DNA from: Acetobacteraceae bacterium ESL0709
Lineage (GTDB): Bacteria > Pseudomonadota > Alphaproteobacteria > Acetobacterales > Acetobacteraceae
Assembly (NCBI GenBank): GCA_029433415.1
Contig: JAQTIA010000002.1
Location: 385,501-449,500 of the forward strand
Direction of reading: 5' to 3'
Length of the DNA stretch: 64,000 bases
Shown here: positions 1 to 64,000 of the stretch, one piece after another
Layout: each line of letters begins with the position of its first letter
Numbering within the stretch: the stretch's first letter is position 1
Position numbers and translations under genes: made by a program
Notes under the pieces: generated by a model
Database searches by the model: none
What the model was told of the DNA's origin: nothing
Seen by the model: the letters and a program-made list of their open reading frames with translations, nothing else

Positions 1-200
1 TTAAACGCGGCTGTGGCGTCCGCCTGCTGCGTGAGAACGTAGTCATTCATGAGGGCGATCTGAGCCAGCTCAAACGCTTCAAGGACGATGTTAAGGAAGT
101 GGCACGTGGTTATGAGTGTGGTCTGTCTTTCGCCGGTTATAATGATCTCCGTGAAGGCGATGTGGTTGAATGTTACGAAATGGAAGTGATTCCGGCTTGA
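1..200 (+). CDS. infB: Translation initiation factor IF-2, C-terminal end (partial)
   Basis: The reading frame is open from the left edge (first full codon at base 3) to a TGA at 198-200, giving about 65 residues. It contains [18 protein letters not shown] and ends [16 protein letters not shown], the closing beta-barrel of domain IV of IF-2. That domain binds the formyl-methionyl end of initiator tRNA. Most of the gene, including the GTPase domain, lies outside the window. Identity also rests on the classic infB-rbfA-truB-rpsO-pnp order that follows. Confidence 0.93.
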
Positions 201-640
201 AGAAACGTTCGAAGTTTGATTTCACTGGCCCCGCAGGACATGATCCTGCGGGGCCCTCCATGCGTCAGAGGCGCGTTAATGAGGAAGTCAGGCGTGTCCT
301 CTCCGGTGTTTTTACACGTACTGAGTTTCGCGATCCTGATCTGCATGATGTGCAGATTACCGTTACGGAAGTACGGACTTCGCCCGATTTCCGTCATGCT
401 ACTGTTTTTGTAACCCGTCTTGGGCGCAGTGACGTAGCGGAATCCTTGCCGGCCTTGAAGCGTGTTGCTCCTTTTTTGCGCACGTCACTGTCCAAGGTGC
501 TGAGGTTGCGTATTGTGCCGGAGCTCCATTTCCAGCCTGATACGTCGCTTGATCATGCCATGGAGATTGAGACTCTTATACGTTCCCCGGAGGTGCAGCG
601 TGATCTTGTAGGGAGTGATGAGCCGGGGGCAGAAGGTTAA
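197..640 (+). CDS. rbfA: Ribosome-binding factor A
   Basis: RbfA is a KH-like protein that binds the 5' helix of 16S rRNA during cold-sensitive 30S maturation. The core runs from [22 protein letters not shown] through [18 protein letters not shown] to [20 protein letters not shown], the family pattern. The frame extends back to an ATG at 170 inside infB. I prefer the TTG at 197, which overlaps the infB stop as TTGA (typical of translational coupling) and gives 147 residues. Acetobacteraceae homologs usually carry an N-terminal extension of about 20 residues before the conserved RQRRV-like segment. ATG 260 is the alternative, but it lies 5 bases after a perfect 12-bp hairpin. It is followed 9 bases later by truB. 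Confidence 0.9.
227..255 (+). other. Perfect 12-bp inverted repeat within the start of rbfA
   Basis: GGCCCCGCAGGA (227-238) pairs perfectly with TCCTGCGGGGCC (244-255) around a 5-base loop. There is no T-run after it, so it is not a standard terminator. It lies between the infB stop and the internal ATG at 260, and encodes [10 protein letters not shown] in the rbfA frame. It could modulate rbfA translation or mRNA processing; that role is inference. Confidence 0.6.
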
Positions 641-648
641 GTGGTTTT

Positions 649-1635
649 ATGGCACGCAAATATGGACGTGAGATTAACGGCTGGCTGATTCTTGATAAGC
701 CGCTGGGTCCGACATCTACGGACATGGTCAATAAGCTGCTTCGTCTCTTTGATGCGCGCAAGGCAGGGCATGGTGGTACGCTGGATCCTTTGGCTACAGG
801 TGTCCTGCCCGTTGCCTTTGGTCGTGCGACGGCGACGATCCCATATATTATGGATGCCACAAAGCGTTACTGCTTTACGTTGAAGTTTGGAGAAAGCCGT
901 ACGACTGATGATGGAGAGGGAGAGCCGCTGGCTTTTTCAGACTATCGTCCGTCTGACGAAGAAATCAGGGTGTCGCTGCCTCAATTTTGCGGGAATGTTA
1001 TGCAGGTGCCCCCGATTTATTCTGCCCTGCGCGTGGGGGGAAAGCGCGCCTATGATCTGGCGCGTGCAGGCAGGTCTCCCGAAATGCCGCCCCGTCAGGT
1101 GCGAATCGATTCGGTCGAGCTGATTGAGCGTCCAGACCAGGATCATGCCGTTTTCGAGGTCCAGTCGGGAAAAGGCGTCTATATGCGGTCTTTGGCACGT
1201 GATATTGCGCTGGCCTGTGGGACGGTCGGGCATATTACAGTGTTACGCAGGTTGCAATGCGGTCCCTTTGATCTGTCTCATGCGTATAAACTTGATGAGA
1301 TAGTACTAGACAAACGCGCTGAAACTAGAGACAAGTCGGAGACTCTTCCTGTTCCTTTGCTGGAAGTGGCAACCGCGCTGGCCGACATCCCGGCGCTGGC
1401 TGTAACCAAAGCAGAGGGAAAGGCACTTATTTGCGGTCAAACCGTTGAGGTTTCTTCGTGGAATGGTACTTCATTACGTGGTTTTGATGTTTCAGCAAAG
1501 GCAGAGACATTATGGCGCGTGGTGCTTGAGGGGCACGTACTTGGTCTCTGTCGCTTTGATGAGGGGCGTCTGAGGGCGGTGCGTATGTTGGAAAACCATT
1601 TATTTTTTGGAGAAAATGATGTCGATTACACCTGA
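649..1635 (+). CDS. truB: tRNA pseudouridine(55) synthase TruB
   Basis: TruB isomerises U55 to pseudouridine in the T-loop of tRNAs and also acts as a tRNA chaperone. The 328-residue protein shows [19 protein letters not shown] near the N-terminus and [19 protein letters not shown] at about residues 40-58, which carries the catalytic Asp of the family. The RNA-binding [13 protein letters not shown] segment follows, then a C-terminal PUA-like tail. It starts 9 bases after rbfA. Its 3' end overlaps the first codons of rpsO by 17 bases, so the two are probably cotranscribed and coupled. Length and motif order are normal. Confidence 0.97.
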
Positions 1636-1888
1636 ACGTCGTACTGCACTGATTGCCGAATATCGTCTGACTGAAGATGATACGGGCTCACCTGAAGTGC
1701 AGGTTGCTCTTTTGACTGAGCGTATTGTCAATCTGACAGAACATCTTAAGACGCACGCGAAAGATTTCCATTCCCGTCGTGGTCTCCTGATGCTCGTCGG
1801 ACGTCGTCGCCGTCTTCTGGACTATCTGAAACGCAAAAACCAGGCCCGTTATCAGACACTGGTTGAACGTCTCGGTCTGCGTCGTTAA
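1619..1888 (+). CDS. rpsO: 30S ribosomal protein S15
   Basis: S15 is a primary 16S rRNA-binding protein of the 30S platform. The 89-residue product beginning [17 protein letters not shown] has exactly the usual family length and contains [16 protein letters not shown] and [19 protein letters not shown]. The frame extends upstream to a TTG at 1607. I chose ATG 1619 because GGAGAA sits 5-10 bases before it and the length matches the family. The start lies inside truB. In many bacteria S15 represses its own mRNA; nothing here proves that. Confidence 0.97.
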
Positions 1889-1899
1889 GCTATATAGAG

Positions 1900-1931
1900 C
1901 CGGGAGATTCTCTGTCAGGAGGCTCTCCCGG
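1900..1931 (+). other. Hairpin between rpsO and pnp
   Basis: CCGGGAGA (1900-1907) pairs with TCTCCCGG (1924-1931). No clear T-tract follows, so it is more likely a processing or attenuation hairpin than a full terminator. In enterobacteria an RNase III hairpin at this position controls pnp. The same role here is only inferred from position. Confidence 0.45.
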
Positions 1932-2107
1932 TTCGTTCCATATGACTATGGAGAAGATAAGGCTGTCATGATCAGTGAGCGTTTCAGGCCACATGGTGTC
2001 GTTACGGAAGTCTGTTGTCCGTTTCTCCCGCCATGCCGTCCGAAACGCTGCTTATGATCCTTATCCTTCTGATGGTCGAACATTTAACGTTTGATTAAGG
2101 TAGAAGC

Positions 2108-4255
2108 ATGTTTGCTTATTTTCGTAAAGAAATTGAATGGGCTGGTCGCCCCCTGATTCTTGAAACCGGCAAGATCGCCCGTCAGGCTGATGGTGCTGTC
2201 ATGGTCACTTATGGTGATACGGTTGTTCTCTGTACGGCTGTTGGTGCGAAGACGGTCAAGGCTGGGCAGGATTTCTTCCCCCTGACTGTGACCTATCAGG
2301 AAAAGGCCTATGCGGCTGGTAAGATTCCTGGCGGTTTTTTCAAACGGGAAGGTCGTCCTTCGGAAGGGGAAATTCTGAATTCCCGCCTGATCGACCGGCC
2401 CATCCGTCCCCTTTTCCCCGAGAACTTCCTCAATGAAGTTCAGGTTGTGGCGACCGTTCTCAGCCATGACATGGAAAATGACCCGGCCATTCCGGCTATG
2501 ATTGGCTGTTCTGCGGCCCTGACGCTGTCGGGGATTCCTTTTTTCGGTCCTATCGCAGGCGCACGCATTGGTCAGATCAACGGTGAGTTTGTCCTGAATC
2601 CAACGATTTCAGAGGTTAAGGAAAGCACGCTGGATCTGGTTGTCGCCGGTACGTCTGAAGGCGTGCTGATGGTTGAATCTGAGGCTCAGGAACTTTCGGA
2701 AGAGCGTATGCTGGAGGCCGTGATTTTTGGTCATGCCTCTTTCCAGCCGGTTATTGATGCGATTATCTCCCTTGCCGAAGTGGCCGCTCGTGCACCCTGG
2801 CCCCTGCCAGAGACAACCAAGGAAGAGGCGACCCTGCGCAAACGTGTCGAGAAAATCGGCAACAAGATTATGGTCGAGGCCTATAAGGAGCGCCAGAAAC
2901 AGGCTCGTGTCGAGAAGCTGAACGAGGCCAGGGAACGTATTGCCCAGCTTCTTGAAGAAGAAGGTCTGGATGCGGAAATGGCCAAGCCCATGATCAAGGA
3001 TCTTGAGGCACAGGTCGTCCGTGGTTCTATCCTCAAGACGGGTATCCGTATTGATGGGCGTGATCTGACGACTGTACGTCCGATCGTGGCAGAAGTCGGA
3101 CTTTTGCCGCGTGCCCATGGTTCCGCACTCTTTACCCGTGGCGAGACGCAGGCTCTTGTAGTTGCGACATTGGGAACAGGGCAGGACGAACAGGTAATTG
3201 ACGCGCTGGAAGGCGAGTACCGTTCACGTTTCATGCTGCATTATAATTTCCCTCCCTATTCGGTGGGCGAATGTGGCCGCATGGGGTCTCCGGGACGTCG
3301 TGAAATCGGACATGGCAAGTTGGCCTGGCGTGCGATTAATCCGCTTCTTCCTTCAAAAGAGGCTTTTCCTTACAGTATCCGCGTTGTGTCTGAGATTACG
3401 GAAAGCAATGGCTCTTCCTCCATGGCGACGGTTTGCGGCACGTCCCTGTCGCTGATGGATGCCGGTGTGCCGATGCCGCGTCCTGTGGCTGGTATTGCCA
3501 TGGGTCTGATCAAGGAAGAACGCGGCTATGCCGTTCTGACTGATATTTTGGGTGATGAGGATCACCTTGGAGATATGGACTTCAAGGTTGCTGGTACATC
3601 TGAAGGTGTAACGGCCCTTCAGATGGATATCAAGATTACCTCCATTACGCCTGAAATCATGAAAACAGCGCTTGAGCAGGCTCGGGAAGGGCGCCTCCAT
3701 ATCCTTGGCGAAATGGCAAAGGCGTTGCCAGAAGGGCGTGTCGGCGTGTCCGATAATGCTCCCAAGATCATGACGATTAACATTCCGCAGGACAAGATTC
3801 GTGATGTTATCGGATCTGGTGGAAAAGTGATTCGTGAAATCGTGGAATATTCTGGTGCGAAGATTGATATTGGAGAGGACGGAACTATCACGATTGCGGC
3901 CAGTAATGACGACCAGGCCCAGAAGGCTATCAGCCGTATTGATGGGATTGTGGCGGAACCTGAGATTGGCCGTATCTATAATGGCAAAGTCGTCAAAACG
4001 GCAGATTTCGGGGCTTTTGTGAACTTTCTGGGGCCTCGTGACGGGCTGGTCCATATTTCTGAACTGGCACAGGGTCGTGTTGCCCGTACGACGGATGTCG
4101 TCAAGCAGGGTGATGAGGTGAAGGTGAAAGTAGTTGGTTTTGACGATCGTGGGAAAGTAAAATTATCCATGAGGGTGGTTGATCAGGAGACTGGTGCCGA
4201 TATAACAGAGACAGTTGGTGAAAAAGCTGGCCGTCCCCGTCGCGAGGCGGAATAG
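2108..4255 (+). CDS. pnp: Polyribonucleotide nucleotidyltransferase (PNPase)
   Basis: PNPase degrades RNA 3'-5' phosphorolytically, releasing nucleoside diphosphates, as part of the RNA degradosome. The 715-residue protein has two RNase PH-like cores: [13 protein letters not shown] near residue 35, and [20 protein letters not shown] near residue 340. An all-alpha linker lies between them. A KH domain ([17 protein letters not shown], about residues 562-578) and a C-terminal S1 domain ([18 protein letters not shown]) follow. Length and domain order are standard. It lies 219 bases after rpsO, a gap containing the hairpin above. Confidence 0.98.
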
Positions 4256-4274
4256 CTTTACGCCATATTTAGAG

Positions 4275-4298
4275 AAGGGGGCAGAGTTTTCTGCCCTT
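4275..4298 (+). terminator. Weak hairpin after pnp
   Basis: GGGCAG (4279-4284) pairs with CTGCCC (4291-4296) around AGTTTT, 20 bases after the pnp stop. The T-run is poor, so termination strength is doubtful. Confidence 0.4.
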
Positions 4299-4337
4299 AC
4301 GGGACATGAGACTGAGTAACGGAGAGATCAGGCCTCT

Positions 4338-5765
4338 ATGAAGTCGATTAACACCATCCGTTTTTCCGGCCAGGAGGTTTTGCCCCTGATCGAAGGAGGT
4401 AAAGGTGTCTCCGTTTCGACGGGCGTTTCGGCCGGGCATTGGGCAGCTGCAGGGGGCGTGGGTACGCTCTCGGCGGTTAATGCAGACAGCTACGATGAAC
4501 AGGGACGTGTCATACCACAGATCTATCATGGTCGTACACGTCGCGAGCGGCAGGAAGAGCTTGTTAAATATGCTATTGCCGGCGGCATAGCGCAGGCACG
4601 CATAGCGCGTGATATCTCTGGCGGAAAAGGGCGTATACACGCCAATTTCCTGTGGGAAATGGGTGCGGCGGAAGAAGTTATCGCTGGGATCCTTGAAGGG
4701 GCTCCGGGTCTTATCCATGGCTTGACCTGCGGAGCGGGTATGCCGTATCGCTTGGGTGAGATTGCGGCACGTTTTGGCGTTTATTATTACCCGATTGTCT
4801 CCTCAGGGCGGGCATTTAACGCTTTATGGAAACGCTCTTTCTTTCGTACGTCAGATCTTCTGGGTGGTGTTGTTTATGAAGATCCCTGGCGTGCAGGGGG
4901 ACATAATGGCCTCTCTAATACAGAGAACCCTCTGAAGCCGGAAGATCCTTTGCCGCGTGTGCTTGAGCTGAGGCGCGTCATGAGCAGTTTCGGTCTCAAT
5001 GAGACGCCGATTATCATGGCTGGTGGGGTTTGGTGGCTCAGTGAGTGGGAAGACTGGATTGATAATCCCGAGCTGGGGCCAATCGCCTTTCAATTTGGCA
5101 CGCGGCCTCTTTTGACGCAGGAAAGCCCTATTCCCGATGCTTGGAAGCGCCGTCTCCTGACCCTGGAGCACGGGGATGTCTATCTTAATCGTTTTTCCCC
5201 GACCGGATTTTATTCATCAGCCGTGAATAACGGGTTTCTTCAGGAACTGCGCCAGCGGTCAGAGCGGCAGGTAGCTTACAGAACCGAAAGTGAAGGACCT
5301 TACGATCAGCCTTTGGCGCTTGGTGCCAGAGGACGCGAGGTCTTCCTGACGGTTGAGGATCATCAGCGGGTCGGACAGTGGATAAACGCTGGCTTTAGCG
5401 AAGCTCTTCGTACTCCTGATGAAACGCTGGTTTTTGTTGAACCGGAAAGAGCACGTATGATCGTGACGGATCAGGCAAATTGCATGGGCTGTCTTTCACA
5501 GTGCAATTTTTCCAACTGGTGTCAAAGACCGCCAAAGTTTACGACTGGGCAACGGGCTGATCCCCGTTCTTTCTGTATTCAAAAGACGTTGCAGACCATT
5601 TCTCATTTTGACAAGCTTTCTCCCCAGGAAGCAGACGAGATGATGGATCACAACCTCATGTTTGGCGGGACAAATGCCTGGCGTTTTGCGACGGACCCAT
5701 TTTATGCCAATGGTCATATTCCCACGGTTCAGGGGCTGATAGACCGGATTATGTCCGGCTCCTGA
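4338..5765 (+). CDS. Nitronate monooxygenase-family flavin oxidoreductase
   Basis: This is probably an FMN-dependent TIM-barrel enzyme of the 2-nitropropane dioxygenase/nitronate monooxygenase superfamily; the real substrate is unknown. Supporting segments are GVSAGHWAAAGGVGTLSAVNA near residue 30, GAPGLIHGLTCGAGMPYRLG, ETPIIMAGGVWWLSEWEDW and GPIAFQFGTRPLL, which match the barrel and phosphate-binding loops. At 475 residues it is longer than classic enzymes (~330-350). The extra C-terminal part carries a cysteine cluster, CMGCLSQCNFSNWC, at about residues 384-397 that could bind metal or an Fe-S cluster. It stands alone between pnp and a convergent gene and ends at a good terminator. Confidence 0.82.
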   Translation: MKSINTIRFSGQEVLPLIEGGKGVSVSTGVSAGHWAAAGGVGTLSAVNADSYDEQGRVIPQIYHGRTRRERQEELVKYAIAGGIAQARIARDISGGKGRIHANFLWEMGAAEEVIAGILEGAPGLIHGLTCGAGMPYRLGEIAARFGVYYYPIVSSGRAFNALWKRSFFRTSDLLGGVVYEDPWRAGGHNGLSNTENPLKPEDPLPRVLELRRVMSSFGLNETPIIMAGGVWWLSEWEDWIDNPELGPIAFQFGTRPLLTQESPIPDAWKRRLLTLEHGDVYLNRFSPTGFYSSAVNNGFLQELRQRSERQVAYRTESEGPYDQPLALGARGREVFLTVEDHQRVGQWINAGFSEALRTPDETLVFVEPERARMIVTDQANCMGCLSQCNFSNWCQRPPKFTTGQRADPRSFCIQKTLQTISHFDKLSPQEADEMMDHNLMFGGTNAWRFATDPFYANGHIPTVQGLIDRIMSGS

Positions 5766-5777
5766 AAAAGCTTTACG

Positions 5778-5806
5778 AAAAAGAGGGCTTTGACCCTCTT
5801 TTTTTC
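5778..5806 (+). terminator. Rho-independent terminator after the flavin oxidoreductase
   Basis: AAAAAGAGGG (5778-5787) pairs with CCCTCTTTTT (5794-5803), followed by a T-rich tract. The A/T symmetry would let it serve the convergent gene at 5833 too. Confidence 0.85.
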
Positions 5807-5832
5807 TTATGGGTCGTTCTGTCTGGCTTGGT

Positions 5833-6252
5833 TTAAAGCAGGCCCAGTTCTGTCAGGCGCTTTTTTATTACCGGTGGCAGAAGGTTTATGCCGTTTTCGT
5901 CCTCTATGCCGCCAAGATCGGGTGGTGCATCTTCCGGTTTAAAATAGCGCCAGCCCTGAAAAGGTCTCATAGGGCGTGGCTGAACGGGAATCACTTTATC
6001 TGAAACCAGTATTAATGTTCCTGTATGACCATCGTCACGCGCGTAAGGTTCAAAGCCCTTGATAGGCTGGCGGCAAAGAATAAATCCCTCCATGACGCGA
6101 TAAAGAGACCCTCCGGCAAGAATTTCCTCTGCCCGTTTGGGCATGGTCCTTGTGCGCACAAAACCATACTCTTTATGACGCTGAAGCATGACCCATTTCT
6201 GCAATTCTTCTACAGTTGAGCAGCCAACAGCCAATTTGATCATGTGCAGCAC
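5833..6252 (-). CDS. DUF1489 family protein
   Basis: This 139-residue protein begins MLHMIKLAVGCSTVEELQ and carries RHKEYGFVRTRTMPKRAEEIL and GGSLYRVMEGFILCRQPI. These match the small alphaproteobacterial DUF1489 family of unknown function, which is usually about 140 residues. No signal peptide or membrane segment is visible. It sits between two terminator-bounded units and reads toward the flavin oxidoreductase. ATG 6252 is used; a second in-frame ATG three codons later is possible. Confidence 0.85.
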   Translation of the reverse strand: MLHMIKLAVGCSTVEELQKWVMLQRHKEYGFVRTRTMPKRAEEILAGGSLYRVMEGFILCRQPIKGFEPYARDDGHTGTLILVSDKVIPVQPRPMRPFQGWRYFKPEDAPPDLGGIEDENGINLLPPVIKKRLTELGLL

Positions 6253-6348
6253 GTTGTGATCCCGTCCTTCTCTTTGGCGTGATTACCTGTATTTATATAA
6301 TGACATTACTAGACTCATAAAAGTGTCTCTTCGGCAAAGGACGTTCTC

Positions 6349-7509
6349 TTACAGAACCAGGCGGGCGAGGATAAGCTCCAGTCTTAACCGGCCTTCGAGT
6401 GTTGTGCAAAGATGATCTTCCTCCAGAAGGAGGTACTGTTCATCCAGACAGGCCTGTAGGATTTCCTGATCCATATAATCTGCAAGAGGTCGTCCTATTT
6501 TTTGTGCAAAACGCGTCAGGGAAATGCCTTCTTTCAGACGCAGGCCCATGAGGAGCATTTCACGGGTTTGTTCCTGCCGCGAAAGGAGCGTTTCTTCCTT
6601 CGTGCCAACGCCTTTTGTTTCGACAAGCTTTGCCCATGGTTCTGGTGCGCGGTGGCGTCTTGTAGCGTAATGCTGGCCTTTCAGGGTCAGACGGCTATGG
6701 GCCCCAGGGCCTATGCCCAGATAATTCTCATAATGCCAGTAAGCGAGATTATGACGGCTTTCACATCCTGGACGGGCGTAATTCGATACTTCGTAGGAAT
6801 AAAGACCAAAAGAAGCCGCTTCTTCTTCGGTCAGATGATAAAGCTCGGCTGCAAGATCATCGGAAGGTAGTGTGATTTTCCCCTGCCTGTGGAGGGCTTC
6901 GAAAGCTGTCCCCGGTTCAATGGTCAGCTGGTAGAGCGAGAGATGGTCTGCCGCCAGAGTCAGCGCTTCCCGGAGTTCATTTTGCCAGTCGCGTATGCTT
7001 TGATCAGGTCGGGCATAGATGAGATCGAAAGAAAGGCGCGGGAAAAGTTCCCGGGCAAGTTCCAGAGCCTCCCTGGCTTGTGTAACGGAGTGTTGCCGCC
7101 CTAATGCCCTGAGTGCTTCTTCGCGCAGGCTTTGCACACCCAGGGAGATACGGTTAATGCCCGCTTGACGGAACTCCCTGAATTTATGGCGTTCGACACT
7201 GGTGGGGTTGGCCTCCAGAGTGATTTCTGGTGTGTCTTTTAGTGCAAAGAGCTGACAGGCTTGCTCAATCAGGGTGGCAACGGTTGGTGGCAGCATGAGG
7301 GAAGGTGTACCGCCGCCGAAGAAAATTGACGTTAAAATCCGTTTGCCATCTGCATTAAGGCGTTCAGCTTCGTGCTGCAATTCCTGCGTGAGGGCGCTGG
7401 CAAAACGCTCCTGATCAATTTCCTCCCTGACATGGGAGTTAAAATCGCAATAGGGGCATTTTGCCAGACAGAACGGCCAGTGAATATAGAGCGCGAGAGA
7501 AGAGGGCAC
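6349..7509 (-). CDS. hemW: Radical SAM heme chaperone HemW
   Basis: HemW is the coproporphyrinogen III oxidase-like protein that delivers heme to membrane cytochromes rather than oxidising the porphyrin. The 386-residue product has the radical-SAM cluster motif CLAKCPYC at about residues 14-21. FFGGGTPSLM (SAM-contact loop), ISLGVQSLREEALRALGR and a C-terminal HemN_C-type winged region (MLLMGLRLKEGISLTRF) follow. It starts with GTG at 7509, 6 bases after the kup stop, so the two are probably one transcript. In many Alphaproteobacteria hemW follows rdgB instead, so this arrangement is local. Confidence 0.92.
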   Translation of the reverse strand: MPSSLALYIHWPFCLAKCPYCDFNSHVREEIDQERFASALTQELQHEAERLNADGKRILTSIFFGGGTPSLMLPPTVATLIEQACQLFALKDTPEITLEANPTSVERHKFREFRQAGINRISLGVQSLREEALRALGRQHSVTQAREALELARELFPRLSFDLIYARPDQSIRDWQNELREALTLAADHLSLYQLTIEPGTAFEALHRQGKITLPSDDLAAELYHLTEEEAASFGLYSYEVSNYARPGCESRHNLAYWHYENYLGIGPGAHSRLTLKGQHYATRRHRAPEPWAKLVETKGVGTKEETLLSRQEQTREMLLMGLRLKEGISLTRFAQKIGRPLADYMDQEILQACLDEQYLLLEEDHLCTTLEGRLRLELILARLVL

Positions 7510-7515
7510 GTCGCG

Positions 7516-9498
7516 CTATATGGCTATACGCACGCCGAATTCCATCACGCGCTCAGGCGGAATACGGAAGAACTCTGTCGCCGGTGTCGCATTATTGAGG
7601 AGATAGAGGAAGATCCACATACGCCATAGCGACATTTTGGGAACCTGTGAGCGGAAGACGAGGTCATGCGAGGCGAAATAGGACGCCTGAATGGGGTCGA
7701 ATTCCAGTCCGTGTTCTGATGAAAGCTGCGCCAGTGCCAGCGGAACGTTCGGCATTTCCATAAAGCCGTAATGGATGATTACCCTGTAAATATTGGGAGC
7801 GAGTTCCTTGACGCTCAGTCTCTGATCCTCGCCAACTTCAGGCTGGTCCATCGTATCTACAGTGACGAAAATGATATGCTCATGCAGCACGCGGTTGAGA
7901 CGCAGGTTGTGCAGAAGAGAGTTCGGCACTGTCTCTGGGTCGGCCGTCAGGAACACAGCCCATCCCGGAACGCGGATGGTGCGTGACTGGGTCACGCGGG
8001 TCAGGAAGGACGCCATAGGGACAGCATCGGTCTGGTAACGTGCCCTGAGCAGGGAGCGTCCGCGCTTCCATGTGGTCATCAGCAATGTGCAGATAAAGGC
8101 AATGGTCAGGGGTACCCATCCACCTTCGGGGATTTTCAGAACGTTGGCTGAGAAGAAGGTACCGTCCATCAGGAAGAAGAAGCCGAACACACAAGTCACA
8201 AGCCAAGGCGCCCAGTTGAAGATGCGCCGGAACACGACCATGGAGAGTACGCTTGTGCAGAGGAAGGTTCCTGTCACGGCAATGCCATAAGCGGCTGCCA
8301 GTGCGGCAGAAGAGCGGAAAGCGATTACCAGCAGCAATGCGCCAAAGGCAAGAATCCAGTTTAGTGAGGGGATGTAAATCTGCGCTTCTTCATAGGGATT
8401 GGTGTGTATAATACGCGAACGCGGGAAATAGCCCAGCTGGATAAGCTGGCGGAAGAGCGAGAAACTTCCCGAAATACCCGCTTGACTGGCAATGACCGTG
8501 GCCATGGTTGCCAGAATCAGAAGGGGAATCTGCACCCAGTGTGGGCCAAGATGGAAGAAGGGGTTAGCCAGGGTGCGGGGGTCATGAATCAGCAGTGCTG
8601 CCTGACCGAAATAGTTCAGGGACAAAGCGGGCAGTACGAAAAATAGCCACGCATAGCGGATGGGAGAGCGTCCAAAATGTCCCATATCGGCATAAAGGGC
8701 TTCCGCACCGGTCACGGACAGCACGACCGAGCCAAGAGAGAGGAAGGAAATAGCCCCATGTGTGACGATAAACTGCAGCGCCAGAGTGGGAGAAAGAGCC
8801 AGAAGGATTTTGGGGTAGAGCAGAATTCCCTTCACGCCCAATACAGCGAGCACACAAAACCATATGAGCATGATCGGACCAAAGGCACGGCCGATCCGTC
8901 CCGTGCCCAGCGCCTGCGCGGCAAAAAGTGCTATCAGTACGGCCATGGCGACGGGTATGACAAATTCTTCCGCTTGTGGCACGGCGATTTCGATACCTTC
9001 AACGGCTGACAGAACCGAAATGGCTGGCGTAATAATACTGTCTCCAAAGAAAAGACAGGTGCCTGCAATGCCGATAAAGCCGATGAGCCAGCGCATGCGG
9101 TGGGATTTGCAGACACGCTGGGCCAGAGACATCAGCGCGATGATTCCACCTTCGCCATTATGGTCAGCACGCATGACCAGAAGAACATACTTTATGGTAA
9201 CAACCAGCATCAGGGCCCAGAAGGTCAGGCTGGTCAGTCCCATAATTTCCCAGTTCTGGGCGGGGTGGGCGACAGAGCCGACATTATGGACAGATGTTTG
9301 GAGGGCATAGAGCGGGCTTGTCCCGATATCGCCATAGACCACTCCCAGAACGGCAAGCAGGGCACCGATCCCCTTGGGCTTTCCTTCATGTTGCGAGGGG
9401 CTTTGTACCGGATGAGTCGTTGGCCGGCCAATAGAGCTGGGATAACTGGCGTCGACCGAGCTGGAATCAGGGGCCAGACTGTCTTCTTGTGCACTCAT
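7516..9498 (-). CDS. kup: Kup-type potassium:proton symporter
   Basis: This constitutive low-affinity potassium uptake protein of the inner membrane has 660 residues. Diagnostic segments are GVVYGDIGTSPLYALQTS (about residues 53-70), DHNGEGGIIALMSLA and FFGDSIITPAISVLSAVEG, then about 12 hydrophobic helices. A cytosolic C-terminal domain of about 200 residues (VPGWAVFLTADPETVPNSLLHNL) closes it. The first 45 residues are hydrophilic and Ser/Pro-rich, longer than in E. coli Kup. hemW follows 6 bases downstream. Confidence 0.97.
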   Translation of the reverse strand: MSAQEDSLAPDSSSVDASYPSSIGRPTTHPVQSPSQHEGKPKGIGALLAVLGVVYGDIGTSPLYALQTSVHNVGSVAHPAQNWEIMGLTSLTFWALMLVVTIKYVLLVMRADHNGEGGIIALMSLAQRVCKSHRMRWLIGFIGIAGTCLFFGDSIITPAISVLSAVEGIEIAVPQAEEFVIPVAMAVLIALFAAQALGTGRIGRAFGPIMLIWFCVLAVLGVKGILLYPKILLALSPTLALQFIVTHGAISFLSLGSVVLSVTGAEALYADMGHFGRSPIRYAWLFFVLPALSLNYFGQAALLIHDPRTLANPFFHLGPHWVQIPLLILATMATVIASQAGISGSFSLFRQLIQLGYFPRSRIIHTNPYEEAQIYIPSLNWILAFGALLLVIAFRSSAALAAAYGIAVTGTFLCTSVLSMVVFRRIFNWAPWLVTCVFGFFFLMDGTFFSANVLKIPEGGWVPLTIAFICTLLMTTWKRGRSLLRARYQTDAVPMASFLTRVTQSRTIRVPGWAVFLTADPETVPNSLLHNLRLNRVLHEHIIFVTVDTMDQPEVGEDQRLSVKELAPNIYRVIIHYGFMEMPNVPLALAQLSSEHGLEFDPIQASYFASHDLVFRSQVPKMSLWRMWIFLYLLNNATPATEFFRIPPERVMEFGVRIAI

Positions 9499-9640
9499 GA
9501 GGGAAAAATCCTGAATCCTCTTGCAGGGTATGGAAGCGTCTTTGTAATAGCCGCTCCCTTAAGAGAAAAGAGGCTTCTGACGCAAATGTCCCTATGACAT
9601 GGCAGAAGAGAGGTCCAAAAAGCAAGCTTCTTCTCTGTGA

Positions 9641-10333
9641 TCAGACTTGATGGGGCTCTTTCACGGGTCTTGTGCCGAAGATAGCGCTGCCGACCCGGAC
9701 CATAGTCGCACCTTCAGCAATAGCCGCTTCAAAATCGGCTGACATGCCCATGGAAACGGTCTCCAGACCATGCCGCCGCGCCATTTCAGCCAGAAGGCGG
9801 AAATGAGGACCAGAGGGTTCATGGACCGGTGGAATGGCCATCAGCCCTTTGATGGAAGGGCCAAAATGCTTCATGCTGGCTTCAATGAATTGATCGGCAT
9901 CGTCTCGCGCTATGCCAGATTTCTGTGGCTCATCGCCCGTATTGACCTGAATAAGCAGGTCCGGCAGACGGCCGAGCTTCTGTGCGGCCTTGTCCAGAGC
10001 CTCGCTAAGGGCGGGACGGTCAAGGGTTTCGATCACGTCGGCAAGGCGGCAGGCTTCCAACGCCTTGTTTGTCTGGAGTCCGCCAATAATATGCAGGCGC
10101 AGATCAGGCCAGTCTTTACGCAATAGGGGGAATTTCTCCGCAGCTTCCTGCACCCTGTTCTCGCCAAAGAGACGCTGTCCGGCTTCCAGTGCCTCCTTGA
10201 CGGAGTCTATGGGATGGAATTTGCTGACCGCAACGAGAGAAACAGACTCCTCTGGCCGTTGGGCTTTCAAGCAAGCCTGACGGATTTTCTGATGAATCTG
10301 CTTTAAATGGTCGGAAATTGCATTTTTAGTCAT
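9641..10333 (-). CDS. YggS family pyridoxal phosphate homeostasis protein
   Basis: This PLP carrier of the PLPBP/YggS family buffers pyridoxal phosphate and has no known enzymatic reaction. The 230-residue single-domain barrel shows LVAVSKFHPIDSVKEALEAG (the VSK lysine binds PLP), FGENRVQEAAEKFP, LHIIGGLQTNKA and a C-terminal MGMSADFEAAIAEGATMVRVG phosphate loop ending in FGTR. The usual HxIG loop reads LHIIGGLQ, with G in place of the common HLQ. I used MTKNAIS at 10333 rather than the ATG 12 bases upstream. The start overlaps or abuts the divergent rsmB-like gene, so the promoters must interlock. Confidence 0.93.
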   Translation of the reverse strand: MTKNAISDHLKQIHQKIRQACLKAQRPEESVSLVAVSKFHPIDSVKEALEAGQRLFGENRVQEAAEKFPLLRKDWPDLRLHIIGGLQTNKALEACRLADVIETLDRPALSEALDKAAQKLGRLPDLLIQVNTGDEPQKSGIARDDADQFIEASMKHFGPSIKGLMAIPPVHEPSGPHFRLLAEMARRHGLETVSMGMSADFEAAIAEGATMVRVGSAIFGTRPVKEPHQV

Positions 10334-10388
10334 AATGATGAGCATGACCTCATTGCACTTCGGACCACAAGATGCAATTTCGTCTTTT

Positions 10389-11699
10389 ATGAAAGAAAAA
10401 GCTCAGTCATCCTCTTCCAGACGTAATTCTCCCAAAAGGGGACGAAACACTCCCCAGCTTCAGGCCGACCCGGTGAGGGATCTGGCGCTTGAGATTGTGC
10501 GTGGCGTCATGGAACATCGCCGCATGCTGGAAACAACATTGGATCGTAATGTGACAGCCGACGCGCGTGACCGTGCGGCAGCGCATCGCCTGGCTGCGAC
10601 GACCCTGCGTCACTGGGGCAGCATGAATGAGATGATAGGCCCGCTTTTGCGTAAGGAACCCCCAATGGCGGTACGCTGTGCGCTGCTTATGGGTGTGGCC
10701 CAGCTCATTTATCTTGAAACACCGCCTCATGCCGCTGTGGGCACGATTGTTGATGTGCTTCACCGGTGCAAATTATCGCCTTTTTCCGGTCTGGCTAACG
10801 CGGTTCTGCGTCGTGTTTCCCGTGAGGGGGACGCCTTGCAGGAGGGGCTGGATCGGGAAAGGCTGGACGTTCCCCCCTGGCTCTGGAGCGCATGGGGTCG
10901 TCGGGCACGCGCCATCACAAGAGGATTTTATCAGGAAGCTCCACTGGATCTCACTCTGCGTCCAGGCGCTGAAGTGCCGGAAGGTTGTGAGAGCCTGCCT
11001 AATGGGACGGTGCGCTTCCCGGCAGGGACGAAGATGACGGCCCTGCCAGGCTTTGAGGAAGGACTTTTCTGGGCACAGGATGTGGCAGCTTCTTTTCCTG
11101 TTCGCCTGATGGGGGACGTAAAAGGGTTGAAAGTGGCGGATCTCTGTGCTGCGCCGGGAGGGAAAACCGCCCAGCTTCTTTGTGCCGGAGCCGAAGTAAC
11201 CGCTTTGGAGCGGGAAAAGCCCCGTGCAAAAAGATTGCAGGAAAATCTTTCTCGTCTGGGGTTGAAGGCTGATCTGATTGTCCAGGATGCCTTGACATGG
11301 CGTCCCCAGAACAAGCTGGATGCTGTGTTACTGGATGCCCCCTGCTCTGCAACGGGCACATTGCGGCGCCATCCTGATGTTCTGTGGGTCAAGCGCCCGC
11401 GTGACGTCAAGGCCCTGGCCGAAGGGCAGGATGCGTTTATTGAAGTGGCCCATGCCCTGCTTAGGGAGGGCGGCATGCTGCTTTACGCGGTCTGTTCCCT
11501 TCAGGATGAAGAAGGCCCGGAGCGCATTGAGGTCGCATTGCAGAAAGGGGGCTGGCGCCTCTCTCCCTTTAGTGAGGAAGAGTTGGCGGTTCTGCCTGAA
11601 GCGCGCACGAAGGAAGGCTATTTCCGCACTCACCCGGGTATGTGGGCTGAAAAAGGCGGGATGGACGGCTTCTTTGCTGCTCGTCTTATCCGACTCTGA
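10389..11699 (+). CDS. rsmB: RsmB/NOP family 16S rRNA (cytosine-C5)-methyltransferase
   Basis: It probably methylates C967 of 16S rRNA with S-adenosylmethionine. An N-terminal NusB-like region (about residues 40-150: ERAAHRLAATTLRHWG-like, MGVAQLIYLETPPHAAVGTIVDV) is followed by a Rossmann methyltransferase. That domain has LKVADLCAAPGGKTAQLLC, DAPCSATGTLRRHPDVLW (first catalytic Cys) and LLYAVCSLQDEEGPE (second catalytic Cys). The frame is open back to an ATG at 10335. I chose ATG 10389 because the upstream residues are unlike the family and would overlap the divergent yggS-type gene; neither start has a good Shine-Dalgarno sequence. It ends at a strong terminator. Confidence 0.9.
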   Translation: MKEKAQSSSSRRNSPKRGRNTPQLQADPVRDLALEIVRGVMEHRRMLETTLDRNVTADARDRAAAHRLAATTLRHWGSMNEMIGPLLRKEPPMAVRCALLMGVAQLIYLETPPHAAVGTIVDVLHRCKLSPFSGLANAVLRRVSREGDALQEGLDRERLDVPPWLWSAWGRRARAITRGFYQEAPLDLTLRPGAEVPEGCESLPNGTVRFPAGTKMTALPGFEEGLFWAQDVAASFPVRLMGDVKGLKVADLCAAPGGKTAQLLCAGAEVTALEREKPRAKRLQENLSRLGLKADLIVQDALTWRPQNKLDAVLLDAPCSATGTLRRHPDVLWVKRPRDVKALAEGQDAFIEVAHALLREGGMLLYAVCSLQDEEGPERIEVALQKGGWRLSPFSEEELAVLPEARTKEGYFRTHPGMWAEKGGMDGFFAARLIRL

Positions 11700-11708
11700 C
11701 AAGAAAAA

Positions 11709-11740
11709 GGCGTCTCTTTAATAGAGACGCCCTGATTTTT
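11709..11740 (+). terminator. Rho-independent terminator after rsmB
   Basis: GGCGTCTC (11709-11716) pairs with GAGACGCC (11724-11731), followed by CTGATTTTT. It lies between convergent genes and may also serve the cysteine synthase gene. Confidence 0.85.
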
Positions 11741-11759
11741 CCTGGTTCTGGAATATGTC

Positions 11760-12800
11760 TTACATCCAGGGAGGCGTGGGAAGATTTTTGCTTTTCAGAA
11801 AATCGGGGTTGAAGAGCTTGGACTGATAGCGTGCCCCGCTATCGCACAGAATAGTTACGATGCGGTGTCCTGGTCCCAAGCGGCGCGCCGTACGGATGGC
11901 GGAAGCGACGTTGACGCCTGATGAACCACCGACGGAAAGCCCTTCTTTCATAGTCAGGGAAAAGATCTGCTCAAGGGCTTCAGTATCGCCAATGCGTTCG
12001 GCATGGTCAGGTGCGCTACCTTCCAGATTGGCAGTAATGCGTGACTGGCCGATTCCTTCCGTGATGGAAGAGCCTTCAATGGTGAGGTCATTTTTTGTCA
12101 CCCAGCCATAGAGGCCTGAGCCTTCCGGGTCTGCCAGAACAATCTCGGGGGCCTTGACGCCATCTCTTTTTGCCAGATCGCGCAGTCCCAGTCCAATGCC
12201 CGCCAACGTGCCACCTGTTCCGCAGGAGCAGGTAAAGGCATCGACGAGTCCTTCCATCTGGGACCAGATTTCAGGAGCCGTGGTCTGGTGGTGTCCTTCA
12301 CGATTGGCCGTATTATCGAACTGATTGGCCCAGAAAGCGCCTGTTTCTTCTGCCAGACGACGTGAGACATGCACATAATTGCCGGGGTCTCTATAGGGTT
12401 TTGCGGGAACCAGATGCAGTTCAGCTCCGATCATGCGGAGGAAATCAAGCTTCTCACGGCTTTGTGTTTCAGGCACTACGATGATGGCTTTACACCCCAT
12501 GGCTTGTGCAACCAGCGTGATGCCAATGCCTGTATTACCTGCCGTACCCTCGACGACTGTACCACCTTTTTTGAGTACGCCACGAGCGAAAGCATCTGTC
12601 AGAATTGCCAGGGCCGCGCGATCCTTGACCGATCCGCCGGGATTCATGAATTCGGCCTTGGCGTAGATGTCGCACCCTGTTTCAGCAGAGGCCTCACGGA
12701 GTCTGATAAGCGGCGTATTGCCTATCGCCTGAAGCATGGAGGCAGCCGGAGCCGCATGCCCGACTCTATAGTCCTTCCCGGATGGTGAAAAATTCTTCAT
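11760..12800 (-). CDS. PLP-dependent cysteine synthase family protein
   Basis: This beta-family PLP enzyme most likely condenses O-acetylserine with sulfide to cysteine, or acts as a cystathionine beta-synthase-like lyase. IGNTPLIRLREA, EFMNPGGSVKDRAALAIL (the Lys forms the PLP aldimine), VVEGTAGNTGIGITLVA (substrate loop), CGTGGTLAGIGLGL (phosphate loop) and VGGSSGVNVASAI are all present. The 346-residue form from ATG 12800 is close to the family length. The frame runs further upstream to 13013 but that part overlaps the divergent rhodanese and has no family similarity. Pairing with a rhodanese fits a sulfur-handling locus. Confidence 0.9.
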   Translation of the reverse strand: MKNFSPSGKDYRVGHAAPAASMLQAIGNTPLIRLREASAETGCDIYAKAEFMNPGGSVKDRAALAILTDAFARGVLKKGGTVVEGTAGNTGIGITLVAQAMGCKAIIVVPETQSREKLDFLRMIGAELHLVPAKPYRDPGNYVHVSRRLAEETGAFWANQFDNTANREGHHQTTAPEIWSQMEGLVDAFTCSCGTGGTLAGIGLGLRDLAKRDGVKAPEIVLADPEGSGLYGWVTKNDLTIEGSSITEGIGQSRITANLEGSAPDHAERIGDTEALEQIFSLTMKEGLSVGGSSGVNVASAIRTARRLGPGHRIVTILCDSGARYQSKLFNPDFLKSKNLPTPPWM

Positions 12801-12865
12801 AATAAGATATACCCCTATCGCAAAGCGTAGTACAATCTGGTGCATTGTAACGCATGAGGACGAAG

Positions 12866-13270
12866 ATGAAAGATTTATCAGCAAAAGAGGCATGGGATTT
12901 TCTTGATGCCTGCTCCGACGCACTTCTGATTGACGTACGCACGCCTTCTGAATGGGCTTCTGTCGGGTTTCCCGATCTTTCTTCACTGAAAAGAAGAGCT
13001 CTCGGTCTGACATGGGTGGCCGATCAGGAAGCCGATTTTGGTCATAAGCTGGTGGAAGCAGTTCCAGACAAGGCGAGACCGGTTGTGTTTATGTGCCGTT
13101 CCGGCCAGCGTTCCACCCATGCGGCTACAGCGGCTGAGTTGCTGGGCTATCTGAATGTGTTTAACGTTGTTGACGGTTTCGAGGACAGACATGGCCCCGG
13201 CACGGGCTGGCGCGCAAGTGGCCTGCCCTTTATTCTGTTGCCGCTTCCCGAGGCTAAAGCGGACGCCTGA
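12866..13270 (+). CDS. Rhodanese-like domain protein
   Basis: This single-domain sulfurtransferase of 134 residues shows LLIDVRTPSEWASVGFPD near the N-terminus and the active-site loop FMCRSGQRSTHAA (catalytic Cys at about residue 75), then NVVDGFEDRHGPGTGWR. It moves sulfane sulfur to an unknown acceptor. ATG 12866 is preceded by GAGGA at a good distance; an ATG four codons earlier is possible. It is divergent from the cysteine synthase with a gap of about 65 bases, which probably contains both promoters. Confidence 0.9.
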   Translation: MKDLSAKEAWDFLDACSDALLIDVRTPSEWASVGFPDLSSLKRRALGLTWVADQEADFGHKLVEAVPDKARPVVFMCRSGQRSTHAATAAELLGYLNVFNVVDGFEDRHGPGTGWRASGLPFILLPLPEAKADA

Positions 13271-13296
13271 TCAGGAACCCTAGAGTCGGCGGGATT

Positions 13297-14199
13297 TTAC
13301 ATCCCGCTGTCAGGCTCCTGATCGGTTTCATAGGTGACGGCCAGCACTACAAGCCAAGGATAGCGCGAGTCGTAGCTTGTGCCATCGCTTGTAGTCAGCC
13401 GTCCTTGAGCATCGGTCGGTACATGGGTGAGGGATACGCTGTCATCCACATTGCCGCCGACAATGCTGATTTCCCGCCCAAAAGGTTGGGCATTCTGGTT
13501 GGTGGCGACGACGATGCCGCAATGAGCCGGGAAGCCATAAGATGTTGGCAGCATGGCAAAAGTGATGGTGCGGCTTCGTCCGCGTCCAACGCAGATGATG
13601 TCGCCAAGTTGAGGTGCATAATCGGCGGGGTTGCGTGCGGTCAGACCAGCACTTTGCCCGCTGGCAGCGGCATTAATATAAGTGGCGTGATTGGGCGAAT
13701 AGGGGAAGCGGTCATTCGCCCCGGCAATACGCATGACATAGGAAACGAAAGCGGCAGACCAGGCATAATTTCCATCATGCGCCATTGAAAAACGCTGCCC
13801 ATCTCCATTTGTCTTGCCTGTCCAGGCTGATTCACGCATGGAAGCATCCTGTCCGATCCACCAATATTCTCCAACGCGCTGCCATAATCCTGGCAGGCGT
13901 TCGGGCTTCATGGCAGGGCTGGAAGGTTCCGGGCGATCATGGGGGTCTTCATCAGCGACGGGTGATCCAAAAAGCCGCCACTCCCGTAAGGCAATGGCGG
14001 CAACGTCCTGACGATTGAAGGGCGTGAAATTGCGCGTGGCGAAATCAGGCACGTGGCTGTTATAGCCCCAGCCTGTTGCGCCGCCAGCTGCATCCTGAGT
14101 CGGTCCGGTAACTGGAGATCTGGAGGCGCATCCGGCCAGAAGGGCCAGCAGGAAAGTGCCGGCAAGAGAACGTGGCCCGATGGTACGACGTAACACCAT
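13297..14199 (-). CDS. DUF2272 domain lipoprotein
   Basis: This predicted lipoprotein of about 300 residues begins MVLRRTIGPRSLAGTFLLALLAGC, a signal peptide ending in a clear LLAGC lipobox (lipidated Cys at about residue 24). The mature part contains DVAAIALREWRLFGSPV, GLWQRVGEYWWIGQ, YAWSAAFVSYVMRIAG and GDIICVGRGRSRTI. This is the NlpC/P60-like DUF2272 pattern with a possible cysteine/histidine site (CGIVV). It may act on the cell wall, but the substrate is unknown. ATG 14199 has GGAG at good spacing; the frame extends 20 codons upstream without a lipoprotein-like start. Confidence 0.82.
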   Translation of the reverse strand: MVLRRTIGPRSLAGTFLLALLAGCASRSPVTGPTQDAAGGATGWGYNSHVPDFATRNFTPFNRQDVAAIALREWRLFGSPVADEDPHDRPEPSSPAMKPERLPGLWQRVGEYWWIGQDASMRESAWTGKTNGDGQRFSMAHDGNYAWSAAFVSYVMRIAGANDRFPYSPNHATYINAAASGQSAGLTARNPADYAPQLGDIICVGRGRSRTITFAMLPTSYGFPAHCGIVVATNQNAQPFGREISIVGGNVDDSVSLTHVPTDAQGRLTTSDGTSYDSRYPWLVVLAVTYETDQEPDSGM

Positions 14200-14359
14200 A
14201 TTCAACACTCCAGAAAGCTTTGAGCGCCGGATATTTTGAAGCGCGTCAGGGAAAGACACAAAGCATTATCATTATCGGACGGTTTATAGCATGGAAGGGA
14301 AGGAGTGGTCATCCCCATGTTTTCAAGGGGAATTAGTTTCTGGGGCCACTTCACGCGTC

Positions 14360-14557
14360 TATCAGGCGTAAGAGTTGGGAACGGGAGGTCTTTTTTGCAG
14401 TATGTTTTTCAAAAAGCATTGGAGAGACCGATCCTGTTAAGAGTATTTTATTGTCTATGGTTTAGTCAAATAACCGGTTGATTTCTTGACATGATTTTTA
14501 TAGATTATGGCCCTTTATGAGACGTGAAGTGTGTTCCCTACATGTGGGGATGACCCG
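14360..14557 (+). CRISPR. Decayed CRISPR leader with one degenerate repeat (locus A)
   Basis: ATTTCTTGACATGATTTTTA (from 14481) matches the leader core found at 35751, 38671 and 50381, where the sequence is ATTTCTTGACAGGATTTTTC. It is followed at 14531-14557 by GTGTTCCCTACATGTGGGGA plus TGACCCG, a repeat with about 2 bases missing and several changes. Further upstream ATCAGGCGTAAG (14361-14372) and GGGAACGG resemble the 5' part of the module at 49824 and 38122. No second repeat is seen, so there is no functional array here. Confidence 0.65.
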
Positions 14558-14850
14558 AAAGGCGTGATTAGCGTGTTAGAATGCGCTATTTCTGATCAGC
14601 GCATTGATAAACTAGGTGAAGTTGCTCGTCACACGGTTGAGGTCGTAAAAGTTCCTTGCATAAGCGAGGATGGCTATATTGTCTCTGAGTCCAGACTGCT
14701 ATGTAACCGGTTTTCTTCCCCGAGTTTATGCTGTTTTTGTAACTGGTTACGGTTGCTTTTGTGTGAAGCCTCTGGAAACCTAACTCCTTGAGGTATTATG
14801 TTGTGATCAAGATGGGTAATTACATCTTGTAGAGCTACCCGTTTGATGAA
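14558..14850. other. Intergenic stretch without a recognisable gene
   Basis: This follows the decayed repeat. I see only short open frames and no terminator, tRNA or IS end that I can support. It is probably eroded mobile DNA. Confidence 0.5.
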
Positions 14851-15437
14851 AAAGCAGCATTTCAACAGCGGCATGGCCTGAGAGAGTTGTTTCGCGTTCT
14901 ACAATATCTCGTCAGTTTGGCCACCGGTAAGAAGGCCAAATCCACAGTTACTATCATTCATCATAGAACCCTTCGTGCAATACCTGAAAATAGCCAGTGT
15001 GTTGATTGCAATGGCACGCAAAAGAAAAAAGGTTCTAAACTCACGTGACCTTTTATGTTTTGGGCTATCTTCTGGCATTGCATGTCACACCTGCTGACAG
15101 GAGTCGAACCACTGGCTGGGATCCCTTGGAAGGACGACCAAATACGAGCGTCAAACTGGTGTGGGCCGATCAGGGCTATAACGGGGCCAGAGCCGCAGAA
15201 GCAGCTCAAAATCAGGGAATAACCCTCGAAATCGTCAAACTCTCTGAAGCAAAGAGAGGCTTTGTCTTACTACCCAGACGATGGGTTGTGGAACGTTCTT
15301 TCGCATGGGCTACACGCTGTAGAAGACTTGTAAAAGATTACGAACGATACTCTTCAACTCTCGCTGCCATGCACATTATCGCTTTCGCCTGTTTTATGCT
15401 TAATAATGCCCCTCAAATCTTGCAGCAAAGTGCATAA
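14851..15437 (+). pseudogene. IS5-family transposase remnant
   Basis: The first frame reads AFQQRHGLRELFRVLQYL ... HHRTLRAIPENSQCVDCNG up to a stop at about 15041. A second frame then continues LGYLLALHVTPAD, LVWADQGYNGARAAEAA, LLPRRWVVERSFAWATRCRR and LNNAPQILQQ to 15437. Together they match the middle and end of an IS5-type DDE transposase (DQGYNG carries an active-site Asp, WVVERSFAW the Glu). The N-terminus is missing and there is a frameshift, so it is inactive. It separates locus A from the broken gene that follows. Confidence 0.85.
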
Positions 15438-15445
15438 CATATTCT

Positions 15446-15736
15446 AAACCCATTAATATTTTATTCCCGAAGAAATTTAAGGAAAAGCCTGTTGGTCTAA
15501 AATTTACGACTAATACTGAAGATCGTCATGAAAAGGAATCACGGCAATATTGGCCTCGTTGGGTGAGTGTAACGAACCAGGCTTTTCTGGATGAGAATCA
15601 TTCTACTTATGGCTGGGACTCATTGGGTGAACGTAATGTTTCTGTTGATATCGCCTGGGCTGGGACGATGAATGCGGATCCTTTGTTAAGTTTGGTCAGT
15701 TATGTATTATGGGTTGAGGTAACGGGGTTTGTGTAA
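15446..15736 (+). pseudogene. C-terminal gene fragment, possibly phage tail-fibre-like
   Basis: An open frame without a start runs from the transposase remnant to TAA 15734-15736, about 96 residues. It contains LFPKKFKEKPVGLKFTT, WVSVTNQAFLDENHSTYGW and ends VEVTGFV. The F-P-F...P...V...T.F layout resembles C-terminal domains of phage tail fibres, and a short possible tail assembly gene follows at once. The 5' part was presumably lost to the IS. The phage assignment is inference. Confidence 0.45.
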
Positions 15737-15738
15737 TA

Positions 15739-16117
15739 ATGAATAATAAAAAATATTATTGCGTGCGAAATAGTGATGGTATTATTAATTGTATATTATT
15801 CCAGACTTGCGGTTACGCCAGAGTGTAGGGATTTTATCGAAGTTTCACGATCTGATTATGGTTATTGGTCCAAACAGCCGGGAGTCAGGTTTGACGATGA
15901 TGGCAAAATCGTTGCTTATAAGCCGGTTTGGTCGTTAAAAGAGACGGCAGAAATTGCCTTGGCTCTAATAAGGTCTGGATCTATTATGATCCTTGCGATG
16001 GGAGAGGCTTTCGGTGAGAAGATCAAAACCTGTGTCACGTCATTAAAGGAAATTATCAATGGTAATGACGTTACAGAAGGTACAATGCCGGAAAAGCTGA
16101 ATAATTTGACGGATTAA
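15739..16117 (+). pseudogene. Small gene with apparent frameshift, tail-assembly-like
   Basis: ATG 15739 opens a frame reading MNNKKYYCVRNSDGIINC and stopping at 15828. An overlapping frame continues CRDFIEVSRSDYGYWSKQPG, VRFDDDGKIVAYKPVWSLKE and on to a stop at 16117. Joining them across about 15815-15825 gives one coherent product of about 125 residues, so a single-base frameshift is likely. The IEVS...YWSKQPG...IVAYKP pattern resembles short accessory proteins encoded after phage tail fibres. If the second frame is used alone it would start at about 15773 (114 residues). Confidence 0.4.
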
Positions 16118-16239
16118 GTATAGGGAAGCATTATATTATGGAGTCTATACGTTTTCTGTATGCTCCATAATATTCTTGTTTTTATAGGTTTCTCTCTGTA
16201 ACTTCATGGATGAACATTTTTACGCAGCATGAGGCCGCC

Positions 16240-16530
16240 TATGGCAATGTTGGGCCATGGCTTCATGCTCTGACTGCCTATAATATCTTCGGCCGATCCA
16301 ACATTAGACAGACAGCATGAATGGTCGGGAACAGAAAACGGCGCATCACTTTGCGGGATTATTAGTAAACCTTCTGTCGTGGGTCAAATGGATTGACAGC
16401 CTTTCCTTTCCGTAATCTTAGCGGACATGATAACGCATGTATTGATGATTTTGTGCAAGTTTTTTTCTGCTTCCGTCGGAGTCGTTCTGGTGTCCACATG
16501 TCTTACTTGAATTATGTTGTACCTATTCGA
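16240..16530 (-). pseudogene. Decayed fragment, paralogous to 50890-51085
   Basis: On the minus strand MWTPERLRRK and IIPQSDAPFSVPDHSCCL align with MWTPEQCARKRATEF and VVPQANALFPVSLPFMM from the other copy, in shifted frames. The parent family is not recognised. Both copies lie among IS5-type debris. No intact gene remains between 16118 and 16655. Confidence 0.4.
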
Positions 16531-16655
16531 CTGTATCGAATTTCCAAATGGGATCCAGGAAAACTCGGAAACCACATTTTGATTCATTGTTATTATATGT
16601 TTTGGATTGTAAATTTACTTTATTCTAATGTGAAAGAGAAGGGGGAGAACAGCTT

Positions 16656-18074
16656 GTGAATGATCGTGAATCTCTAGAAGAAGTTTCTGGGAAACTTGAT
16701 TCCATAGAACGTCAGTTAGAAGGATTGCGTCGGTTTGTGCTGGAGACTCATGAAGGGATGCGTTCTTCTCTAGAGGTAATGGGCGGGCTGGTTCAATTGG
16801 TGCAGGATTTTCATAAAGAGTTGATGCAACTTCGTTTTGACGCCCATTCGATCAAGGATAGTGCTAATATCGCCTTGCGTTATCAGTCCAAAAATAAACG
16901 TATAAAGTGCCTGTTTCTCGTTAATGTCATGGAGATGTGGGATTCTCTGGCTGGCATTTATGCGGCCATGAGCAAGGATCAACGATTTGAGCCTATTGTT
17001 GTTACAACTTTTTTCCGCCCTCTGGGACAAGGAAACTATGAAGGGGAGGGCGTTGTCAGCGAGGCTTTAACGAAAAAAAATATCCCTCATCTTCGTCTGG
17101 ACATGCTGAATTATGATCAAGGGCTGACTATTCTGAAAAATCTGACTCCCGATATTATTTTCAGGCAGCAGCCCTGGGATAGTAATATATTGCCGGGATA
17201 TTCTGCGCGCGAGCTGTCTTTTGCCCGTTTATGTTTTGTTCCATATTTCTTCGCATCTCTTGTCTATCAAAGAGATTATGGTACAGAGGATATCAAGGAA
17301 CATTCTGGATTTGACCTGGACTATCATCGTGAATGTTGGCGGATATTCTGTGACAGTAACATGACAGAGCGATCATTCAAAAGTTTCCGACATATCGATC
17401 CGCAAAAAATTATTATTTCAGGACCGCCCAAACTTGATTATATTCTTTCCTGTAAAAATAATGGCGTCTGGCCCTTCCCCAAACAGGATAAAAAGTGTTT
17501 CAAGATAGTATGGGCGGCGCATCATTCTGTAGATAGTCATTCGAGCTGTTTTTCAGTTTTTCTTGATCTTTATGAGGATATGCTTTTCTGGGCGCGAAAT
17601 ACCCCTGAGATTCAATTTGTCTTGCAACCTCATCCAGCTTTGCAGGATGGTGTGATACGCTCAGGTCATATGACAGGGGGACAGTTTGATCGCTATCTGG
17701 CTCTTTGGTCGGGGCTCGAAAACTGTACTGTCTATACTGGAGATTATGTTGGGCTTTTTGCGGCTTCTGATCTTATGATCACAGATGGTGTTTCATTTCT
17801 TGCGGAATATCCGCTTTTCGATAAGCCACTGATTTTTGTTGATTCAAGGCGCCACTATCCTTTCAATGAGTTGGGAGAAATGGCCGTTGCCTGCGCCAGG
17901 ACGGTGACGTCATTTACAGAAATAAAAGAAGCCGTTGAAGAATGGCAGACCGGTCATATCTGGGATAGGGAACAGGAGCGTCAGAAATTGCTCCAAGCAT
18001 TGCGTGCCGGAGGTCGCTCCGCTGTCGAAATAATCCTTGATGCCATTGTAGACGGCATGAAGGAAACGACGTAG
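16656..18074 (+). CDS. CDP-glycerol glycerophosphotransferase-like protein
   Basis: This 472-residue protein of the TagB/TagF-like GT-B superfamily has an N-terminal coiled-coil segment (about residues 5-50, KLDSIERQLEGLRRFVLE). It then has a transferase domain: KIVWAAHHSVDSHSSCF, FVLQPHPAL near residue 330, GDYVGLFAASDLMITDGVSF with LAEYPLFDKPLIFVDSRRH. The His in the WAAHHS-like loop and the TDGVSF loop match CDP-glycerol-binding positions. It may polymerise or attach polyol-phosphate to a surface glycan; no partner genes flank it. It starts with GTG 16656 after GGGGGAG, and ends at a symmetric terminator. Confidence 0.75.
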   Translation: MNDRESLEEVSGKLDSIERQLEGLRRFVLETHEGMRSSLEVMGGLVQLVQDFHKELMQLRFDAHSIKDSANIALRYQSKNKRIKCLFLVNVMEMWDSLAGIYAAMSKDQRFEPIVVTTFFRPLGQGNYEGEGVVSEALTKKNIPHLRLDMLNYDQGLTILKNLTPDIIFRQQPWDSNILPGYSARELSFARLCFVPYFFASLVYQRDYGTEDIKEHSGFDLDYHRECWRIFCDSNMTERSFKSFRHIDPQKIIISGPPKLDYILSCKNNGVWPFPKQDKKCFKIVWAAHHSVDSHSSCFSVFLDLYEDMLFWARNTPEIQFVLQPHPALQDGVIRSGHMTGGQFDRYLALWSGLENCTVYTGDYVGLFAASDLMITDGVSFLAEYPLFDKPLIFVDSRRHYPFNELGEMAVACARTVTSFTEIKEAVEEWQTGHIWDREQERQKLLQALRAGGRSAVEIILDAIVDGMKETT

Positions 18075-18102
18075 TCGTGTACAGATCGTTCAGGTTCCGT
18101 GA

Positions 18103-18141
18103 GCGCTTCTCTTTTCTGTTGTTTTTCAAAAGGAGAAGCGC
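18103..18141. terminator. Bidirectional terminator between convergent genes
   Basis: GCGCTTCTCTTTT pairs with AAAAGGAGAAGCGC around a T-rich loop, with one bulged G. It lies between the converging stops at 18074 and 18155. Confidence 0.8.
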
Positions 18142-18154
18142 AGGGATATTTATG

Positions 18155-19135
18155 TTATCGCTCTGGTGGTGCCATGAAGCTGGGGTCGATGGGGTGGGGA
18201 ACGTGGCGTTTTAGGATGGCGTCCACCTCCTTTTTGTCTGCTTCGGTTAGTTTCCAGTCGAATACGTCTCGTATGCCGCTGATTTGCTCAGGCTTGCGGG
18301 CTCCCCACAAGGCAATGGTCGGGCCTTGATCCAGCACCCAGCGGATGGCGAAGACCATGGGGGACTTGTTATGTTTTTCGGCCAGTTTAGAGATTTCAGC
18401 CACGGCGTCCAGATAATGGGAGAAATGCTCTGGCTGGAATTTGGGGTCGCTTGAGCGCAGGTCAGATTTGGGGAACTTTGAGTCTTTCGTCATCTTTCCA
18501 GTCAGCAACCCACGGCAGAGCGGTCCGTAAGCCAGCATCACCATTTTATGACTTTCAGCATAAGGGAGAATGTTTTGGCCAGCATCCTGCTCGAAAATAT
18601 TGTAAGGCGACTGGATGGTGGCCAGAGGTGCGACTTCGCGGAAGATTTCCATCTGTTCAGGGGAGTAATTGCTCACGCCAATGGCGCCGATCTTTCCGGC
18701 CTTATGGAGTTTTTCCAGCTCGCGGGCTGACTCGTCAATCGGCGTCTTGGGATCGGGCCAATGGATTTGTTCAATATCGATCCGCTCGACTTTCAGTCGG
18801 CGCAGAGAGTCCTCGACTTCCTTGCGGATGCGTTCCGGGCGGGAATCGCGAAAGACTTTTTCGTCTTCCCAGTTCAGTCCCAGTTTCGTGGCGATATAGG
18901 CTTTATGCGGCTTTTCGGCCAGAGCGCGTCCGACCACTTCTTCAGAGTGGCCAAAGCCGTAAACAGGCGCGGTATCAATCAGGGTTACGCCCTCGTCGAG
19001 GGCTCGGTGAATGGTGCGGACGGCGTTGTCATCATCGGGGCCGCCCCACATCCAGCCACCAATGGCCCATGTGCCAAGGGCGACACGACTGACAGGGTGT
19101 TCCAGTCCGGGGATATGGATATTGTTCTGACTCAT
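18155..19135 (-). CDS. Aldo/keto reductase
   Basis: This is an NAD(P)H-dependent carbonyl reductase of 326 residues with an (alpha/beta)8 barrel. GTWAIGGWMWGG, ALDEGVTLIDTAPVYGFGHSEEVVG (catalytic Asp and Tyr), IATKLGLNW (catalytic Lys), IDIEQIHWPDP (catalytic His) and IGVSNYSPEQM are in the expected order. The C-terminal IALWGARKPEQISG is the cofactor-binding end. It resembles the YghZ/general stress AKR group. The physiological substrate cannot be read from sequence. AGGA precedes ATG 19135. It is transcribed away from the cas operon. Confidence 0.93.
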   Translation of the reverse strand: MSQNNIHIPGLEHPVSRVALGTWAIGGWMWGGPDDDNAVRTIHRALDEGVTLIDTAPVYGFGHSEEVVGRALAEKPHKAYIATKLGLNWEDEKVFRDSRPERIRKEVEDSLRRLKVERIDIEQIHWPDPKTPIDESARELEKLHKAGKIGAIGVSNYSPEQMEIFREVAPLATIQSPYNIFEQDAGQNILPYAESHKMVMLAYGPLCRGLLTGKMTKDSKFPKSDLRSSDPKFQPEHFSHYLDAVAEISKLAEKHNKSPMVFAIRWVLDQGPTIALWGARKPEQISGIRDVFDWKLTEADKKEVDAILKRHVPHPIDPSFMAPPER

Positions 19136-19420
19136 ATGTCATTCCTTCCATAATAAAAGGCAGGGCACTGTTTTTCGGGATTAAGGGGTGTCCCTCATGC
19201 GTCCCTGCCGTAACTCCGCCCGGTAATGCGGGGGTTATGCCCGCGGGAAAGTGTGTTCCCTGAGCGGAAGAGAGTTACTGATAGCATGAAATGGTCAAAA
19301 GCGGGTTTAAAAATCATGTCGAACTTTAGAGCTAATCAAAATAGGCTGAAAATATTTAACGATTTCTTCATAGCAGGCTACCATTATAGGAAATATTAAT
19401 GGATACATACAGGATTTATT
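19136..19420 (+). other. Leader region of the cas operon
   Basis: This 285-base gap lies between divergent genes and must hold the cas3 and aldo/keto reductase promoters. It contains a GC-rich hairpin around 19220-19250 (CCCG...CGGG) and an AT-rich stretch before cas3. I see no convincing consensus -35/-10 pair and no CRISPR repeat. Confidence 0.4.
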
Positions 19421-22126
19421 ATGCTTGATCCCGAAATTGTGAAATTGGCTCAGTTTTGGGGTAAGGCACGTCCTGCTGAAGGGGGTGACGTTACCATGCA
19501 CCCTCTTATGGCGCATATGCTTGATGTTGCCGCCGTGGCGATGGAGCTTCCCCTAGGCAGGCATTGCGGGCTGGATATACGTCTGGTCGGGTTTCTGGTG
19601 GCGTTGCATGATATTGGGAAATTGTCGCCGGCTTTTCAGGGGAAAGTCAAAGAATGTTGTCCGTCTTTTTTACCAGAAAAGACGACGGTTTCGCGTAACC
19701 ATGCGTCTGTGACTTTGCAGCTTCTGATAAAATGGTTTGATAATGAGAAAAGTTTTACAGGGTCTCTGGTAAAGCCACTAATTGTAGATCATTTCGAGAA
19801 TAAAACGGAGATTCTGAATTTACTCTGTCAGATCTTGGGTGGTGTTGCTGGTCATCACGGAGTGCCGACGATAGATGAGGATGGCAGGCTTGATGACTTG
19901 ACGATTGCTTATGCTGAGAGACTGACTGTTTTATTGCTGGATATCTTCCAGCCTCCTCCTTTTACACCCGACATTCTGGAGCATCTGCGTGAGGTGGAAT
20001 GGAGGCTTGCTGCCCTCACCATTCAGGCGGACTGGGTGGGGTCCCGTCAGGAATGGTTTCCCTATGTGGTAGCGGAAATGCTGCATGATCCAAAGAAATA
20101 TTTTCAGGAAGTTTCGTGCCATCAGGCCAGAAGGGCGGTTGAAAAAGCAGGTCTTTCAACGGTTCCGGTTTCTGAATTTGACGGCATAGGGCATCTTTTC
20201 CCGGAGATTAAAATGCCTTCTCCTCTTCAGTTATTGCTGGAAACAGTGCCTTTGCCTGAAGGGCCTGTTCTGGTCGTTATTGAGGACATGACAGGCAGCG
20301 GCAAGACAGAAGCGGCTCTGACAGTGGCTCATCGTCTGATGGAAAAAATGGCCGCGACCCATGAAATGGCGGGACTGTTTGTCGGTCTCCCCACGATGGC
20401 GACCGCCAACGCTATGTATAAACGTCTTGCAAAAGCCTATCGCGGTCTTTTTTGCGAGTCTGCACGTCCTTCTTTGGCTCTGGCCCATGGGCGGGCTGAT
20501 ATGAATGGAGATTTTCGTGAGGCCATCGTAGCGGAGGATTTTCGGGATAAAGGGGATCCTGATACGGCTGAATCCTGTTGTGCGTCGTGGCTGGCTGGTG
20601 AATCACGTCGGGCGTTGATGGCGCAGGTGGGGGTGGGGACGATTGACCAGGCTCTGCTTTCTGTATTGCCGGTGCGCTATGCAACCATCAGGCAGGCGGG
20701 TCTCGCTCATAAAGTGTTGTTGATTGATGAGTGTCATGCCTTCGATTCTTATATGAATGAGGAAATCTGCGCCCTTTTGCGTTTTCATGCCGCTTTGGGA
20801 GGATCCGCCATTCTGCTTTCGGCTACACTGACAAAGGCGCTCAGGCAGAGGCTGGTTAATGCGTTCCAGTCTGGTTGTGGCGACAAGGATCAGTCATCCC
20901 TGAAGTGCGATGCTTATCCACTGGTCACCATAGCGGGGCCTTCTGGTCCTCCATTGGAGTTGCCTTGCGCCTTGCGTCCCGGTCTGGAGAGGACCATCAG
21001 AATTGTGCGCCTTGATACGCTGCGTTCTGCGGAGGAAGTTTTACTGTCAGCCTATCGAAAAGGAGCTGCCTGCTGCTGGATACGCAATATGGTTGATGAT
21101 GTCATTCAGACGGCACGTGCCCTTGGTGAGCAGGGCGAGGATGTGACCGTCTTTCATGCCCGTTTTGCCATGATTGACAGACTGGAGGTTGAGAAGAAAA
21201 TTATTGCCCGCTTCGGGAAGAAGAGCAAAGGGACGGAGCGGACTGGGCTTCTGATTGCCTCGCAGGTGATTGAGCAAAGTCTTGATCTTGATTTTGACGT
21301 GTTATGCACGGATTTGGCGCCGATGGATCTGATTTTGCAAAGGGCGGGGCGTTTGCGACGTCATCACCGTGAGAGTCGGCCTGTCGATAAGGATGAGCTT
21401 TATGTGCTTTCGCCAAAGCCCGTGCCAGAGCCGGATCCATCATGGGTAAAATCCTTTTTGCCTGGTACAGCCGCGGTTTATAGGGATCCTGCCCTCTTAT
21501 GGCGCACGGCGAGAGTGCTCTTCCGGTGTGGTGTTGTGTCATTGCCCGGGGATATGCGGAGTTTGATTGAAGAAGTTGCTGATAATACCGCTCTTGGAGC
21601 GGTGCCGCCGGCTCTGGAATATGCTGCGAATGAAAAAGAAGGAGATGACATGGCCGGTGCGCGGATGGGGCGCCAAAATACCTTGCGTTTTGATGATGGA
21701 TATAAGCCTGATGATCTTCTCTGGGGGACAGAGCAAAAAACACCGACAAGGCTGGAAACGGGGCCTTCCATCATTCTTAGACTGGCTTTTGAAAAGGACG
21801 GAATGGTCCTACCGTGGGCGGTCAGAAAAGGGAAGGCTTTCTCATCACATCAGGAAAAACATGAAGCGTGGGCTTTTTCAGAAGTTTCTGTCAGAAGGAA
21901 CCGTCTGACAGAGGTTATGGTGCCAGATCATCTGGCAGAGTCTGTCCAAAAAGCGCGTTCGGGTTGGTCACGCTGGGAGCGGGATGATGATGAGAATTAT
22001 CTTCTTCTTGTTCTGGAGCTTGATGGTGGGGCATGGCATGGTAAAGGCGTTGACGAAAATGGGCGTGACGTTTTTATGCACTATAGCGAGTATTATGGGC
22101 TGGAATTTAGAAAAGGTCGGAAATAG
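19421..22126 (+). CDS. cas3: CRISPR-associated helicase-nuclease Cas3 (type I-E)
   Basis: Cas3 is recruited by Cascade to a bound target and unwinds and degrades the displaced DNA strand. The 901-residue protein has an N-terminal HD nuclease domain (H in MHPLMAHMLD, the metal pair in ALHDIGK at about residues 62-68, further histidines in RNHASV and AGHHG). A superfamily 2 helicase follows, with DMTGSGKTEAAL at about residue 288 and LLIDECHAFD at about 433. Motif VI-like QRAGRLRRHHR and a C-terminal domain complete it. All key residues appear intact and the length is normal. It is the first gene of an eight-gene operon; cse1 starts 98 bases later. Confidence 0.97.
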   Translation: MLDPEIVKLAQFWGKARPAEGGDVTMHPLMAHMLDVAAVAMELPLGRHCGLDIRLVGFLVALHDIGKLSPAFQGKVKECCPSFLPEKTTVSRNHASVTLQLLIKWFDNEKSFTGSLVKPLIVDHFENKTEILNLLCQILGGVAGHHGVPTIDEDGRLDDLTIAYAERLTVLLLDIFQPPPFTPDILEHLREVEWRLAALTIQADWVGSRQEWFPYVVAEMLHDPKKYFQEVSCHQARRAVEKAGLSTVPVSEFDGIGHLFPEIKMPSPLQLLLETVPLPEGPVLVVIEDMTGSGKTEAALTVAHRLMEKMAATHEMAGLFVGLPTMATANAMYKRLAKAYRGLFCESARPSLALAHGRADMNGDFREAIVAEDFRDKGDPDTAESCCASWLAGESRRALMAQVGVGTIDQALLSVLPVRYATIRQAGLAHKVLLIDECHAFDSYMNEEICALLRFHAALGGSAILLSATLTKALRQRLVNAFQSGCGDKDQSSLKCDAYPLVTIAGPSGPPLELPCALRPGLERTIRIVRLDTLRSAEEVLLSAYRKGAACCWIRNMVDDVIQTARALGEQGEDVTVFHARFAMIDRLEVEKKIIARFGKKSKGTERTGLLIASQVIEQSLDLDFDVLCTDLAPMDLILQRAGRLRRHHRESRPVDKDELYVLSPKPVPEPDPSWVKSFLPGTAAVYRDPALLWRTARVLFRCGVVSLPGDMRSLIEEVADNTALGAVPPALEYAANEKEGDDMAGARMGRQNTLRFDDGYKPDDLLWGTEQKTPTRLETGPSIILRLAFEKDGMVLPWAVRKGKAFSSHQEKHEAWAFSEVSVRRNRLTEVMVPDHLAESVQKARSGWSRWERDDDENYLLLVLELDGGAWHGKGVDENGRDVFMHYSEYYGLEFRKGRK

Positions 22127-22224
22127 TTAATTTTTTACAAATATAGGAGAGAAGTCAGTGTAGAAGATAAGGGTGGTTTTTTTATTGAAACCGTGCATTA
22201 TTATGTCTGGTATTATTCAGGATT

Positions 22225-23877
22225 ATGGATGTTATGGGTAAGGACGTTTATTTCAATCTTATTCATGATAAATGGCTTCCCGTGCGTCGTCGCTCAGGCA
22301 AGAGAGAGAGGATCAGGCCGGCTCAGATTGTCGATCAGAGTGAGAGTGATCCAGTTGTCTCTTTTGAGTGGTCCCGTCCTGATTTCCAGGTTGCCTGTTA
22401 TGAATTTATGATCGGCCTGCTGGCGACAGCCTTTCCTCCTGCAACAGTGGATGAGTGGAAGAAGCTTTGGCGTACCCCCCCGACGGTAGGGAAACTGGAT
22501 GAGACTTTTTCCAGGCTGGATGAGGCTTTTTATCTCAACCGTCCTGAAAAACGTTTCTTGCAGGATTTTTCAGAGCTTGAATCGTCCATTGAGCTTGTTG
22601 AGCGTCTGCTGATTGATGCGCCGGGAGACAGTACGGTCAAGAAAAATACGGATCTTTTTATTCATAGAGGCCGGATAAGGGCTATGAGCCTGCCTGATGC
22701 TGCCATGGCGCTCTATACGCTTCAGTCATGGGCGCCTAGTGGTGGAGCGGGAAATATGACCGGGATACGCGGGGGCGGCCCCATGGTTACGCTGGTGTTG
22801 CCACGCCGACCGGATCCGCAGGATAGTGAGAAAACGCTTCCTCCAACCTTATGGGATACGCTCTGGGCCAATACACCCTGCGGTAAGGTTGTCACAGAGC
22901 AGGATATGCCGAAGGTTTTTCCCTGGATGGCGCCGACCATTATTTCCGGCAAAAAGGGGCGGAAGATTGATCCCAAAGACAAGGCCGTTGACCTGCGTCA
23001 GTGCTGGTGGGGTATGCCAAGGCGGATCAGGTTGTGTTTCGGAACGGATGAAAAAGGCGAAATTCTGGTCACAGGCTGGAAACAGCGTCCTTATGGGCCG
23101 GATTATACAGGCTGGATTGGAGAGCCGTTGGATGTAAAGAGCGGGGTTGTCGTTCACCCCTTGACGCCACGTTATCGTGCCAAGGCCACTTCTGAGTGGC
23201 TTAGCCTGCATCCGCAGCCGGGGGGCGTTCATTATAAACATTGGGCCGGGATTGTTGCAGAGGTGGAAAACCGTCTTCCGGCCAGTAATGTCGCAAACTG
23301 GCGGAATAAACGCGCTTCCTGTACGGGCCTTAATAATGAGCAGAGCAAAAATGTCCGTCTGCTTACGGCTGGATATGATATGGATAATATGAAAGTCCGC
23401 AATTTTCTGGAAAGCGAAATGCCCTTGCCGGGTGATGGCGAGCCAGAATTGCAAAGGCTGCGTGATGAGTGGGCAAGGCATGCCATTGAAGGTGCCGCCA
23501 TGGTGCAGAGTGTTCTGAAACAGGTCATTAAGAACGCTATGCCCAATAAAAGGGATGCCTCTTATGACACGACTTTCTATACAACGATTGATCAGAAATT
23601 TACTGAACGGACGGAAAATAAATTTTTTGAATTGATCTTAAAGAAGGAAGACGGTGTGATTTTGAGTAGAGAGTGGCTCAAGTCAATAAGAGGTGCGGCA
23701 CTGGATATTTTTAGTGAAATTACTTCTTTAACGTCAGGAACAAAATTGACAAAAGCGGGGAAAATCGTGGCTGCTAAAAGGCGGTTGAGAGCGGTGTTAG
23801 GTTCTGAGAATTTGGCCAAAATACTCGGTCTTCCTTTTGAGATAATCCGTGAAAGGAAGATCAAAAATGCCAGATAA
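22225..23877 (+). CDS. casA: Type I-E Cascade large subunit Cse1 (Cas8e)
   Basis: Cse1 recognises the PAM, opens the target duplex and docks Cas3. The 550-residue protein opens with FNLIHDKWLPVRRRSGKRER, the signature N-terminus, followed by VSFEWSRPDFQVACYEF and LNRPEKRFLQD. WAPSGGAGNMTGIRGGGPM at about residues 170-190 lies in the region of the DNA-contacting loop. The C-terminus is helical. ATG 22225 is used; ATG 22234 is a plausible alternative. The 3' end overlaps cse2 by 11 bases. Confidence 0.95.
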   Translation: MDVMGKDVYFNLIHDKWLPVRRRSGKRERIRPAQIVDQSESDPVVSFEWSRPDFQVACYEFMIGLLATAFPPATVDEWKKLWRTPPTVGKLDETFSRLDEAFYLNRPEKRFLQDFSELESSIELVERLLIDAPGDSTVKKNTDLFIHRGRIRAMSLPDAAMALYTLQSWAPSGGAGNMTGIRGGGPMVTLVLPRRPDPQDSEKTLPPTLWDTLWANTPCGKVVTEQDMPKVFPWMAPTIISGKKGRKIDPKDKAVDLRQCWWGMPRRIRLCFGTDEKGEILVTGWKQRPYGPDYTGWIGEPLDVKSGVVVHPLTPRYRAKATSEWLSLHPQPGGVHYKHWAGIVAEVENRLPASNVANWRNKRASCTGLNNEQSKNVRLLTAGYDMDNMKVRNFLESEMPLPGDGEPELQRLRDEWARHAIEGAAMVQSVLKQVIKNAMPNKRDASYDTTFYTTIDQKFTERTENKFFELILKKEDGVILSREWLKSIRGAALDIFSEITSLTSGTKLTKAGKIVAAKRRLRAVLGSENLAKILGLPFEIIRERKIKNAR

Positions 23878-24514
23878 GCTCAGTGATTCTGATAAGTTCT
23901 TGGCTAGATTACTTATAAAATGGTGGCAGACAGCGACTGATATCAAAGACGGTGATCGCGCTTCATTGGCACGTCTTCGGCGGTGTAGCAATATTGCGGA
24001 GGCCGTGAATGAATGTGCTTTTATCGGCCTTTTAGGTTGTTGTGGCAGGGCTAGGGAGAATGATTGGGTGAAATTGGCTCTTGTAGCGTCTGTTCTGGCA
24101 TATATCAGAGGTGATCAAGGGGAATGCAAAAGAAAAAAGGAAGAAGCTGATGAAAAAAAGTCAGATAATTCTGATGAATATCAGCCTCCGGAATCGAATG
24201 CACGTTTGATTGGTCCAGACGCTGATAGAGTGGATGCCGAGGATGCGTCGTCAGCACTTTATAAAATAGTTCGTTTTCGGCGACTGTTGTCGGTGAAAAC
24301 AGTAGAAGAGTGTCAGCGCGCCTTTCGTCGCCTCGTTATGCTTATGAAAGGTAAGAGAATTATCAATATTGAGGATTTGGTTGCATCCCTTCTTCAATGG
24401 TCTGCCGATATTGCTGGTGAAGAAATTTCCGAGAAACGTCATTTAAAGTGGGTAGAGGATTATTATTGGAATACAGCCTCTTATAAAAACTCTCAAAAGA
24501 TGGATTCTGTCTAA
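23867..24514 (+). CDS. casB: Type I-E Cascade small subunit Cse2
   Basis: Cse2 is a helical protein, normally present as a dimer, that runs along the belly of Cascade and stabilises crRNA and target DNA. The 215-residue product from ATG 23867 contains KWWQTATDIKDGDRASLARL, RRCSNIAEAVNECAF and a conserved basic segment VRFRRLLSVKTVEECQRAF. An acidic/lysine-rich stretch (KRKKEEADEKKSDNSDE) occurs near residues 88-105. The frame is open six codons upstream, but ATG 23867 overlapping the cse1 stop is typical of this operon. Confidence 0.93.
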   Translation: MPDKLSDSDKFLARLLIKWWQTATDIKDGDRASLARLRRCSNIAEAVNECAFIGLLGCCGRARENDWVKLALVASVLAYIRGDQGECKRKKEEADEKKSDNSDEYQPPESNARLIGPDADRVDAEDASSALYKIVRFRRLLSVKTVEECQRAFRRLVMLMKGKRIINIEDLVASLLQWSADIAGEEISEKRHLKWVEDYYWNTASYKNSQKMDSV

Positions 24515-24581
24515 TTTTACAGTTTCGGTCTTAATTAAATAGTTTTCCGAGTTACATCGGTCTTACATAAGGAATTTTCTC

Positions 24582-25706
24582 ATGAGTCGTTTTCTTCAGT
24601 TGCATTTTTTGACCTTTTATCCTCCTTCAAATGTCAATCGTGACGATACAGGCGCGCCAAAGACGGCGACTGTGGGAGGTGTAACGCGATTGCGGATTTC
24701 ATCACAGGCACTGAAGCGGGCCTGGCGGACATCGCCTGTTTTTACAAAAACTCTTGAAGGCCATATGGGGCAACGGACGCAGCGTCTGGCTGAGGAAATC
24801 TTCACGCATTTGCGGGGGAAGGATATCAATGAGAAGGAGGCTACGGAGATTTCTCGTGAGATCGCTAAGGCCTTCGGTAAGGTGAAAGAAGAAAAACCTC
24901 AGAAAGAGACTGCTGACGATAAAAAAGAGAAGGAAGATAAAAAGGCCAAAAAGGAAAAAGTCGTTAATACTCTTCTGACTGAACAGCTTGTCTTTATTTC
25001 TCCCGATGAATTTGCGGCAGCTTATGACATGGCGGACAAGATGGCAGCCGGTGAAAAAATTGACCCGGTAAAAGAGAAGGAGGCCGCTTTACTCTTCAAG
25101 GCTGATACAGCCGTCGATATCGGGCTTTTTGGTCGTATGCTGGCTGATACGCCGACCAGAAACCGTGAAGCCGCTGCTCAGGTTGCTCATGCGATTACAA
25201 CGCACCGCGTCACAGTCGAAGATGATTATTACACTGCTGTTGATGATCTGAAAACAGCAGCGACTGACAGTGGCGCCGGCTTTATTGGAGAAGCGGGTTT
25301 CGGCTCTGGCGTTTTTTACCTCTATCTTTGTATTAATCTGGATCTGTTTAAGAAAAACCTTGGCCCACAGGCTGATGAGACCCTTATGAACAAGGCCCTC
25401 GCGGCTCTGATTGAGGCAGCGGCAACGGTAACACCTTCAGGGAAACAGAACAGCTTTGCCGCTCATGCTCGTGCCGGGTATATTCTGGCTGAAAAAGGCG
25501 ATGAGCAACCCCGCACTTTGGCCGGGGCTTTTGCCAAGCCTGTAACAGGTGGCGATCTGATGGATGAGTCCGTCAAGGCTCTCGGAAGATTCAGGGAGGA
25601 TTTGAGCACTATTTATGGTGCGGGTTGTAGTAAAGACTTTGAAGTATCAGTCGGGTCAAAAGAGAAGAAAACCCTCAAGGATCTCATAAAATTCTGCCAG
25701 CTATAA
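24582..25706 (+). CDS. casC: Type I-E Cascade backbone subunit Cas7e
   Basis: Cas7e, in six copies, forms the crRNA-binding backbone of Cascade. The 374-residue protein starts LQLHFLTFYPPSNVNRDDTG and continues VTRLRISSQALKRAWRTSPVF, the canonical N-terminus. DIGLFGRMLADTP, TPSGKQNSFAAHA and the C-terminal region follow. An unusual Lys/Glu-rich insertion, with KEKEDKKAKKEK at its core, occupies about residues 100-128 where homologs are shorter. AGGAATTTTCTC precedes the ATG. cas5e follows 10 bases later. Confidence 0.96.
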   Translation: MSRFLQLHFLTFYPPSNVNRDDTGAPKTATVGGVTRLRISSQALKRAWRTSPVFTKTLEGHMGQRTQRLAEEIFTHLRGKDINEKEATEISREIAKAFGKVKEEKPQKETADDKKEKEDKKAKKEKVVNTLLTEQLVFISPDEFAAAYDMADKMAAGEKIDPVKEKEAALLFKADTAVDIGLFGRMLADTPTRNREAAAQVAHAITTHRVTVEDDYYTAVDDLKTAATDSGAGFIGEAGFGSGVFYLYLCINLDLFKKNLGPQADETLMNKALAALIEAAATVTPSGKQNSFAAHARAGYILAEKGDEQPRTLAGAFAKPVTGGDLMDESVKALGRFREDLSTIYGAGCSKDFEVSVGSKEKKTLKDLIKFCQL

Positions 25707-25716
25707 GGACAGCGTC

Positions 25717-26634
25717 ATGGCACGGTTTTTGACCTTTGCCCTTGTTGCGCCTATGGCGTCTTTTGGGGATATTGCCGCCGGCGGTTTTCGCGATGGAGTG
25801 TTACGTCCTGCGCGTTCGGCTCTTTTGGGATTGATTGCTGGCTGTCTTGGCCTGACGCGTGAGGAAGAGACAGAACATCGGGCATTGTCAGATCATTACG
25901 GAATCGCATTATTGTGTTATAATAATGGCGATCTCCTGATTGATTATCATACGGCGCAGATGGCGCCAGCTATGCGCAAGCGGGTATATGCCACGCGAGC
26001 AGCAGAGCTTGCAGTCGATCCGACAGAGCTTTCAACTGTATTGTCCTATCGCGACTATCGTACAGGCAGCTGGCATCTTGCGGCTTTATGGTTGCGTGAT
26101 GATAAAGGCCCATGGACCCTCGAAGAATTGCAGAACGCACTGAACCGACCCGTTTTTACGCCTTATTGGGGGCGTAAATCATGCCCATTTTCTTTGCCTT
26201 TTACGCCTGAGATTATGGAAGAGGAAACAGCAGCGCAAGCTCTTTTGGAAAGGCATGCCAGCGGGAAAGAGTCGCAACTTTTTTATGGCGCCAGATTCCG
26301 TAAGGAGGAGCAGTCTCTTAAGGACGATGCTGAGGGGGACGAGGAGAGCGCGGAAGAGAAGAAGGAGGAGAAAGCTCCCGCCGCTTATCTTTTTTTCCGT
26401 AATCGGCAGTCCGGCCAGAAAGATAATAGCGCGATGACCATCGTGATGGACGCCCGGGATGTTGAGAGGCAGGGCGGTGCTTGTGTGCTCTCGCGCCGGG
26501 AAAATCGGCGTGATCAGCCATTATCGCGGACGCGTTGGGAGTTTGGCCTGCGCGAAGAAGCTGTTTTAACAGTGCCATCCTCAAAATTATTGTCCCCAAA
26601 AGCGTCAATGTCAGAAGCGGAGGTACAGTCATGA
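25717..26634 (+). CDS. casD: Type I-E Cascade subunit Cas5e
   Basis: Cas5e caps the 5' handle of the crRNA in Cascade. The 305-residue product begins FLTFALVAPMASFGDIAAGG and has LRPARSALLGLIAGCLGL, the RAMP-type N-terminal region. It continues YRDYRTGSWHLAAL and TPYWGRKSCPFSLPF. It is longer than most Cas5e (~225-250). The excess is an acidic insertion rich in Glu, Asp and Lys at about residues 190-220 (DDAEGDEESAEEKKEE). It overlaps cas6e by ATGA at 26631-26634. Confidence 0.94.
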   Translation: MARFLTFALVAPMASFGDIAAGGFRDGVLRPARSALLGLIAGCLGLTREEETEHRALSDHYGIALLCYNNGDLLIDYHTAQMAPAMRKRVYATRAAELAVDPTELSTVLSYRDYRTGSWHLAALWLRDDKGPWTLEELQNALNRPVFTPYWGRKSCPFSLPFTPEIMEEETAAQALLERHASGKESQLFYGARFRKEEQSLKDDAEGDEESAEEKKEEKAPAAYLFFRNRQSGQKDNSAMTIVMDARDVERQGGACVLSRRENRRDQPLSRTRWEFGLREEAVLTVPSSKLLSPKASMSEAEVQS

Positions 26635-27329
26635 GTGATCTTTATCTCTCGCGTGTTTCCCTGCGCCGTGATGCGTCAACGCGGGCGTTGACCGGCATCA
26701 TTTTGAAAGGCTCGGGAGGGGAGCAATGTAATGCGTCTCATTCCTTGCTCTGGTCGTTATTTGCAGATTCTCCTGATCGTGAGCGCGATTTTCTTTGGCG
26801 GCAGATGGAGGGGGGCTCGTGCCTCATTCTTTCTGAAAGACTGCCGGAAGATCGGCATGCGCTTTTTGATGTGGAAAGCAAGGGTTTTGAACCCAATCTC
26901 CAATCGGGAGATAAATTGCAGTTTCAGCTTTGCGTAAATGCTACGGTCGCCCGGAAAAATGATGAGCAGAAAGGAAAGCGTGAAAGAGGAAAACGTCATG
27001 ATATCGTGATGGATGCCTTATATAAAATCCAGCGAGATCAACGGGCTGAGAAAAGGGTCGAGTTAACGCACAACGCGGCTTTATCATGGATGTCTGCTCA
27101 AGGAGACAAGGCAGGTTTCAGGATGACAGAGGCGTTTGATGTTAAATCCTGTGACATTCTTAAAATTCCCAGAAAACAATTTTATAAATACGCGACATTT
27201 GGCGTGATGGATGTGACAGGTGTGCTGGAAGTCACCGATCCAGAGCGTTTTCTTGGGAAAGTGAAAGAGGGTTTCGGTCGTGCCAAGGCTTTTGGCTGCG
27301 GTCTTATGCTCATCCGTCGTGCCTGTTAA
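26631..27329 (+). CDS. casE: Type I-E crRNA endonuclease Cas6e
   Basis: Cas6e cleaves the pre-crRNA at the base of each repeat hairpin and stays bound to the 3' end. The 232-residue protein starts MSDLYLSRVSLRRDASTRAL. It has CNASHSLLWSLF with the likely catalytic His at residue 37, and ends with the Gly-rich GFGRAKAFGCGLMLIRRA. A basic insertion (KGKRERGKRH) interrupts the middle. I chose ATG 26631, overlapping the cas5e stop, over an upstream in-frame ATG inside cas5e. Confidence 0.95.
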   Translation: MSDLYLSRVSLRRDASTRALTGIILKGSGGEQCNASHSLLWSLFADSPDRERDFLWRQMEGGSCLILSERLPEDRHALFDVESKGFEPNLQSGDKLQFQLCVNATVARKNDEQKGKRERGKRHDIVMDALYKIQRDQRAEKRVELTHNAALSWMSAQGDKAGFRMTEAFDVKSCDILKIPRKQFYKYATFGVMDVTGVLEVTDPERFLGKVKEGFGRAKAFGCGLMLIRRAC

Positions 27330-27332
27330 ATC

Positions 27333-28590
<1,258 letters not shown>

Positions 28591-28633
28591 AGTCAGCATT
28601 TTTGTTGGGCCTTTAGGGACTCTTTATATGCGC

Positions 28634-28652
28634 AATTGACAATCATTCTCAA
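28634..28652 (+). promoter_or_regulatory. Probable Fur box upstream of siderophore receptor
   Basis: AATTGACAATCATTCTCAA is, on the minus strand, TTGAGAATGATTGTCAATT, close to the Fur/iron-box consensus. It ends about 48 bases before the receptor ATG, suitable for iron repression of the four-gene operon. Confidence 0.65.
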
Positions 28653-28699
28653 CAAAACTATGAAGGATTTCCTAACTTTCTAAAAATGAGAACTGAAGA

Positions 28700-30973
28700 A
28701 TGTCCTTCTCCCGTGCCGCTGGTCGTTTTCTTCCCCTTCTGATTATGGCTGGCAGCACGATAGCGGCTGGTGGATCAGCAGACGCTGAAGAGTCACAGCC
28801 CGTTTCTTCCTCGCAAAAACAGGATGATAAAAAAGAGAAGACTGCCAGCAGCAAAGAGGAAGTTATTGTGGTGACGGCAACAGGAATGTCCCGCGCTTCT
28901 TCGGCAACCAAGACGCGGACGCCTATTATTGAATCGCCTCAGACAATTTCCATCGTCAATCGCAAGGAAATAGAGCTTCGGGCTGCGCCGACCGTGGCGG
29001 ATGCCCTGTCCTATGTTGCTGGCGTGCAGGCAGAGCCGCAGGGCATTGACAGCAGGGTGGATGAAGTTTCCGTACGTGGTTTCGGAGCTGGTGGATTTTC
29101 ATCGAATAACAATTTTATTGACGGATTGCGTCTTCCATCCGGCGGGCAATGGACGCGTACTTCTTTCGATCCGGCGGCTCTGGAACAGATTGAAGTGCTG
29201 AAAGGTCCATCAGGCGCTTTATATGGGCAGACAGCTCCTGGCGGGGTGATCAATCTCGTGACCAAAAAACCGACAAGGAAAAGCGAGGGAGAATTTTTCC
29301 TCCAGGGGACCGGCTTTACAAATCTTGCCGACTGGCAAGGGCAGGCTTTGGGCGATGTTTCAGGGGCACTCAATAAGGATGAAACTGTTTTGGGGCGTGT
29401 CGTCGCTTTGGTGAAGCATGGCGATACGCAGGTCAAGGATGTCTCTCTTAGCCGCTATTATTTCTCACCCAGCCTGACATGGCGTTATGGCTGGCAGTCA
29501 AGCTGGACACTTCTTGCACAATATCAGCGCGATCAAGGTGGTTCCACTTTCCAGTTCCTGCCAGCAACAGGGACACTTTATCGCTCAAATGGGCATCATA
29601 TTGATAATAACGCGTTCATTGGTGAATCGAAATGGAATAAATATGACCGCAATCAGGCTCTGATAGGCTCTTTTCTCGAGCATCATTTCAACCGTTTTCT
29701 GACCTTGCGGAATAATACGCGTTATACTTATATCGACACGGTTTATCGCGCGACGGTTCTTTCAGGAGATACGCTGGCCAAATGTCCACCTTCTCTGGCG
29801 GGCTGTATCCCCGGGGCCACGGTCAGGCGGCGCGCCGTGGAAGGACGCGGCAGGTCGCAGGGCGTGGCAACGGATACGCAGCTGGAAGGACATGTCAAGA
29901 CCGCCATAGTTCGACATCTCCTTCTGGTGGGGACGGATTATTTCTATACGGACTGGAACCATTCACGTGATACAGTCAAGGGGTCTCTTGTCCAGCCTGT
30001 CTATGATATTTTTGATCCCGCGCCGAGTGGCTCTTCCGGTTTTTCGTCCAATCTTGCTCCACAGGTCTATACGGCAACAGTCAGCCAGCAGAATGGCGTT
30101 TATTTCCAGGACCAGATGAAGGTCCAGAGGCTGCGTGTTACAATAGGAGGACGGCAGGACTGGGCGCGCGATAATACGCTCAATGTCCTGACAAACAGGA
30201 AATATACGACAAATTCCAATAAATTCACTTGGCGCGCCGGGGCGGTTTATCTTTTGCCCTATGGTATGGCACCCTATTTCAGTTATGCCCAGTCCTTCCA
30301 GCCGGAAGTCTCGGATCCCTCAAGTTCACGCACAGGCCAGCCTTTCAAGCCGACGACGGGAGACCAATATGAGGCCGGGATGCGCTATCAATATGGCAAA
30401 AGCATCTATATCACTTTTGGCGCCTATCAGATTACCCAGAAGAATATGACCACGCCAGATGGCGAAGCTATTTGTGGCACATCTTCTTGTCTTGTGCAGA
30501 CGGGCAAGGGACGGGTGCGCGGTCTGGAGCTTGAGGGGAGGGTCAATTTGCCCTGGGATATGGCACTTATCTTTACCGGCACACGCAGTGATGCCCGTAT
30601 TACAAGGACTAATCAGATCGGGCAGAAGGGAAATTACTTGCCTCAGGCTCCAAAATGGATGGCATCCATTTTTGTTGACCAGCGTATCCATTATGGTTTT
30701 TTCAAGGGAATCGGTATTGGAGGCGGCATCCGCTATACAGGCGACAGTTATGGCGATACAGCCAATAAACTCTCCATTCCCGATTATATTCTGTTTGATA
30801 CATTTCTGCGTTATGATTTCTCAGAATCATTCCCGCGTTATAAGGGACTGACCTTTTCGTTAAACATGCGCAACATTGCCAATAAGCGCTTTGTGGCGAC
30901 TTGTACAGCCGTCGCCGCCTGTTATTATGGGCAAGGCCGCAGCATGACAGCGCGCCTTGAATATCGCTGGTGA
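28700..30973 (+). CDS. TonB-dependent siderophore receptor
   Basis: This 757-residue outer-membrane beta-barrel is predicted to import a ferric siderophore using TonB energy. A signal peptide (about residues 1-27) precedes a TonB-box-like EEVIVVTATG. A plug domain (TPIIESPQTISIVNRKEIELR, VSVRGFGAGG, VLKGPSGALYGQTAPGGVINLVTKKP) and a 22-strand-type barrel follow, ending in LEYRW with a terminal aromatic. It belongs to the FhuA/FpvA-like subfamily; the siderophore cannot be named. It is the first gene of an operon with DUF3325, a small membrane protein and a PepSY protein. Confidence 0.95.
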   Translation: MSFSRAAGRFLPLLIMAGSTIAAGGSADAEESQPVSSSQKQDDKKEKTASSKEEVIVVTATGMSRASSATKTRTPIIESPQTISIVNRKEIELRAAPTVADALSYVAGVQAEPQGIDSRVDEVSVRGFGAGGFSSNNNFIDGLRLPSGGQWTRTSFDPAALEQIEVLKGPSGALYGQTAPGGVINLVTKKPTRKSEGEFFLQGTGFTNLADWQGQALGDVSGALNKDETVLGRVVALVKHGDTQVKDVSLSRYYFSPSLTWRYGWQSSWTLLAQYQRDQGGSTFQFLPATGTLYRSNGHHIDNNAFIGESKWNKYDRNQALIGSFLEHHFNRFLTLRNNTRYTYIDTVYRATVLSGDTLAKCPPSLAGCIPGATVRRRAVEGRGRSQGVATDTQLEGHVKTAIVRHLLLVGTDYFYTDWNHSRDTVKGSLVQPVYDIFDPAPSGSSGFSSNLAPQVYTATVSQQNGVYFQDQMKVQRLRVTIGGRQDWARDNTLNVLTNRKYTTNSNKFTWRAGAVYLLPYGMAPYFSYAQSFQPEVSDPSSSRTGQPFKPTTGDQYEAGMRYQYGKSIYITFGAYQITQKNMTTPDGEAICGTSSCLVQTGKGRVRGLELEGRVNLPWDMALIFTGTRSDARITRTNQIGQKGNYLPQAPKWMASIFVDQRIHYGFFKGIGIGGGIRYTGDSYGDTANKLSIPDYILFDTFLRYDFSESFPRYKGLTFSLNMRNIANKRFVATCTAVAACYYGQGRSMTARLEYRW

Positions 30974-30981
30974 GGGAAGAG

Positions 30982-31254
30982 ATGCTGTTTCTGTGTCTGG
31001 CAGGTCTGACGGGACTGGCGGGGAGTCTTCTGGCTTATCTGGCTTCTTCCCACCAATATCTTCTGAAAAAACCTTTCCCAAAGAGGAAGGCACTGACGGG
31101 TGCAGTCGGGTTTCTGATTTTATCCTTGTCATTTTTTCTTCAGTCCCATAGTGCTTTGACGGCTGTTTTCATGCTGACGGTCCTGTTGATGGTTCTGTGG
31201 TCCCTGGGGCCTCTTTTGATCGCTTTTCTGCAAAGACGCAGGAGAGGTTCATGA
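30982..31254 (+). CDS. DUF3325 family membrane protein
   Basis: This 90-residue protein has about three hydrophobic helices (LFLCLAGLTGLAGSLLAYL, ALTGAVGFLILSLSFF, FMLTVLLMVLWSLGPLLIAF). The family is typically found after TonB siderophore receptors. GAGGGAAGAG directly precedes ATG 30982. A GTG at 30970 overlapping the receptor stop is the alternative. It overlaps the next gene by ATGA. Function is unknown, probably tied to inner-membrane iron handling. Confidence 0.8.
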   Translation: MLFLCLAGLTGLAGSLLAYLASSHQYLLKKPFPKRKALTGAVGFLILSLSFFLQSHSALTAVFMLTVLLMVLWSLGPLLIAFLQRRRRGS

Positions 31255-31544
31255 CCCGGCCTGTCAGGGATCATCGCTGGTTGTCCCGTGTCATGGCGGC
31301 GGCCTTTCCGGGTACGTTGCTGATCATTGGGATTATTGCGGTTATAGGAAGGCTCTTTCACAGTCAGGGCCGGCCAAATGATCTTCTCGACCAATATCTC
31401 ATGTGGATGGGGGCACTGTTATGGATTGCCTCTTTCTCGACCTGTTTTTTATGGCGTAGTGCGGCGCGGGCATGGTGTTTTTATGTGCTGGCCAATCTCG
31501 TTATGTGGGGTTTCTTTCTGCTCGCGGGGTTGTGGCCATCATGA
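31251..31544 (+). CDS. Small inner-membrane protein of siderophore operon (DUF3649-like)
   Basis: The 97-residue product begins MTRPVRDHRWLSRVMAAAFP and has three hydrophobic segments (TLLIIGIIAVIG, LMWMGALLWIASFSTCFLW, CFYVLANLVMWGFFLLAG). Position between DUF3325 and PepSY genes matches small 'iron uptake' proteins such as DUF3649. Assignment to that family is by context and topology. Both ends overlap neighbours by ATGA, so the operon is translationally coupled. Confidence 0.7.
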   Translation: MTRPVRDHRWLSRVMAAAFPGTLLIIGIIAVIGRLFHSQGRPNDLLDQYLMWMGALLWIASFSTCFLWRSAARAWCFYVLANLVMWGFFLLAGLWPS

Positions 31545-33022
31545 AAATCAGCAGGGATATCCTCACCCTTTACCGGTCTGTCCATTCATGGGTTGGTATT
31601 ATTAGCGGGCTGTTTCTGTTTGTGGCCTTTTACGCCGGGGCTGTCAGCATGTTTGAGCGCCCGCTTCAGAATTATCTTTCTTTTCCCAAATCCCTGCCAC
31701 AGCCAGTCCCACTGGAACGCGCGCCAGAGTTGCTGAACAGGACATTTGCTTCTTACCCTGAAGCGAAACATGATTATACGGTTATCATCAGCAAGCTTCC
31801 TTCGGATACCAGGTCGGAAAAAGAGGGGGTAAGAAAAGCCGTTTCCCTGCGGTGGCCAGGGGAGGGAGGTCATCATAATAAATCCGGAACCGTAACATTT
31901 TCAACGCTGGATCAGAGTGGCAGTCTGGTCGTGACGAAAACCTCCTTGTCCCAAACGGCTTTCTTTATAGATATTCTTCATCGTCAGGTTGGCCTCCCTT
32001 TGTCCCGCAAGCCAGCCATGATCATTATGGGGATTGTGGCGCTGCTTTATTCTGTAGCTCTGGTTTCTGCGGTGATTATCTATCTGCCCGTCATGACCAG
32101 GACATTGTTTGCCGTAAGGTTAAAAGCGGGATTTCGCAAGAAATGGCTTGATTTCCACAATCTTCTGGGCTTTTTCTCATTGCCTTTTCATATTATCATG
32201 GCGGTGACATCGGTTGTTTTTGCCTTTCATGGCGAGTTTTTTGCGCTTGAACATGCTCTTTTCGCGCCGTCATCATCAGCAGAAATTCGTCATAATGTCC
32301 CGGAAAATCATCGCATTCTTTCCCACCCAGCGCCACTATCTATCCCGGCTCTTATCGGGACATTGCAGACACAGGCTCCCGGTTTTGAGCCTGCAAGTTT
32401 GAATTACAGTACCAGACACCATCAAATGACCCTGAGCGTTGCAGGTTATGATACGCGTTATATTCATCGCGGTCCGACCGGGAGTTTCATATCACTTGAT
32501 CCCTATGATGGGCATATTCTGTCAGATGATTATGTGCCCGGGCATCAATCACTTGGCTATGTGATCCTGACGAGTCTGTTTTCTCTTCATTTTGGCAGTT
32601 TTGGGGGGAATTTCGTCCGGTGGGGGTATGTGGTGCTTGGGCTGGGTGGTGCCTTCCTGTTCTATACAGGCAATCATCTCTGGATTGATTCCCGTCGTCG
32701 GCAGGAGTACCAGCAATCGCTCAAATATTCAGCCACAATAAAGGAGTCGTGGGGAACGCGCTTTCTGGAAAGACTGACCTCAGGCTGGGTTTTTGGTACG
32801 ATTACCGGGGTATCGGCCCTGCTCTGCGTGTCGCTTGTCACATCAGCAGGCAGTCATTATGACCTCATATGGACGCTTTATTATACGATCATGGCGGTGT
32901 TCCTGCTGATAGCCTGGCTTTTCCCTTATCAGATGGCCAATCTCATTCATAAAATAACGGCGTTTGTCATGACGCTGCTGATTCCTTTTGCCCTGATAGT
33001 GCGTATGGCGTTTCTGACGTAA
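31541..33022 (+). CDS. PepSY-associated TM domain protein
   Basis: This 493-residue inner-membrane protein starts LTLYRSVHSWVGIISGLFLF, where the first TM helix carries the His motif HSWVG. A periplasmic domain, a second TM helix (MIIMGIVALLYSVALVSAVI), LDFHNLLGFFSLPFHIIMAV with conserved histidines, a second PepSY-like soluble part and several C-terminal helices follow. Relatives occur with siderophore receptors and may act in ferric-siderophore reduction, possibly binding heme through the TM histidines; that is inference. A strong terminator follows. Confidence 0.88.
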   Translation: MKISRDILTLYRSVHSWVGIISGLFLFVAFYAGAVSMFERPLQNYLSFPKSLPQPVPLERAPELLNRTFASYPEAKHDYTVIISKLPSDTRSEKEGVRKAVSLRWPGEGGHHNKSGTVTFSTLDQSGSLVVTKTSLSQTAFFIDILHRQVGLPLSRKPAMIIMGIVALLYSVALVSAVIIYLPVMTRTLFAVRLKAGFRKKWLDFHNLLGFFSLPFHIIMAVTSVVFAFHGEFFALEHALFAPSSSAEIRHNVPENHRILSHPAPLSIPALIGTLQTQAPGFEPASLNYSTRHHQMTLSVAGYDTRYIHRGPTGSFISLDPYDGHILSDDYVPGHQSLGYVILTSLFSLHFGSFGGNFVRWGYVVLGLGGAFLFYTGNHLWIDSRRRQEYQQSLKYSATIKESWGTRFLERLTSGWVFGTITGVSALLCVSLVTSAGSHYDLIWTLYYTIMAVFLLIAWLFPYQMANLIHKITAFVMTLLIPFALIVRMAFLT

Positions 33023-33023
33023 A

Positions 33024-33053
33024 AACGGGGCCATGAAGGCCCCGTTCTTTTTT
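33024..33053 (+). terminator. Rho-independent terminator of the siderophore operon
   Basis: AACGGGGCC (33024-33032) pairs with GGCCCCGTT (33038-33046) and is followed by CTTTTTT. Confidence 0.93.
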
Positions 33054-33084
33054 ACAATATTGTAGTTACGTGGTCGTAAAGATC

Positions 33085-35430
33085 CTAGTTCTGCCCCTTA
33101 TGTGACAGAAAACGCAACCATGCCGATACGACCAGCATCAGGACTGGCAGCGAGCCGAAGAGGATAAAGACCGTATCGGGGATCATGCGCAGCCATTCCA
33201 GCGTGAGCTGCAAAGTCTGGCGTCCGTAAAGCGGGCTGCGCGCATGCCAGTACCCATTGACCATGACATCATAGATCTGAAGCAAACCACCGGGGAAAAG
33301 ACTGATGAGGCACATGCCGGCAAGGCCAATATTAGTGCCCCAGAAAGCGATGCGGGCATATTTTTCAAGAGCACGCCACTGACTGGGCGTGGCGACCTGT
33401 TGGGTTACCATGACGACCATAGCCAGAGCCGCCATACCGAAGACGCCCATCATGGCGGCATGGCCGTGATTGGGTGTCAGCATCGTGCCGACTTCGTAAT
33501 AACTGACAATGGGCAGATTGATGAAGAAACCGCACATGCCAGCTCCGACGAAGTTCCAGAAGCCGCAGGCCAGAAGGAAATAATAGACGTAACGGTGCGT
33601 GACGCCGCCATTTTCCTCGCGGTCAAGACGGGTGGTCCTGATAAAGTCCCATGCTTCGGCACAGAGCAGTGTCAGAGGCACGACTTCCATGGCGGACATG
33701 AGCGCGCCAAAGGCCATCATGATCTGGCCCTGTCCCGTGAAATACCAGTGGTGACATGTTCCCAGCACACCGCCCGTAAAGAAGAGGATGCCGTCGAAAT
33801 AGATCGTCCGAAGGGCGACATTGCGCCGCGTGATGCCGAGCAGATAAAACATCGTGGCGACAAGGGTCGTGGCAAAAAATTCAAAATAGCCTTCAACCCA
33901 CAGATGAATGATCCAGAAACGCCAGATCTCGACAACGGAGTAATTGGCATGATGGTTGATGAGCAGAACCGGCGTATAGAAAAGCGGAATAGCCAGCGCT
34001 GAAAGGACAAAGGCTGTCAGAAGGGGACGCTCTTTCTGGCTGTTTTTCCAGACGGGAGCGCAAATCCAGCAAAGCAGGGCGATCCATGCCGTCAGCCCGA
34101 CAATGAGCAGACCATGCCAGAGGCGCCCCTGCTCCATGAATTCCCATCCTGTTGCGCCAAGATCTTCCCACCATTTGCCGAATGTTTGGAGGTAGCCAAG
34201 CCATATGCCCAGAAAGGATCCGGCAACGACAACGGCAAAGGCAACAAAAAGCAGGTTCAGCAAGGTTACAAGAAGAGTGGAGTTTGCAAATGTGTCATCA
34301 GGACCACGAAATGCCAGAGCCAGATAAAGGGTTGCGGCGACATAGGCGGTTGCAATCCAGAAAATGGCGCTTTGCAGATGCCAGGACCGTACGACATTGC
34401 TGGGGAAAAGTTGCTGAAGGGGGATACCGTAAAAACTGGCTCCGTCAATCCGGTAATGTGCGGTGGCACCGCCAAGGAGAGTCTGGAGGAAGAAAAGGGC
34501 TGCCACGACGATCATGAATTTCACAAGCGCTTTCTGCGCCCGTGAGGAACGACCGGGGAAGAGCCTGTTGGGCAGTCTGTGCGTCATGCCGGTTACCCAT
34601 GCGGCGCTGGGGTAACGGTCGCGGATATAGACAGCGCCCCCAATGCCTCCCAGAAGGGTAAGCAGGCTTAGCATGCTCCAGATCATGGCGCCGTGTATGG
34701 GCGTGTTGCCAGCAGCAGGCTCATAAGGGAAATTATTGGTGTAGGAATGATCGGTTCCCGGAGATTGGGTGGCCGAAGCCCATGCTGCCCAGCTGAACCA
34801 GGCTGCAAGTTGCTTCAGCTCTTGCGGTGAAGGAACAACACCTGGCTCGAGACCACCATTTTCAGCCGTATTGGCAAAATATTCCTGCCAGTGGGCCGGC
34901 TCTTCCTGCCAGGCCTGTGCCTGAACGGGGCCAAGGGTCAGGATTCCTGTTTTGGCATCGTAAAGATTGACCTTGAACTGAATGGCCGTCTGCCCATCCA
35001 CAGCGGCGCGACGGGCCTTGTCCAGCATCTGGTAGGAACTGTGGAATGTGTCCTGCGCAGCTGCGTCCTCAGCGGCAAGGACCTGACGATGCAGCGCCAG
35101 TGCGGAGAAGTCCGGGCCAATATAGGCCCCATGCCCCCAGACGGAACCGTTATTCATCAGGCCAAAGCGCTGGAACACGCTTTCCCCTTCATTAATGTCA
35201 TCGCGCGTGGCGATTATTTGCCCATTGGGGGCAACAACCTGCTCGGGGACAGGCGGCGCCACGTGATAGGCATTGACGGTAATGAAGGTCAGGATACAGG
35301 AAGCCAGTATGATGACCGCAATCAGAATGCGTTTCCACCAGGGGGAGAGAGGGTCGTCCTCCTCCATAAGGGACGACGAAGACGCACCGGGAGGCTGGGC
35401 GCCTGATGAGGGAGTACAGGATGACGACAC
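33085..35430 (-). CDS. norB: Quinol-dependent nitric oxide reductase (qNOR)
   Basis: The enzyme reduces 2 NO to N2O using quinol in the inner membrane, a detoxification role when no other denitrification genes are present. The 781-residue protein has an N-terminal TM helix and a periplasmic domain (NEGESVFQRFGLMNNGSVWG) characteristic of the fused quinol type. About 12 heme-copper helices follow with RSWHLQSAIFW, HLWVEGYFEFFAT (metal-binding His and Glu) and NHGHAAMMGVFG. It starts with GTG 35430 after AGGAG. A palindrome upstream suggests NO-responsive control. Confidence 0.95.
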   Translation of the reverse strand: MSSSCTPSSGAQPPGASSSSLMEEDDPLSPWWKRILIAVIILASCILTFITVNAYHVAPPVPEQVVAPNGQIIATRDDINEGESVFQRFGLMNNGSVWGHGAYIGPDFSALALHRQVLAAEDAAAQDTFHSSYQMLDKARRAAVDGQTAIQFKVNLYDAKTGILTLGPVQAQAWQEEPAHWQEYFANTAENGGLEPGVVPSPQELKQLAAWFSWAAWASATQSPGTDHSYTNNFPYEPAAGNTPIHGAMIWSMLSLLTLLGGIGGAVYIRDRYPSAAWVTGMTHRLPNRLFPGRSSRAQKALVKFMIVVAALFFLQTLLGGATAHYRIDGASFYGIPLQQLFPSNVVRSWHLQSAIFWIATAYVAATLYLALAFRGPDDTFANSTLLVTLLNLLFVAFAVVVAGSFLGIWLGYLQTFGKWWEDLGATGWEFMEQGRLWHGLLIVGLTAWIALLCWICAPVWKNSQKERPLLTAFVLSALAIPLFYTPVLLINHHANYSVVEIWRFWIIHLWVEGYFEFFATTLVATMFYLLGITRRNVALRTIYFDGILFFTGGVLGTCHHWYFTGQGQIMMAFGALMSAMEVVPLTLLCAEAWDFIRTTRLDREENGGVTHRYVYYFLLACGFWNFVGAGMCGFFINLPIVSYYEVGTMLTPNHGHAAMMGVFGMAALAMVVMVTQQVATPSQWRALEKYARIAFWGTNIGLAGMCLISLFPGGLLQIYDVMVNGYWHARSPLYGRQTLQLTLEWLRMIPDTVFILFGSLPVLMLVVSAWLRFLSHKGQN

Positions 35431-35472
35431 GGAACATCTCCTCTTGAATGAAAGTCATGTTATAAAGATATA

Positions 35473-35488
35473 AAAGATATACATCTTT
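35473..35488 (-). promoter_or_regulatory. Palindromic operator candidate upstream of qNOR
   Basis: AAAGATATACATCTTT is an inverted repeat of AAAGAT and ATCTTT spaced by 4, 43 bases upstream of the GTG start. The AAGAT...ATCTT layout resembles NsrR sites. No nsrR gene is seen in the window. Confidence 0.5.
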
Positions 35489-35720
35489 GATTCTGTCAAT
35501 ATGATTTTCAGGAGACTGAAGGTTCTTAAGTAATATCAGTGGATTATGCAGGGAGGGGGAGAAGAGGTGCGGAGACATTGCGTGATATCCGACGTTCTTT
35601 CAGGCGCTCCAGGAAGGGAAATTTTATGGCAGACAGCTTCTGGAAAACAGGAGTTCTTGCAGGGAGCGGTCACCTGCCGTGCGCCGTGCCGTAAAGACAT
35701 CCTGAAAGCCTCTTCTGACT

Positions 35721-35826
35721 GCCTATAATTTAGGCATATGATCGGTAGATTTCTTGACAGGATTTTTCTTATGGAATAACAATCACTTCCAACAAGCCTG
35801 TTCCCCGCACGCGCGGGGATGAGCCG
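35721..35826 (+). CRISPR. CRISPR leader with a single repeat and no spacer (locus B)
   Basis: The leader from GCCTATAATTTAGGCATATG onward carries TTGACA at 35754-35759 and a TAACAA -10-like hexamer 17 bases later. Its last bases, CACTTCCAACAAG, equal those at loci C and D. It is followed directly by a 29-bp repeat at 35798-35826 that differs from the array consensus at two positions (first base C and GAGCCG in place of GAACCG). No second repeat follows within 150 bases. It is either a virgin array or one trimmed by deletion. Confidence 0.85.
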
Positions 35827-35977
35827 GATTTGGTCAAGCTCCTCCCTGTTCGGAAGGCGTAAATATGTTGGATTCTTGTTTCGGGGCAAGGCTGGTTCTG
35901 CACAGGATGCCACTTATTTCAGTCGTTCAGCCCTCGCCTTGGACCCTATTAAAAATTGAGCGTAAAAGGAAACTATG

Positions 35978-36150
35978 CTTCATGGAGGCAAAGAGGAAAG
36001 AAAAGCTTTGCATAAGTGAACTATTTTTGCTCTCTGAAAGCCAGATGGAGCAGATAAGCCCTTATATCCTCTTCCTCTCTCTCATGTCTCTCTCCCGTGA
36101 CAGGATATTCACGACTCTGACGGAACAGGCAGGACTCTCTTACGACTTAT
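35978..36150 (+). pseudogene. IS5-type transposase relic, left of the TIR pair
   Basis: The frame reads LCISELFLLSESQMEQISPY and then SLSRDRIFTTLTEQAGLSYD before a stop, the N-terminal part of an IS5-type transposase with a large internal deletion. GACAGGATATTCACG at 36099 and AGGACTCTC match the relic at 37830-38015 on the other side of the TIR pair. The rest of 35827-36347 holds no gene I can support. Confidence 0.65.
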
Positions 36151-36347
36151 AAGTTATGCAACACAGCTTAAAGTGCATGGCGTAGCGGCTTCTTTGCTTG
36201 AAAAGGGATTTTTCTACGCCATATCGGGCAAATAAAAGGAGGGGGAAGTCAAAACTTCATGTTGCCTATGATGGACAGGAATAGGTTTTCCCTCCCCCTG
36301 CGTCATATCATGACAGATCAGTGCCCCCGAGAGCTTTGATAAATTTT

Positions 36348-37040
36348 TTAAAAAATATCATCAAGAGGATTGAGACTGTTAGAAAGCTCCTTAAACTCCA
36401 TTTTCTGAAGAAAATCAGAGACGTTAAAATTAATTTTATGCTTAATTTTATGCTGAAAATCTTCTGTACTTACTGATTCTTGCAATATTTTATTCTTCGC
36501 AAAGAAATCACACATATATAGTTCATGAAATATCCACGGTGACTGGGTAATGTTAATGTCATTTCTTAGTTTCGTAGAATTTTCACTCTCCAAGAAAAGA
36601 AAAATTCTACACTTCTCAATCATAGATGTCAAAAGCGACGTTAGCATAATATACATCGAAGAGTAATAATAGCTATGCCCGGGATCATTTTCTCTGAGCT
36701 TATTTATAATTTCTTCGACGTTATACCATACCGACGAATCAACAAAACACCTTTTTTGATATGTTTTTTCTATATATCCTTTCAGACGCAAAACATCCTT
36801 TTCATCCATATGTGAATGTGATATGAAAACATCGTAATTTATATCATTTGGGAAATATTTTTTAATAATATCGTCTACATTAATCTCATTTTTAAGTAAA
36901 TCCCTTAATGCTAAGGAAAATTCTGACCTATCAAAAGGTCCTTTAGAAGTTTTTTTATTGTTTTCTTTGTTGAGAGATATGCTATTTTCTAATAATGAAT
37001 GGCCCTGCTCATTGATCTCTACCCTGACTGCCTTTTGCAT
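36348..37040 (-). CDS. TIR-domain protein (candidate anti-phage NADase or sensor)
   Basis: The 230-residue protein has a hydrophilic N-terminus of about 65 residues. A TIR-like core follows: INYDVFISHSHMDEKDVLRL (strand A and box 1, about residues 68-87), YIEKTYQKRCFVDSSVWYNV, SSMYIMLTSLLTSMIEKCRI and ITQSPWIFHELYMCDFF. This matches bacterial TIR proteins whose core ends in a SPW(I)xxE element. TIR effectors often cleave NAD+; a catalytic Glu may lie in VEEIINKLRE, but this is uncertain. It has a strong Shine-Dalgarno (GGAGG). AT-rich, it diverges from a membrane protein gene and both lie between matching transposase relics. Confidence 0.72.
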   Translation of the reverse strand: MQKAVRVEINEQGHSLLENSISLNKENNKKTSKGPFDRSEFSLALRDLLKNEINVDDIIKKYFPNDINYDVFISHSHMDEKDVLRLKGYIEKTYQKRCFVDSSVWYNVEEIINKLRENDPGHSYYYSSMYIMLTSLLTSMIEKCRIFLFLESENSTKLRNDINITQSPWIFHELYMCDFFAKNKILQESVSTEDFQHKIKHKINFNVSDFLQKMEFKELSNSLNPLDDIF

Positions 37041-37156
37041 TTCTCTACCTCCTAAAAATTAGATTACAGCCTAGCCATGCTAACACGGTAAAATAGCGGG
37101 GCGTTTTACAAATACAATAATCCCCTATACGCTAGCTTTTCTTCAGTATAACAGAC

Positions 37157-37168
37157 CTTAAGCTTAAG
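37157..37168. promoter_or_regulatory. Perfect 12-bp palindrome between divergent TIR and membrane genes
   Basis: CTTAAGCTTAAG lies in the 202-base divergent intergenic region, where the promoters of both genes must be. It may bind a dimeric regulator or may be chance in AT-rich DNA. Confidence 0.35.
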
Positions 37169-37242
37169 TGCAGTAAATATATAAGCTCTCTCAGAAAATC
37201 ACACTATATCCTCGTGATCCTTTTAAGATTAGGTTTCTCATC

Positions 37243-37782
37243 ATGTTTCATTCAAGAAAAAAATCTCTTCTCACTGATCGTGAGCTGGAGGAAATCAAAC
37301 AAGCGGCTGAAGATAAAAGAAAATATCTTGAAATCATTCAGGCTGTTATTGGCCGTATGTCAGCCTGTTCAGACGCTACCAGAGCGGGTACGGTCACATT
37401 TCTTATAGCTATCTTCAGCTATATGGCGACTCAGAATAACAGATATGAAGCCTCTCATCTGCTCTCAGGGAAACTATGTTTCGGCTATCTGATCTTTATC
37501 GTCATCATGTGGCATTTAAGCGCCTATTATCTCAGGCAAAGTCGGTTATTTCGTCAATTATACGCCCATGTCATTAAAATCAAATATCCAGATAAAATTG
37601 ATTTCAGTCTTTTAACAAAGGAATATGAGTCGAGAGTGCATTCATGTATCCGAATTATGTTTAGCAGGTCTTTATATCCTATTTATGTATTCTGTGTTCT
37701 GATAACACTCTTGGCTGGACCTTTTCTTTCCTATTTCTCAAAATTTTTCTGTGCTTTATGCTCAGGCCTTATTAAATTTTGA
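37243..37782 (+). CDS. Small membrane protein paired with the TIR gene
   Basis: The 179-residue protein starts with a charged helical N-terminus (DRELEEIKQAAEDKRKYLE). IIQAVIGRMSACSDATRAG runs into TM1 (TVTFLIAIFSYMA, about 50-63), then TM2 (CFGYLIFIVIMWHLSAYYL, about 78-97) and TM3 near the C-terminus (YPIYVFCVLITLLAGPFLSYF, about 148-168). The cytosolic helix, RM...G-T motif and three helices resemble small uncharacterised membrane proteins found beside TIR genes. A pore-forming or membrane-anchoring effector is possible; that is inference. I do not recognise a named family. Confidence 0.6.
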   Translation: MFHSRKKSLLTDRELEEIKQAAEDKRKYLEIIQAVIGRMSACSDATRAGTVTFLIAIFSYMATQNNRYEASHLLSGKLCFGYLIFIVIMWHLSAYYLRQSRLFRQLYAHVIKIKYPDKIDFSLLTKEYESRVHSCIRIMFSRSLYPIYVFCVLITLLAGPFLSYFSKFFCALCSGLIKF

Positions 37783-37829
37783 AAGTTTTTTAAAGATGCG
37801 ATTTATGCAGTCTCTGAAAGAGAGGCTGT

Positions 37830-38015
37830 ATGAATCAGCTATTTTTATCATCTGAAAGCCTGACGAAGCGAATACGCCCTCAGGGCGTATGGTTCACATA
37901 AAACACTTTACAATCGTTTTTTCTGCTGGAGCCATCTTGGGGCTTTCGACAGGATATTCACGGCTCTGGTGGAACCGTCAGGACTTTCACGGAAGTGGTC
38001 AGGTGTTATCAAAGC
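37830..38015 (+). pseudogene. IS5-type transposase relic, right of the TIR pair
   Basis: MNQLFLSSESL at 37830 and, further on, AFDRIFTALVEPSGLSRKW (frame through 37944-38000) match the same transposase regions as the relic at 35978-36150. GACAGGATATTCACGGCTCTG at 37948 is nearly identical to the left copy. A short hairpin (ATACGCCC/GGGCGTAT, 37872-37890) sits between the two parts. Confidence 0.65.
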
Positions 38016-38235
38016 TGACGAAATTATAGAGAAAGCCGGGCAGGGTTAGGAAACCCAGGGCGGATACTATTTTGTTTCAGGCGTTCACAAAATCGGAAGA
38101 AAAAATAGCCCTGACTCTCTTCGGGCTTGCCTCATGCGGTCATCGGGCGTAAGCATGGGGAACGGACCGAACAAGTCTACTACCCCTTGTCCGATCCTGA
38201 CCACCAACTGAGCAATCTTTAGAGGATCTCAGCTA

Positions 38236-38379
38236 ATGACTGTTTATGTCTATATCATGGGGCTATTGGCCCCATCCAGTGCTGTGCGCACGCCAATTTC
38301 TTATGGAAGTGGCGGGGCTTTTGTGCGGCTTTTTCTCTTCAGGAAATATCGAAAACGGGTCTGTCCTGCACCTCTGTAA
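38236..38379 (+). CDS. Conserved 47-residue ORF in the CRISPR module (copy C)
   Basis: ATG 38236 opens MTVYVYIMGLLAPSSAVR, TPISYGSGGAFVRLFLFRK, YRKR..., ending at TAA 38379. The same ORF without indels exists at 49942-50085, differing at about nine residues, four of them in the last five to six positions. AGAGGATCT upstream is a possible ribosome site. The product would be basic and partly hydrophobic. No family is recognised. Conservation of the frame, not of function, is what the sequence shows. Confidence 0.4.
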   Translation: MTVYVYIMGLLAPSSAVRTPISYGSGGAFVRLFLFRKYRKRVCPAPL

Positions 38380-38381
38380 CG

Positions 38382-38531
38382 GTGAGTGATGCGGCAAGGG
38401 GGAACGGACCGATAACAGCCTTGCCCTTCCTTACCTTACAGAACGACTCTCTGGATCGCATGGTGCGTGTTTTCTTCCGGTCACATGACAAAAAACCGGA
38501 AGCGACGGATCAACCGGAATGGGGAAGATGA
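38382..38531 (+). CDS. Possible second small ORF in the CRISPR module (copy C)
   Basis: GTG 38382 follows the first ORF by two bases and gives 49 codons: VSDAARGNGPITALPF, LQNDSLDRMVRVFFRSHD, KKPEATDQPEWGR. In copy D the same stretch has two single-base indels that shift and then restore the frame, so the middle is not conserved as protein. It may be structured RNA or a decayed gene rather than a real coding region. Confidence 0.22.
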   Translation: MSDAARGNGPITALPFLTLQNDSLDRMVRVFFRSHDKKPEATDQPEWGR

Positions 38532-38593
38532 GTCTCTCCCGTGGTTTTTCATGGCGTGCCTTTAAGGAGACGCCTGAAAGATCAGTCCTGTAT

Positions 38594-38638
38594 GGCCTTA
38601 TCGCTCTTCTTTTGGGGGTGCGATAAGGCCTTTTTTTA
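38594..38638 (+). terminator. Strong terminator separating the module from the CRISPR leader (copy C)
   Basis: GGCCTTATCGC (38594-38604) pairs with GCGATAAGGCC (38620-38630), followed by seven T. Copy D has the same hairpin with A changed to G in the 3' arm, giving a G-U pair that keeps the stem. Confidence 0.93.
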
Positions 38639-38639
38639 T

Positions 38640-38717
38640 TGCCTATAATTTAAGCACATAATCGGTAGATTTCTTGACAGGATTTTTCCTATGGAATAAC
38701 AACCACTTCCAACAAGA
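38640..38717 (+). promoter_or_regulatory. CRISPR leader and promoter of the array (locus C)
   Basis: TTGACA at 38674-38679 and TAACAA at 38697-38702, spaced by 17, form a sigma70-like promoter. It would start transcription 5-10 bases before the first repeat. The same 78-base leader is found at loci B and D, and in decayed form at A. Confidence 0.78.
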
Positions 38718-38929
38718 GTGTTCCCCGCACGCGCGGGGATGAACCGAGGTTACGTGCCCGCACGATGCGGCGCTGGACGTGTTCCCCGCACGCGCGGGGA
38801 TGAACCGCGCATTTTGTGTTGGTGCAGATGCTGGGCTATGTGTTCCCCGCACGCACGGGGATGAACCGACATTCAACATGGTTAGAGATCTTATCAAGGA
38901 GTGTTCCCCGCACGCGCGGGGATGAACCG
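38718..38929 (+). CRISPR. Type I-E CRISPR array, four repeats and three spacers
   Basis: 29-bp repeats start at 38718, 38779, 38840 and 38901, each GTGTTCCCCGCAC then GCGCGGGGATGAACCG (the third has A for G in the loop-side arm). The three spacers are each exactly 32 bp (38747-38778, 38808-38839, 38869-38900). The repeat palindrome CCCCGC/GCGGGG and the 29+32 pattern are hallmarks of type I-E, fitting the cas operon 10 kb upstream. The last repeat ends 22 bases before the stop of the convergent gene. Confidence 0.98.
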
Positions 38930-38951
38930 CCATTATCTCATTTCTGAACTC

Positions 38952-39902
38952 TCAGTGAGGCCAGAAATGGGATGAGGCTGTGCTTATGATCCATAATAGG
39001 CCCGTGATCCACATGACGATCATGCTGATATAATGGGCGCTACCGCCTCCAGGGAGGTGTGGGACAGCCAGTCTTTCCACAGTCTTTTTCAGGTCATTCA
39101 GTGCGTTTGCGACGCTATTGACGTCACTATGCGTGGCGTAATCGCCCTTGGGCTGAAGAGCTGTCTCGGCTGTTTGGGTGCGCTCCGTTTCTTTCTGGAT
39201 ATCATCGGCGGGAGATGAGGGGGTGCTGGCGGCAAGCTGGGCCTGTAATTGGGCAATGTCCTCACTCTGCTGCTGGAATTTCTGGTCAATAAAAGGCGCG
39301 CTGTAAAAGCGCGTCCATTGCGGGGGAAGGTCGGGGTTGCTGGGGTCACGGGGTGCGACGAGAATATCGCTGTTTGAATCCTGAATGATCCATTGCACGG
39401 CGGACTGACCCTGACCAATCCACGCGCTGCCGACACTATTGGCGGGCAGGTAATGACGATTATTCTGGTCATCAAGAAAATAAAGTTCCCCACGTGGTGG
39501 AGACGCTTTATCAAGCGCGATTGAAACGATTCTGCCGTCCTGTGTCTCGAAGGAGGGCGAGACGATCACTTCGCTCAGGCTGCTGGTCTGTGCGGGGTCT
39601 TCTTTATACTGTGCGATTACCAGATGCGGCGGCTCATTGGGTTTCTGGTTGGTATAAAGACGCAGCTCTGTATGGGGATAGGCGTTCTTGTCGCTTTCAA
39701 GACCAGCGCCATTATAACGAATATAGGAATAGGAAAAGCCGCCATAATAATCGCGCATGCCAAGAGCGGTTTCGATACCACCATCATATTCGAGACGGCC
39801 GCCAATAATATCGCCACCATTAAGATGGTTTTTGTCACTGAAATTTGTATCAAGTGGATAATCAAGCATCTGGCCGATGCCGGAAGATTTATTGTCTGTC
39901 AT
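38952..39902 (-). CDS. Hypothetical protein with coiled coil and C-terminal membrane helix
   Basis: This 316-residue protein has no recognised domain. The N-terminal two thirds look beta-rich (IIGGRLEYDGGIETALGMRD, YSYIRYNGAGLESDKNAYPH, YFLDDQNNRHYLPANSVGSAW). Residues about 215-285 form a Gln/Glu-rich coiled coil (QQQSEDIAQLQAQLAAS, NALNDLKKTVERL). The last 25 residues contain one TM helix (ISMIVMWITGLLWIIS). The layout suggests a surface or phage-derived protein anchored by its C-terminus. The end nearly abuts the CRISPR array. Confidence 0.6.
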   Translation of the reverse strand: MTDNKSSGIGQMLDYPLDTNFSDKNHLNGGDIIGGRLEYDGGIETALGMRDYYGGFSYSYIRYNGAGLESDKNAYPHTELRLYTNQKPNEPPHLVIAQYKEDPAQTSSLSEVIVSPSFETQDGRIVSIALDKASPPRGELYFLDDQNNRHYLPANSVGSAWIGQGQSAVQWIIQDSNSDILVAPRDPSNPDLPPQWTRFYSAPFIDQKFQQQSEDIAQLQAQLAASTPSSPADDIQKETERTQTAETALQPKGDYATHSDVNSVANALNDLKKTVERLAVPHLPGGGSAHYISMIVMWITGLLWIISTASSHFWPH

Positions 39903-40061
39903 AATAATTCCAATAAAAATAATAATTAGTTAATAATATATAAAAATCGTTGCCTGTAACACAACAAGCCATACATAGTGAAGGAAGGAAATATAATTCA
40001 ATATGTTTTGTATTATATATTTATGATATTATTTTTATTTTATTAATAATAAATGAAGTGG

Positions 40062-40087
40062 AGGGGAAGGAATGGCTTCCTTCCCCC
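40062..40087 (-). terminator. Hairpin downstream of the alcohol dehydrogenase gene
   Basis: GGGGAAGGAA (40063-40072) pairs with TTCCTTCCCC (40077-40086) around a 4-base loop, starting 18 bases past the minus-strand stop. The T-run is poor. Confidence 0.55.
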
Positions 40088-40104
40088 TTATTGACAGATT
40101 TATG

Positions 40105-41121
40105 TTATTGAAACCCTTCGAGAACGATTTTTCCTTTTGTGCGACCCGTTTCAATCAGGCTGTGGGCGCGTTTCAGATTGGCGGCGTTAATCGTGCCGAA
40201 ATGTTCGGACAGGGTGGTGACGATCTTCCCTTTATCAACAAGACGGGATATTTCATTCAGGATAGTTCCCTGTTGAGCTATATCTTCCGTGTCAAAAAGC
40301 GGGCGCGTGAACATGAGTTCCCAATGGAGAGACAGGCTTTTCTTCTTGAGCGGCATGACATCAAGGAAGTCAGGGTCATCAATAAGGCCCATATGCCCCT
40401 GCGGAGCCAGCAGGGCGACAATATCGGCCAGATGATGTTTTGTCTCATTGGTGGAAAAGACAAAGCCGGGTGCGCCTGTGGGGAGAGCGGCTATTTGTGG
40501 GGCCATGGGCAGGCTGTGGTCGATCACGTAATGCGCTCCGAGACCTTCGACCCAGTGGCGACTTTCCGGCCTTGAGGCTGTGGCGATGACCGTAAGGTCG
40601 GTCAGTTTCCGGACAAGCTGAATGGCCATGGAGCTTACGCCACCTGCACCTCCTATAATGAGGATGGACGGTTTCGCGCCGGGCACGGCACGGCGGATCT
40701 GTAAACGATCAAAAAGCATCTCCCATGCGGTAAGGCCTGTCAGGGGAAGGGCGGCGGCCTCTGCCCAGGTGAGCGAGCGCGGCTTGTGGCCGACAATGCG
40801 TTCATCCACCAGATGAAATTCGGCATTTGTGCCGGGGCGGTTCAGGCTGCCGGCGTAAAAGACTTCATCTCCTTTGGCGAAATTCTTTACGTCAGGGCCG
40901 GTTGCCATGACGGTTCCGGCGGCATCCCACCCCAGAACGCGCCCTTGCGTGGTTTCAGGCATGGCGCTCTGGCGGATTTTGACATCAACCGGATTGACCG
41001 AAACCGCCTTGACCTCGACCAGAATATCGCGCCCGGATGGGGTCGGAACAGGCAGCTCGACATCCTCAAGAGCGTGGCTGTCCGTGATGGGTAGGGGTTT
41101 TCTGAAAATAACGGCACGCAT
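40105..41121 (-). CDS. Zinc-free MDR-type alcohol dehydrogenase/quinone oxidoreductase
   Basis: This 338-residue member of the medium-chain dehydrogenase superfamily (ZADH1/quinone reductase branch) is predicted NADPH-dependent. It has VKAVSVNPVDVKIRQSAMP, VLGWDAAGTVMATGPDVKNF, FAKGDEVFYAGSLNRPGTN and WAEAAALPLTGLTAWEML. ILIIGGAGGVSSMAIQLVRK is the Rossmann loop. The cysteine cluster for structural zinc is absent. It is divergent from an HxlR regulator 100 bases away, the usual pairing for a gene induced by reactive electrophiles or quinones. Confidence 0.92.
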   Translation of the reverse strand: MRAVIFRKPLPITDSHALEDVELPVPTPSGRDILVEVKAVSVNPVDVKIRQSAMPETTQGRVLGWDAAGTVMATGPDVKNFAKGDEVFYAGSLNRPGTNAEFHLVDERIVGHKPRSLTWAEAAALPLTGLTAWEMLFDRLQIRRAVPGAKPSILIIGGAGGVSSMAIQLVRKLTDLTVIATASRPESRHWVEGLGAHYVIDHSLPMAPQIAALPTGAPGFVFSTNETKHHLADIVALLAPQGHMGLIDDPDFLDVMPLKKKSLSLHWELMFTRPLFDTEDIAQQGTILNEISRLVDKGKIVTTLSEHFGTINAANLKRAHSLIETGRTKGKIVLEGFQ

Positions 41122-41163
41122 GATCTGCTCTCCTTTATTGAATAGTGAGAGGATAATGTGCTA

Positions 41164-41176
41164 CGGCGTAACGCCG
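41164..41176. promoter_or_regulatory. Palindrome between the dehydrogenase and hxlR-type genes
   Basis: CGGCGTAACGCCG is a perfect inverted repeat (5 bp arms, 3-base centre) in the 100-base divergent promoter region. It is a candidate operator for the HxlR regulator. Confidence 0.4.
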
Positions 41177-41221
41177 CAAGAACGCACATAAAACGCCCAT
41201 AGTGTCGGAAATGATACCATT

Positions 41222-41587
41222 ATGCCCAGAATACGTCATAAAACCTTTGCCTGTAGCCCCGGTTGTGCTGTCGAGGCGACCTTGCAGCTTATTGATGGCA
41301 AATGGAAAGGCGTGATTTTATATCATCTTCTTCAGGGTACGCTGCGTTTTAACGAAATTCGCAAACGCCTGCCCAACATCACACAGCGTATGCTTACAAC
41401 CCAGCTTCGCGAGCTGGAGCAGCATGGTTTTGTCTTGCGGACAGTGTACCCACAAGTGCCGCCCAAGGTGGAATATAGCCTGACAGCGCGCGGCCGGACG
41501 CTGGAACCCGTTATCATGGCCCTGAAGAGATGGGGCGATGACTATGCAGAATTTGAAGGGAAACAGGGCAAACAGGGCGGCGCCTGA
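41222..41587 (+). CDS. HxlR family transcriptional regulator
   Basis: This winged-helix regulator of 121 residues shows PGCAVEATLQLIDGKWKGVILYHLL, TLRFNEIRKRLPNITQRML and TTQLRELEQHGFVLRTVYPQ then PPKVEYSLTARG. The N-terminal CSPGC cysteines are the redox or electrophile sensor in many HxlR/QorR-type proteins. It probably controls the divergent dehydrogenase through the palindrome between them. Confidence 0.92.
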   Translation: MPRIRHKTFACSPGCAVEATLQLIDGKWKGVILYHLLQGTLRFNEIRKRLPNITQRMLTTQLRELEQHGFVLRTVYPQVPPKVEYSLTARGRTLEPVIMALKRWGDDYAEFEGKQGKQGGA

Positions 41588-41609
41588 TTGCGCGTGAGGT
41601 CCGGCAAGC

Positions 41610-41630
41610 CCCCGCGCAAGCGGGGACTTT
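41610..41630 (+). terminator. Compact GC hairpin after hxlR-type gene
   Basis: CCCCGC (41610-41615) and GCGGGG (41620-41625) close a GCAA tetraloop and are followed by ACTTTCTT. It superficially resembles the core of an I-E repeat but lacks its flanks. It is probably a terminator for convergent genes. Confidence 0.5.
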
Positions 41631-41650
41631 CTTCCATACAGGCAGTCTGG

Positions 41651-42157
41651 TTAGTGTGAAGAGTCCTTGTCGTCACCCAGACTTTTGGTGATTTCCTCAA
41701 AGGAGCCGTTAACATAGTCGTGGTAATCCTTCGCTGTGGGGAAGAGGGCCACGCTATAGAGGTAAAGCCGGGGGTTATAATGCTCCGCGCTGTAATATTC
41801 CGCCACGGGGCCAGGGTCTTTATGGCCCATGCTGACCACCACACGGCGCATGCCCTGATCCATATTCCTGGCTGTCAGATCCAGCAACAGGCAAACCTTG
41901 AGCAACCGGTTCTTGCGGAGCTTCTCATTGATGGATTCAGTTCCCTCGGGCAGGTGGGTGGTAGCATAGGCGTAACAGTTAATGATGCCCTCCGTGACTT
42001 CTGACATGCCGCCTTCAGCATAGTCATGCTGGAAATGCTCCTGAGCCTCGGCCAGAACGTCCGGCTCTGGCATGGCGGCGGCTGGTTTCAGGGTGGGGAA
42101 AGCTGTGGAAAGACCGGCAATAAGGGCCAGAAACCCTGCTTTACGGAAAAAAGACAT
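41651..42157 (-). CDS. Secreted protein of a tandem paralog family (copy 3)
   Basis: The 168-residue protein has a signal peptide (FRKAGFLALIAGLSTAFP, cleaved near AAA at about 28). The mature part has HFQHDYAEGGMSEVTEGI, INCYAYATTHLPEG, LKVCLLLDLTARNMD, HKDPGPVAEYYSAEHYNPR and LYLYSVALFPTAKDYHDYV. Two conserved cysteines (in INCY and KVCL) could form a disulfide. It shares these blocks with the two genes upstream. No known family is recognised; periplasmic or extracellular location is inferred. Confidence 0.7.
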   Translation of the reverse strand: MSFFRKAGFLALIAGLSTAFPTLKPAAAMPEPDVLAEAQEHFQHDYAEGGMSEVTEGIINCYAYATTHLPEGTESINEKLRKNRLLKVCLLLDLTARNMDQGMRRVVVSMGHKDPGPVAEYYSAEHYNPRLYLYSVALFPTAKDYHDYVNGSFEEITKSLGDDKDSSH

Positions 42158-42205
42158 GAAAAATCCTTATATCAGGCAGTGAGTGTCAGGGTGATGAATC
42201 CGGGG

Positions 42206-42733
42206 TTATTTTTTTGGCGCTTCAGGAGGGGTGGGGAGATTTTTCATACCCTCTGTCATGAGCGTATAAGAATGGGCGGTGAACGCGGTAAATTCTTCCT
42301 GTTTGGGGAAGATAGCCGCCATATAGAGGCTCTCGCGGGCGTCGGAATGGAGCGGCGCATAATAATCGCTTGAGGGGGCGGGATCCTTTACCCCTTTGGT
42401 CATGGCGGTCGCACGGAATGTCTTTTCCAGCGTTATGGCTGTCAGATCTTCGAGAAAACAGACTTCCAGAGCGTGATTATGAGGCGCAGCGTTGAAAAAG
42501 GCCTGCATATCCTTCGTCTGGTCAGACAGTGATTTTGCTGCATTATCGTAACAGTGAATAATCTGGCGGCTCAGCTCTTTCATTCCGCCTTTGGCAAAGG
42601 CTTTTTGAAATTGGGGCTTTGCTTCGGCCAGCACGCTGGCATCCGGGTCTGCTAGGGCTGCCTGCATAGCCACTTGCGAAAGGCCAAAACCTGCAAGAAC
42701 GGCAAGGCTGGTTTGTTTAAAGCTACGTTTCAT
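42206..42733 (-). CDS. Secreted protein of a tandem paralog family (copy 2)
   Basis: The 175-residue protein has a signal peptide (SLAVLAGFGLSQVAMQAALA, about residues 8-27). Blocks shared with its neighbours are PQFQKAFAKGGMKELSRQII, HCYDNAAKSL, LEVCFLEDLTAITLEK, GVKDPAPSSDYYAPLHSDAR and SLYMAAIFPKQEEFTAF. The GP of the DPGP motif is replaced by AP. It lies 43 bases after copy 1 and 48 bases before copy 3, so the three form one likely operon. Confidence 0.7.
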   Translation of the reverse strand: MKRSFKQTSLAVLAGFGLSQVAMQAALADPDASVLAEAKPQFQKAFAKGGMKELSRQIIHCYDNAAKSLSDQTKDMQAFFNAAPHNHALEVCFLEDLTAITLEKTFRATAMTKGVKDPAPSSDYYAPLHSDARESLYMAAIFPKQEEFTAFTAHSYTLMTEGMKNLPTPPEAPKK

Positions 42734-42776
42734 GATAAAATATCCTTATGAATGGTCTGGATAAAAAGCGAAGGAT

Positions 42777-43286
42777 TTATCGTGCGAACTCAATCCCCAG
42801 CCCTTCAAGCATCGCGTCATGACTGGCGTTGATATAACGCTCGGCGTCCTTGTTCGAGGGGAAGAAGGCAGCGGCATAGAGTATCACACGGGGGCTGGCA
42901 AATTTCTTGCGGTAGAAATCCCTGATAGGGCCGGGATCCACTCCCAGTTCCTTTATGACGGCCTCGCGCCGGTCCAGATCAACTTCAGCGAGTGTCATAT
43001 CCTCAAGGTAACAGGCTCTCAAGGCCTTGTTCTGACTTAGTTTTTGCGGTGTTATGTCTGTCCCTTCATTCTGTTTGTTGATCGCGTGCGCCACGACTTG
43101 ATAACAATAAACAATCTGGTCCGCGACGCGTTTAAGGCCGCCTTCCCTGTAGCTGGTCTGGAAGTTTGTCTTGGCTGTTTCCAGAACCTCGTCTTTTTCC
43201 TGAGGTGCGGCAGAGGCAGAAAAGGGACTCATCACGGTCAGGGCCATGACAACGCCCGCAATAGTGCGCCTATAAAAAAGAAACAT
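42777..43286 (-). CDS. Secreted protein of a tandem paralog family (copy 1)
   Basis: The 169-residue protein has a signal peptide (TIAGVVMALTVMSPFSASA, cleaved near residue 27). Shared blocks are TNFQTSYREGGLKRVADQIV, YCYQVVAHAINK, LRACYLEDMTLAEVDLDRRE, GVDPGPIRDFYRKKFASPR and VILYAAAFFPSNKDAERYI. It is first in the triplet. The intergenic gap 43287-43457 contains a possible hairpin but no other gene. Confidence 0.7.
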   Translation of the reverse strand: MFLFYRRTIAGVVMALTVMSPFSASAAPQEKDEVLETAKTNFQTSYREGGLKRVADQIVYCYQVVAHAINKQNEGTDITPQKLSQNKALRACYLEDMTLAEVDLDRREAVIKELGVDPGPIRDFYRKKFASPRVILYAAAFFPSNKDAERYINASHDAMLEGLGIEFAR

Positions 43287-43457
43287 AATAAATATCTTGC
43301 CTCTTCATGTGACAGCGAATCCCGTCACTTCACGCCGCGCACGATACGCCTGATAATAAGGCTCTTAAAGAGGGTTTAACATTACAGATTTTTTTTGTTC
43401 GACAGTATTTTGCGTAACAGTATCAAGCGGCGATAACGTCATTGGGCAACAGGTTCC

Positions 43458-43994
43458 TTACTGGCGGTATAATGCCTTTCTGATGGCAAGGAGTGTGATT
43501 CCCTGAATAAGAAGGGTGCATAAAATGGCGCTTCCATAACTGAAGGTCAGGCTGAATTGCGTAAGGGGCATATTCAGGCAGTAGAAAAAGCAGGTAAAGC
43601 TGAAGAGTCCGGCAACCATGTCCGCCCTGCATGATTTGTTGTGGTCCTTTATAGCCAGATGAATAATGGGGAAAACATGGCCAAAATGGTGGCCATAAAG
43701 GGAAATGACTGTCAGCGCGATTATAAAGGGCATATGCGGCGTTAGCTGGCTTTCTTCCAGCAGAAGTGATGTCGTGACGAAAGCAAGACAGGCCCCCAGA
43801 ACGGAAATAAGCAACCCACGGCGAGACAGATGATAATAGGCCAGACAGAAAGCAGCCTGCGCTGTTGTAACGATTAGTGAGCCGAATGTTGCGTTCCTTG
43901 TAAAAACCTTGCCGTGTTCAATGGCAAGAAACAGCGAAACAGGTCCAGATGTCAGTGGCAAGCCGACAATAAGTTTAAAGAGAAGAAGCGCCAT
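43458..43994 (-). CDS. Hypothetical polytopic membrane protein
   Basis: This 178-residue protein has about five or six hydrophobic segments: LLFKLIVGLPLTSGPVSLFL, FGSLIVTTAQAAFCLAYY, LLISVLGACLAFVTTSLLL, MPFIIALTVISLYGHHFGHV, GLFSFTCFFYCLNMPLTQ and YGSAILCTLLIQGITLLAI. A HHFGHVFPIIH stretch of histidines in the middle helix could bind metal or heme. No family is recognised. Confidence 0.6.
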   Translation of the reverse strand: MALLLFKLIVGLPLTSGPVSLFLAIEHGKVFTRNATFGSLIVTTAQAAFCLAYYHLSRRGLLISVLGACLAFVTTSLLLEESQLTPHMPFIIALTVISLYGHHFGHVFPIIHLAIKDHNKSCRADMVAGLFSFTCFFYCLNMPLTQFSLTFSYGSAILCTLLIQGITLLAIRKALYRQ

Positions 43995-44486
43995 CTGACC
44001 ATTGTTCGGGAAAGGGAAGAGAGGAAAAGATGTATTGCTTCTTCCTATGTCTGAAGTGATCTGACAAGCGATTTCTTTACCCGTTATGTGTGCGCTATAA
44101 TTACATATACAGGCGTGGATTATGCCTCTTTCTTATAGAGCTTGCGGGCCTTTGATGTAGCCTTTGAAAAGGGTTTAACATCCCGGAACCATTAAGGGCG
44201 TTTGTTACACGCACCCGTGTGACAGGGCGTGGGGAGAAAGATTAAAGGGCATAAATATTTTAAAGAGTCAGCTCTGTATAATATCTCTTCGGCATGAGGG
44301 TTTACAGCAGTGCCATGGTGTCACGTGTGGGGTCTCGTTTTTTAATATTCTCCCATAGGAAGCCTTATGTTTATAATAATTGGTGAAGTTTTTTATGTGC
44401 TTTAATAGTGTCAGACAGAGAGGGATGGGGAGTTTTGTAAATTATTACGATACAAGAATAAATTAGCGAGCCTGAGCGATATATAG
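43995..44486. other. Gene-poor intergenic region
   Basis: About 490 bases of mixed composition without a supportable ORF, RNA gene or IS end. It lies upstream of the membrane protein gene at 43458-43994 and should hold its promoter. Confidence 0.5.
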
Positions 44487-44522
44487 AACAACCCCGGAGT
44501 GTGTTGTCCGGGGTTGTTTTAG
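44487..44522. terminator. Terminator after the repeat-protein gene (first copy)
   Basis: AACAACCCCGG (44487-44497) pairs with CCGGGGTTGTT (44508-44518), T-rich on the plus side. A near copy with the same sequence follows the paralogous gene at 45248-45282. Confidence 0.85.
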
Positions 44523-44552
44523 TCGTGTTATATTATAGGGAAGGGAGGATTA

Positions 44553-45095
44553 TTATTTATTTTGGTTCTGGAGGAGCATGAGGGCGCCTACGGCGTTGCT
44601 GCCGGCGGGGACCTGGCCTATGTTGTTGCCGGAGCTGTCATAGACGCTGCCTTGACTGTCCACGCGACCAGCCTGACGACCATTAATGATGACATTGCCG
44701 TTGGAGCCGCTGCTGGCGACGATATCGCCATGTTCACCATGAATGTCGCCATTAGCATCCACATGCCCTGCGCGGCGGCCATTATAGATGATGGTGCCGT
44801 CCTTGGGATCAATAAGCCCTACTGAATCGCCCGATTCATTATAAACCTCACCATGCTGGTCAATACGCCCCACCTGACGACCATTGGCAAAGATCGGTTC
44901 CCAATGGGGGGTGGTGTCAGCTTGCTGCCTGTGCCTTTCATTATATTCTTTGCTTTCACCTGCTGGTGGTTTGCCGGTGGCTGCGTTAACGAATCCTGAA
45001 GAGCCTGGGTAACTAATTAATTGTGCGTGAGAAGGTTGTAAGGCTATGCCAGAAGCTAACAACGCCGTTCCTAAAAGCAGAATTCTAAGTTTCAT
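44553..45095 (-). CDS. Secreted short-repeat beta protein, paralog 1
   Basis: The 180-residue protein has a signal peptide (RILLLGTALLASGIALQPSHA). The mature part is built of repeated turns of the form (I/V)xNGxxxGxxDxxGxxY: FANGRQVGRIDQHGEVYN, YNGRRAGHVDANGDIHG, INGRQAGRVDSQGSVYD, each followed by SGxxIGxI. This resembles the short-repeat '4-fold beta flower' layout. ATG 45095 is chosen because GAGGAG precedes it. The C-terminus GSNAVGALMLLQNQNK is identical in paralog 2. Function is unknown; probably periplasmic. Confidence 0.7.
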   Translation of the reverse strand: MKLRILLLGTALLASGIALQPSHAQLISYPGSSGFVNAATGKPPAGESKEYNERHRQQADTTPHWEPIFANGRQVGRIDQHGEVYNESGDSVGLIDPKDGTIIYNGRRAGHVDANGDIHGEHGDIVASSGSNGNVIINGRQAGRVDSQGSVYDSSGNNIGQVPAGSNAVGALMLLQNQNK

Positions 45096-45247
45096 AATTT
45101 TTCTCCTCAAAGAGAATTACCTATGGCCGGAGATCTATAATGTTAACGGTTCTTTTATTTCTGCCTTTGCTGAGATCAGGAAGAATAAAAGATATCGTGA
45201 ATTCTTATGATAAAGAAATAAGCTTGCTACTCTCTGCTGCCTATAAG

Positions 45248-45282
45248 AACAACCCCGGAATGTGTTGTCTGGGGTTGTTTTT
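45248..45282. terminator. Terminator after the repeat-protein gene (second copy)
   Basis: AACAACCCC (45248-45256) pairs with GGGGTTGTT (45271-45279), followed by TTT. It is nearly identical to the hairpin at 44487, showing that gene and terminator were duplicated together. Confidence 0.85.
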
Positions 45283-45310
45283 GTAGTGTTATTTTATAGA
45301 AACAGGAGAG

Positions 45311-45862
45311 TTAATTTTTATTCTGGTTCTGGAGGAGCATGAGGGCGCCTACGGCGTTGCTGCCGGCGGGGACTTTGCCTATGTCACGACCGGCATTATC
45401 ATATACTTCGCCATTATGGTCTACCCGGCCGGCTGGATCACCGTGGATCAGGACATTCCCATCAGAGCCGCCGCTGGCTACGATCCTGCCGCGATTGTCA
45501 CGTATGTCTCCGCCGGAATCAACATGTCCAACGGGATCGCCATGATAAAGGACTGTACCTCCATCAGGGTCGACGACCCCTACTGACCGGCCGCGATTGT
45601 CAAAAACCTCGCCATGCTGGTCAATTCGTCCGACTGGATCCCCATGGAGAAAAATCGTTTCCGAATGGGGGGTGGTGTCGGCTTCAGGGGGATGGTCCTC
45701 GGGATGATAATATTTCGTACCTATCCCCGTATCCGGCTTTCCGGTAGCTGTATCGACGAATTCGGAAGAACCGGGATACATGATCCATTGGGCGTGAGAT
45801 GGTTTTACGAGATTACTGACAGTCAGAATGGTAACTCCCAAGAGCAAAAATTTATGTTTCAT
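45311..45862 (-). CDS. Secreted short-repeat beta protein, paralog 2
   Basis: The 183-residue protein has a signal peptide (FLLLGVTILTVSNLVKPSHA) followed by SYPGSS-like MYPGSSEFVDTATGKPD, as in paralog 1. Its repeats use HGDPxGRxDxxGE in place of NGRQxGRxD: FLHGDPVGRIDQHGEVFDN, YHGDPVGHVDSGGDIRDN, IHGDPAGRVDHNGEVYDN. The systematic change of NGRQ/R to HGDP across all repeats is striking. AAGGA precedes the ATG. It is followed by a copy of the same terminator. Confidence 0.7.
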   Translation of the reverse strand: MKHKFLLLGVTILTVSNLVKPSHAQWIMYPGSSEFVDTATGKPDTGIGTKYYHPEDHPPEADTTPHSETIFLHGDPVGRIDQHGEVFDNRGRSVGVVDPDGGTVLYHGDPVGHVDSGGDIRDNRGRIVASGGSDGNVLIHGDPAGRVDHNGEVYDNAGRDIGKVPAGSNAVGALMLLQNQNKN

Positions 45863-45935
45863 GATTATCCTTCTTTAGAAGAATTGTTAGAATATCCGTT
45901 ATTTTAACTCTTGAGAGACTGTAAATCTATAAATT

Positions 45936-47102
45936 TCAACTGCTCTTTTTATCCGCACCCTTGCCAATATCAGGAAGGATAAAAGGCTTCACAGAATAGG
46001 TGGCGTTCCAGTCTTTTCCTTCCTTGCTGCGGAACCAGCCATAATAATTTACGGCTGTAATGTAGAAAACACCGCTATAACGAGATTTATGTTTAGTGGC
46101 GGGCAGTTTCTGCACGGTATCATCTACAGGCTTGCCCAAATCATCAAAGAGAGGCAGTATGATTTTATCGCCAATATGAAGATCCGCGCGCAGCAGACAG
46201 GAGAATTTGATGATGTTGTCCTTGCCATCCCATGAAGGCTGGCCAATCATTTGACTGAATTCTATTTGTTTGGGGTCCTTGTCTGACGTGCCATCAGCAA
46301 AGATAAAGAATTTGTCCTGCGTGTATATTTTAAGGTTCAGTCCTGTATAATATTTCCAGAGGCAATCTTCTTTTCCGCCTATGTCATAGGCAAAATCCTC
46401 CAATTTTTCGTAATAATTAGCAAAATCTTTATCAGCTGTCAGGTTTTCCGCCAAAGTTGATTCGAAAAGTATTTTATAATCCTTAAAGTGGGGTTGGACA
46501 CATTTTCCCAGCGCATCACGTATCTGGTCCCCTTTTTTAATATTCACGATGAAAGCATTTTGTGATTTTTTCTTTTTATTCTGGTCATCCGTTATTGTGA
46601 CTCTTTTATTAAGATCGACATCTTCCTTGTCGCTGGTCGCTACGTGCGGTTTTACATAAAGCGTCAGGGAGGTGTTTGGTCCTGTCCAGCTCGCCGCGCC
46701 TGTGACCACAGTGCCATAAAGGATTTGGCCATAGAGGGCGGGATTGCTCAAAGGAAGGCCTTTTCCCATACCTCCACGGAGTTCCACGACGCGGCCTTCC
46801 ATACTGTCGGCCATATTCAGTACGTCACTGTCAACGCCGTAAATCGTGATAGAGGCTAATGTGTAATTATCAAGTGAGACCTGATCGACCTTGAATTCAA
46901 TATCCAGCGCTCCCCCGTCATAACGGCCATAGGGGTTGCCAGTCGGCAGAAAGTCAAAATTATCCGGGTCAATATCGTAATAGCTGGTATAAATCAGCGT
47001 TTCAGCTTCATCCTGTTCGGCCAGCTCCTTCTCCATGGCCTTTGATACATAACCCACCATATTACGGGCTTTGGGAAGTATTCTAAGAAAATAACAGCGC
47101 AT
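45936..47102 (-). CDS. Phage tail-hub/baseplate-like protein, orphan
   Basis: This 388-residue protein contains LDIEFKVDQVSLDNYTLASI then ITIYGVDSDVLNMADSMEGR, VELRGGMGKGLPLSNPALYG and QILYGTVVTGAASWTGPNTS. This layout is typical of tail-hub beta barrels that encode tail proteins of siphophage-like particles. The C-terminal half carries FYITAVNYYGWFRSKEGKDW. No other tail genes flank it, so it is a relic or a domesticated protein. AGAGAG precedes ATG 47102. The family match is by pattern only. Confidence 0.45.
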   Translation of the reverse strand: MRCYFLRILPKARNMVGYVSKAMEKELAEQDEAETLIYTSYYDIDPDNFDFLPTGNPYGRYDGGALDIEFKVDQVSLDNYTLASITIYGVDSDVLNMADSMEGRVVELRGGMGKGLPLSNPALYGQILYGTVVTGAASWTGPNTSLTLYVKPHVATSDKEDVDLNKRVTITDDQNKKKKSQNAFIVNIKKGDQIRDALGKCVQPHFKDYKILFESTLAENLTADKDFANYYEKLEDFAYDIGGKEDCLWKYYTGLNLKIYTQDKFFIFADGTSDKDPKQIEFSQMIGQPSWDGKDNIIKFSCLLRADLHIGDKIILPLFDDLGKPVDDTVQKLPATKHKSRYSGVFYITAVNYYGWFRSKEGKDWNATYSVKPFILPDIGKGADKKSS

Positions 47103-47172
47103 GATACTCTCTTTATGTTATAGAACGATGCAAATAGTCTTCAGATGATTTTTATAATATACCTAAAAAGTT

Positions 47173-47367
47173 TTACTTCTTATGGTTCATAATCGCCTCT
47201 ATAAGCGGATACGGAAAAGAGAGATTTATTTTGCCTGTCACAAGCTTTTTATAGAATTTCTCGGAACAAGGAGAAATCAGGGATTTTATTGTCTGGTTAA
47301 TTTTATCAAGAATAGACACAGTTTCCATTTTATGGATATCCTGTAACTGTTTCAGATAGAGTGTCAT
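47173..47367 (-). CDS. Small hypothetical protein
   Basis: This 64-residue ORF (MTLYLKQLQDIHKMETVSIL, ending AIMNHKK) is mostly helical and Lys-rich. It lies 70 bases upstream of the tail-hub-like gene on the same strand. There is no recognised family and only weak ribosome-site evidence. Confidence 0.35.
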   Translation of the reverse strand: MTLYLKQLQDIHKMETVSILDKINQTIKSLISPCSEKFYKKLVTGKINLSFPYPLIEAIMNHKK

Positions 47368-47402
47368 TACTATAATGAGTCACAAAGTGACTAAATGACA
47401 TG

Positions 47403-47611
47403 AAAAATGTGTCATATCAAAACATACATTTCAAGGGTCTTTTGCATTATTTTGATAATTTATTCCAAAAGCCCTTTTGGGGTGTCACAAATGAGTGCTC
47501 TGGCACAGCCTGAACGAATAAGGGAACGCAGCGCCTTTTTATTTTTTGATTTTGAAATCTACCCTGAGGCGTGAACCAGATCTTTATGAACAAAAATAAA
47601 TGACACATTTT
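47403..47611. repeat. Inverted repeats flanking a 210-base segment upstream of the CobW gene
   Basis: AAAATGTGTCAT (47404-47415) and its reverse complement ATGACACATTTT (47600-47611) bracket the segment. ATGACAT at 47395 adds a local palindrome with the first copy. This may be a short MITE-like element or a pair of operators for the 47675 operon. No gene is supported inside. Confidence 0.45.
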
Positions 47612-47674
47612 GCTTAAAAGGCGTATCCTTGTCGCCTTGATATGTTGATGCAATTCTTATGAAAGGAGCGTCTT

Positions 47675-48667
47675 ATGGCGGCTTCAGAGCAGCAGGGTGA
47701 GACAGAACAGACCGTTCCTGTTACGGTTCTGACAGGGTTTCTGGGGGCGGGGAAGACGACCCTGCTGAACCATATTCTCACCACCGATCACGGGCGTAAA
47801 TATGCCGTGGTGGTCAATGAGTTTGGCGAGCTTGGCATTGATAACGACCTCGTCGTCGATGCTGATGAAGAAGTCTTTGAGATGAATAATGGCTGTATTT
47901 GCTGCACGGTGCGCGGCGATCTCATCCGTATTCTCACCAAGCTTCTGCGCAAGCGCGGGCGCTTTGACGGCATTATCGTCGAGACGACAGGCCTTGCCGA
48001 CCCCGCTCCCGTGGCACAGACATTCTTTGTTGACGAGCATGTGCGTAACAAGGCCCGGCTGGACGCTGTCGTTACGGTGATCGACGCCTATAATATCCTT
48101 CAGACGCTCAAGGAAAGCCCCGAGGCTGTCCATCAAGTCGCCTTTGCCGATGTCATCATCCTCAATAAGTGCGATCTTGTTGATGCGGCCCAGCAGGAAG
48201 AGATCATCAAAAAGCTCCGTTCCATCAATAGTGTTGCGCAGATTCACAAGGTCGAGCGCGGTCAGGCGAGCCTGACGGATATCCTTGATAAAGGCGGGTT
48301 TGACCTCAAGCGTGCCCTTGATACCATGCCGGACTTTCTGGAAAGCCATCACCATCATCACGAAGAGGGCGTTTCCAGCGTGTCTTTCAGCCTGAAGGGC
48401 GAGCTGAACCAGCAGCGTTTCCAACAATGGATTGGGGCTATTTTGCAGGAGCAGGGGGCGGATATTCTCCGCGCCAAGGGCATTTTGCACTTTAAGGGTG
48501 AAAAACGTCGCTTTGCGTTTCAGGCCGTGCATATGATGGCTGATGGCGACTTTATCGGTGAGGCCAGAGACCCTTCAACGGAGGAAGAGTCTCGCCTGGT
48601 CTTTATCGGACGCAATCTGGACAAGGAAGGATTGCGCCGCGGTTTTGAAAGCTGTCTGGCCGCATGA
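47675..48667 (+). CDS. CobW/COG0523 family GTPase (candidate zinc metallochaperone)
   Basis: This 330-residue P-loop GTPase shows VTVLTGFLGAGKTTLLNHIL (Walker A), the CxCC metal site in NNGCICCTVRGDLIR (about residues 72-86), VETTGLADPAPV (switch/Walker B), ILNKCDLV (base recognition) and an HHHHHE run near residue 223. A CobW C-terminal domain closes it. COG0523 proteins deliver zinc or other metals to target enzymes. It overlaps a WD40 gene by ATGA, so both are one operon. AGGAG precedes the ATG. Confidence 0.93.
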   Translation: MAASEQQGETEQTVPVTVLTGFLGAGKTTLLNHILTTDHGRKYAVVVNEFGELGIDNDLVVDADEEVFEMNNGCICCTVRGDLIRILTKLLRKRGRFDGIIVETTGLADPAPVAQTFFVDEHVRNKARLDAVVTVIDAYNILQTLKESPEAVHQVAFADVIILNKCDLVDAAQQEEIIKKLRSINSVAQIHKVERGQASLTDILDKGGFDLKRALDTMPDFLESHHHHHEEGVSSVSFSLKGELNQQRFQQWIGAILQEQGADILRAKGILHFKGEKRRFAFQAVHMMADGDFIGEARDPSTEEESRLVFIGRNLDKEGLRRGFESCLAA

Positions 48668-49731
48668 CACCGAAACATCCCTTAAGCCACGAGGTTCTTG
48701 CAACCCGTGGCGCGGAAAGGCGGTTTGAAAGCCCTATCGTGGGAGTGAAGATTGCCCGCGACGGCAAAAATGCTGCCGCCTTGACAGCTGATGGCGAGGT
48801 TATCCTCATTAACCGTCAGACCATGCGGGAGACGGAAAGCTGGCTGGTCGAGACCCTTCATGATGGCGGGCTGTCTCTGGCGCGGGATTGCGCAGCGGAC
48901 TCTTTCCTGACCGGGGGCGAGGATGGGCGGGTCCTGAAAATCCGCCCTGATGGCAGCCATGAGGAGCTTTATAAAGGCAAGGGCTGGATCGAGACTCTGG
49001 AAAGCACGCCGGGCCATTACGCTTTTTCCATCAGGAAAGATGTGATGCTGCGTGATGCTGAAGGGAAAGGAGAGTTCAAGACGCTTGAGCATCCTTCAAC
49101 CGTTACGGGGTTGGCTTTTGATGCCAAGGGGCTGAAAATCGCGGCCTCCCATTATAATGGCGTGTCCCTGTGGTTCGTAAAGGCGAAGGAAAGCACTCCG
49201 CGCTCTTATGAGTGGAAAGGCAGCCATATTCATGTTGCTGTCCACCCTGAAGGTGAGGCTATTGTGACTGCCATGCAGGAAAATGAGCTGCATGGCTGGC
49301 GTCTGTCAGACGGGCATAATATGCGCATGAGCGGTTATCCGCGTCAGGTCCATTCCATGTCCTTTACCCGCAAGGGCAAATGGCTGGCGACATCCGGGGC
49401 GGATGCGGCCGTGTTGTGGCCTTTCTTTGGCGGTGGCCCGATGGGCAAGCCCCCTCTGGAGCTGGCCCGTTTGCCGGGGCTTTTCAGCAGCGCCGTCCTG
49501 GCTCACCCGACAGAAGAGATTGTGGCCGTCGGTTATGAGGATGGTGCCATTATCATCGCTGAAATCGGGGATGATGACCATCGCGCCATTCCGGTATGCC
49601 GTGGGGCAAAAAGCAAGGGGGTGGATCGCGGTGCGGTTACGTCGCTTTGCTTCTCGGATGATGGCGGTATGCTGATTTTCGGCACGGAAGAAGGCTATTG
49701 CGGCGTTGTGGATCTGACAGCCCAGAGCTGA
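48664..49731 (+). CDS. WD40-repeat protein
   Basis: The 355-residue protein carries repeated blades of the form GxxxxxxxSxDGxxxx: VGVKIARDGKNAAALTADGE, LARDCAADSFLTGGEDGRVL, VTGLAFDAKGLKIAASHYNG, VHSMSFTRKGKWLATSGADA and VTSLCFSDDGGMLIFGTEEG. It makes a probable seven-blade propeller used as a protein-binding platform. No signal peptide. The overlapping CobW-type GTPase gene suggests a joint role; this pairing is common in Alphaproteobacteria. A terminator follows. Confidence 0.88.
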   Translation: MTPKHPLSHEVLATRGAERRFESPIVGVKIARDGKNAAALTADGEVILINRQTMRETESWLVETLHDGGLSLARDCAADSFLTGGEDGRVLKIRPDGSHEELYKGKGWIETLESTPGHYAFSIRKDVMLRDAEGKGEFKTLEHPSTVTGLAFDAKGLKIAASHYNGVSLWFVKAKESTPRSYEWKGSHIHVAVHPEGEAIVTAMQENELHGWRLSDGHNMRMSGYPRQVHSMSFTRKGKWLATSGADAAVLWPFFGGGPMGKPPLELARLPGLFSSAVLAHPTEEIVAVGYEDGAIIIAEIGDDDHRAIPVCRGAKSKGVDRGAVTSLCFSDDGGMLIFGTEEGYCGVVDLTAQS

Positions 49732-49755
49732 AACACAGAACGCTGATGGTGAAAG

Positions 49756-49792
49756 GGCGGTGTCATGACCTTATGTCATGCGCCGCTTTTTT
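49756..49792 (+). terminator. Terminator of the GTPase-WD40 operon
   Basis: GGCGG...TCATGAC pairs with GTCATG...CCGC around CTTAT, followed by TTTTTT at 49787-49792. Confidence 0.82.
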
Positions 49793-49941
49793 ATAGCGTG
49801 TCGCTTCGGTGAGAGGGTGTTTCCGGGCTTGCCTCTTGGGTCGATCAGGCGTAAGCATGGGGAACGGACCGAACAAGTGTTTGGACGCCCTTGTCCGATC
49901 CTGATCACTAACTGAGTCCACTTTGCAAGGTATCTCAGCCA

Positions 49942-50085
49942 ATGACTGCTTATGTCTATATCATGGGGCTATTCGCTCCATCCAGTGCTGTGCGCACGCC
50001 AATTTCCTATGGAATCGGCGGGGCTTTTGTGCGGCTTTTTCTCTTCAGGAAATATCGGAAACGGATCGCTTTCGTGCCTCTGTAA
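49942..50085 (+). CDS. Conserved 47-residue ORF in the CRISPR module (copy D)
   Basis: ATG 49942 opens MTAYVYIMGLFAPSSAVR, TPISYGIGGAFVRLFLFRK, YRKRIAFVPL and stops at 50085. Length equals that of copy C and there are no indels. Substitutions include both silent and replacement changes, with the tail differing most. No family is recognised. Context right before a CRISPR leader is shared with copy C. Confidence 0.4.
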   Translation: MTAYVYIMGLFAPSSAVRTPISYGIGGAFVRLFLFRKYRKRIAFVPL

Positions 50086-50306
50086 TGATGAATGGTGTGG
50101 CAAGAGGGAACGGACCGATAACAGCCTTGCTATCCTCATCTTACAGAACGACTCTCTGGGTCGCATGGTGCGTGTTTTCTTCCGGTTACACGACACAAAA
50201 ACCGGAAGCGACGGATCAACCGGAATGGGGAAGATGAGTCTCTCCCGTGATCTTTTATGGTGTGTCTTTAAAGTTTAAAGCCGCACCTGAAAGACCAGTC
50301 CTGTAT

Positions 50307-50350
50307 GGCCTTATCGCTCTTCTTTTGGAGGTGCGGTAAGGCCTTTTTTA
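50307..50350 (+). terminator. Terminator before the CRISPR leader (copy D)
   Basis: GGCCTTATCGC (50307-50317) pairs with GCGGTAAGGCC (50333-50343), one pair being G-U, followed by TTTTTT. Equivalent to 38594-38638. Confidence 0.92.
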
Positions 50351-50458
50351 TTGCCCAATATTTGAGCATATAATCGGTAGATTTCTTGACAGGATTTTTC
50401 CTATGGAATAACAATCACTTCCAACAAGAGTGTTCCCCGCACGCGCGGGGATGAACCA
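50351..50458 (+). CRISPR. CRISPR leader with a single repeat and no spacer (locus D)
   Basis: The leader carries TTGACA at 50386-50391 and TAACAA 17 bases later. The repeat at 50430-50458 equals the array consensus except for the last base (A for G). The next 180 bases show no second repeat and run into IS relics. Leader and first repeat are the parts needed for spacer acquisition, so this could be a naive array or one truncated by IS activity. Confidence 0.88.
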
Positions 50459-50548
50459 GACCAGCTTTTATATAAAGATGGAATTTGGTTTATAAGCGCT
50501 TTGACAGAGCCCTATGAAGGGTAATGTCATCAGAGCCTTTTTGGGACG

Positions 50549-50836
50549 TCAGGGATGAGCGGTTCGGTGTCGTTTGAGGCTTTCCATGGCGGTGTGGATC
50601 ATGGCCTCTGCCACGTCACTATGCTGCTCGTAACCCTTTATGAATCAGTATCAGCGGTTCATTCGACCGAATGTCCATTCAACGATCCAGCAACGTGGCA
50701 GGATTTCAAATCCCTTCGCCCTGTTTGATTGCCGGATGATCTCGATCGTGAAGTCAAGAAAAGTGGCTTTATCCATTGAGTGTAAGCAATACCCACGGCC
50801 AGCATTTGCGGCCAACGATCTTCTTTCCAGCGTCAA
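50549..50836 (-). pseudogene. IS5-type transposase C-terminal remnant
   Basis: One frame reads NRAKGFEILPRCWIVEWTFG (catalytic Glu region). After a frameshift near 50650 a second frame continues KGYEQHSDVAEAMIHTAMES to a stop at 50549-50551. This is the usual C-terminus of IS1031/IS5-like transposases. It is truncated upstream and inactive. 50459-50548 is probably the IS end. Confidence 0.75.
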
Positions 50837-50889
50837 TAACCATCTCCCTTTGCGTAGGACGACGCCTTAACGCCTCCTGAAGGACTGGC

Positions 50890-51085
50890 ATTGCGGCCCT
50901 ACAGCTTCCCGATCACGTATCAGGCAGACATCATGAATGGTAATGAAACAGGAAACAGCGCATTAGCTTGCGGAACTACCAATAGACGGTCCGGATTGAT
51001 GATCTCACGAAACTCGGTTGCCCGTTTCCGGGCGCATTGTTCTGGCGTCCACATCAAGCACTTGAATCACGCATAATCCTACTTG
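50890..51085 (-). pseudogene. Decayed fragment, paralogous to 16240-16530
   Basis: The minus-strand frame MWTPEQCARKRATEF, REIINPDRLLVVPQANALF, PVSLPFMMSA ends in a stop. It lacks a start and matches the fragment at 16240-16530 despite frameshifts there. The parent gene is not recognised. Confidence 0.4.
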
Positions 51086-51093
51086 AAAAGCCT

Positions 51094-51700
51094 TCATAGC
51101 GGGTTTCCGAAGAGGATCCAGACAGAGGTCAGAAGCAGCGATGTGAATCGCGGCCGTAAAGATAGGCGCAGAGCGGTCATATCTTGTTGCGATGCATCGC
51201 TCTTGAGTTTGGCAAACATATTCTCGGCGTGGTGACGTGCCTTATAGAGGTGCCGATTGTAATAAGGTTTTGATTTCCGGTTTTTCCGTGGGGGAATACA
51301 GGGTCCTATACCCTGTTCGGTAAGGTCTTTCCTGATGGCTGTCATAGCCACGGTCGGCCACAAGCTCACATGTTTCTGCAGGAAGGTTCTTTATTGAAGT
51401 CACTGACCTGCCCTGCTCTGAGGTAAAGACGGACAGATCGTCCCTATCCATCACAGACAGCATGAAGCTTTGAGTTCAGTTCTCCTTTTGCTCGCCCGAT
51501 GTGACGGGGAAAAGCCCCTTTTTAAGCTGGGAAGCTGCTGTACGATGTGCCTTAAGATGCGTTGCATCACTCATAAGTCGTTCAGAAGGCTCCGCCTGCC
51601 CCGCCAAAGTTGTAAATATCCTGTCAAAATCGCTCTGGGATGGCTTCAGCGAAAGAAGCGATTATACAGCGTCTTGTGGGGACCATATTCCCTGTTACTT
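51094..51700 (-). pseudogene. IS5-family transposase remnant with several frameshifts
   Basis: In shifting minus-strand frames the order is GPHKTLYNRFFR, a KAHRT/AASQLKKG-like stretch, IGRAKGELNSK-like, LPAETCELVADRGYDSH, RKDLTEQGIGPCIPPRKNRK, YKARHHAENMFAKLK. This is a nearly full-length IS5-type DDE transposase (GYDS and HHAENMFA hold active-site residues) broken by at least three frameshifts. Confidence 0.8.
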
Positions 51701-52310
51701 TGCCTCCATGAAGGACAAGGCGGTCTTATCGTAGCGGGTTGCGATACGCCGCCTCTGCTTGAAATGGTTGAATATCCGCTTGATGCGGTTGCGGTTCTGG
51801 TAGCGTCACCAGTCTGTTTTCTGCGGTGCACTTCGTCCTTTGCATGATGGAATGATCGGCATGATACCACGCAGAAGCAGATCCTGGCGGAAACTGTCGC
51901 TGTCATAGCCTCGATCAGCCAGCATGGCCCTGGGGTTTGGAGCCGGCAACGCCATCAAGCGTCTGTGGCTTTATAATCCGAGATCTGGCCTCCTGTGAGG
52001 ACAAAACCGAAAGGACATCCCTGATTGTCGCATCGGGCGTGGATTTTGCTCGTAAAGCCGCCGCGTGATCGGCTAAAACCTTCCGAATGAGCCCCCCTTT
52101 TTGCACCCGTAGCATTCATGCATGTCCCGCCAGGAACGACCCCGTCCGCAGAACATGCAACATACCATTGAGAAACCGGCGGTTGTCTCCAGCGGGGTGG
52201 GCCCAACGCCCGCGCTCAGGTGGAAGAAGCGGGCCAATCATCGCCCATTCCTGATCCTTCAGATCGCCTCGTGCCATGTCCGCCCCACCGTAACACCTGC
52301 ATTGAAGCAA
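51701..52310 (-). pseudogene. IS5-family (IS427-like) transposase remnant
   Basis: It starts MARGDLKDQEWAMIGPLLPP at 52310 with RWAHPAGDNRRFLNGMLHVL, the standard N-terminus. An internal deletion follows, then NATGAKRGAHSEGFSRSRGG, FTSKIHARCDNQGCPFGFVL and remnants down to RIATRYDKTALSF near 51720. Deletions and frameshifts make it inactive. It is joined directly to the preceding transposase relic. Confidence 0.82.
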
Positions 52311-52406
52311 CCACTGAAGCAGAGCTCAGACAGATCGTATAGATCTTTTGTCAACGCGGCCTAAGGCTTGGACAAGAAGTCCTTCTTGCCTATCATTACG
52401 ATACTG

Positions 52407-53543
52407 TTATTTTCTTTTTTTACCATTAGGTAATATCTCTGAAACCCGCTCCTTAAAGATGGCTATCAGGGCTGTGTCTATGGCGGATAGAGAATTTGTC
52501 ATTATTTCTCCGCCATTTTCATCTCCAAAGTCGAACTTGTATTTTGCTTCCTTGCTTTCATATAAATCGAATAATCTGCCTGCACGTTCTTTGCCATAGA
52601 AGACAACGAATTTCCCTTTATAGTCCTTATAATCGACAGCTTCGATGGCAGAAAAAAGTTCGTCTGTGTCAGAAAGGAAAGCAAGCCTTCTCTTGATATA
52701 ATCAAAAACTTCCAGTTCTATTTCAGACGGTGTGAAGTCCTGGTCCTTGGCTTCGTCGCTACTTTCCTGTTTGGGAATCTCTGCCGCTACGAGGGGCTTT
52801 TCTGTTTCTTTATCTTTTGCAGGAAGGTCAAGACGTTGCAGAATCCTGAGATTTATGAATTCACCAAAAGCGTTTTTTGTCAAAGCTGTATAGTCTGCCA
52901 TGGCTTTTGCACGCACATTGCTCAAGCCGATCCCTTGTAGCAGAAGGCGGACAAAAGCATCACTCGGTTCTTTGGCCAAGGACTCAATTTGATGGACAAG
53001 ATTCTGGAAAATAAGCTTTCTTTTGGCCTCTGCGCCGATATTTTCTGGATCGAAATTTGACTTTTGTAGACTTTTTAGTCCTTCGACGACAGAATCTTCA
53101 ATCTTCCCTTTCGCAATATCGTGCAGATCAAATGTAAGAAAGGCGTTGGAGTCCATCATATTTGGCTCATCAGAGTCAGCATAGAACTCATAAACCATAC
53201 CATTTGTAATAACGCCCATTTTTACTGTCGGAGCGGCGTTGAAATATGATCTTAGCTGACCCCGGTCATCTTTCAGTTCGGCTCCGAGGGCTTTACATTC
53301 TATGGCGATGACAGGAGAACCCTCTTTCAGAATAGCAAAATCAACACGATTCTTATATTTGTCAGAGAAGTCTGCATTATGTTCCGGGCACACTTCATCG
53401 GGATTCGTAATATCGTATCCAAGAAAGCCTATAAGAGGCAGGACAAGGAAAAGTTTGGTTGCTTCCTCATTGGCGCAGCGTGCCGAGGTATTTATCATCC
53501 GTTCTGAGAAGGTCCTGAATTTTTGGCGAAAATCGTCTGACAT
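52407..53543 (-). CDS. HsdR N-terminal-type restriction endonuclease, orphan
   Basis: The 378-residue protein starts FRQKFRTFSERMINTSARCA, NEEATKLFLVLPLIGFLGYD, then NRVDFAILKEGSPVIAIECK. This gives a PD-(D/E)xK nuclease core with Asp in VDFAI and E-x-K in IAIECK (about residues 70-90). It matches the type I restriction R-protein N-terminal domain but lacks helicase motifs. A Lys/Glu/Pro linker (about 245-280) leads to a C-terminal domain (VFYGKERAGRLFDLYES). No methylase or specificity gene is present. It may be a stand-alone defence nuclease. Confidence 0.8.
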   Translation of the reverse strand: MSDDFRQKFRTFSERMINTSARCANEEATKLFLVLPLIGFLGYDITNPDEVCPEHNADFSDKYKNRVDFAILKEGSPVIAIECKALGAELKDDRGQLRSYFNAAPTVKMGVITNGMVYEFYADSDEPNMMDSNAFLTFDLHDIAKGKIEDSVVEGLKSLQKSNFDPENIGAEAKRKLIFQNLVHQIESLAKEPSDAFVRLLLQGIGLSNVRAKAMADYTALTKNAFGEFINLRILQRLDLPAKDKETEKPLVAAEIPKQESSDEAKDQDFTPSEIELEVFDYIKRRLAFLSDTDELFSAIEAVDYKDYKGKFVVFYGKERAGRLFDLYESKEAKYKFDFGDENGGEIMTNSLSAIDTALIAIFKERVSEILPNGKKRK

Positions 53544-53875
53544 AAGATCAAGTCCGGCTATTGCAAAAACAGAATTATTATGTATCCCACAAATAGGGAA
53601 AATGAAAATAAGCTGTTGTTAAAATTATTTCTGTCCCCTGCTTTAATTATTCGGTGAAAAGGAAACAATTAATGTGGTAAATTTTTTTCGGGAACACAAA
53701 AATATTCTCTTTTTCGTGAGAACGGAAATAATTTTTAAAAATGGTAGCAACGCTTTATTCCTGGTGGGCGGGCATGTCGGGTGCGGCTTCATGCAGTGCA
53801 GGGATTTGTGGCAGTCCCGATGGATAAGCTGCATCCCCTTGGCATTTCAGGGCTCCGTATATTTTGGAGTAGACT
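53544..53875. other. AT-rich intergenic region
   Basis: Upstream of both the nuclease gene (minus) and the YjbR gene (plus), so both promoters should lie here. No ORF, RNA gene or repeat that I can support. Confidence 0.5.
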
Positions 53876-54229
53876 ATGAAGAGAGACACTCTACTTGACT
53901 ATGTTCGCAGGGAATTTGGTGCTGAGCCGGAATATCTCTGGCCCAGATTTCCCTCTTATGCGGTGCTCCGTCATCATGGCCGTGGGAAATGGTTTGCGAT
54001 TATCATGAAGGTGTCAGGAGCCACACTTGGTCTGAAGATGAAAGATGACGTTGAGATTGTGAATGTAAAGGCCAAACCGGCGCATATAGTGTTTCTGCTT
54101 CAGAAAGAGGGAATTTTTCCAGCTTATCATATGAATAAAAATCACTGGATCAGCGTGCGGCTTGATGGCCCGCTTTCATCAAAAGAGATATGTGGGCTTT
54201 TGGCGGACAGTTATGGACTGACATCCTGA
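53876..54229 (+). CDS. MmcQ/YjbR family protein
   Basis: The 117-residue product shows PEYLWPRFPSYAVLRHHGRG, KWFAIIMKVSGATLGLK, IVNVKAKPAHIVFLLQKEG, IFPAYHMNKNHWISVRLDG and LSSKEICGLLADSYGLT. This is the CyaY-like fold of the MmcQ/YjbR family, double-wing DNA-binding proteins of unclear role. GGAG precedes the ATG. Complete and of normal length. Confidence 0.92.
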   Translation: MKRDTLLDYVRREFGAEPEYLWPRFPSYAVLRHHGRGKWFAIIMKVSGATLGLKMKDDVEIVNVKAKPAHIVFLLQKEGIFPAYHMNKNHWISVRLDGPLSSKEICGLLADSYGLTS

Positions 54230-54481
54230 ATTTTCGTCTTTTTCAGGTGGTACGTGTCGGCGTATTGTTATCAGAAAACTGTAGTAAGGGGCATGCAAGG
54301 GAACATTTCATGAAGATGGCAGGTATCCGCGGCCAACGAAGCTGCATGAAAGGTTAAATAGTAATTTTTTCTTATGTTTTATATCGTATTTTTTAACTAT
54401 TTTTAAATAAAACTCATCTAAAATGTGATCTGCATGAAAGCCGGAAGCAATTGAAAACTAAAGAGCTATGTCTGTCCGTTT

Positions 54482-54631
54482 GTAATTCCCCGCCTGTGAG
54501 GGGATGAACCGACTTCACGACAGGACTGACTGAACCGCGTCCCGTAATCCCCGTGAGGGGAGGGAGTGGTTTCGTGATGGGACTGTCAGAGCCGTTTTCA
54601 AAGTTCCCCGCCTTATGAGGGGATGATCACC
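54482..54631 (+). CRISPR. Fossil CRISPR array with three degenerate repeats (locus E)
   Basis: Repeat-like units start at 54482 (GTAATTCCCCGCCTGTGAGG then GGATGAACCG), 54544 (GTAATCCCCGTGAGGGGAGG, shortened) and 54602 (AGTTCCCCGCCTTATGAGGG then GATGATCACC). The first spacer-like interval is 32 bases and unit spacing is 62 and 58, fitting a 29+32 array that lost bases. The stem loop differs from the main repeat (CCTGTGAG in place of CACGCGCG). No leader is found. The rest of 54230-54803 shows no gene. Confidence 0.7.
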
Positions 54632-54803
54632 AGTGAGAGCAGAAATGTTTCTGCATGTTCCTTGGGGGTGTAGAAACGGGTCGGTCAGAATATAGTGATG
54701 TTATGACAGGCGCTTCCGGCTTTCGCTTTCTGATTATGGCGAACCGTTCTGCCGTGGTGGGAAGGCTCATAAGGTGCCTTTTCTGTCCTTGCCATGGTTC
54801 TTC

Positions 54804-56948
54804 TTACAATTCACCGATAATGCTGAAATAGGCGCTGCGTCTTTGGCCATATTGGGGCTGGAAGATGCCAATGCCGCTGCCATCATGGAGGGTGTAATGT
54901 TTGTCAAAGAGATTCATGATGTCCATGCGCACTTTCACCTTATGACCGGGAATAAGTTTGAGGAAATTATATTGATAGCTGAAGTTGAATATATCATAGG
55001 GTGACTGTTTTCCCAGATTGGCAAAGCCTTTTCTCAGACCATTGCCATAGAGAAAGTCGAGTGACACAAGCTGGCGTTTCGTGTGCCATGAGAGTCCGGC
55101 GCTGGCGGTATATTTTCCCTGATGGTCCAGATGGATTCTGTGGTTTTTGATGTAATCAAGTTCTTCCTGATCAAAGTGATATTGCCCCGAGCTTACGTCT
55201 TGCCCGTAAGTCTGGACGTAGGAAAAATTGCCAAAGAACTGCCAAGGGCCGGAGTGAAATGATAATCCTGTTTCTCCGCCATAAACCTGTCCATGACGGT
55301 AATTGAAGGGCGTCGTGATGATGGCCTGTCCAAACTGTCCTGTATCAAGTAGGTTATGCGCCCATTTGCTGAAACCATCAATGCTGAGATCCAGATGCGG
55401 GGTGAGGGCGGCCGTCAGACCGGTATCAATATAGTGGGAGGTCTCGACTTTTGGTGCGCTGTTCTCGCTGGTTTCAGGCGCATTTGTTGTGTTTTCGAAA
55501 TGAGCAAGGGAACGGGAAGAAAGATATTGCGGTGCAGGCGGCGTAAAATAACGCGCATAGCCCAGATGAAGCGTGACCTGGTGACTTGGTTTCCAGATCA
55601 GCGAGGCACGCGGGCCGAGCTGGTCGTCACGTCTGAAGGAGGAGGCGAAATTATCGTACCGCACGCCGTAAGTGAAAATCAACTGACGGTTGATATGAAA
55701 CTCATCCTGCACATAGGCGCTCGTTTCTGTAGCCCAGTTGCCGGAATTGTCGATCAGGCGATGAGGTTTTGAGGATGTCAGGTTTCCGTCTTCATTTGTT
55801 GCGAAAAGGGATGTATCGGTTCCAAGCGTTTCGTCTGTATAATGTCCCAAAAGACCCGCGCGCAGGATATGATGGGGTGCGATATTCCAGTAAAGATCAG
55901 CCTGCATGCCGCCAGTGGTGAAATCATTGATCTGTTTCTGTGCAACCCCCTGATAGATAAGGTCCCTTTCCCGATCCGAGAAATAGGCAAGCCGGCCATA
56001 ACGGAAATAGGGAGAGAGCTGAAGACCGAAATCGTCCTGCTTATAATTATAGGACAGGATGGCATAATGATTCTGTTCATTCTGCTGGTCTTTTACAAAG
56101 CGTGAATTGAGATGGTAAGGCAGGGTCTCTATCCTCTCAGGCAGATAGGCGGGCTCCAGATTGGGAGTGGCGGGGAGATGAAAGTCCCCATAAGAGACGC
56201 TTGTAATCAATGTCAGGCTGTGGTGAGGGTTAAAATGCCATGAGAGATAGGAAAATTCTTTCCCTTGTTGCGTCAGGTCATGAACAGGGCGGAATGAGTT
56301 GGTCGGATTTTCAATCCCGAGTGTATTATGATTGTAGGAAAGGCTGACAAAATAATCGAGCTTTCCTCGGCTTCCTCCCAGTTGGAGGGAAGGATTGATG
56401 GTGTTGTAGCTACCACCATAAAGGGAGACTTCATTATGGTTCAGTCCTGTCCCTTTTTTGGTCGTAATATCCACAATGCCTGCGGTATGAAGGCCATATT
56501 GGGCGGGTAAGGTCCCTGTCAGAAGGTTGAATGACTGCACAATACGCGTATCGACAACCTGACCAAATCCCTGAAGGCTTTCAGGCAGTAGAACGCCATT
56601 GATGCGGTATGTCAGATTGCCATGCTCACCGCGGACATGAACCTCGCCATAACTGTCCTGCACGACGCCGGGCATATGGAGCATGACCTGATTGAAAGAG
56701 GCGTTTTCTCCCTGTGGGAGTGTTTCGATATTCCGGGCCGAAAGGTGATAGGATGTTGCTCCGGAGGAGGTGATCTGCGAACGTGCTGGCGTCCCCGCCC
56801 GGACCGTAATATGGTCCTGCTGCGGTTTGTCCTCATTCTTCTGAGTGGTGGCATCTTCCCCGAATGAGGCTGAGGGCATCAGCAATGCGGTCAGACATGC
56901 CGAGCAGAGCAGGCAGAAACGGGAAACAGACAGGGCAGACCTTTTCAA
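54804..56948 (-). CDS. TonB-dependent outer-membrane receptor
   Basis: The 714-residue protein has a signal peptide (LCSACLTALLMPSASFG). A TonB-box region (HITVRAGTPARSQITSSG) and plug (NVQVMLHMPGVVQDSYGEVH-like, VRGEHGNLTYRINGVLLPES, VDITTKKGTGLNHNEVSLYG) precede a long barrel ending in SAYFSIIGEL. It resembles receptors for metal chelates or small organic ligands; the substrate is unknown. A Fur-box-like site lies 55 bases upstream, favouring iron control. Intact length. Confidence 0.92.
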   Translation of the reverse strand: MKRSALSVSRFCLLCSACLTALLMPSASFGEDATTQKNEDKPQQDHITVRAGTPARSQITSSGATSYHLSARNIETLPQGENASFNQVMLHMPGVVQDSYGEVHVRGEHGNLTYRINGVLLPESLQGFGQVVDTRIVQSFNLLTGTLPAQYGLHTAGIVDITTKKGTGLNHNEVSLYGGSYNTINPSLQLGGSRGKLDYFVSLSYNHNTLGIENPTNSFRPVHDLTQQGKEFSYLSWHFNPHHSLTLITSVSYGDFHLPATPNLEPAYLPERIETLPYHLNSRFVKDQQNEQNHYAILSYNYKQDDFGLQLSPYFRYGRLAYFSDRERDLIYQGVAQKQINDFTTGGMQADLYWNIAPHHILRAGLLGHYTDETLGTDTSLFATNEDGNLTSSKPHRLIDNSGNWATETSAYVQDEFHINRQLIFTYGVRYDNFASSFRRDDQLGPRASLIWKPSHQVTLHLGYARYFTPPAPQYLSSRSLAHFENTTNAPETSENSAPKVETSHYIDTGLTAALTPHLDLSIDGFSKWAHNLLDTGQFGQAIITTPFNYRHGQVYGGETGLSFHSGPWQFFGNFSYVQTYGQDVSSGQYHFDQEELDYIKNHRIHLDHQGKYTASAGLSWHTKRQLVSLDFLYGNGLRKGFANLGKQSPYDIFNFSYQYNFLKLIPGHKVKVRMDIMNLFDKHYTLHDGSGIGIFQPQYGQRRSAYFSIIGEL

Positions 56949-57002
56949 CAGACCCTCTCACAGGAAGCTGGTGGGAACATGGTAAATCTATAGAGTTCCA
57001 GA

Positions 57003-57018
57003 TGAGAATGAAAGTCAA
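57003..57018 (-). promoter_or_regulatory. Fur-box-like site upstream of the second TonB receptor
   Basis: TGAGAATGAAAGTCAA on the plus strand compares with TGAGAATGATTGTCAA in reverse complement at the first receptor. Spacing to the receptor start is about 55 bases. Confidence 0.55.
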
Positions 57019-57133
57019 CTGAAAGAGCGTCTGGATTTTCAGTTCATGATATGTGTATATGAATCAGGCAAAGTAGAGGTCGCTATAATTTTTTATCAGT
57101 TATAGGACTTTCGAGCATTATTCAAGGTGTCTT

Positions 57134-58672
57134 ATGAGAGATATATCTGACCTTTCAGCGGATGAGGCTAAGGAATATTTTTTAAAAGGAAGTAGCTACT
57201 TCAATCATGATCTGCCGCTTTATATCTCTTTTGACAAAATGTTAAAAAATGTTTCGAAGTTTCTTAATGGGATAGCGGGAAATACTTATTTAGGTCTCAA
57301 AACGAAAAAACCAGATCTTATTGATGGTGTTAATTATACATTTCTTGCAAATAAAGATGGAAGATTTGCGTGGCGACCATTGGAGCTAATACATCCGCTA
57401 ATTTATGTCTCTCTGGTTAATATATTGTGTGCTAAGGAGAATTGGAATATTATTAAAAATAGATTATCCTTATTTAAAGAAAATGAAGTAGAATGCTGTA
57501 GCCTTCCTGTAACGTCGTCGATATATAAGAAAAACTCTGGTGCACAAATATATAAATGGTGGCAGGATTTTGAGCAAAAATCGATAAAATGCTCGCTTGA
57601 ATTCAGCCATCTTTTGAAAACGGATGTCATGGATTGCTATGGCTCTTTATACACTCATAGTATTTCGTGGGCCCTTTATGGTAAGGATGTTTCTAAAAAA
57701 TTACTGGAGGATAAAAAGAAAAAATCTCATAATTTAGGAGATAAGATTGATAGTTTTATCAGAGCAGGCAGATATGGTCAGACGAACGGTATATCACAAG
57801 GCTCCGTTTTGATGGATTTTATTGCGGAGATTGTTCTTGGTTATGTAGATAATTTAATTTCTATAGAACTAAAAGAAAGAAATTATTTAATATTTAAGAT
57901 ATTACGCTATAGAGATGATTATAGAATATTTACTAATGACGATATCAAAGGAGAAGAAATATTAAAAATAATCAGTGATAAACTTCGTGTAGTTGGTATG
58001 CGTCTTAATGTTGGGAAGACAGTAGTATGTTCTAATCTTATAGAAGGAGCCATAAAGGAAGATAAGCTAGCGGCTATTAACCTTCAGGATCTGGGTGTGG
58101 CTAATGCCCGCACATTGCAAAAGCAATTGCTACGTTTGCATGCTTTTGGAAGAAAATATCCTAATAGCGGAGCTCTCAAGAGACTTCTTATGGAATTGTT
58201 TGAAAAAATAGAGAATAAAGAAGTCCCTGATCTTAAAAATTTTTCAGAGGACTTGGAGATTTATGTCTCTATAGTGACGGATATTGCATTTATATCGCCC
58301 GGAACTTTTCCGGTTGTAGCCGGTATTCTTAGTTATATGCTTGCATTAGCGCCTGATGAGTTGAAGGAATGTTTATGCAATAGGATTCTAGAAAAAATGC
58401 GATTATTGCCTTATAACGGTTATATAGAAGTTTGGTTGCAACGTATAATGAAACCACTAAAACTTAAGAAGAAATATGAAAGTGAAGACATTATATGTAA
58501 AATTGTAAATGAAGAGAATGCTCATTTATGGAATAATGATTGGATTAATAATCAAGATATTATTACTATAATTAACAATAATTATTCGTTTTTAAACGAT
58601 GTGTCGTTGGTATCAGAGGTTATGCATACAAAGGAGATATCTATTTTTGATAGAAATGCACACAACTATTAG
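57134..58672 (+). CDS. Unknown-group/Abi-type reverse transcriptase (candidate DRT defence gene)
   Basis: The 512-residue AT-rich gene encodes a reverse transcriptase-like palm. An N-terminal block (EAKEYFLKGSSYFNHDLPLY) precedes the palm. Motif A is LKTDVMDCYGSLYTHSISWA (about residues 161-180). A GISQGSVLMDFIAEIVLGYV block follows, then the catalytic motif C LRYRDDYRIFTND with YRDD at about 259-262, and MRLNVGKTVV. About 200 C-terminal helical residues follow, with no maturase, nuclease or nitrilase domain. This matches Abi/UG reverse transcriptases of the defence type. The exact class is undetermined. It stands alone between core-like genes, typical of recent transfer. Confidence 0.82.
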   Translation: MRDISDLSADEAKEYFLKGSSYFNHDLPLYISFDKMLKNVSKFLNGIAGNTYLGLKTKKPDLIDGVNYTFLANKDGRFAWRPLELIHPLIYVSLVNILCAKENWNIIKNRLSLFKENEVECCSLPVTSSIYKKNSGAQIYKWWQDFEQKSIKCSLEFSHLLKTDVMDCYGSLYTHSISWALYGKDVSKKLLEDKKKKSHNLGDKIDSFIRAGRYGQTNGISQGSVLMDFIAEIVLGYVDNLISIELKERNYLIFKILRYRDDYRIFTNDDIKGEEILKIISDKLRVVGMRLNVGKTVVCSNLIEGAIKEDKLAAINLQDLGVANARTLQKQLLRLHAFGRKYPNSGALKRLLMELFEKIENKEVPDLKNFSEDLEIYVSIVTDIAFISPGTFPVVAGILSYMLALAPDELKECLCNRILEKMRLLPYNGYIEVWLQRIMKPLKLKKKYESEDIICKIVNEENAHLWNNDWINNQDIITIINNNYSFLNDVSLVSEVMHTKEISIFDRNAHNY

Positions 58673-58758
58673 AATTTTACTTTAATTTATATTGTAAATG
58701 GTAATTTTATAGGTGAAAAATCGTTGCGTTTTCTGATATTTACGGATTTCATATTCCA

Positions 58759-60099
58759 TTATAATAGAAAAGATGTGAACTCACAAAAAGCCAGACCGCA
58801 TACAGCGATGATCGTTTCCAGTATGGACCATGTCTTAAGCGTTTGTGTGACCGTCAGGCCGAGATATTCCTTGATCTGCCAGAAGCCGGCATCATTCATC
58901 GGCCCGAAAGCGACCGATCCCGCTCCTGTGACAAGGACCATCAATTCTGGTGAAACGGTAGGGCTGTGGACAAGAATAGGTCCCATAATGCTTGAGGCTG
59001 TTGCTGTGGCTACTGTGGCAGAGCCAGAGGCCAGACGGACGATAACAGCGAGAAGCCACGCCAGCACCAGAAGGGGCATGTGAAAACCAAGTGCGGCCTG
59101 TGTAACAGAGTGAGAAACGCCACTGTCAATCAGCACACGCCCAAAACCGCCGCCAGCGCCAACGAGCAGCATGATCAGGGCTGTTGGTGCCAGACTTTCA
59201 TTGGTAAAACGCAATATGGTTTCGCGCGAGAACCCCCTTGCCAGTCCCAGAACGTAGAAGGACATAATGGTCGCAAGAGCCAGCGCAATGTCCGTATTGC
59301 CAATGAAATGCAAAAATTCGTTCAGACGGGACTGGGGTTTTGTCACCAGATCGGCGGCAGAGCCGGCCAGCATCAGGAATACGGGCAGAAGAATGGTCAG
59401 GACAGTGATGAAAAACCCCGGCAGGCTGGCGGGGCGCTCTGCCTTGACGAAGAGATCAGCCATAGCGTTATGCGCGTCCAGAGGGACACGTTTGGCAGCG
59501 AAACGACCAAAAATCGGTCCGGCAATGATGGCCGTAGGCGTGCCAATCAGAATGCCAAGAAGGATCGTTTTGCCCATATCGGCATTATAGGCTGAAAGGG
59601 CCAGCAATGTTGCCGGGTGAGGCGGCAGAAGGGCATGTGTGACGGAAAGGGCGGCTCCCATGGGGAGGGCCACTTTCAACAAGGGGGTATTGGTGCGTGC
59701 AGCCAGAACATAAGCCAGTGGAATCAGCAGGATAAAGCCGATTTCAAAAAAGACTGGCAGGCCTACCAGAAGCCCGATAACCATCATGGCCCAGTCAACA
59801 TGTCTGCGTCCTGCAAGCCGCGAGATGGTCAAGGCGATAGAGTCGGCGCCCCCGGATTCAGTAAGCATTTTGCCCAGCATGGTACCCAGTGCGATGACGG
59901 GTCCTACGTGGCCAAGCACATGACCAACGCCATTTTCAAAGGAGCTGACAACCTTGTCTGCGGGCATGCCAGCGCATAATGCCAGTAAAATGGAGACAGC
60001 AAAAAGAACAATAAATGGATTGAGTTTAAAACGGCTTATGCAGATGACGAGCGCCAGGATGGCCCCTGTAATGAGTGTAACGGCAAAAATCGTGCTCAT
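58759..60099 (-). CDS. GntP family gluconate:H+ symporter
   Basis: This 446-residue permease has about 12-14 hydrophobic segments. Signature stretches are GHVGPVIALGTMLGKMLTES, GGADSIALTISRLAGRRHVD, HALLPPHPATLLALSAYNAD (conserved Pro-Pro-His loop), LVGAGGGFGRVLIDSGVSHS and VLVTGAGSVAFGPMNDAGFW. Gluconate or a related sugar acid is the likely substrate, fitting acetic acid bacterial physiology. No kinase or regulator is adjacent. It ends 86 bases beyond the reverse transcriptase stop, on the opposite strand. Confidence 0.94.
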   Translation of the reverse strand: MSTIFAVTLITGAILALVICISRFKLNPFIVLFAVSILLALCAGMPADKVVSSFENGVGHVLGHVGPVIALGTMLGKMLTESGGADSIALTISRLAGRRHVDWAMMVIGLLVGLPVFFEIGFILLIPLAYVLAARTNTPLLKVALPMGAALSVTHALLPPHPATLLALSAYNADMGKTILLGILIGTPTAIIAGPIFGRFAAKRVPLDAHNAMADLFVKAERPASLPGFFITVLTILLPVFLMLAGSAADLVTKPQSRLNEFLHFIGNTDIALALATIMSFYVLGLARGFSRETILRFTNESLAPTALIMLLVGAGGGFGRVLIDSGVSHSVTQAALGFHMPLLVLAWLLAVIVRLASGSATVATATASSIMGPILVHSPTVSPELMVLVTGAGSVAFGPMNDAGFWQIKEYLGLTVTQTLKTWSILETIIAVCGLAFCEFTSFLL

Positions 60100-60203
60100 C
60101 CGACCTCCTTTGTCCTGATCGTGAAGGAAGACAGGGATTATAGTGAAAACAGGGGCTTATGCGTTTTTTCTTTTAGAGGAAGGACGTCACTTTGTCGTGA
60201 TTT

Positions 60204-61121
60204 TTACGATAATGTCAGAACGTGACGGTGCTTCAGTCCAGAAAGTTTTTCTTTTTTTGCAACCGTTTCAGGTTCAACATGAATATGAATGGAGGCTTTG
60301 CCCAGATAGTTACGGATGGCCGCTTCAATATGGTCACAAATATCATGAGCCTCGGTGATGGACATTGCGTCAATTACCACAAGGTGAAATTCAACGAAAT
60401 AAAGCGCGCCTACCTTGCGCATCCTCAAATCATGCGCCTCCAAGGCACCCTTGCCACTTTGGGCGATCACATTATTAACGCCTTTTATCAGCTCAAGATC
60501 CGGGGCCTCATCCATCAGACCCTTTGTGGAATCGCCTATCATGCCAAAACCCGTGCGCAGCACATTGAGAGCGACGAGCATGGAAAGGACAGGGTCAAGC
60601 CACAGCCAATGCAGCAGGGGAATGAGCGAAACGCCAATCACAAGTGCCAGACTGGCCCACACATCGGACTGTACATGCTCTCCTGCCGAAATCAGGGCTT
60701 GTGAATGGCGTTTGCGTCCAAACGAGATCATGATCCGTGCCCAGACAAGATTGACAAGTCCGGCAGCAGCATTGAGCAGAACGCCGAAAAAGGCTTCTTT
60801 CAGAACATTGGGATGAAACAGGTCATAACAGGCAATGACGAAAATGCCGATAGCGGTAAGAACGACCAGCGTGCCTTCAATGACAGCCCAGAGATATTCC
60901 GCCTTTCCATGGCCATAAGGGTGATTATTGTCAGCAGGGTGAGAGGCAATGGTGACCGCGCCCAATGTGCCAATGGCGGCAATGACATTGAGGATGGTCT
61001 CGATGGCATCAGAAAGCAGGGCGCTGGAATGGGAGACATAATAGGCCCCATATTTGACAGCCAGAACAATCAGGCTGACGGCAATGGAAAAACGGGCAAT
61101 TCTGAGCTGGAGAGGTGTCAT
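60204..61121 (-). CDS. Cation diffusion facilitator (FieF-like)
   Basis: The 305-residue inner-membrane metal exporter of the CDF family has six TM helices. SSALLSDAIETILNVIAAIG (metal site in TM2) is followed by NNHPYGHGKAEYLWAVIEGT, SDVWASLALVIGVSLIPLLH (second metal site in TM5) and a C-terminal domain with LVVIDAMSITEAHDICDHIE. The TM2 site reads DAIET, with Glu where the common form is Asp. It follows the His-rich CDF gene by 24 bases, so the two exporters form one operon. Confidence 0.93.
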   Translation of the reverse strand: MTPLQLRIARFSIAVSLIVLAVKYGAYYVSHSSALLSDAIETILNVIAAIGTLGAVTIASHPADNNHPYGHGKAEYLWAVIEGTLVVLTAIGIFVIACYDLFHPNVLKEAFFGVLLNAAAGLVNLVWARIMISFGRKRHSQALISAGEHVQSDVWASLALVIGVSLIPLLHWLWLDPVLSMLVALNVLRTGFGMIGDSTKGLMDEAPDLELIKGVNNVIAQSGKGALEAHDLRMRKVGALYFVEFHLVVIDAMSITEAHDICDHIEAAIRNYLGKASIHIHVEPETVAKKEKLSGLKHRHVLTLS

Positions 61122-61145
61122 GTTCCGGGAAATCTGGGTGTGCGT

Positions 61146-62243
61146 CTAGTGGTGGTGTCCGTCGTGGGAGCTGTGGTCATGGGTGTCATGATGTTCGTGG
61201 TCATGCCCGTGATGTTCGTCGTCGTCATGGTGACAGTCGTGGGAGCTGCATTGTGCATCAGGACAATAACCGTCCGAATCCTGAGGGAAACGGTCTTCAA
61301 TCTGGAAGGTCGGGTGATGAATGGCAAAACGCTGCCCCAGCATTTTATGGCCCTCGGCAATGATCTGTCTGGTCTGGGCAACAAGCTGTACGGCCGAAGG
61401 TTCCGGCGTAAGGATTTTTGGCACGATATGCACGGTCAGGGCTGTTTCGGTTGTACTCATGGCCCATATATGAAGGTGATGCAGATCAGCCACTTCTGGC
61501 AAGGTGCGCAGGGCTTGTTCAACATCCTGGGCATTGATAGCGGGTGGTACGCCATCAAGAGCCAGATTGACAGACTGTGTCAGGAGCGACCATGTGGCCC
61601 AGATAATGGTAAAGGAAACGACCAGACTGACAATGGGGTCAATAATATTCCATCCGGTCCAGGCAATCAGCCCGCCTGCAATAACAACGGCCAGTGCCAT
61701 TACTGCGTCAGAGGCCATATGCAGAAACGCTCCGCGCATGTTAAGGTCGTGGGCGGAACCTTTCATAAAGAGCCAGGCTGTCACTCCATTGACGATAATG
61801 CCAATAAACGCAACGAGGCTGACCGCTGCGCCATGGACGGTTTCAGGATGGATGAGGTGGAGAAGAGCCTCCCAGATAATGCCGCCTGTTACGAGCAGTA
61901 AAATGACCGCATTGCCCAGGGCGGTCAGGATAGTGGCGCGCCTGAAGCCGTAGGTGAACCTTCCCGAGGGAGCGCGTTTTGCCAGTATCTGGGCAAACCA
62001 TGCGGCCGCCAGTCCCAGCACGTCGGAAAGATTATGTCCGGCATCTGCAAGCAGTGACAGGGAATGAGCCCAGATACCCCATAGTGCCTCCCCCAGAACG
62101 TAAAGCGTGTTGAGCGTGATACCCACTGTAAAGGCTGCTCCAAAAGAAGTGGGTGCATGATGATGGTGATGACCAAATCCGCCCTCATGGGAATGGTGGT
62201 CATGGTCATCATGCTTGTCGGAGGGATGTGTAAGGGAACTCAT
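61146..62243 (-). CDS. His-rich zinc CDF transporter (CzcD/ZitB-like)
   Basis: This 365-residue exporter is headed by a histidine-rich cytosolic tail (DKHDDHDHHSHEGGFGHHHH, about residues 9-28). It then has LLADAGHNLSDVLGLAAAWF (metal site in TM2), FLHMASDAVMALAVVIAGGL (TM5 metal site) and LHHLHIWAMSTTETALTVHI. A second His/Asp run closes it (HDDDEHHGHDHEHHDTHDHS). Such tails bind zinc. The frame extends to 62354, but the ATG at 62243 begins the conserved His-rich tail. It is first in a two-exporter operon divergent from the FAD enzyme. Confidence 0.93.
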   Translation of the reverse strand: MSSLTHPSDKHDDHDHHSHEGGFGHHHHHAPTSFGAAFTVGITLNTLYVLGEALWGIWAHSLSLLADAGHNLSDVLGLAAAWFAQILAKRAPSGRFTYGFRRATILTALGNAVILLLVTGGIIWEALLHLIHPETVHGAAVSLVAFIGIIVNGVTAWLFMKGSAHDLNMRGAFLHMASDAVMALAVVIAGGLIAWTGWNIIDPIVSLVVSFTIIWATWSLLTQSVNLALDGVPPAINAQDVEQALRTLPEVADLHHLHIWAMSTTETALTVHIVPKILTPEPSAVQLVAQTRQIIAEGHKMLGQRFAIHHPTFQIEDRFPQDSDGYCPDAQCSSHDCHHDDDEHHGHDHEHHDTHDHSSHDGHHH

Positions 62244-62367
62244 GCGGAAGTGACAACCCGTGAAGCCGAAAGGGAGGTGAGAAAAAACTGTTTCCAGCGG
62301 CGAATTTACTTTAGTAGAACAAGCTTTACCGCCTTGCAAAATATCTGCAACCATAAAGAGCTTGATC

Positions 62368-63984
62368 GTGCTTCGTATTACCGACCTTCGCCTGCCGCTT
62401 ACCCATACTCCCGAGGAACTGAGGCAGGCCGTTCGGGAGCGTCTGGGGCTTGAGGATGGCGCGTTGCTGGGCCTGAAGGTGTTCCGTCGGGGCTATGATG
62501 CCCGCAAGCGTCACGATATCCATTTTATTTATACAATTGATTGTGATGTCGCCTCTGAAGAAGCTGTCCTGGAGCGTTTCAGGGATGACAAGCATATTCG
62601 TCCCACGCCTGATATGAGTTGGTTCCAGCCAGTGATATCCGTCCCCTGTGAAAAGGATAGACCGGTTGTGATCGGGGCAGGTCCCTGCGGGTTGCTGGCG
62701 GCCCTTATCTTGGCGCGTGCTGGATTAAAGCCGATTATCCTTGAGCGTGGCCGTGATGTCAGGACACGCACGACCGATACGTTCGCCTTGTGGCGTAAAT
62801 CAGTTTTTACGGCTGAAAGTAATGTTCAGTTTGGCGAGGGGGGTGCGGGTACGTTTTCTGACGGCAAGCTTTATTCCGGTGTGTCCGATCCCCGTCACCT
62901 GGGACGGAAGGTGCTTGAAGAGTTTGTGAAGGCGGGAGCGCCGGAAGAGATTCTTTATCTTTCCAAGCCGCATATCGGTACATTTCGTCTGGTGACAGTG
63001 GTGCAGTCTTTCCGTGAGCAGATTGAGGCTCTGGGAGGGGAATATCGTTTTGGCACACGTGTCGATGGGTTCGAGACGGAGGGAAACGGTGCGGAGCGCC
63101 GCCTGAAAGCCCTGCTTCTTTCAAATGGAGACGTTTTACCTGCTCGTTATGTCGTTCTGGCGGTCGGACATTCTGCTCGTGATACATTTGAGGTCCTTCA
63201 CGGGCTGGGTGTGGCCATGAAGGCCAAGCCTTTCTCCATTGGGGTTCGGATTGAGCACCCGCAATCGCTGATTGACTGTGCCCGTTTTGGCGAGCAGGCG
63301 GGGAATAAATTGCTGGGAGCAGCTGATTACAAGCTTGTTCATCATGCTTCCAATGGCCGAGGAGTCTATTCTTTCTGCATGTGTCCGGGTGGGCAGGTGG
63401 TGGCGGCAACATCCGAGGAAGGGCAAGTTGTCACGAATGGCATGAGTCAGTATTCGCGTGCCGAACGGAACGCCAATAGCGGCATTGTCGTTGAGGTCAA
63501 GCCTGGGACTGATTACCCTGCGGATGATGTGCTGGCCGGCATTGCTTTCCAGAGAAAGTGGGAAAAGGCTGCTTTTCACGTGGGAGGGGGTGCCTATAAA
63601 GCGCCGGCCCAGTCTGTAGGGGATTTTCTGGCGGGGCGTGCTTCTGTGACTTTGGGCAGGGTAGAGCCTTCCTACAAGCCGGGGGTCACGCCGGCAGACT
63701 TGCGGGATTGTCTGCCTGATTTTGTTATTGAGAGTCTTAAAGAGGCCCTGCCGCAATTTGACCGCCGGATCAGAGGCTTTACGATGGATGAAGCCATCAT
63801 GACCGGCGTTGAAACACGTACTTCCTCACCTTTGCGTATTGAACGCGATGAAACGGGCCAAAGTCTCACCCTTAAAGGACTGTTTCCGGCGGGTGAAGGA
63901 GCAGGCTATGCAGGAGGTATCCTTTCTGCCGGAATTGACGGTATAAGAGCCGCGGAATGGCTTGTTAAAGCCGTAATGTCCTAG
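62368..63984 (+). CDS. NAD(P)/FAD-dependent oxidoreductase (YtfP/HI0933-like large form)
   Basis: The 538-residue flavoprotein has an N-terminal region (LPLTHTPEELRQAVRERLGL). The dinucleotide-binding fold follows: PVVIGAGPCGLLAALILARA, GLKPIILERGRDVRTRT, FGEGGAGTFSDGKLYSGVSD. The C-terminus carries LKGLFPAGEGAGYAGGILSA, the second FAD motif. Relatives are annotated only as FAD-dependent dehydrogenases; the substrate is unknown. GTG 62368 has AAAGAG at better spacing than the TTG at 62362. It ends 16 bases before the window edge and may be complete. Confidence 0.88.
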   Translation: MLRITDLRLPLTHTPEELRQAVRERLGLEDGALLGLKVFRRGYDARKRHDIHFIYTIDCDVASEEAVLERFRDDKHIRPTPDMSWFQPVISVPCEKDRPVVIGAGPCGLLAALILARAGLKPIILERGRDVRTRTTDTFALWRKSVFTAESNVQFGEGGAGTFSDGKLYSGVSDPRHLGRKVLEEFVKAGAPEEILYLSKPHIGTFRLVTVVQSFREQIEALGGEYRFGTRVDGFETEGNGAERRLKALLLSNGDVLPARYVVLAVGHSARDTFEVLHGLGVAMKAKPFSIGVRIEHPQSLIDCARFGEQAGNKLLGAADYKLVHHASNGRGVYSFCMCPGGQVVAATSEEGQVVTNGMSQYSRAERNANSGIVVEVKPGTDYPADDVLAGIAFQRKWEKAAFHVGGGAYKAPAQSVGDFLAGRASVTLGRVEPSYKPGVTPADLRDCLPDFVIESLKEALPQFDRRIRGFTMDEAIMTGVETRTSSPLRIERDETGQSLTLKGLFPAGEGAGYAGGILSAGIDGIRAAEWLVKAVMS

Positions 63985-64000
63985 AATTCTGGCATATCTC

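Follow-up and report, generated by a model that had tools for sequence, protein, structure and literature searches.

Type I-E CRISPR arrays of Escherichia coli have a 29-nt repeat with a CCCCGC/GCGGGG stem, an AT-rich leader and cas1e/cas2e genes, all of which recur in the genome studied here. In E. coli, as stated in the accessible part of PMC10011333, cas1-cas2 and a single repeat suffice for naive integration, leader elements are essential, and the last G of the repeat is supplied by the AAG PAM that comes in with the protospacer. A similar PAM origin of base G29 is apparent in our material, and the premise of a previous sequence-only reading of the locus, that a leader plus one repeat is enough for Cas1-Cas2, agrees with the naive integration described in that part of the source. 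Unlike the E. coli case, the present genome has nine leaders, none of them beside the cas genes and none followed by more than three spacers, and eight of them are joined to an upstream module (hereafter X). Orphan I-E arrays have also been described in Bombella and Aristophania, members of the same bacterial family; the accessible text of PMC12282179 reports no canonical array in Aristophania vespae, orphan arrays of 4, 6, 4 and 3 spacers being present instead, and in that portion it makes no mention of empty leader loci, an upstream module or nine-fold dispersal. The ectopic repeats of CreTA modules (PMC9458426 and PMC8501985, both in their accessible parts) are comparable in being solo or paired repeats outside ordinary arrays.

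Here we describe locus B, a leader followed by a single repeat, in a window of 64,000 nucleotides (the whole stretch of DNA analysed), together with its relatives in the same genome. Taken by itself, locus B is ordinary; the larger finding is a family of X-leader-repeat loci to which B is the exception.

Locus B and its neighbourhood

The features of the window that belong to the system are collected in the table.

Table. Features of the CRISPR leader-repeat family and of the cas operon in the window
Feature	Position	Strand	Remarks
Type I-E cas operon (cas3, cse1, cse2, cas7, cas5, cas6e, cas1e, cas2e)	19421..28590	+	all eight genes
Decayed leader with repeat-like sequence	14437..14557	+	relic of the family
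Locus B leader	35720..35797	+	starts with dyad TGCCTATAATTTAGGCA (35720-35736), ends at the repeat; 85-94% identical to the eight other leaders
Promoter-like TTGACA-17-TAACAA in locus B leader	35754..35782	+	TTGACA 35754-35759, TAACAA 35777-35782, 17 nt spacing; same positions in all nine leaders of the genome
Locus B single type I-E repeat CTGTTCCCCGCACGCGCGGGGATGAGCCG	35798..35826	+	28-nt repeat with one adjoining base; differs from the consensus by C1 and A26G
Module X, copy C (structured RNA-like element of ~500 nt)	38122..38639	+	ends in GGCCTTATCGC/GCGATAAGGCC stem and T-run
Leader of array C	38640..38717	+	
Array C	38718..38929	+	4 repeats, 3 spacers
Module X, copy D	49823..50349	+	
Locus D, leader and one repeat	50352..50458	+	repeat perfect over 28 nt; zero spacers

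The leader of locus B is complete, as had been read from the sequence, and its promoter-like hexamers are conserved: TAACAA is kept in all 15 leaders compared (nine from this genome and six from the genus mate G001), and TTGACA is exact in 13 of these 15. The description of one 29-bp repeat carrying two changes also proved correct against the family consensus, C1 being common to locus L013 and A26G private to B. The repeat has a private change at one of 26 positions that are invariant in the other loci and a single mismatch in the 25-nt core, located outside the stem, so that the repeat hairpin is intact, as are the promoter hexamers. In the 400 nt downstream no second repeat was found; the best residual match had 14 mismatches in 28 positions, the commonest value among 280 control stretches, which upholds the earlier statement that a second repeat is absent. 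Lacking both a second repeat and a spacer, locus B falls outside a strict definition of an array (at least two repeats and a spacer) and is to be regarded as an acceptor site. It does possess the components of a type I-E acquisition locus, namely a leader with hexamers, a I-E repeat with its hairpin, and complete cas genes in the genome. The distance of 7 kb to the cas genes given previously matches the 7.1 kb measured between the end of cas2 (28590) and the locus B leader. No repeat or array was found beside the cas operon, and this single operon presumably serves all nine loci in trans.

The genes that had been called a TIR pair encode a ThsB-like TIR protein (36348-37040, PADLOC E 1.1e-30) and a PDC-M50A-type protein (37243-37782, PADLOC E 2.7e-23) that is hydrophobic by eye; a Pfam match was found for neither. 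The two genes are divergent and occupy 36348-37782, between loci B and C. They are a possible defence pair.

Nine dispersed leader-repeat loci

A search of the genome (2,249,670 bases in five contigs) with a 151-nt locus B query revealed nine leader-repeat loci, the eight others matching the query at E values of 5.8e-41 to 1.5e-35. They hold 16 spacers in all: none in B, D (50430) and L015, two each in L009 and L012, and three each in C (38718), L013, L014 and L016. The 25-nt repeat core, allowing up to three mismatches, gave 26 genome matches vs none for the reversed control, and 25 of the 26 lie in the nine loci. The remaining one, L010 (C2:537477), is a leaderless solo repeat with a degenerate repeat about one spacer length upstream and a hairpin after it, and represents an array remnant. 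Decayed members of the family were observed at 14437-14557 of the window and at L125 and L011. A further decayed, array-like stretch is present at about 54483-54620 of the window, with TAATTCCCCGCCTGTGAGGGGATGAACCG and, further downstream, AAGTTCCCCGCCTTATGAGGGGATGATC; no leader was seen there. The view of B taken in isolation had overlooked this nine-locus family, in which three loci are empty and B alone is without module X.

Pairwise comparison of the sequences downstream of the last repeat revealed nothing directly adjoining that is common to the loci; matches were limited to B and C, which trivially overlap in the window, and to B and D, which share two inverted stretches further out. An inverted repeat of about 184 bp, 74% identical, was seen at 36098-36279 (near B) and 51443-51626 (after D), another dispersed intergenic element. 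The window also contains a 300-nt direct repeat with 74% identity (44485-44784 and 45246-45545).

The occupied sister arrays bear the signature of genuine adaptation. Of the 16 non-terminal repeats, 15 have G as base 29, vs 2 of the 9 terminal or solo ones, a bias which, given the PAM origin of this base in E. coli, indicates that the native repeat is probably 28 nt long and that spacers probably entered by the ordinary I-E route. The final G of the locus B repeat is uninformative on adaptation. A local BLAST of the 16 spacers gave non-self matches of 15-16 nt only, and no protospacer was found. When array C was compared with phage records, five were matched, over ranges that fit the repeats, and leader C plus repeat had no match in phage records. 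Two short unannotated 'phage' records, OR851156.1 and OR845838.1, match the whole of array C at ~70% in 4 and 9 places, respectively; they look as if they hold a I-E array, possibly through host contamination.

Regarding the distribution of spacers, a model that scatters 16 spacers randomly over nine equal sites gives at least three empty sites with P=0.098 and no site above three spacers with P 0.32; the joint P for both is 0.0036, a post hoc figure chosen after seeing the data. Since three empty loci out of nine are compatible with chance, the emptiness of B is no evidence of a special state. The overall pattern, with three empty loci, none with one spacer and none with more than three, could mean that the empty loci are unused.

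Dispersed leader loci are also present in genus mate G001, which has six, the occupied ones with 3, 6, 4 and 4 spacers. These counts fit the orphan arrays reported in the accessible text of PMC12282179, and G001 is probably Aristophania vespae; the genome of the window, which belongs to the Acetobacteraceae, is thus probably also of the genus Aristophania. Different DNA precedes the leaders of G001, and a stretch of ~220-280 nt, counting the leader, is common to three of its six loci. Dispersed leader loci thus occur in both genomes of the genus that were compared, and X may be a passenger or a driver in the lineage of the window. The gene adjoining locus B, norB, is 71% identical in G001, and a search of 5.25 kb beside the G001 norB for leader and repeat gave only weak, chance-level matches. 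In the same genome, cas1 was matched as two overlapping pieces in different frames, one of them with a stop (C1:410087-411036; L144 and L145), so cas1 may be broken there despite the six leader loci. Tandem repeats of ~80 bp lie directly upstream of one leader-bearing array of G001 (L128, C1:1717633-1718516), and a short-unit tandem repeat precedes another leader locus (L129a).

Module X upstream of the leaders

About 500 nt directly upstream of the leader (module X) are shared by eight of the nine loci, all but B. Alignments of X plus leader are 84-89% identical among seven loci and 74-77% for L009, and pairwise homology reaches upstream to about -570 to -632 relative to the repeat. A covariance model revealed 11 copies of X in the genome, and a DNA search found the same 11, one of them in two pieces: eight lie upstream of intact leaders, two upstream of decayed ones (L125 and L011), and one diverged copy has no leader (L146). 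At locus B the sequence before the leader only faintly resembles the T-rich end of X, in an alignment that reaches to -92; this suggests, in terms of sequence, a loss of X. The 3' end of X is an 11-bp stem followed by a T-run immediately before the leader; the stem was absent from an automatic scan, probably because that scan allows loops of at most 8 nt and this one is longer. In each aligned copy the motif GGAACGGACCGA is present twice.

The base-pairing pattern of X is conserved. The consensus fold of ten copies (L146 left out) has 129 pairs, with 96.9% of the cells able to pair, a structure derived from the same alignment and thereby favoured over slid controls. A different possibility is that X and leader are functionless, co-duplicated segments, the structure of X being the nested palindromes of a dead MITE-like repeat. 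Two-sided changes were observed at 17 pairs vs 7.0 in shuffles, with none of 500 shuffles as high, which argues against such a dead element, with the proviso that the relatedness of the copies can by itself, even where there is no structure, raise the count above that of shuffles. The consensus energy of -133.4 kcal/mol, vs -73.7 ± 5.1 in 40 column shuffles and -119.2 on the minus strand, where there is no covariation bonus, points the same way, as do the long invariant stretches present in copies that are yet only 74-90% identical overall. On the other hand, further pair types are not significantly enriched (82 of 500 shuffles as high), folding of single sequences gave a more significant z for the minus strand (-4.49) than for the plus strand (-3.65), copy L146 stands without a leader, and no sigma-70-like site was found in 38000-39050, around copy C, by a scan so insensitive that it also misses leader C; all this would suit a functionless X. 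At those pairs that are mostly Watson-Crick, G-U exceeds A-C by 54 to 18, which points to the plus strand, on which the structure had been chosen. Considering both sides, we hold the functionless origin to be somewhat unlikely.

A protein-coding X was considered because of a 40-aa ORF beginning ATGGGGCTATTGGCCCCAT. The start of this ORF itself folds into a hairpin that shows compensatory changes: U-A replaces C-G in two copies, and L146 has GGAGC/GCTCC. RNA structure was therefore preferred.

The X-leader-repeat unit sits among unrelated genes, and adjoining flanks are not shared; it therefore behaves as a dispersed cassette. A same-strand ORF lies upstream of nine of ten X copies (mechanically called ORFs, L146 left out). 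The upstream genes with family matches encode a WD40 protein after CobW, MlaD, Fic, an aldo-keto reductase, a member of the phosphorylase superfamily and LysR, the ORF before L014 having no family match. A tie of X to one gene family was discarded, since the upstream and downstream genes with family matches are unrelated. Target-site duplications were not evident by eye at the cassette ends. The Y1 transposase family PF01797 had no match in the genome, and TnpB (PF07282) had one, whose 20.7 bits fall short of the cut-off of 26.3; X is thus without the Y1 transposase or TnpB in the genome that would mark an IS200/IS605-type element.

X had no DNA match in 298 other genomes of the family (G001 included, two candidates scored per genome), and a covariance model covering 161 positions, run under strict filters, found none in 248 other Acetobacteraceae genomes, again with G001 included. 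No match was found in plasmids, and an exact 20-mer of X was absent from viral contigs; a looser pattern seen in two viral contigs is likely due to chance, as blastn with X gave no match to them at E<=1. There was no Rfam match at gathering score, and up to E=5 only two weak ones (E 0.23 and 1.3) appeared, far below the family cut-offs. Neither X nor the X-leader-repeat cassette was found in the open-access literature, and the family looks new. Large ornate bacterial RNAs include HEARO, ROOL, GOLLD and OLE, and ERIC, REP/BIME and Correia are dispersed intergenic repeats. X resembles the former in size and complexity and the latter in being multicopy, intergenic and dispersed; it differs from both in having no Rfam match and in being followed, on the 3' side, by a CRISPR leader and repeat.

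Competence, origin and significance of the empty locus

From their sequences, the leader and repeat of locus B look fit for spacer uptake, and B is probably a usable acceptor site. We favour with moderate confidence the interpretation that B is an unused, zero-spacer acquisition site in a genome where type I-E memory is spread over nine tiny leader-bearing loci. The previous suggestion of a naive or a trimmed array is supported in part, as regards the apparent fitness of leader and repeat and the full cas set, and the locus may be either naive or trimmed. We infer that B is still competent and that Cas1-Cas2 acts there in trans: the proteins, supplied by the operon at 7 kb distance, would recognise the junction of leader and repeat, cut the 28-nt repeat at both ends and insert a 33-nt fragment, after which transcription from the leader promoter and Cas6e cutting would yield crRNAs. 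At present, with one repeat and no spacer, locus B would give no complete crRNA. The number of leader-repeat loci would be explained by a spread of the X-leader-repeat cassette through the genome that left loci in many places, B being the one member with an intact leader without X, either because X was lost or because leader and repeat were copied alone. On this view X would be transcribed, and the cassette would have moved as one piece.

If B were instead a trimmed array, its former spacers would all have been lost through recombination of the first and last repeats. A homologous deletion of this kind leaves exactly a leader and one repeat, without trace, so that naive and fully trimmed loci look alike in one genome, and our comparison covered one genome per species. 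The change A26G is in the 3' portion of the repeat, a region that also diverges in the terminal repeats of L009, L014 and L016, which would suit a trimmed array; the lack of residual repeats downstream of B and the solo repeats of the empty loci D and L015, perfect over 28 nt, speak against it. These perfect repeats indicate that empty loci need no degenerate stage, and we regard trimming as unlikely. The private changes at leader position -58 and at repeat position 26, the latter in the 5' handle of the crRNA, the absence of X and the graded decay within the family would also suit a dying relic in which uptake has ended, on its way to the decayed state of window 14437, L011 and L125. The hexamers and hairpin of B are intact, however, and its leader has a single private change in 61 columns that are invariant among the other eight, where private changes number from none to three, the leader of L009, a locus occupied by two spacers, being more changed (3/63). 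The change at -58 falls inside a weak IHF-like match (one mismatch, at about -59 to -47) present in the eight other leaders, the best such match anywhere in the B leader having two mismatches; as 19 of 400 random 60-mers also have a one-mismatch match, this difference is given little weight. A relic in terminal decay is, in our view, doubtful, and less to be expected than a trimmed array.

Far less probable is that the repeat of B and the sequence after it act as a CreA-kind, crRNA-like guide silencing a nearby toxin or other gene, which would predict a small RNA beginning AUGAGCCG at B. CreTA modules do have one or two ectopic repeats (PMC9458426, accessible part). The repeats of creA, as described in the accessible text of PMC8501985, are degenerate, and two-repeat creA genes have no leader, whereas in B the leader is complete and the repeat near-canonical. 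Moreover, no guide target stood above control: for the 32 nt after B, the best PAM plus seed match in ~183 kb of own sequence, both strands, was 13/17, and values of 13-14 were reached by 8 of 60 random 32-mers.

Beyond the unused acquisition site that we favour for B, a more speculative proposal concerns the family as a whole. X-leader-repeat could be a mobile or self-spreading RNA cassette that plants CRISPR acquisition sites, the RNA or DNA of X aiding its spread or controlling leader use, with memory kept in many small, independently promoted arrays; we consider this rather improbable. The roles of multiple CRISPR arrays per genome are called poorly understood (PMC12814883, in its accessible part). 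The genome described here contains a graded cassette series, with occupied, empty and decayed loci, X without leader and leader without X, so that the origin of extra leader-bearing arrays can be tested within one strain. X, for its part, would be a large structured RNA of a new kind, linked to CRISPR loci, and, should the cassette prove mobile, locus B would be a natural 'X-minus' control. Even if X is silent, the genome would remain of use as a natural case of memory divided among many small arrays.

Follow-up and report, generated by a model that had tools for sequence, protein, structure and literature searches.

The closest described system is Abi-P2 (ORF570; PDB 7r08) of coliphage P2-EC30, which provides resistance to T5, forms a trimer, and carries out template-independent synthesis primed by its own tyrosine (PMC9508834). 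In this enzyme, the Y61F substitution abolishes DNA synthesis, whereas Y46F does not (PMC9508834). Both Abi-P2 and AbiK of Lactococcus lactis (7r06, 7r07) are built from a reverse transcriptase (RT)-like domain and a helical domain, and AbiK likewise performs protein-primed, template-independent synthesis; unlike Abi-P2, however, AbiK is a hexamer and carries its priming tyrosine at another loop position (PMC9508834). Template-independent synthesis is also the mode of the Class 1 systems studied so far (PMC13174585). The Class 2 DRTs (DRT2, DRT9, and DRT10) are templated by a noncoding RNA (ncRNA), which is conserved and adjacent to the gene.

Here, we compare these systems with an RT gene in a stretch of 64,000 nucleotides from Acetobacteraceae bacterium ESL0709 (referred to, at its full length, as the window). 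The open reading frame (ORF) at 57134-58672 (+) is intact, with an ATG start and 512 codons (512 amino acids), and its translation contains TDVMDCYGSLYTHS, QGSVLMDFIAEIVLGY, and RYRDDYRIF. An earlier note on this DNA had quoted these motifs as those of an RT, a reading that is well founded, given a match to the PADLOC AbiP2 profile (E 3e-178) far beyond chance. The gene is the single match to PF00078 in its genome (profile search), which in size, base composition, and gene content resembles that of an acetic acid bacterium. It is also AT-rich, as the same note had said, with a GC content of 32.8% (28.3% at third positions) against 49.7% for the window; the genes upstream and downstream have 49.7% and 53.5%, respectively. 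The features of the gene are as follows:

57134..58672, + strand: abiP2-like gene, putative Abi-P2 family template-independent DNA polymerase (PADLOC AbiP2 profile, 7r08 sequence and fold, tree)
57221..57223, + strand: codon of Tyr30 (LPLY), the Tyr61 equivalent (7r08 alignment; Tyr invariant in 57/57)
57623..57625, + strand: codon of Asp164, the motif A catalytic aspartate (invariant in 57/57)
57905..57919, + strand: RYRDD, residues 258-262, with catalytic Asp261 and Asp262 (invariant in 57/57; same in 7r08)

Class assignment and active site

The PADLOC AbiP2 profile matches the protein with 592 bits over profile positions 4-487 of 489, the runner-up being UG14 with 174 bits; the NCBIfam models for Drt4, Drt3b, and others match below threshold only. 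When the protein was compared with PDB sequences using phmmer, the best match was 7r08 (E 1.9e-68, query residues 1-475), and the second chain was a Drt3b (E 1e-17). The AlphaFold2 model of the ORF protein, built from 57 sequences (pLDDT 91.3, pTM 0.92), placed six 7r08 chains on top in Foldseek (E 2.0e-28 to 5.0e-26; TM 0.83/0.87 at E 2.0e-28), and the first match other than 7r08 was DRT4 (E 6.7e-14). In VIA, the same model aligned with 7r08 over 466 residues at Z 38.0 and 2.5 Å with 31% identity, and further matches were DRT6 (Z 25.0), DRT4 (24.1), UG15 (23.8), and AbiK (21.4, at 15% identity). Two quickly built trees each set the AbiP2 rows, with the window protein among them, apart from all other rows by a single branch (SH-aLRT support 99-100); the comparison rows were Drt3b in the first tree and Drt3b, Drt4, and Drt6 in the second, which left out two long-branch AbiP2 rows, and UG14 and AbiK were absent from both. 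Profile searches of 160 genomes yielded no UG14, Drt3b, or AbiK references, and the Drt3b rows were drawn from profile matches in genomes of the window's order.

Because profile, sequence, fold, and tree agree, we assign the protein, on the strength of its sequence and modelled structure, to the Abi-P2 class. The earlier note was thus right to see a defence-associated (Abi/UG) RT and mistaken in holding that its class could not be fixed, since the protein falls in an already characterised class with the same two-domain build, an outcome that the note itself had named as refuting its reading. The RT-like domain spans approximately residues 1-313 and the helical domain approximately residues 314-490, with modelled helices from about 302 to 484. 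As such, the C-terminus that had been called unclassified is the Abi/Class 1 helical domain, reproduced by the AlphaFold2 model, and the C-terminal tryptophans conserved in the family are retained.

That the protein instead belongs to another UG class (UG14, DRT4, DRT6, or DRT3b), or to a new class between them, is extremely improbable. The profiles of all four classes do give significant matches to the ORF, which is expected because an RT core and a helical domain are common to all, but none exceeds 174 bits against 592 for AbiP2, no other UG class exceeds a fold Z of 25.0 against 38.0 for 7r08, and the trees, which lack UG14 and AbiK, keep the Drt3b, Drt4, and Drt6 rows apart from the AbiP2 group. 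DRT3b, DRT4, and DRT6 have the same class of RT and helical domain as the window protein; they nevertheless form separate tree groups and differ at the active site, with YVDD in DRT3b and other letters in DRT4 and DRT6. The chance that this is an RT of a group II intron, a retron, or a DGR is smaller still, to the point of being negligible: the group II intron maturase model matches weakly (36.8 bits, where its cut-off is 300), Rfam finds no intron RNA or other family in the window, and the structural match to RTs of these three kinds is largely confined to the RT core (~215-280 residues, Z at most 15.1; only ~245 residues for group II intron RTs).

Given the Abi-P2 assignment, the active site can be compared directly with that of the P2-EC30 enzyme. 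The two proteins share their length class, their two-domain fold, the RYRDDYRIF motif, and a stand-alone gene. In the 57-row alignment, Y30, D164, R258, Y259, R260, D261, D262, and Y263 are invariant. The patterns used to retrieve loci contain RYRDD, so that the invariance of YRDD in the fetched loci is biased; in the first alignment, whose 11 sequences were found without this pattern, YRDD is present in 11/11. Two loci lack the exact retrieval pattern, of which one keeps RYRDD and the other (L035) has no such motif in the ORF piece examined. YRDD is unusual for RTs in general, and in this respect the earlier remark that it replaces the common YxDD with small x stands. However, since the motif is invariant in the aligned homologues and present in 7r08, the comparison of sequences indicates that YRDD is the normal signature of Abi-P2 and no oddity; it can serve as a dependable one.

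The alignment pairs residue 1 of the window protein with residue 32 of 7r08 and has no gap in this stretch, so that Tyr61 of Abi-P2 corresponds to Tyr30, which sits in the same LPxY loop. Based on this alignment and on the model, we take Tyr30 to be the equivalent of the tyrosine on which P2-EC30 Abi-P2 depends for protein priming. In DRT3b, the valine of YVDD contacts the sugar moiety of the nucleotide added last, and it has been proposed that the product sequence is set by amino acids (PMC13174585). By analogy, R260 of YRDD may help to select the nucleotide, giving a biased or defined-sequence DNA set by amino acids rather than a random one. We consider such a role very unlikely, although it is compatible with the conservation of the arginine in all 57 homologues.

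Flanking sequence and genomic setting

Upstream of the gene is a TonB-dependent receptor-like gene (54804-56948, -) and downstream a GntP-type permease-like gene (58759-60099, -). Both are named here from their sequence and face the other way, and neither gap holds a partner gene. The earlier note had suggested an ncRNA in one of the two intergenic regions:

56949..57133, + strand: upstream intergenic region, no conserved ncRNA detected (Rfam, folding, flank comparison)
58673..58758, + strand: downstream intergenic region, no ncRNA detected (folding, flank comparison)

That suggestion gained no support. Leaving aside the P2-like and viral sets, we compared the flanks of 84 loci, taking at most 400 nt upstream and 400 nt downstream of the gene, in pairs with 50-80% protein identity. 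This comparison, which is blind to RNA encoded elsewhere or conserved by structure only, found shared sequence in 2 of 1880 pairs upstream and 1 of 1727 pairs downstream. At equal settings, 1613 of 1889 pairs were alike over the initial 400 nt of coding sequence and 1879 of 1889 over the next 400 nt. Rfam gave no match in the gene region or the whole window, and folding of the flanks showed no excess over shuffled sequences (z -0.56 for 56990-57133; +0.88 and +0.69 for the downstream strands). The flank comparison speaks against Abi-P2 genes having a conserved ncRNA encoded in cis. The P2-like prophage loci do have upstream sequence in common, which we attributed to the prophage surroundings that they share.

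A partner protein is equally absent, in agreement with the earlier note. PADLOC and Pfam searches of the ORFs adjoining the genome loci revealed no recurrent partner gene: the commonest neighbour is a type I specificity subunit (6/73, upstream), a type I restriction subunit is found in 3/67 downstream, and the rest are scattered. At 6/73, the specificity subunit was ruled out as a general partner. Unconserved flanks and the lack of a recurrent neighbour are what would be expected of a stand-alone, untemplated enzyme.

Some individual settings of the family may be recorded here. In L090, L102, and similar loci, the Abi-P2 gene apparently lies inside type I restriction-modification operons; at such type I-linked loci, the upstream DNA reads as the end of hsdS and the downstream DNA as the start of hsdR, with three HsdR matches. 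Under a strict test, integron attC sites were found at 3/78 loci, with none in the window; attC-like sites flank the Abi-P2 gene in L039 and L070 by this test and are seen by eye in L028 and L029. In an uncultured Rhodobacteraceae bacterium (L026:4571-8531), the gene stands between those for ribosomal proteins L4 and L2.

The P2-EC30 gene resides in a P2-like prophage, whereas the window gene occupies a chromosomal gap with no prophage seen adjoining it. In the one other genome of the same genus that was compared (G372), the order of the flanks is equal and there is no Abi-P2 match. Nucleotide similarity to this genome ends at window position 56731, inside the receptor gene, and restarts at 58802, a short way into the permease gene; between the flanks, G372 has two overlapping ORFs (248 and 268 amino acids) that read as a broken porin. 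Since similarity breaks at the locus and a broken porin is found in its place, the two genomes differ here by a change in gene content, either an insertion or the replacement of a porin. Searches for repeats or att sites at the borders of the gene returned short, chance-like matches only, and no tRNA was found at the locus.

The AbiP2 profile, searched at E 1e-30 in 397 genomes of the window's order, matches in 11 of them. The match reaches family strength in the window's genome alone, the others scoring ~112-121 bits over the RT core. Of seven of these weaker matches scanned with PADLOC, six are full-length Drt3b (L003, L005, L006, L009, L010, and L012; 502-696 bits) and one is Drt6 (L011). 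A single public collection of genomes contains at least 462 candidate loci of the family. Abi-P2 proteins from Rhodobacteraceae and others (L026; HTCC2083, L027) and from an Agrobacterium plasmid (L013) are 57-59% identical to the window protein over their full or nearly full length (57-58% for full-length relatives), in genomic settings that differ from that of the window gene. We found no experimental characterisation of these homologues, of the window protein, or of its subgroup in the literature.

Two further explanations bear on this setting. If the gene were a Class 2-like DRT, a neighbouring ncRNA would template its DNA product. The 185-nt upstream gap could accommodate an RNA, and folding predicts stem-loops in it, although no better than in shuffled sequences; in addition, the DRT3 locus has an ncRNA, and its DRT3b is a related Class 1 RT (PMC13174585). 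We nonetheless regard this explanation as highly improbable, because the flanks are unlike in nearly all pairs while the coding sequences are mostly alike, Rfam has no match, and the fold is that of Class 1, DRT2 and DRT9 being distant matches at Z 14.0 and 12.2, respectively; the conserved adjacent ncRNA of Class 2 was not detected at the window gene. Somewhat less improbable, but still very unlikely, is that the gene is decaying or silent and serves no function today. Its AT-rich composition, its probably recent acquisition, and the absence of an Abi-P2 gene from G372 would fit such a copy, but the ORF is intact across the whole profile and retains the catalytic and priming residues and the C-terminal tryptophans.

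Proposed function and other defence-related features

We consider it very probable that the gene encodes a horizontally acquired Abi-P2 polymerase working as P2-EC30 Abi-P2 does. By analogy with that system, its product would assemble into a trimer through the helical domain. The first nucleotide would be attached to Tyr30 (protein priming), after which D164, D261, and D262 would serve to extend a single-stranded DNA with no nucleic-acid template. DNA synthesis during phage infection would protect the population, probably by abortive infection. Trimer formation, polymerase activity, and phage defence are predicted from the P2-EC30 enzyme, and the 31% identity means that details such as the oligomeric state may differ. 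The gene is an ordinary member of a family already known; the case adds a divergent Abi-P2 gene from Acetobacteraceae and is of little importance by itself.

The window holds other defence-related features. At 52407-53543 (-), an ORF carries only the HSDR_N domain of type I restriction enzymes (Pfam E 1.4e-12), and the short ORFs beside it at 51.1-52.3 kb look like broken transposases, two of which were scanned and had no Pfam match. A run of ORFs at 19421-28292 (+) holds type I-E CRISPR-Cas genes, with Cas3 at 19421-22126, Cse1 at 22225-23877, and a CT1975-type Cas7 at 24582-25706 identified by Pfam. A small CRISPR-like array lies at 38718-38934, with four repeats at 61-nt spacing and a fifth copy 2.9 kb off at 35798-35831. 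Beside it is a 122-nt duplication (35705-35826 and 38625-38746, 89% alike). An AT-rich gene at 36348-37040 (-) has a PADLOC match (E 1.1e-30) to the Thoeris profile for the TIR-like ThsB and is accompanied by an ORF of 179 amino acids (37243-37782, +) with no Pfam family; this ThsB-like gene sits between the two duplicated stretches.
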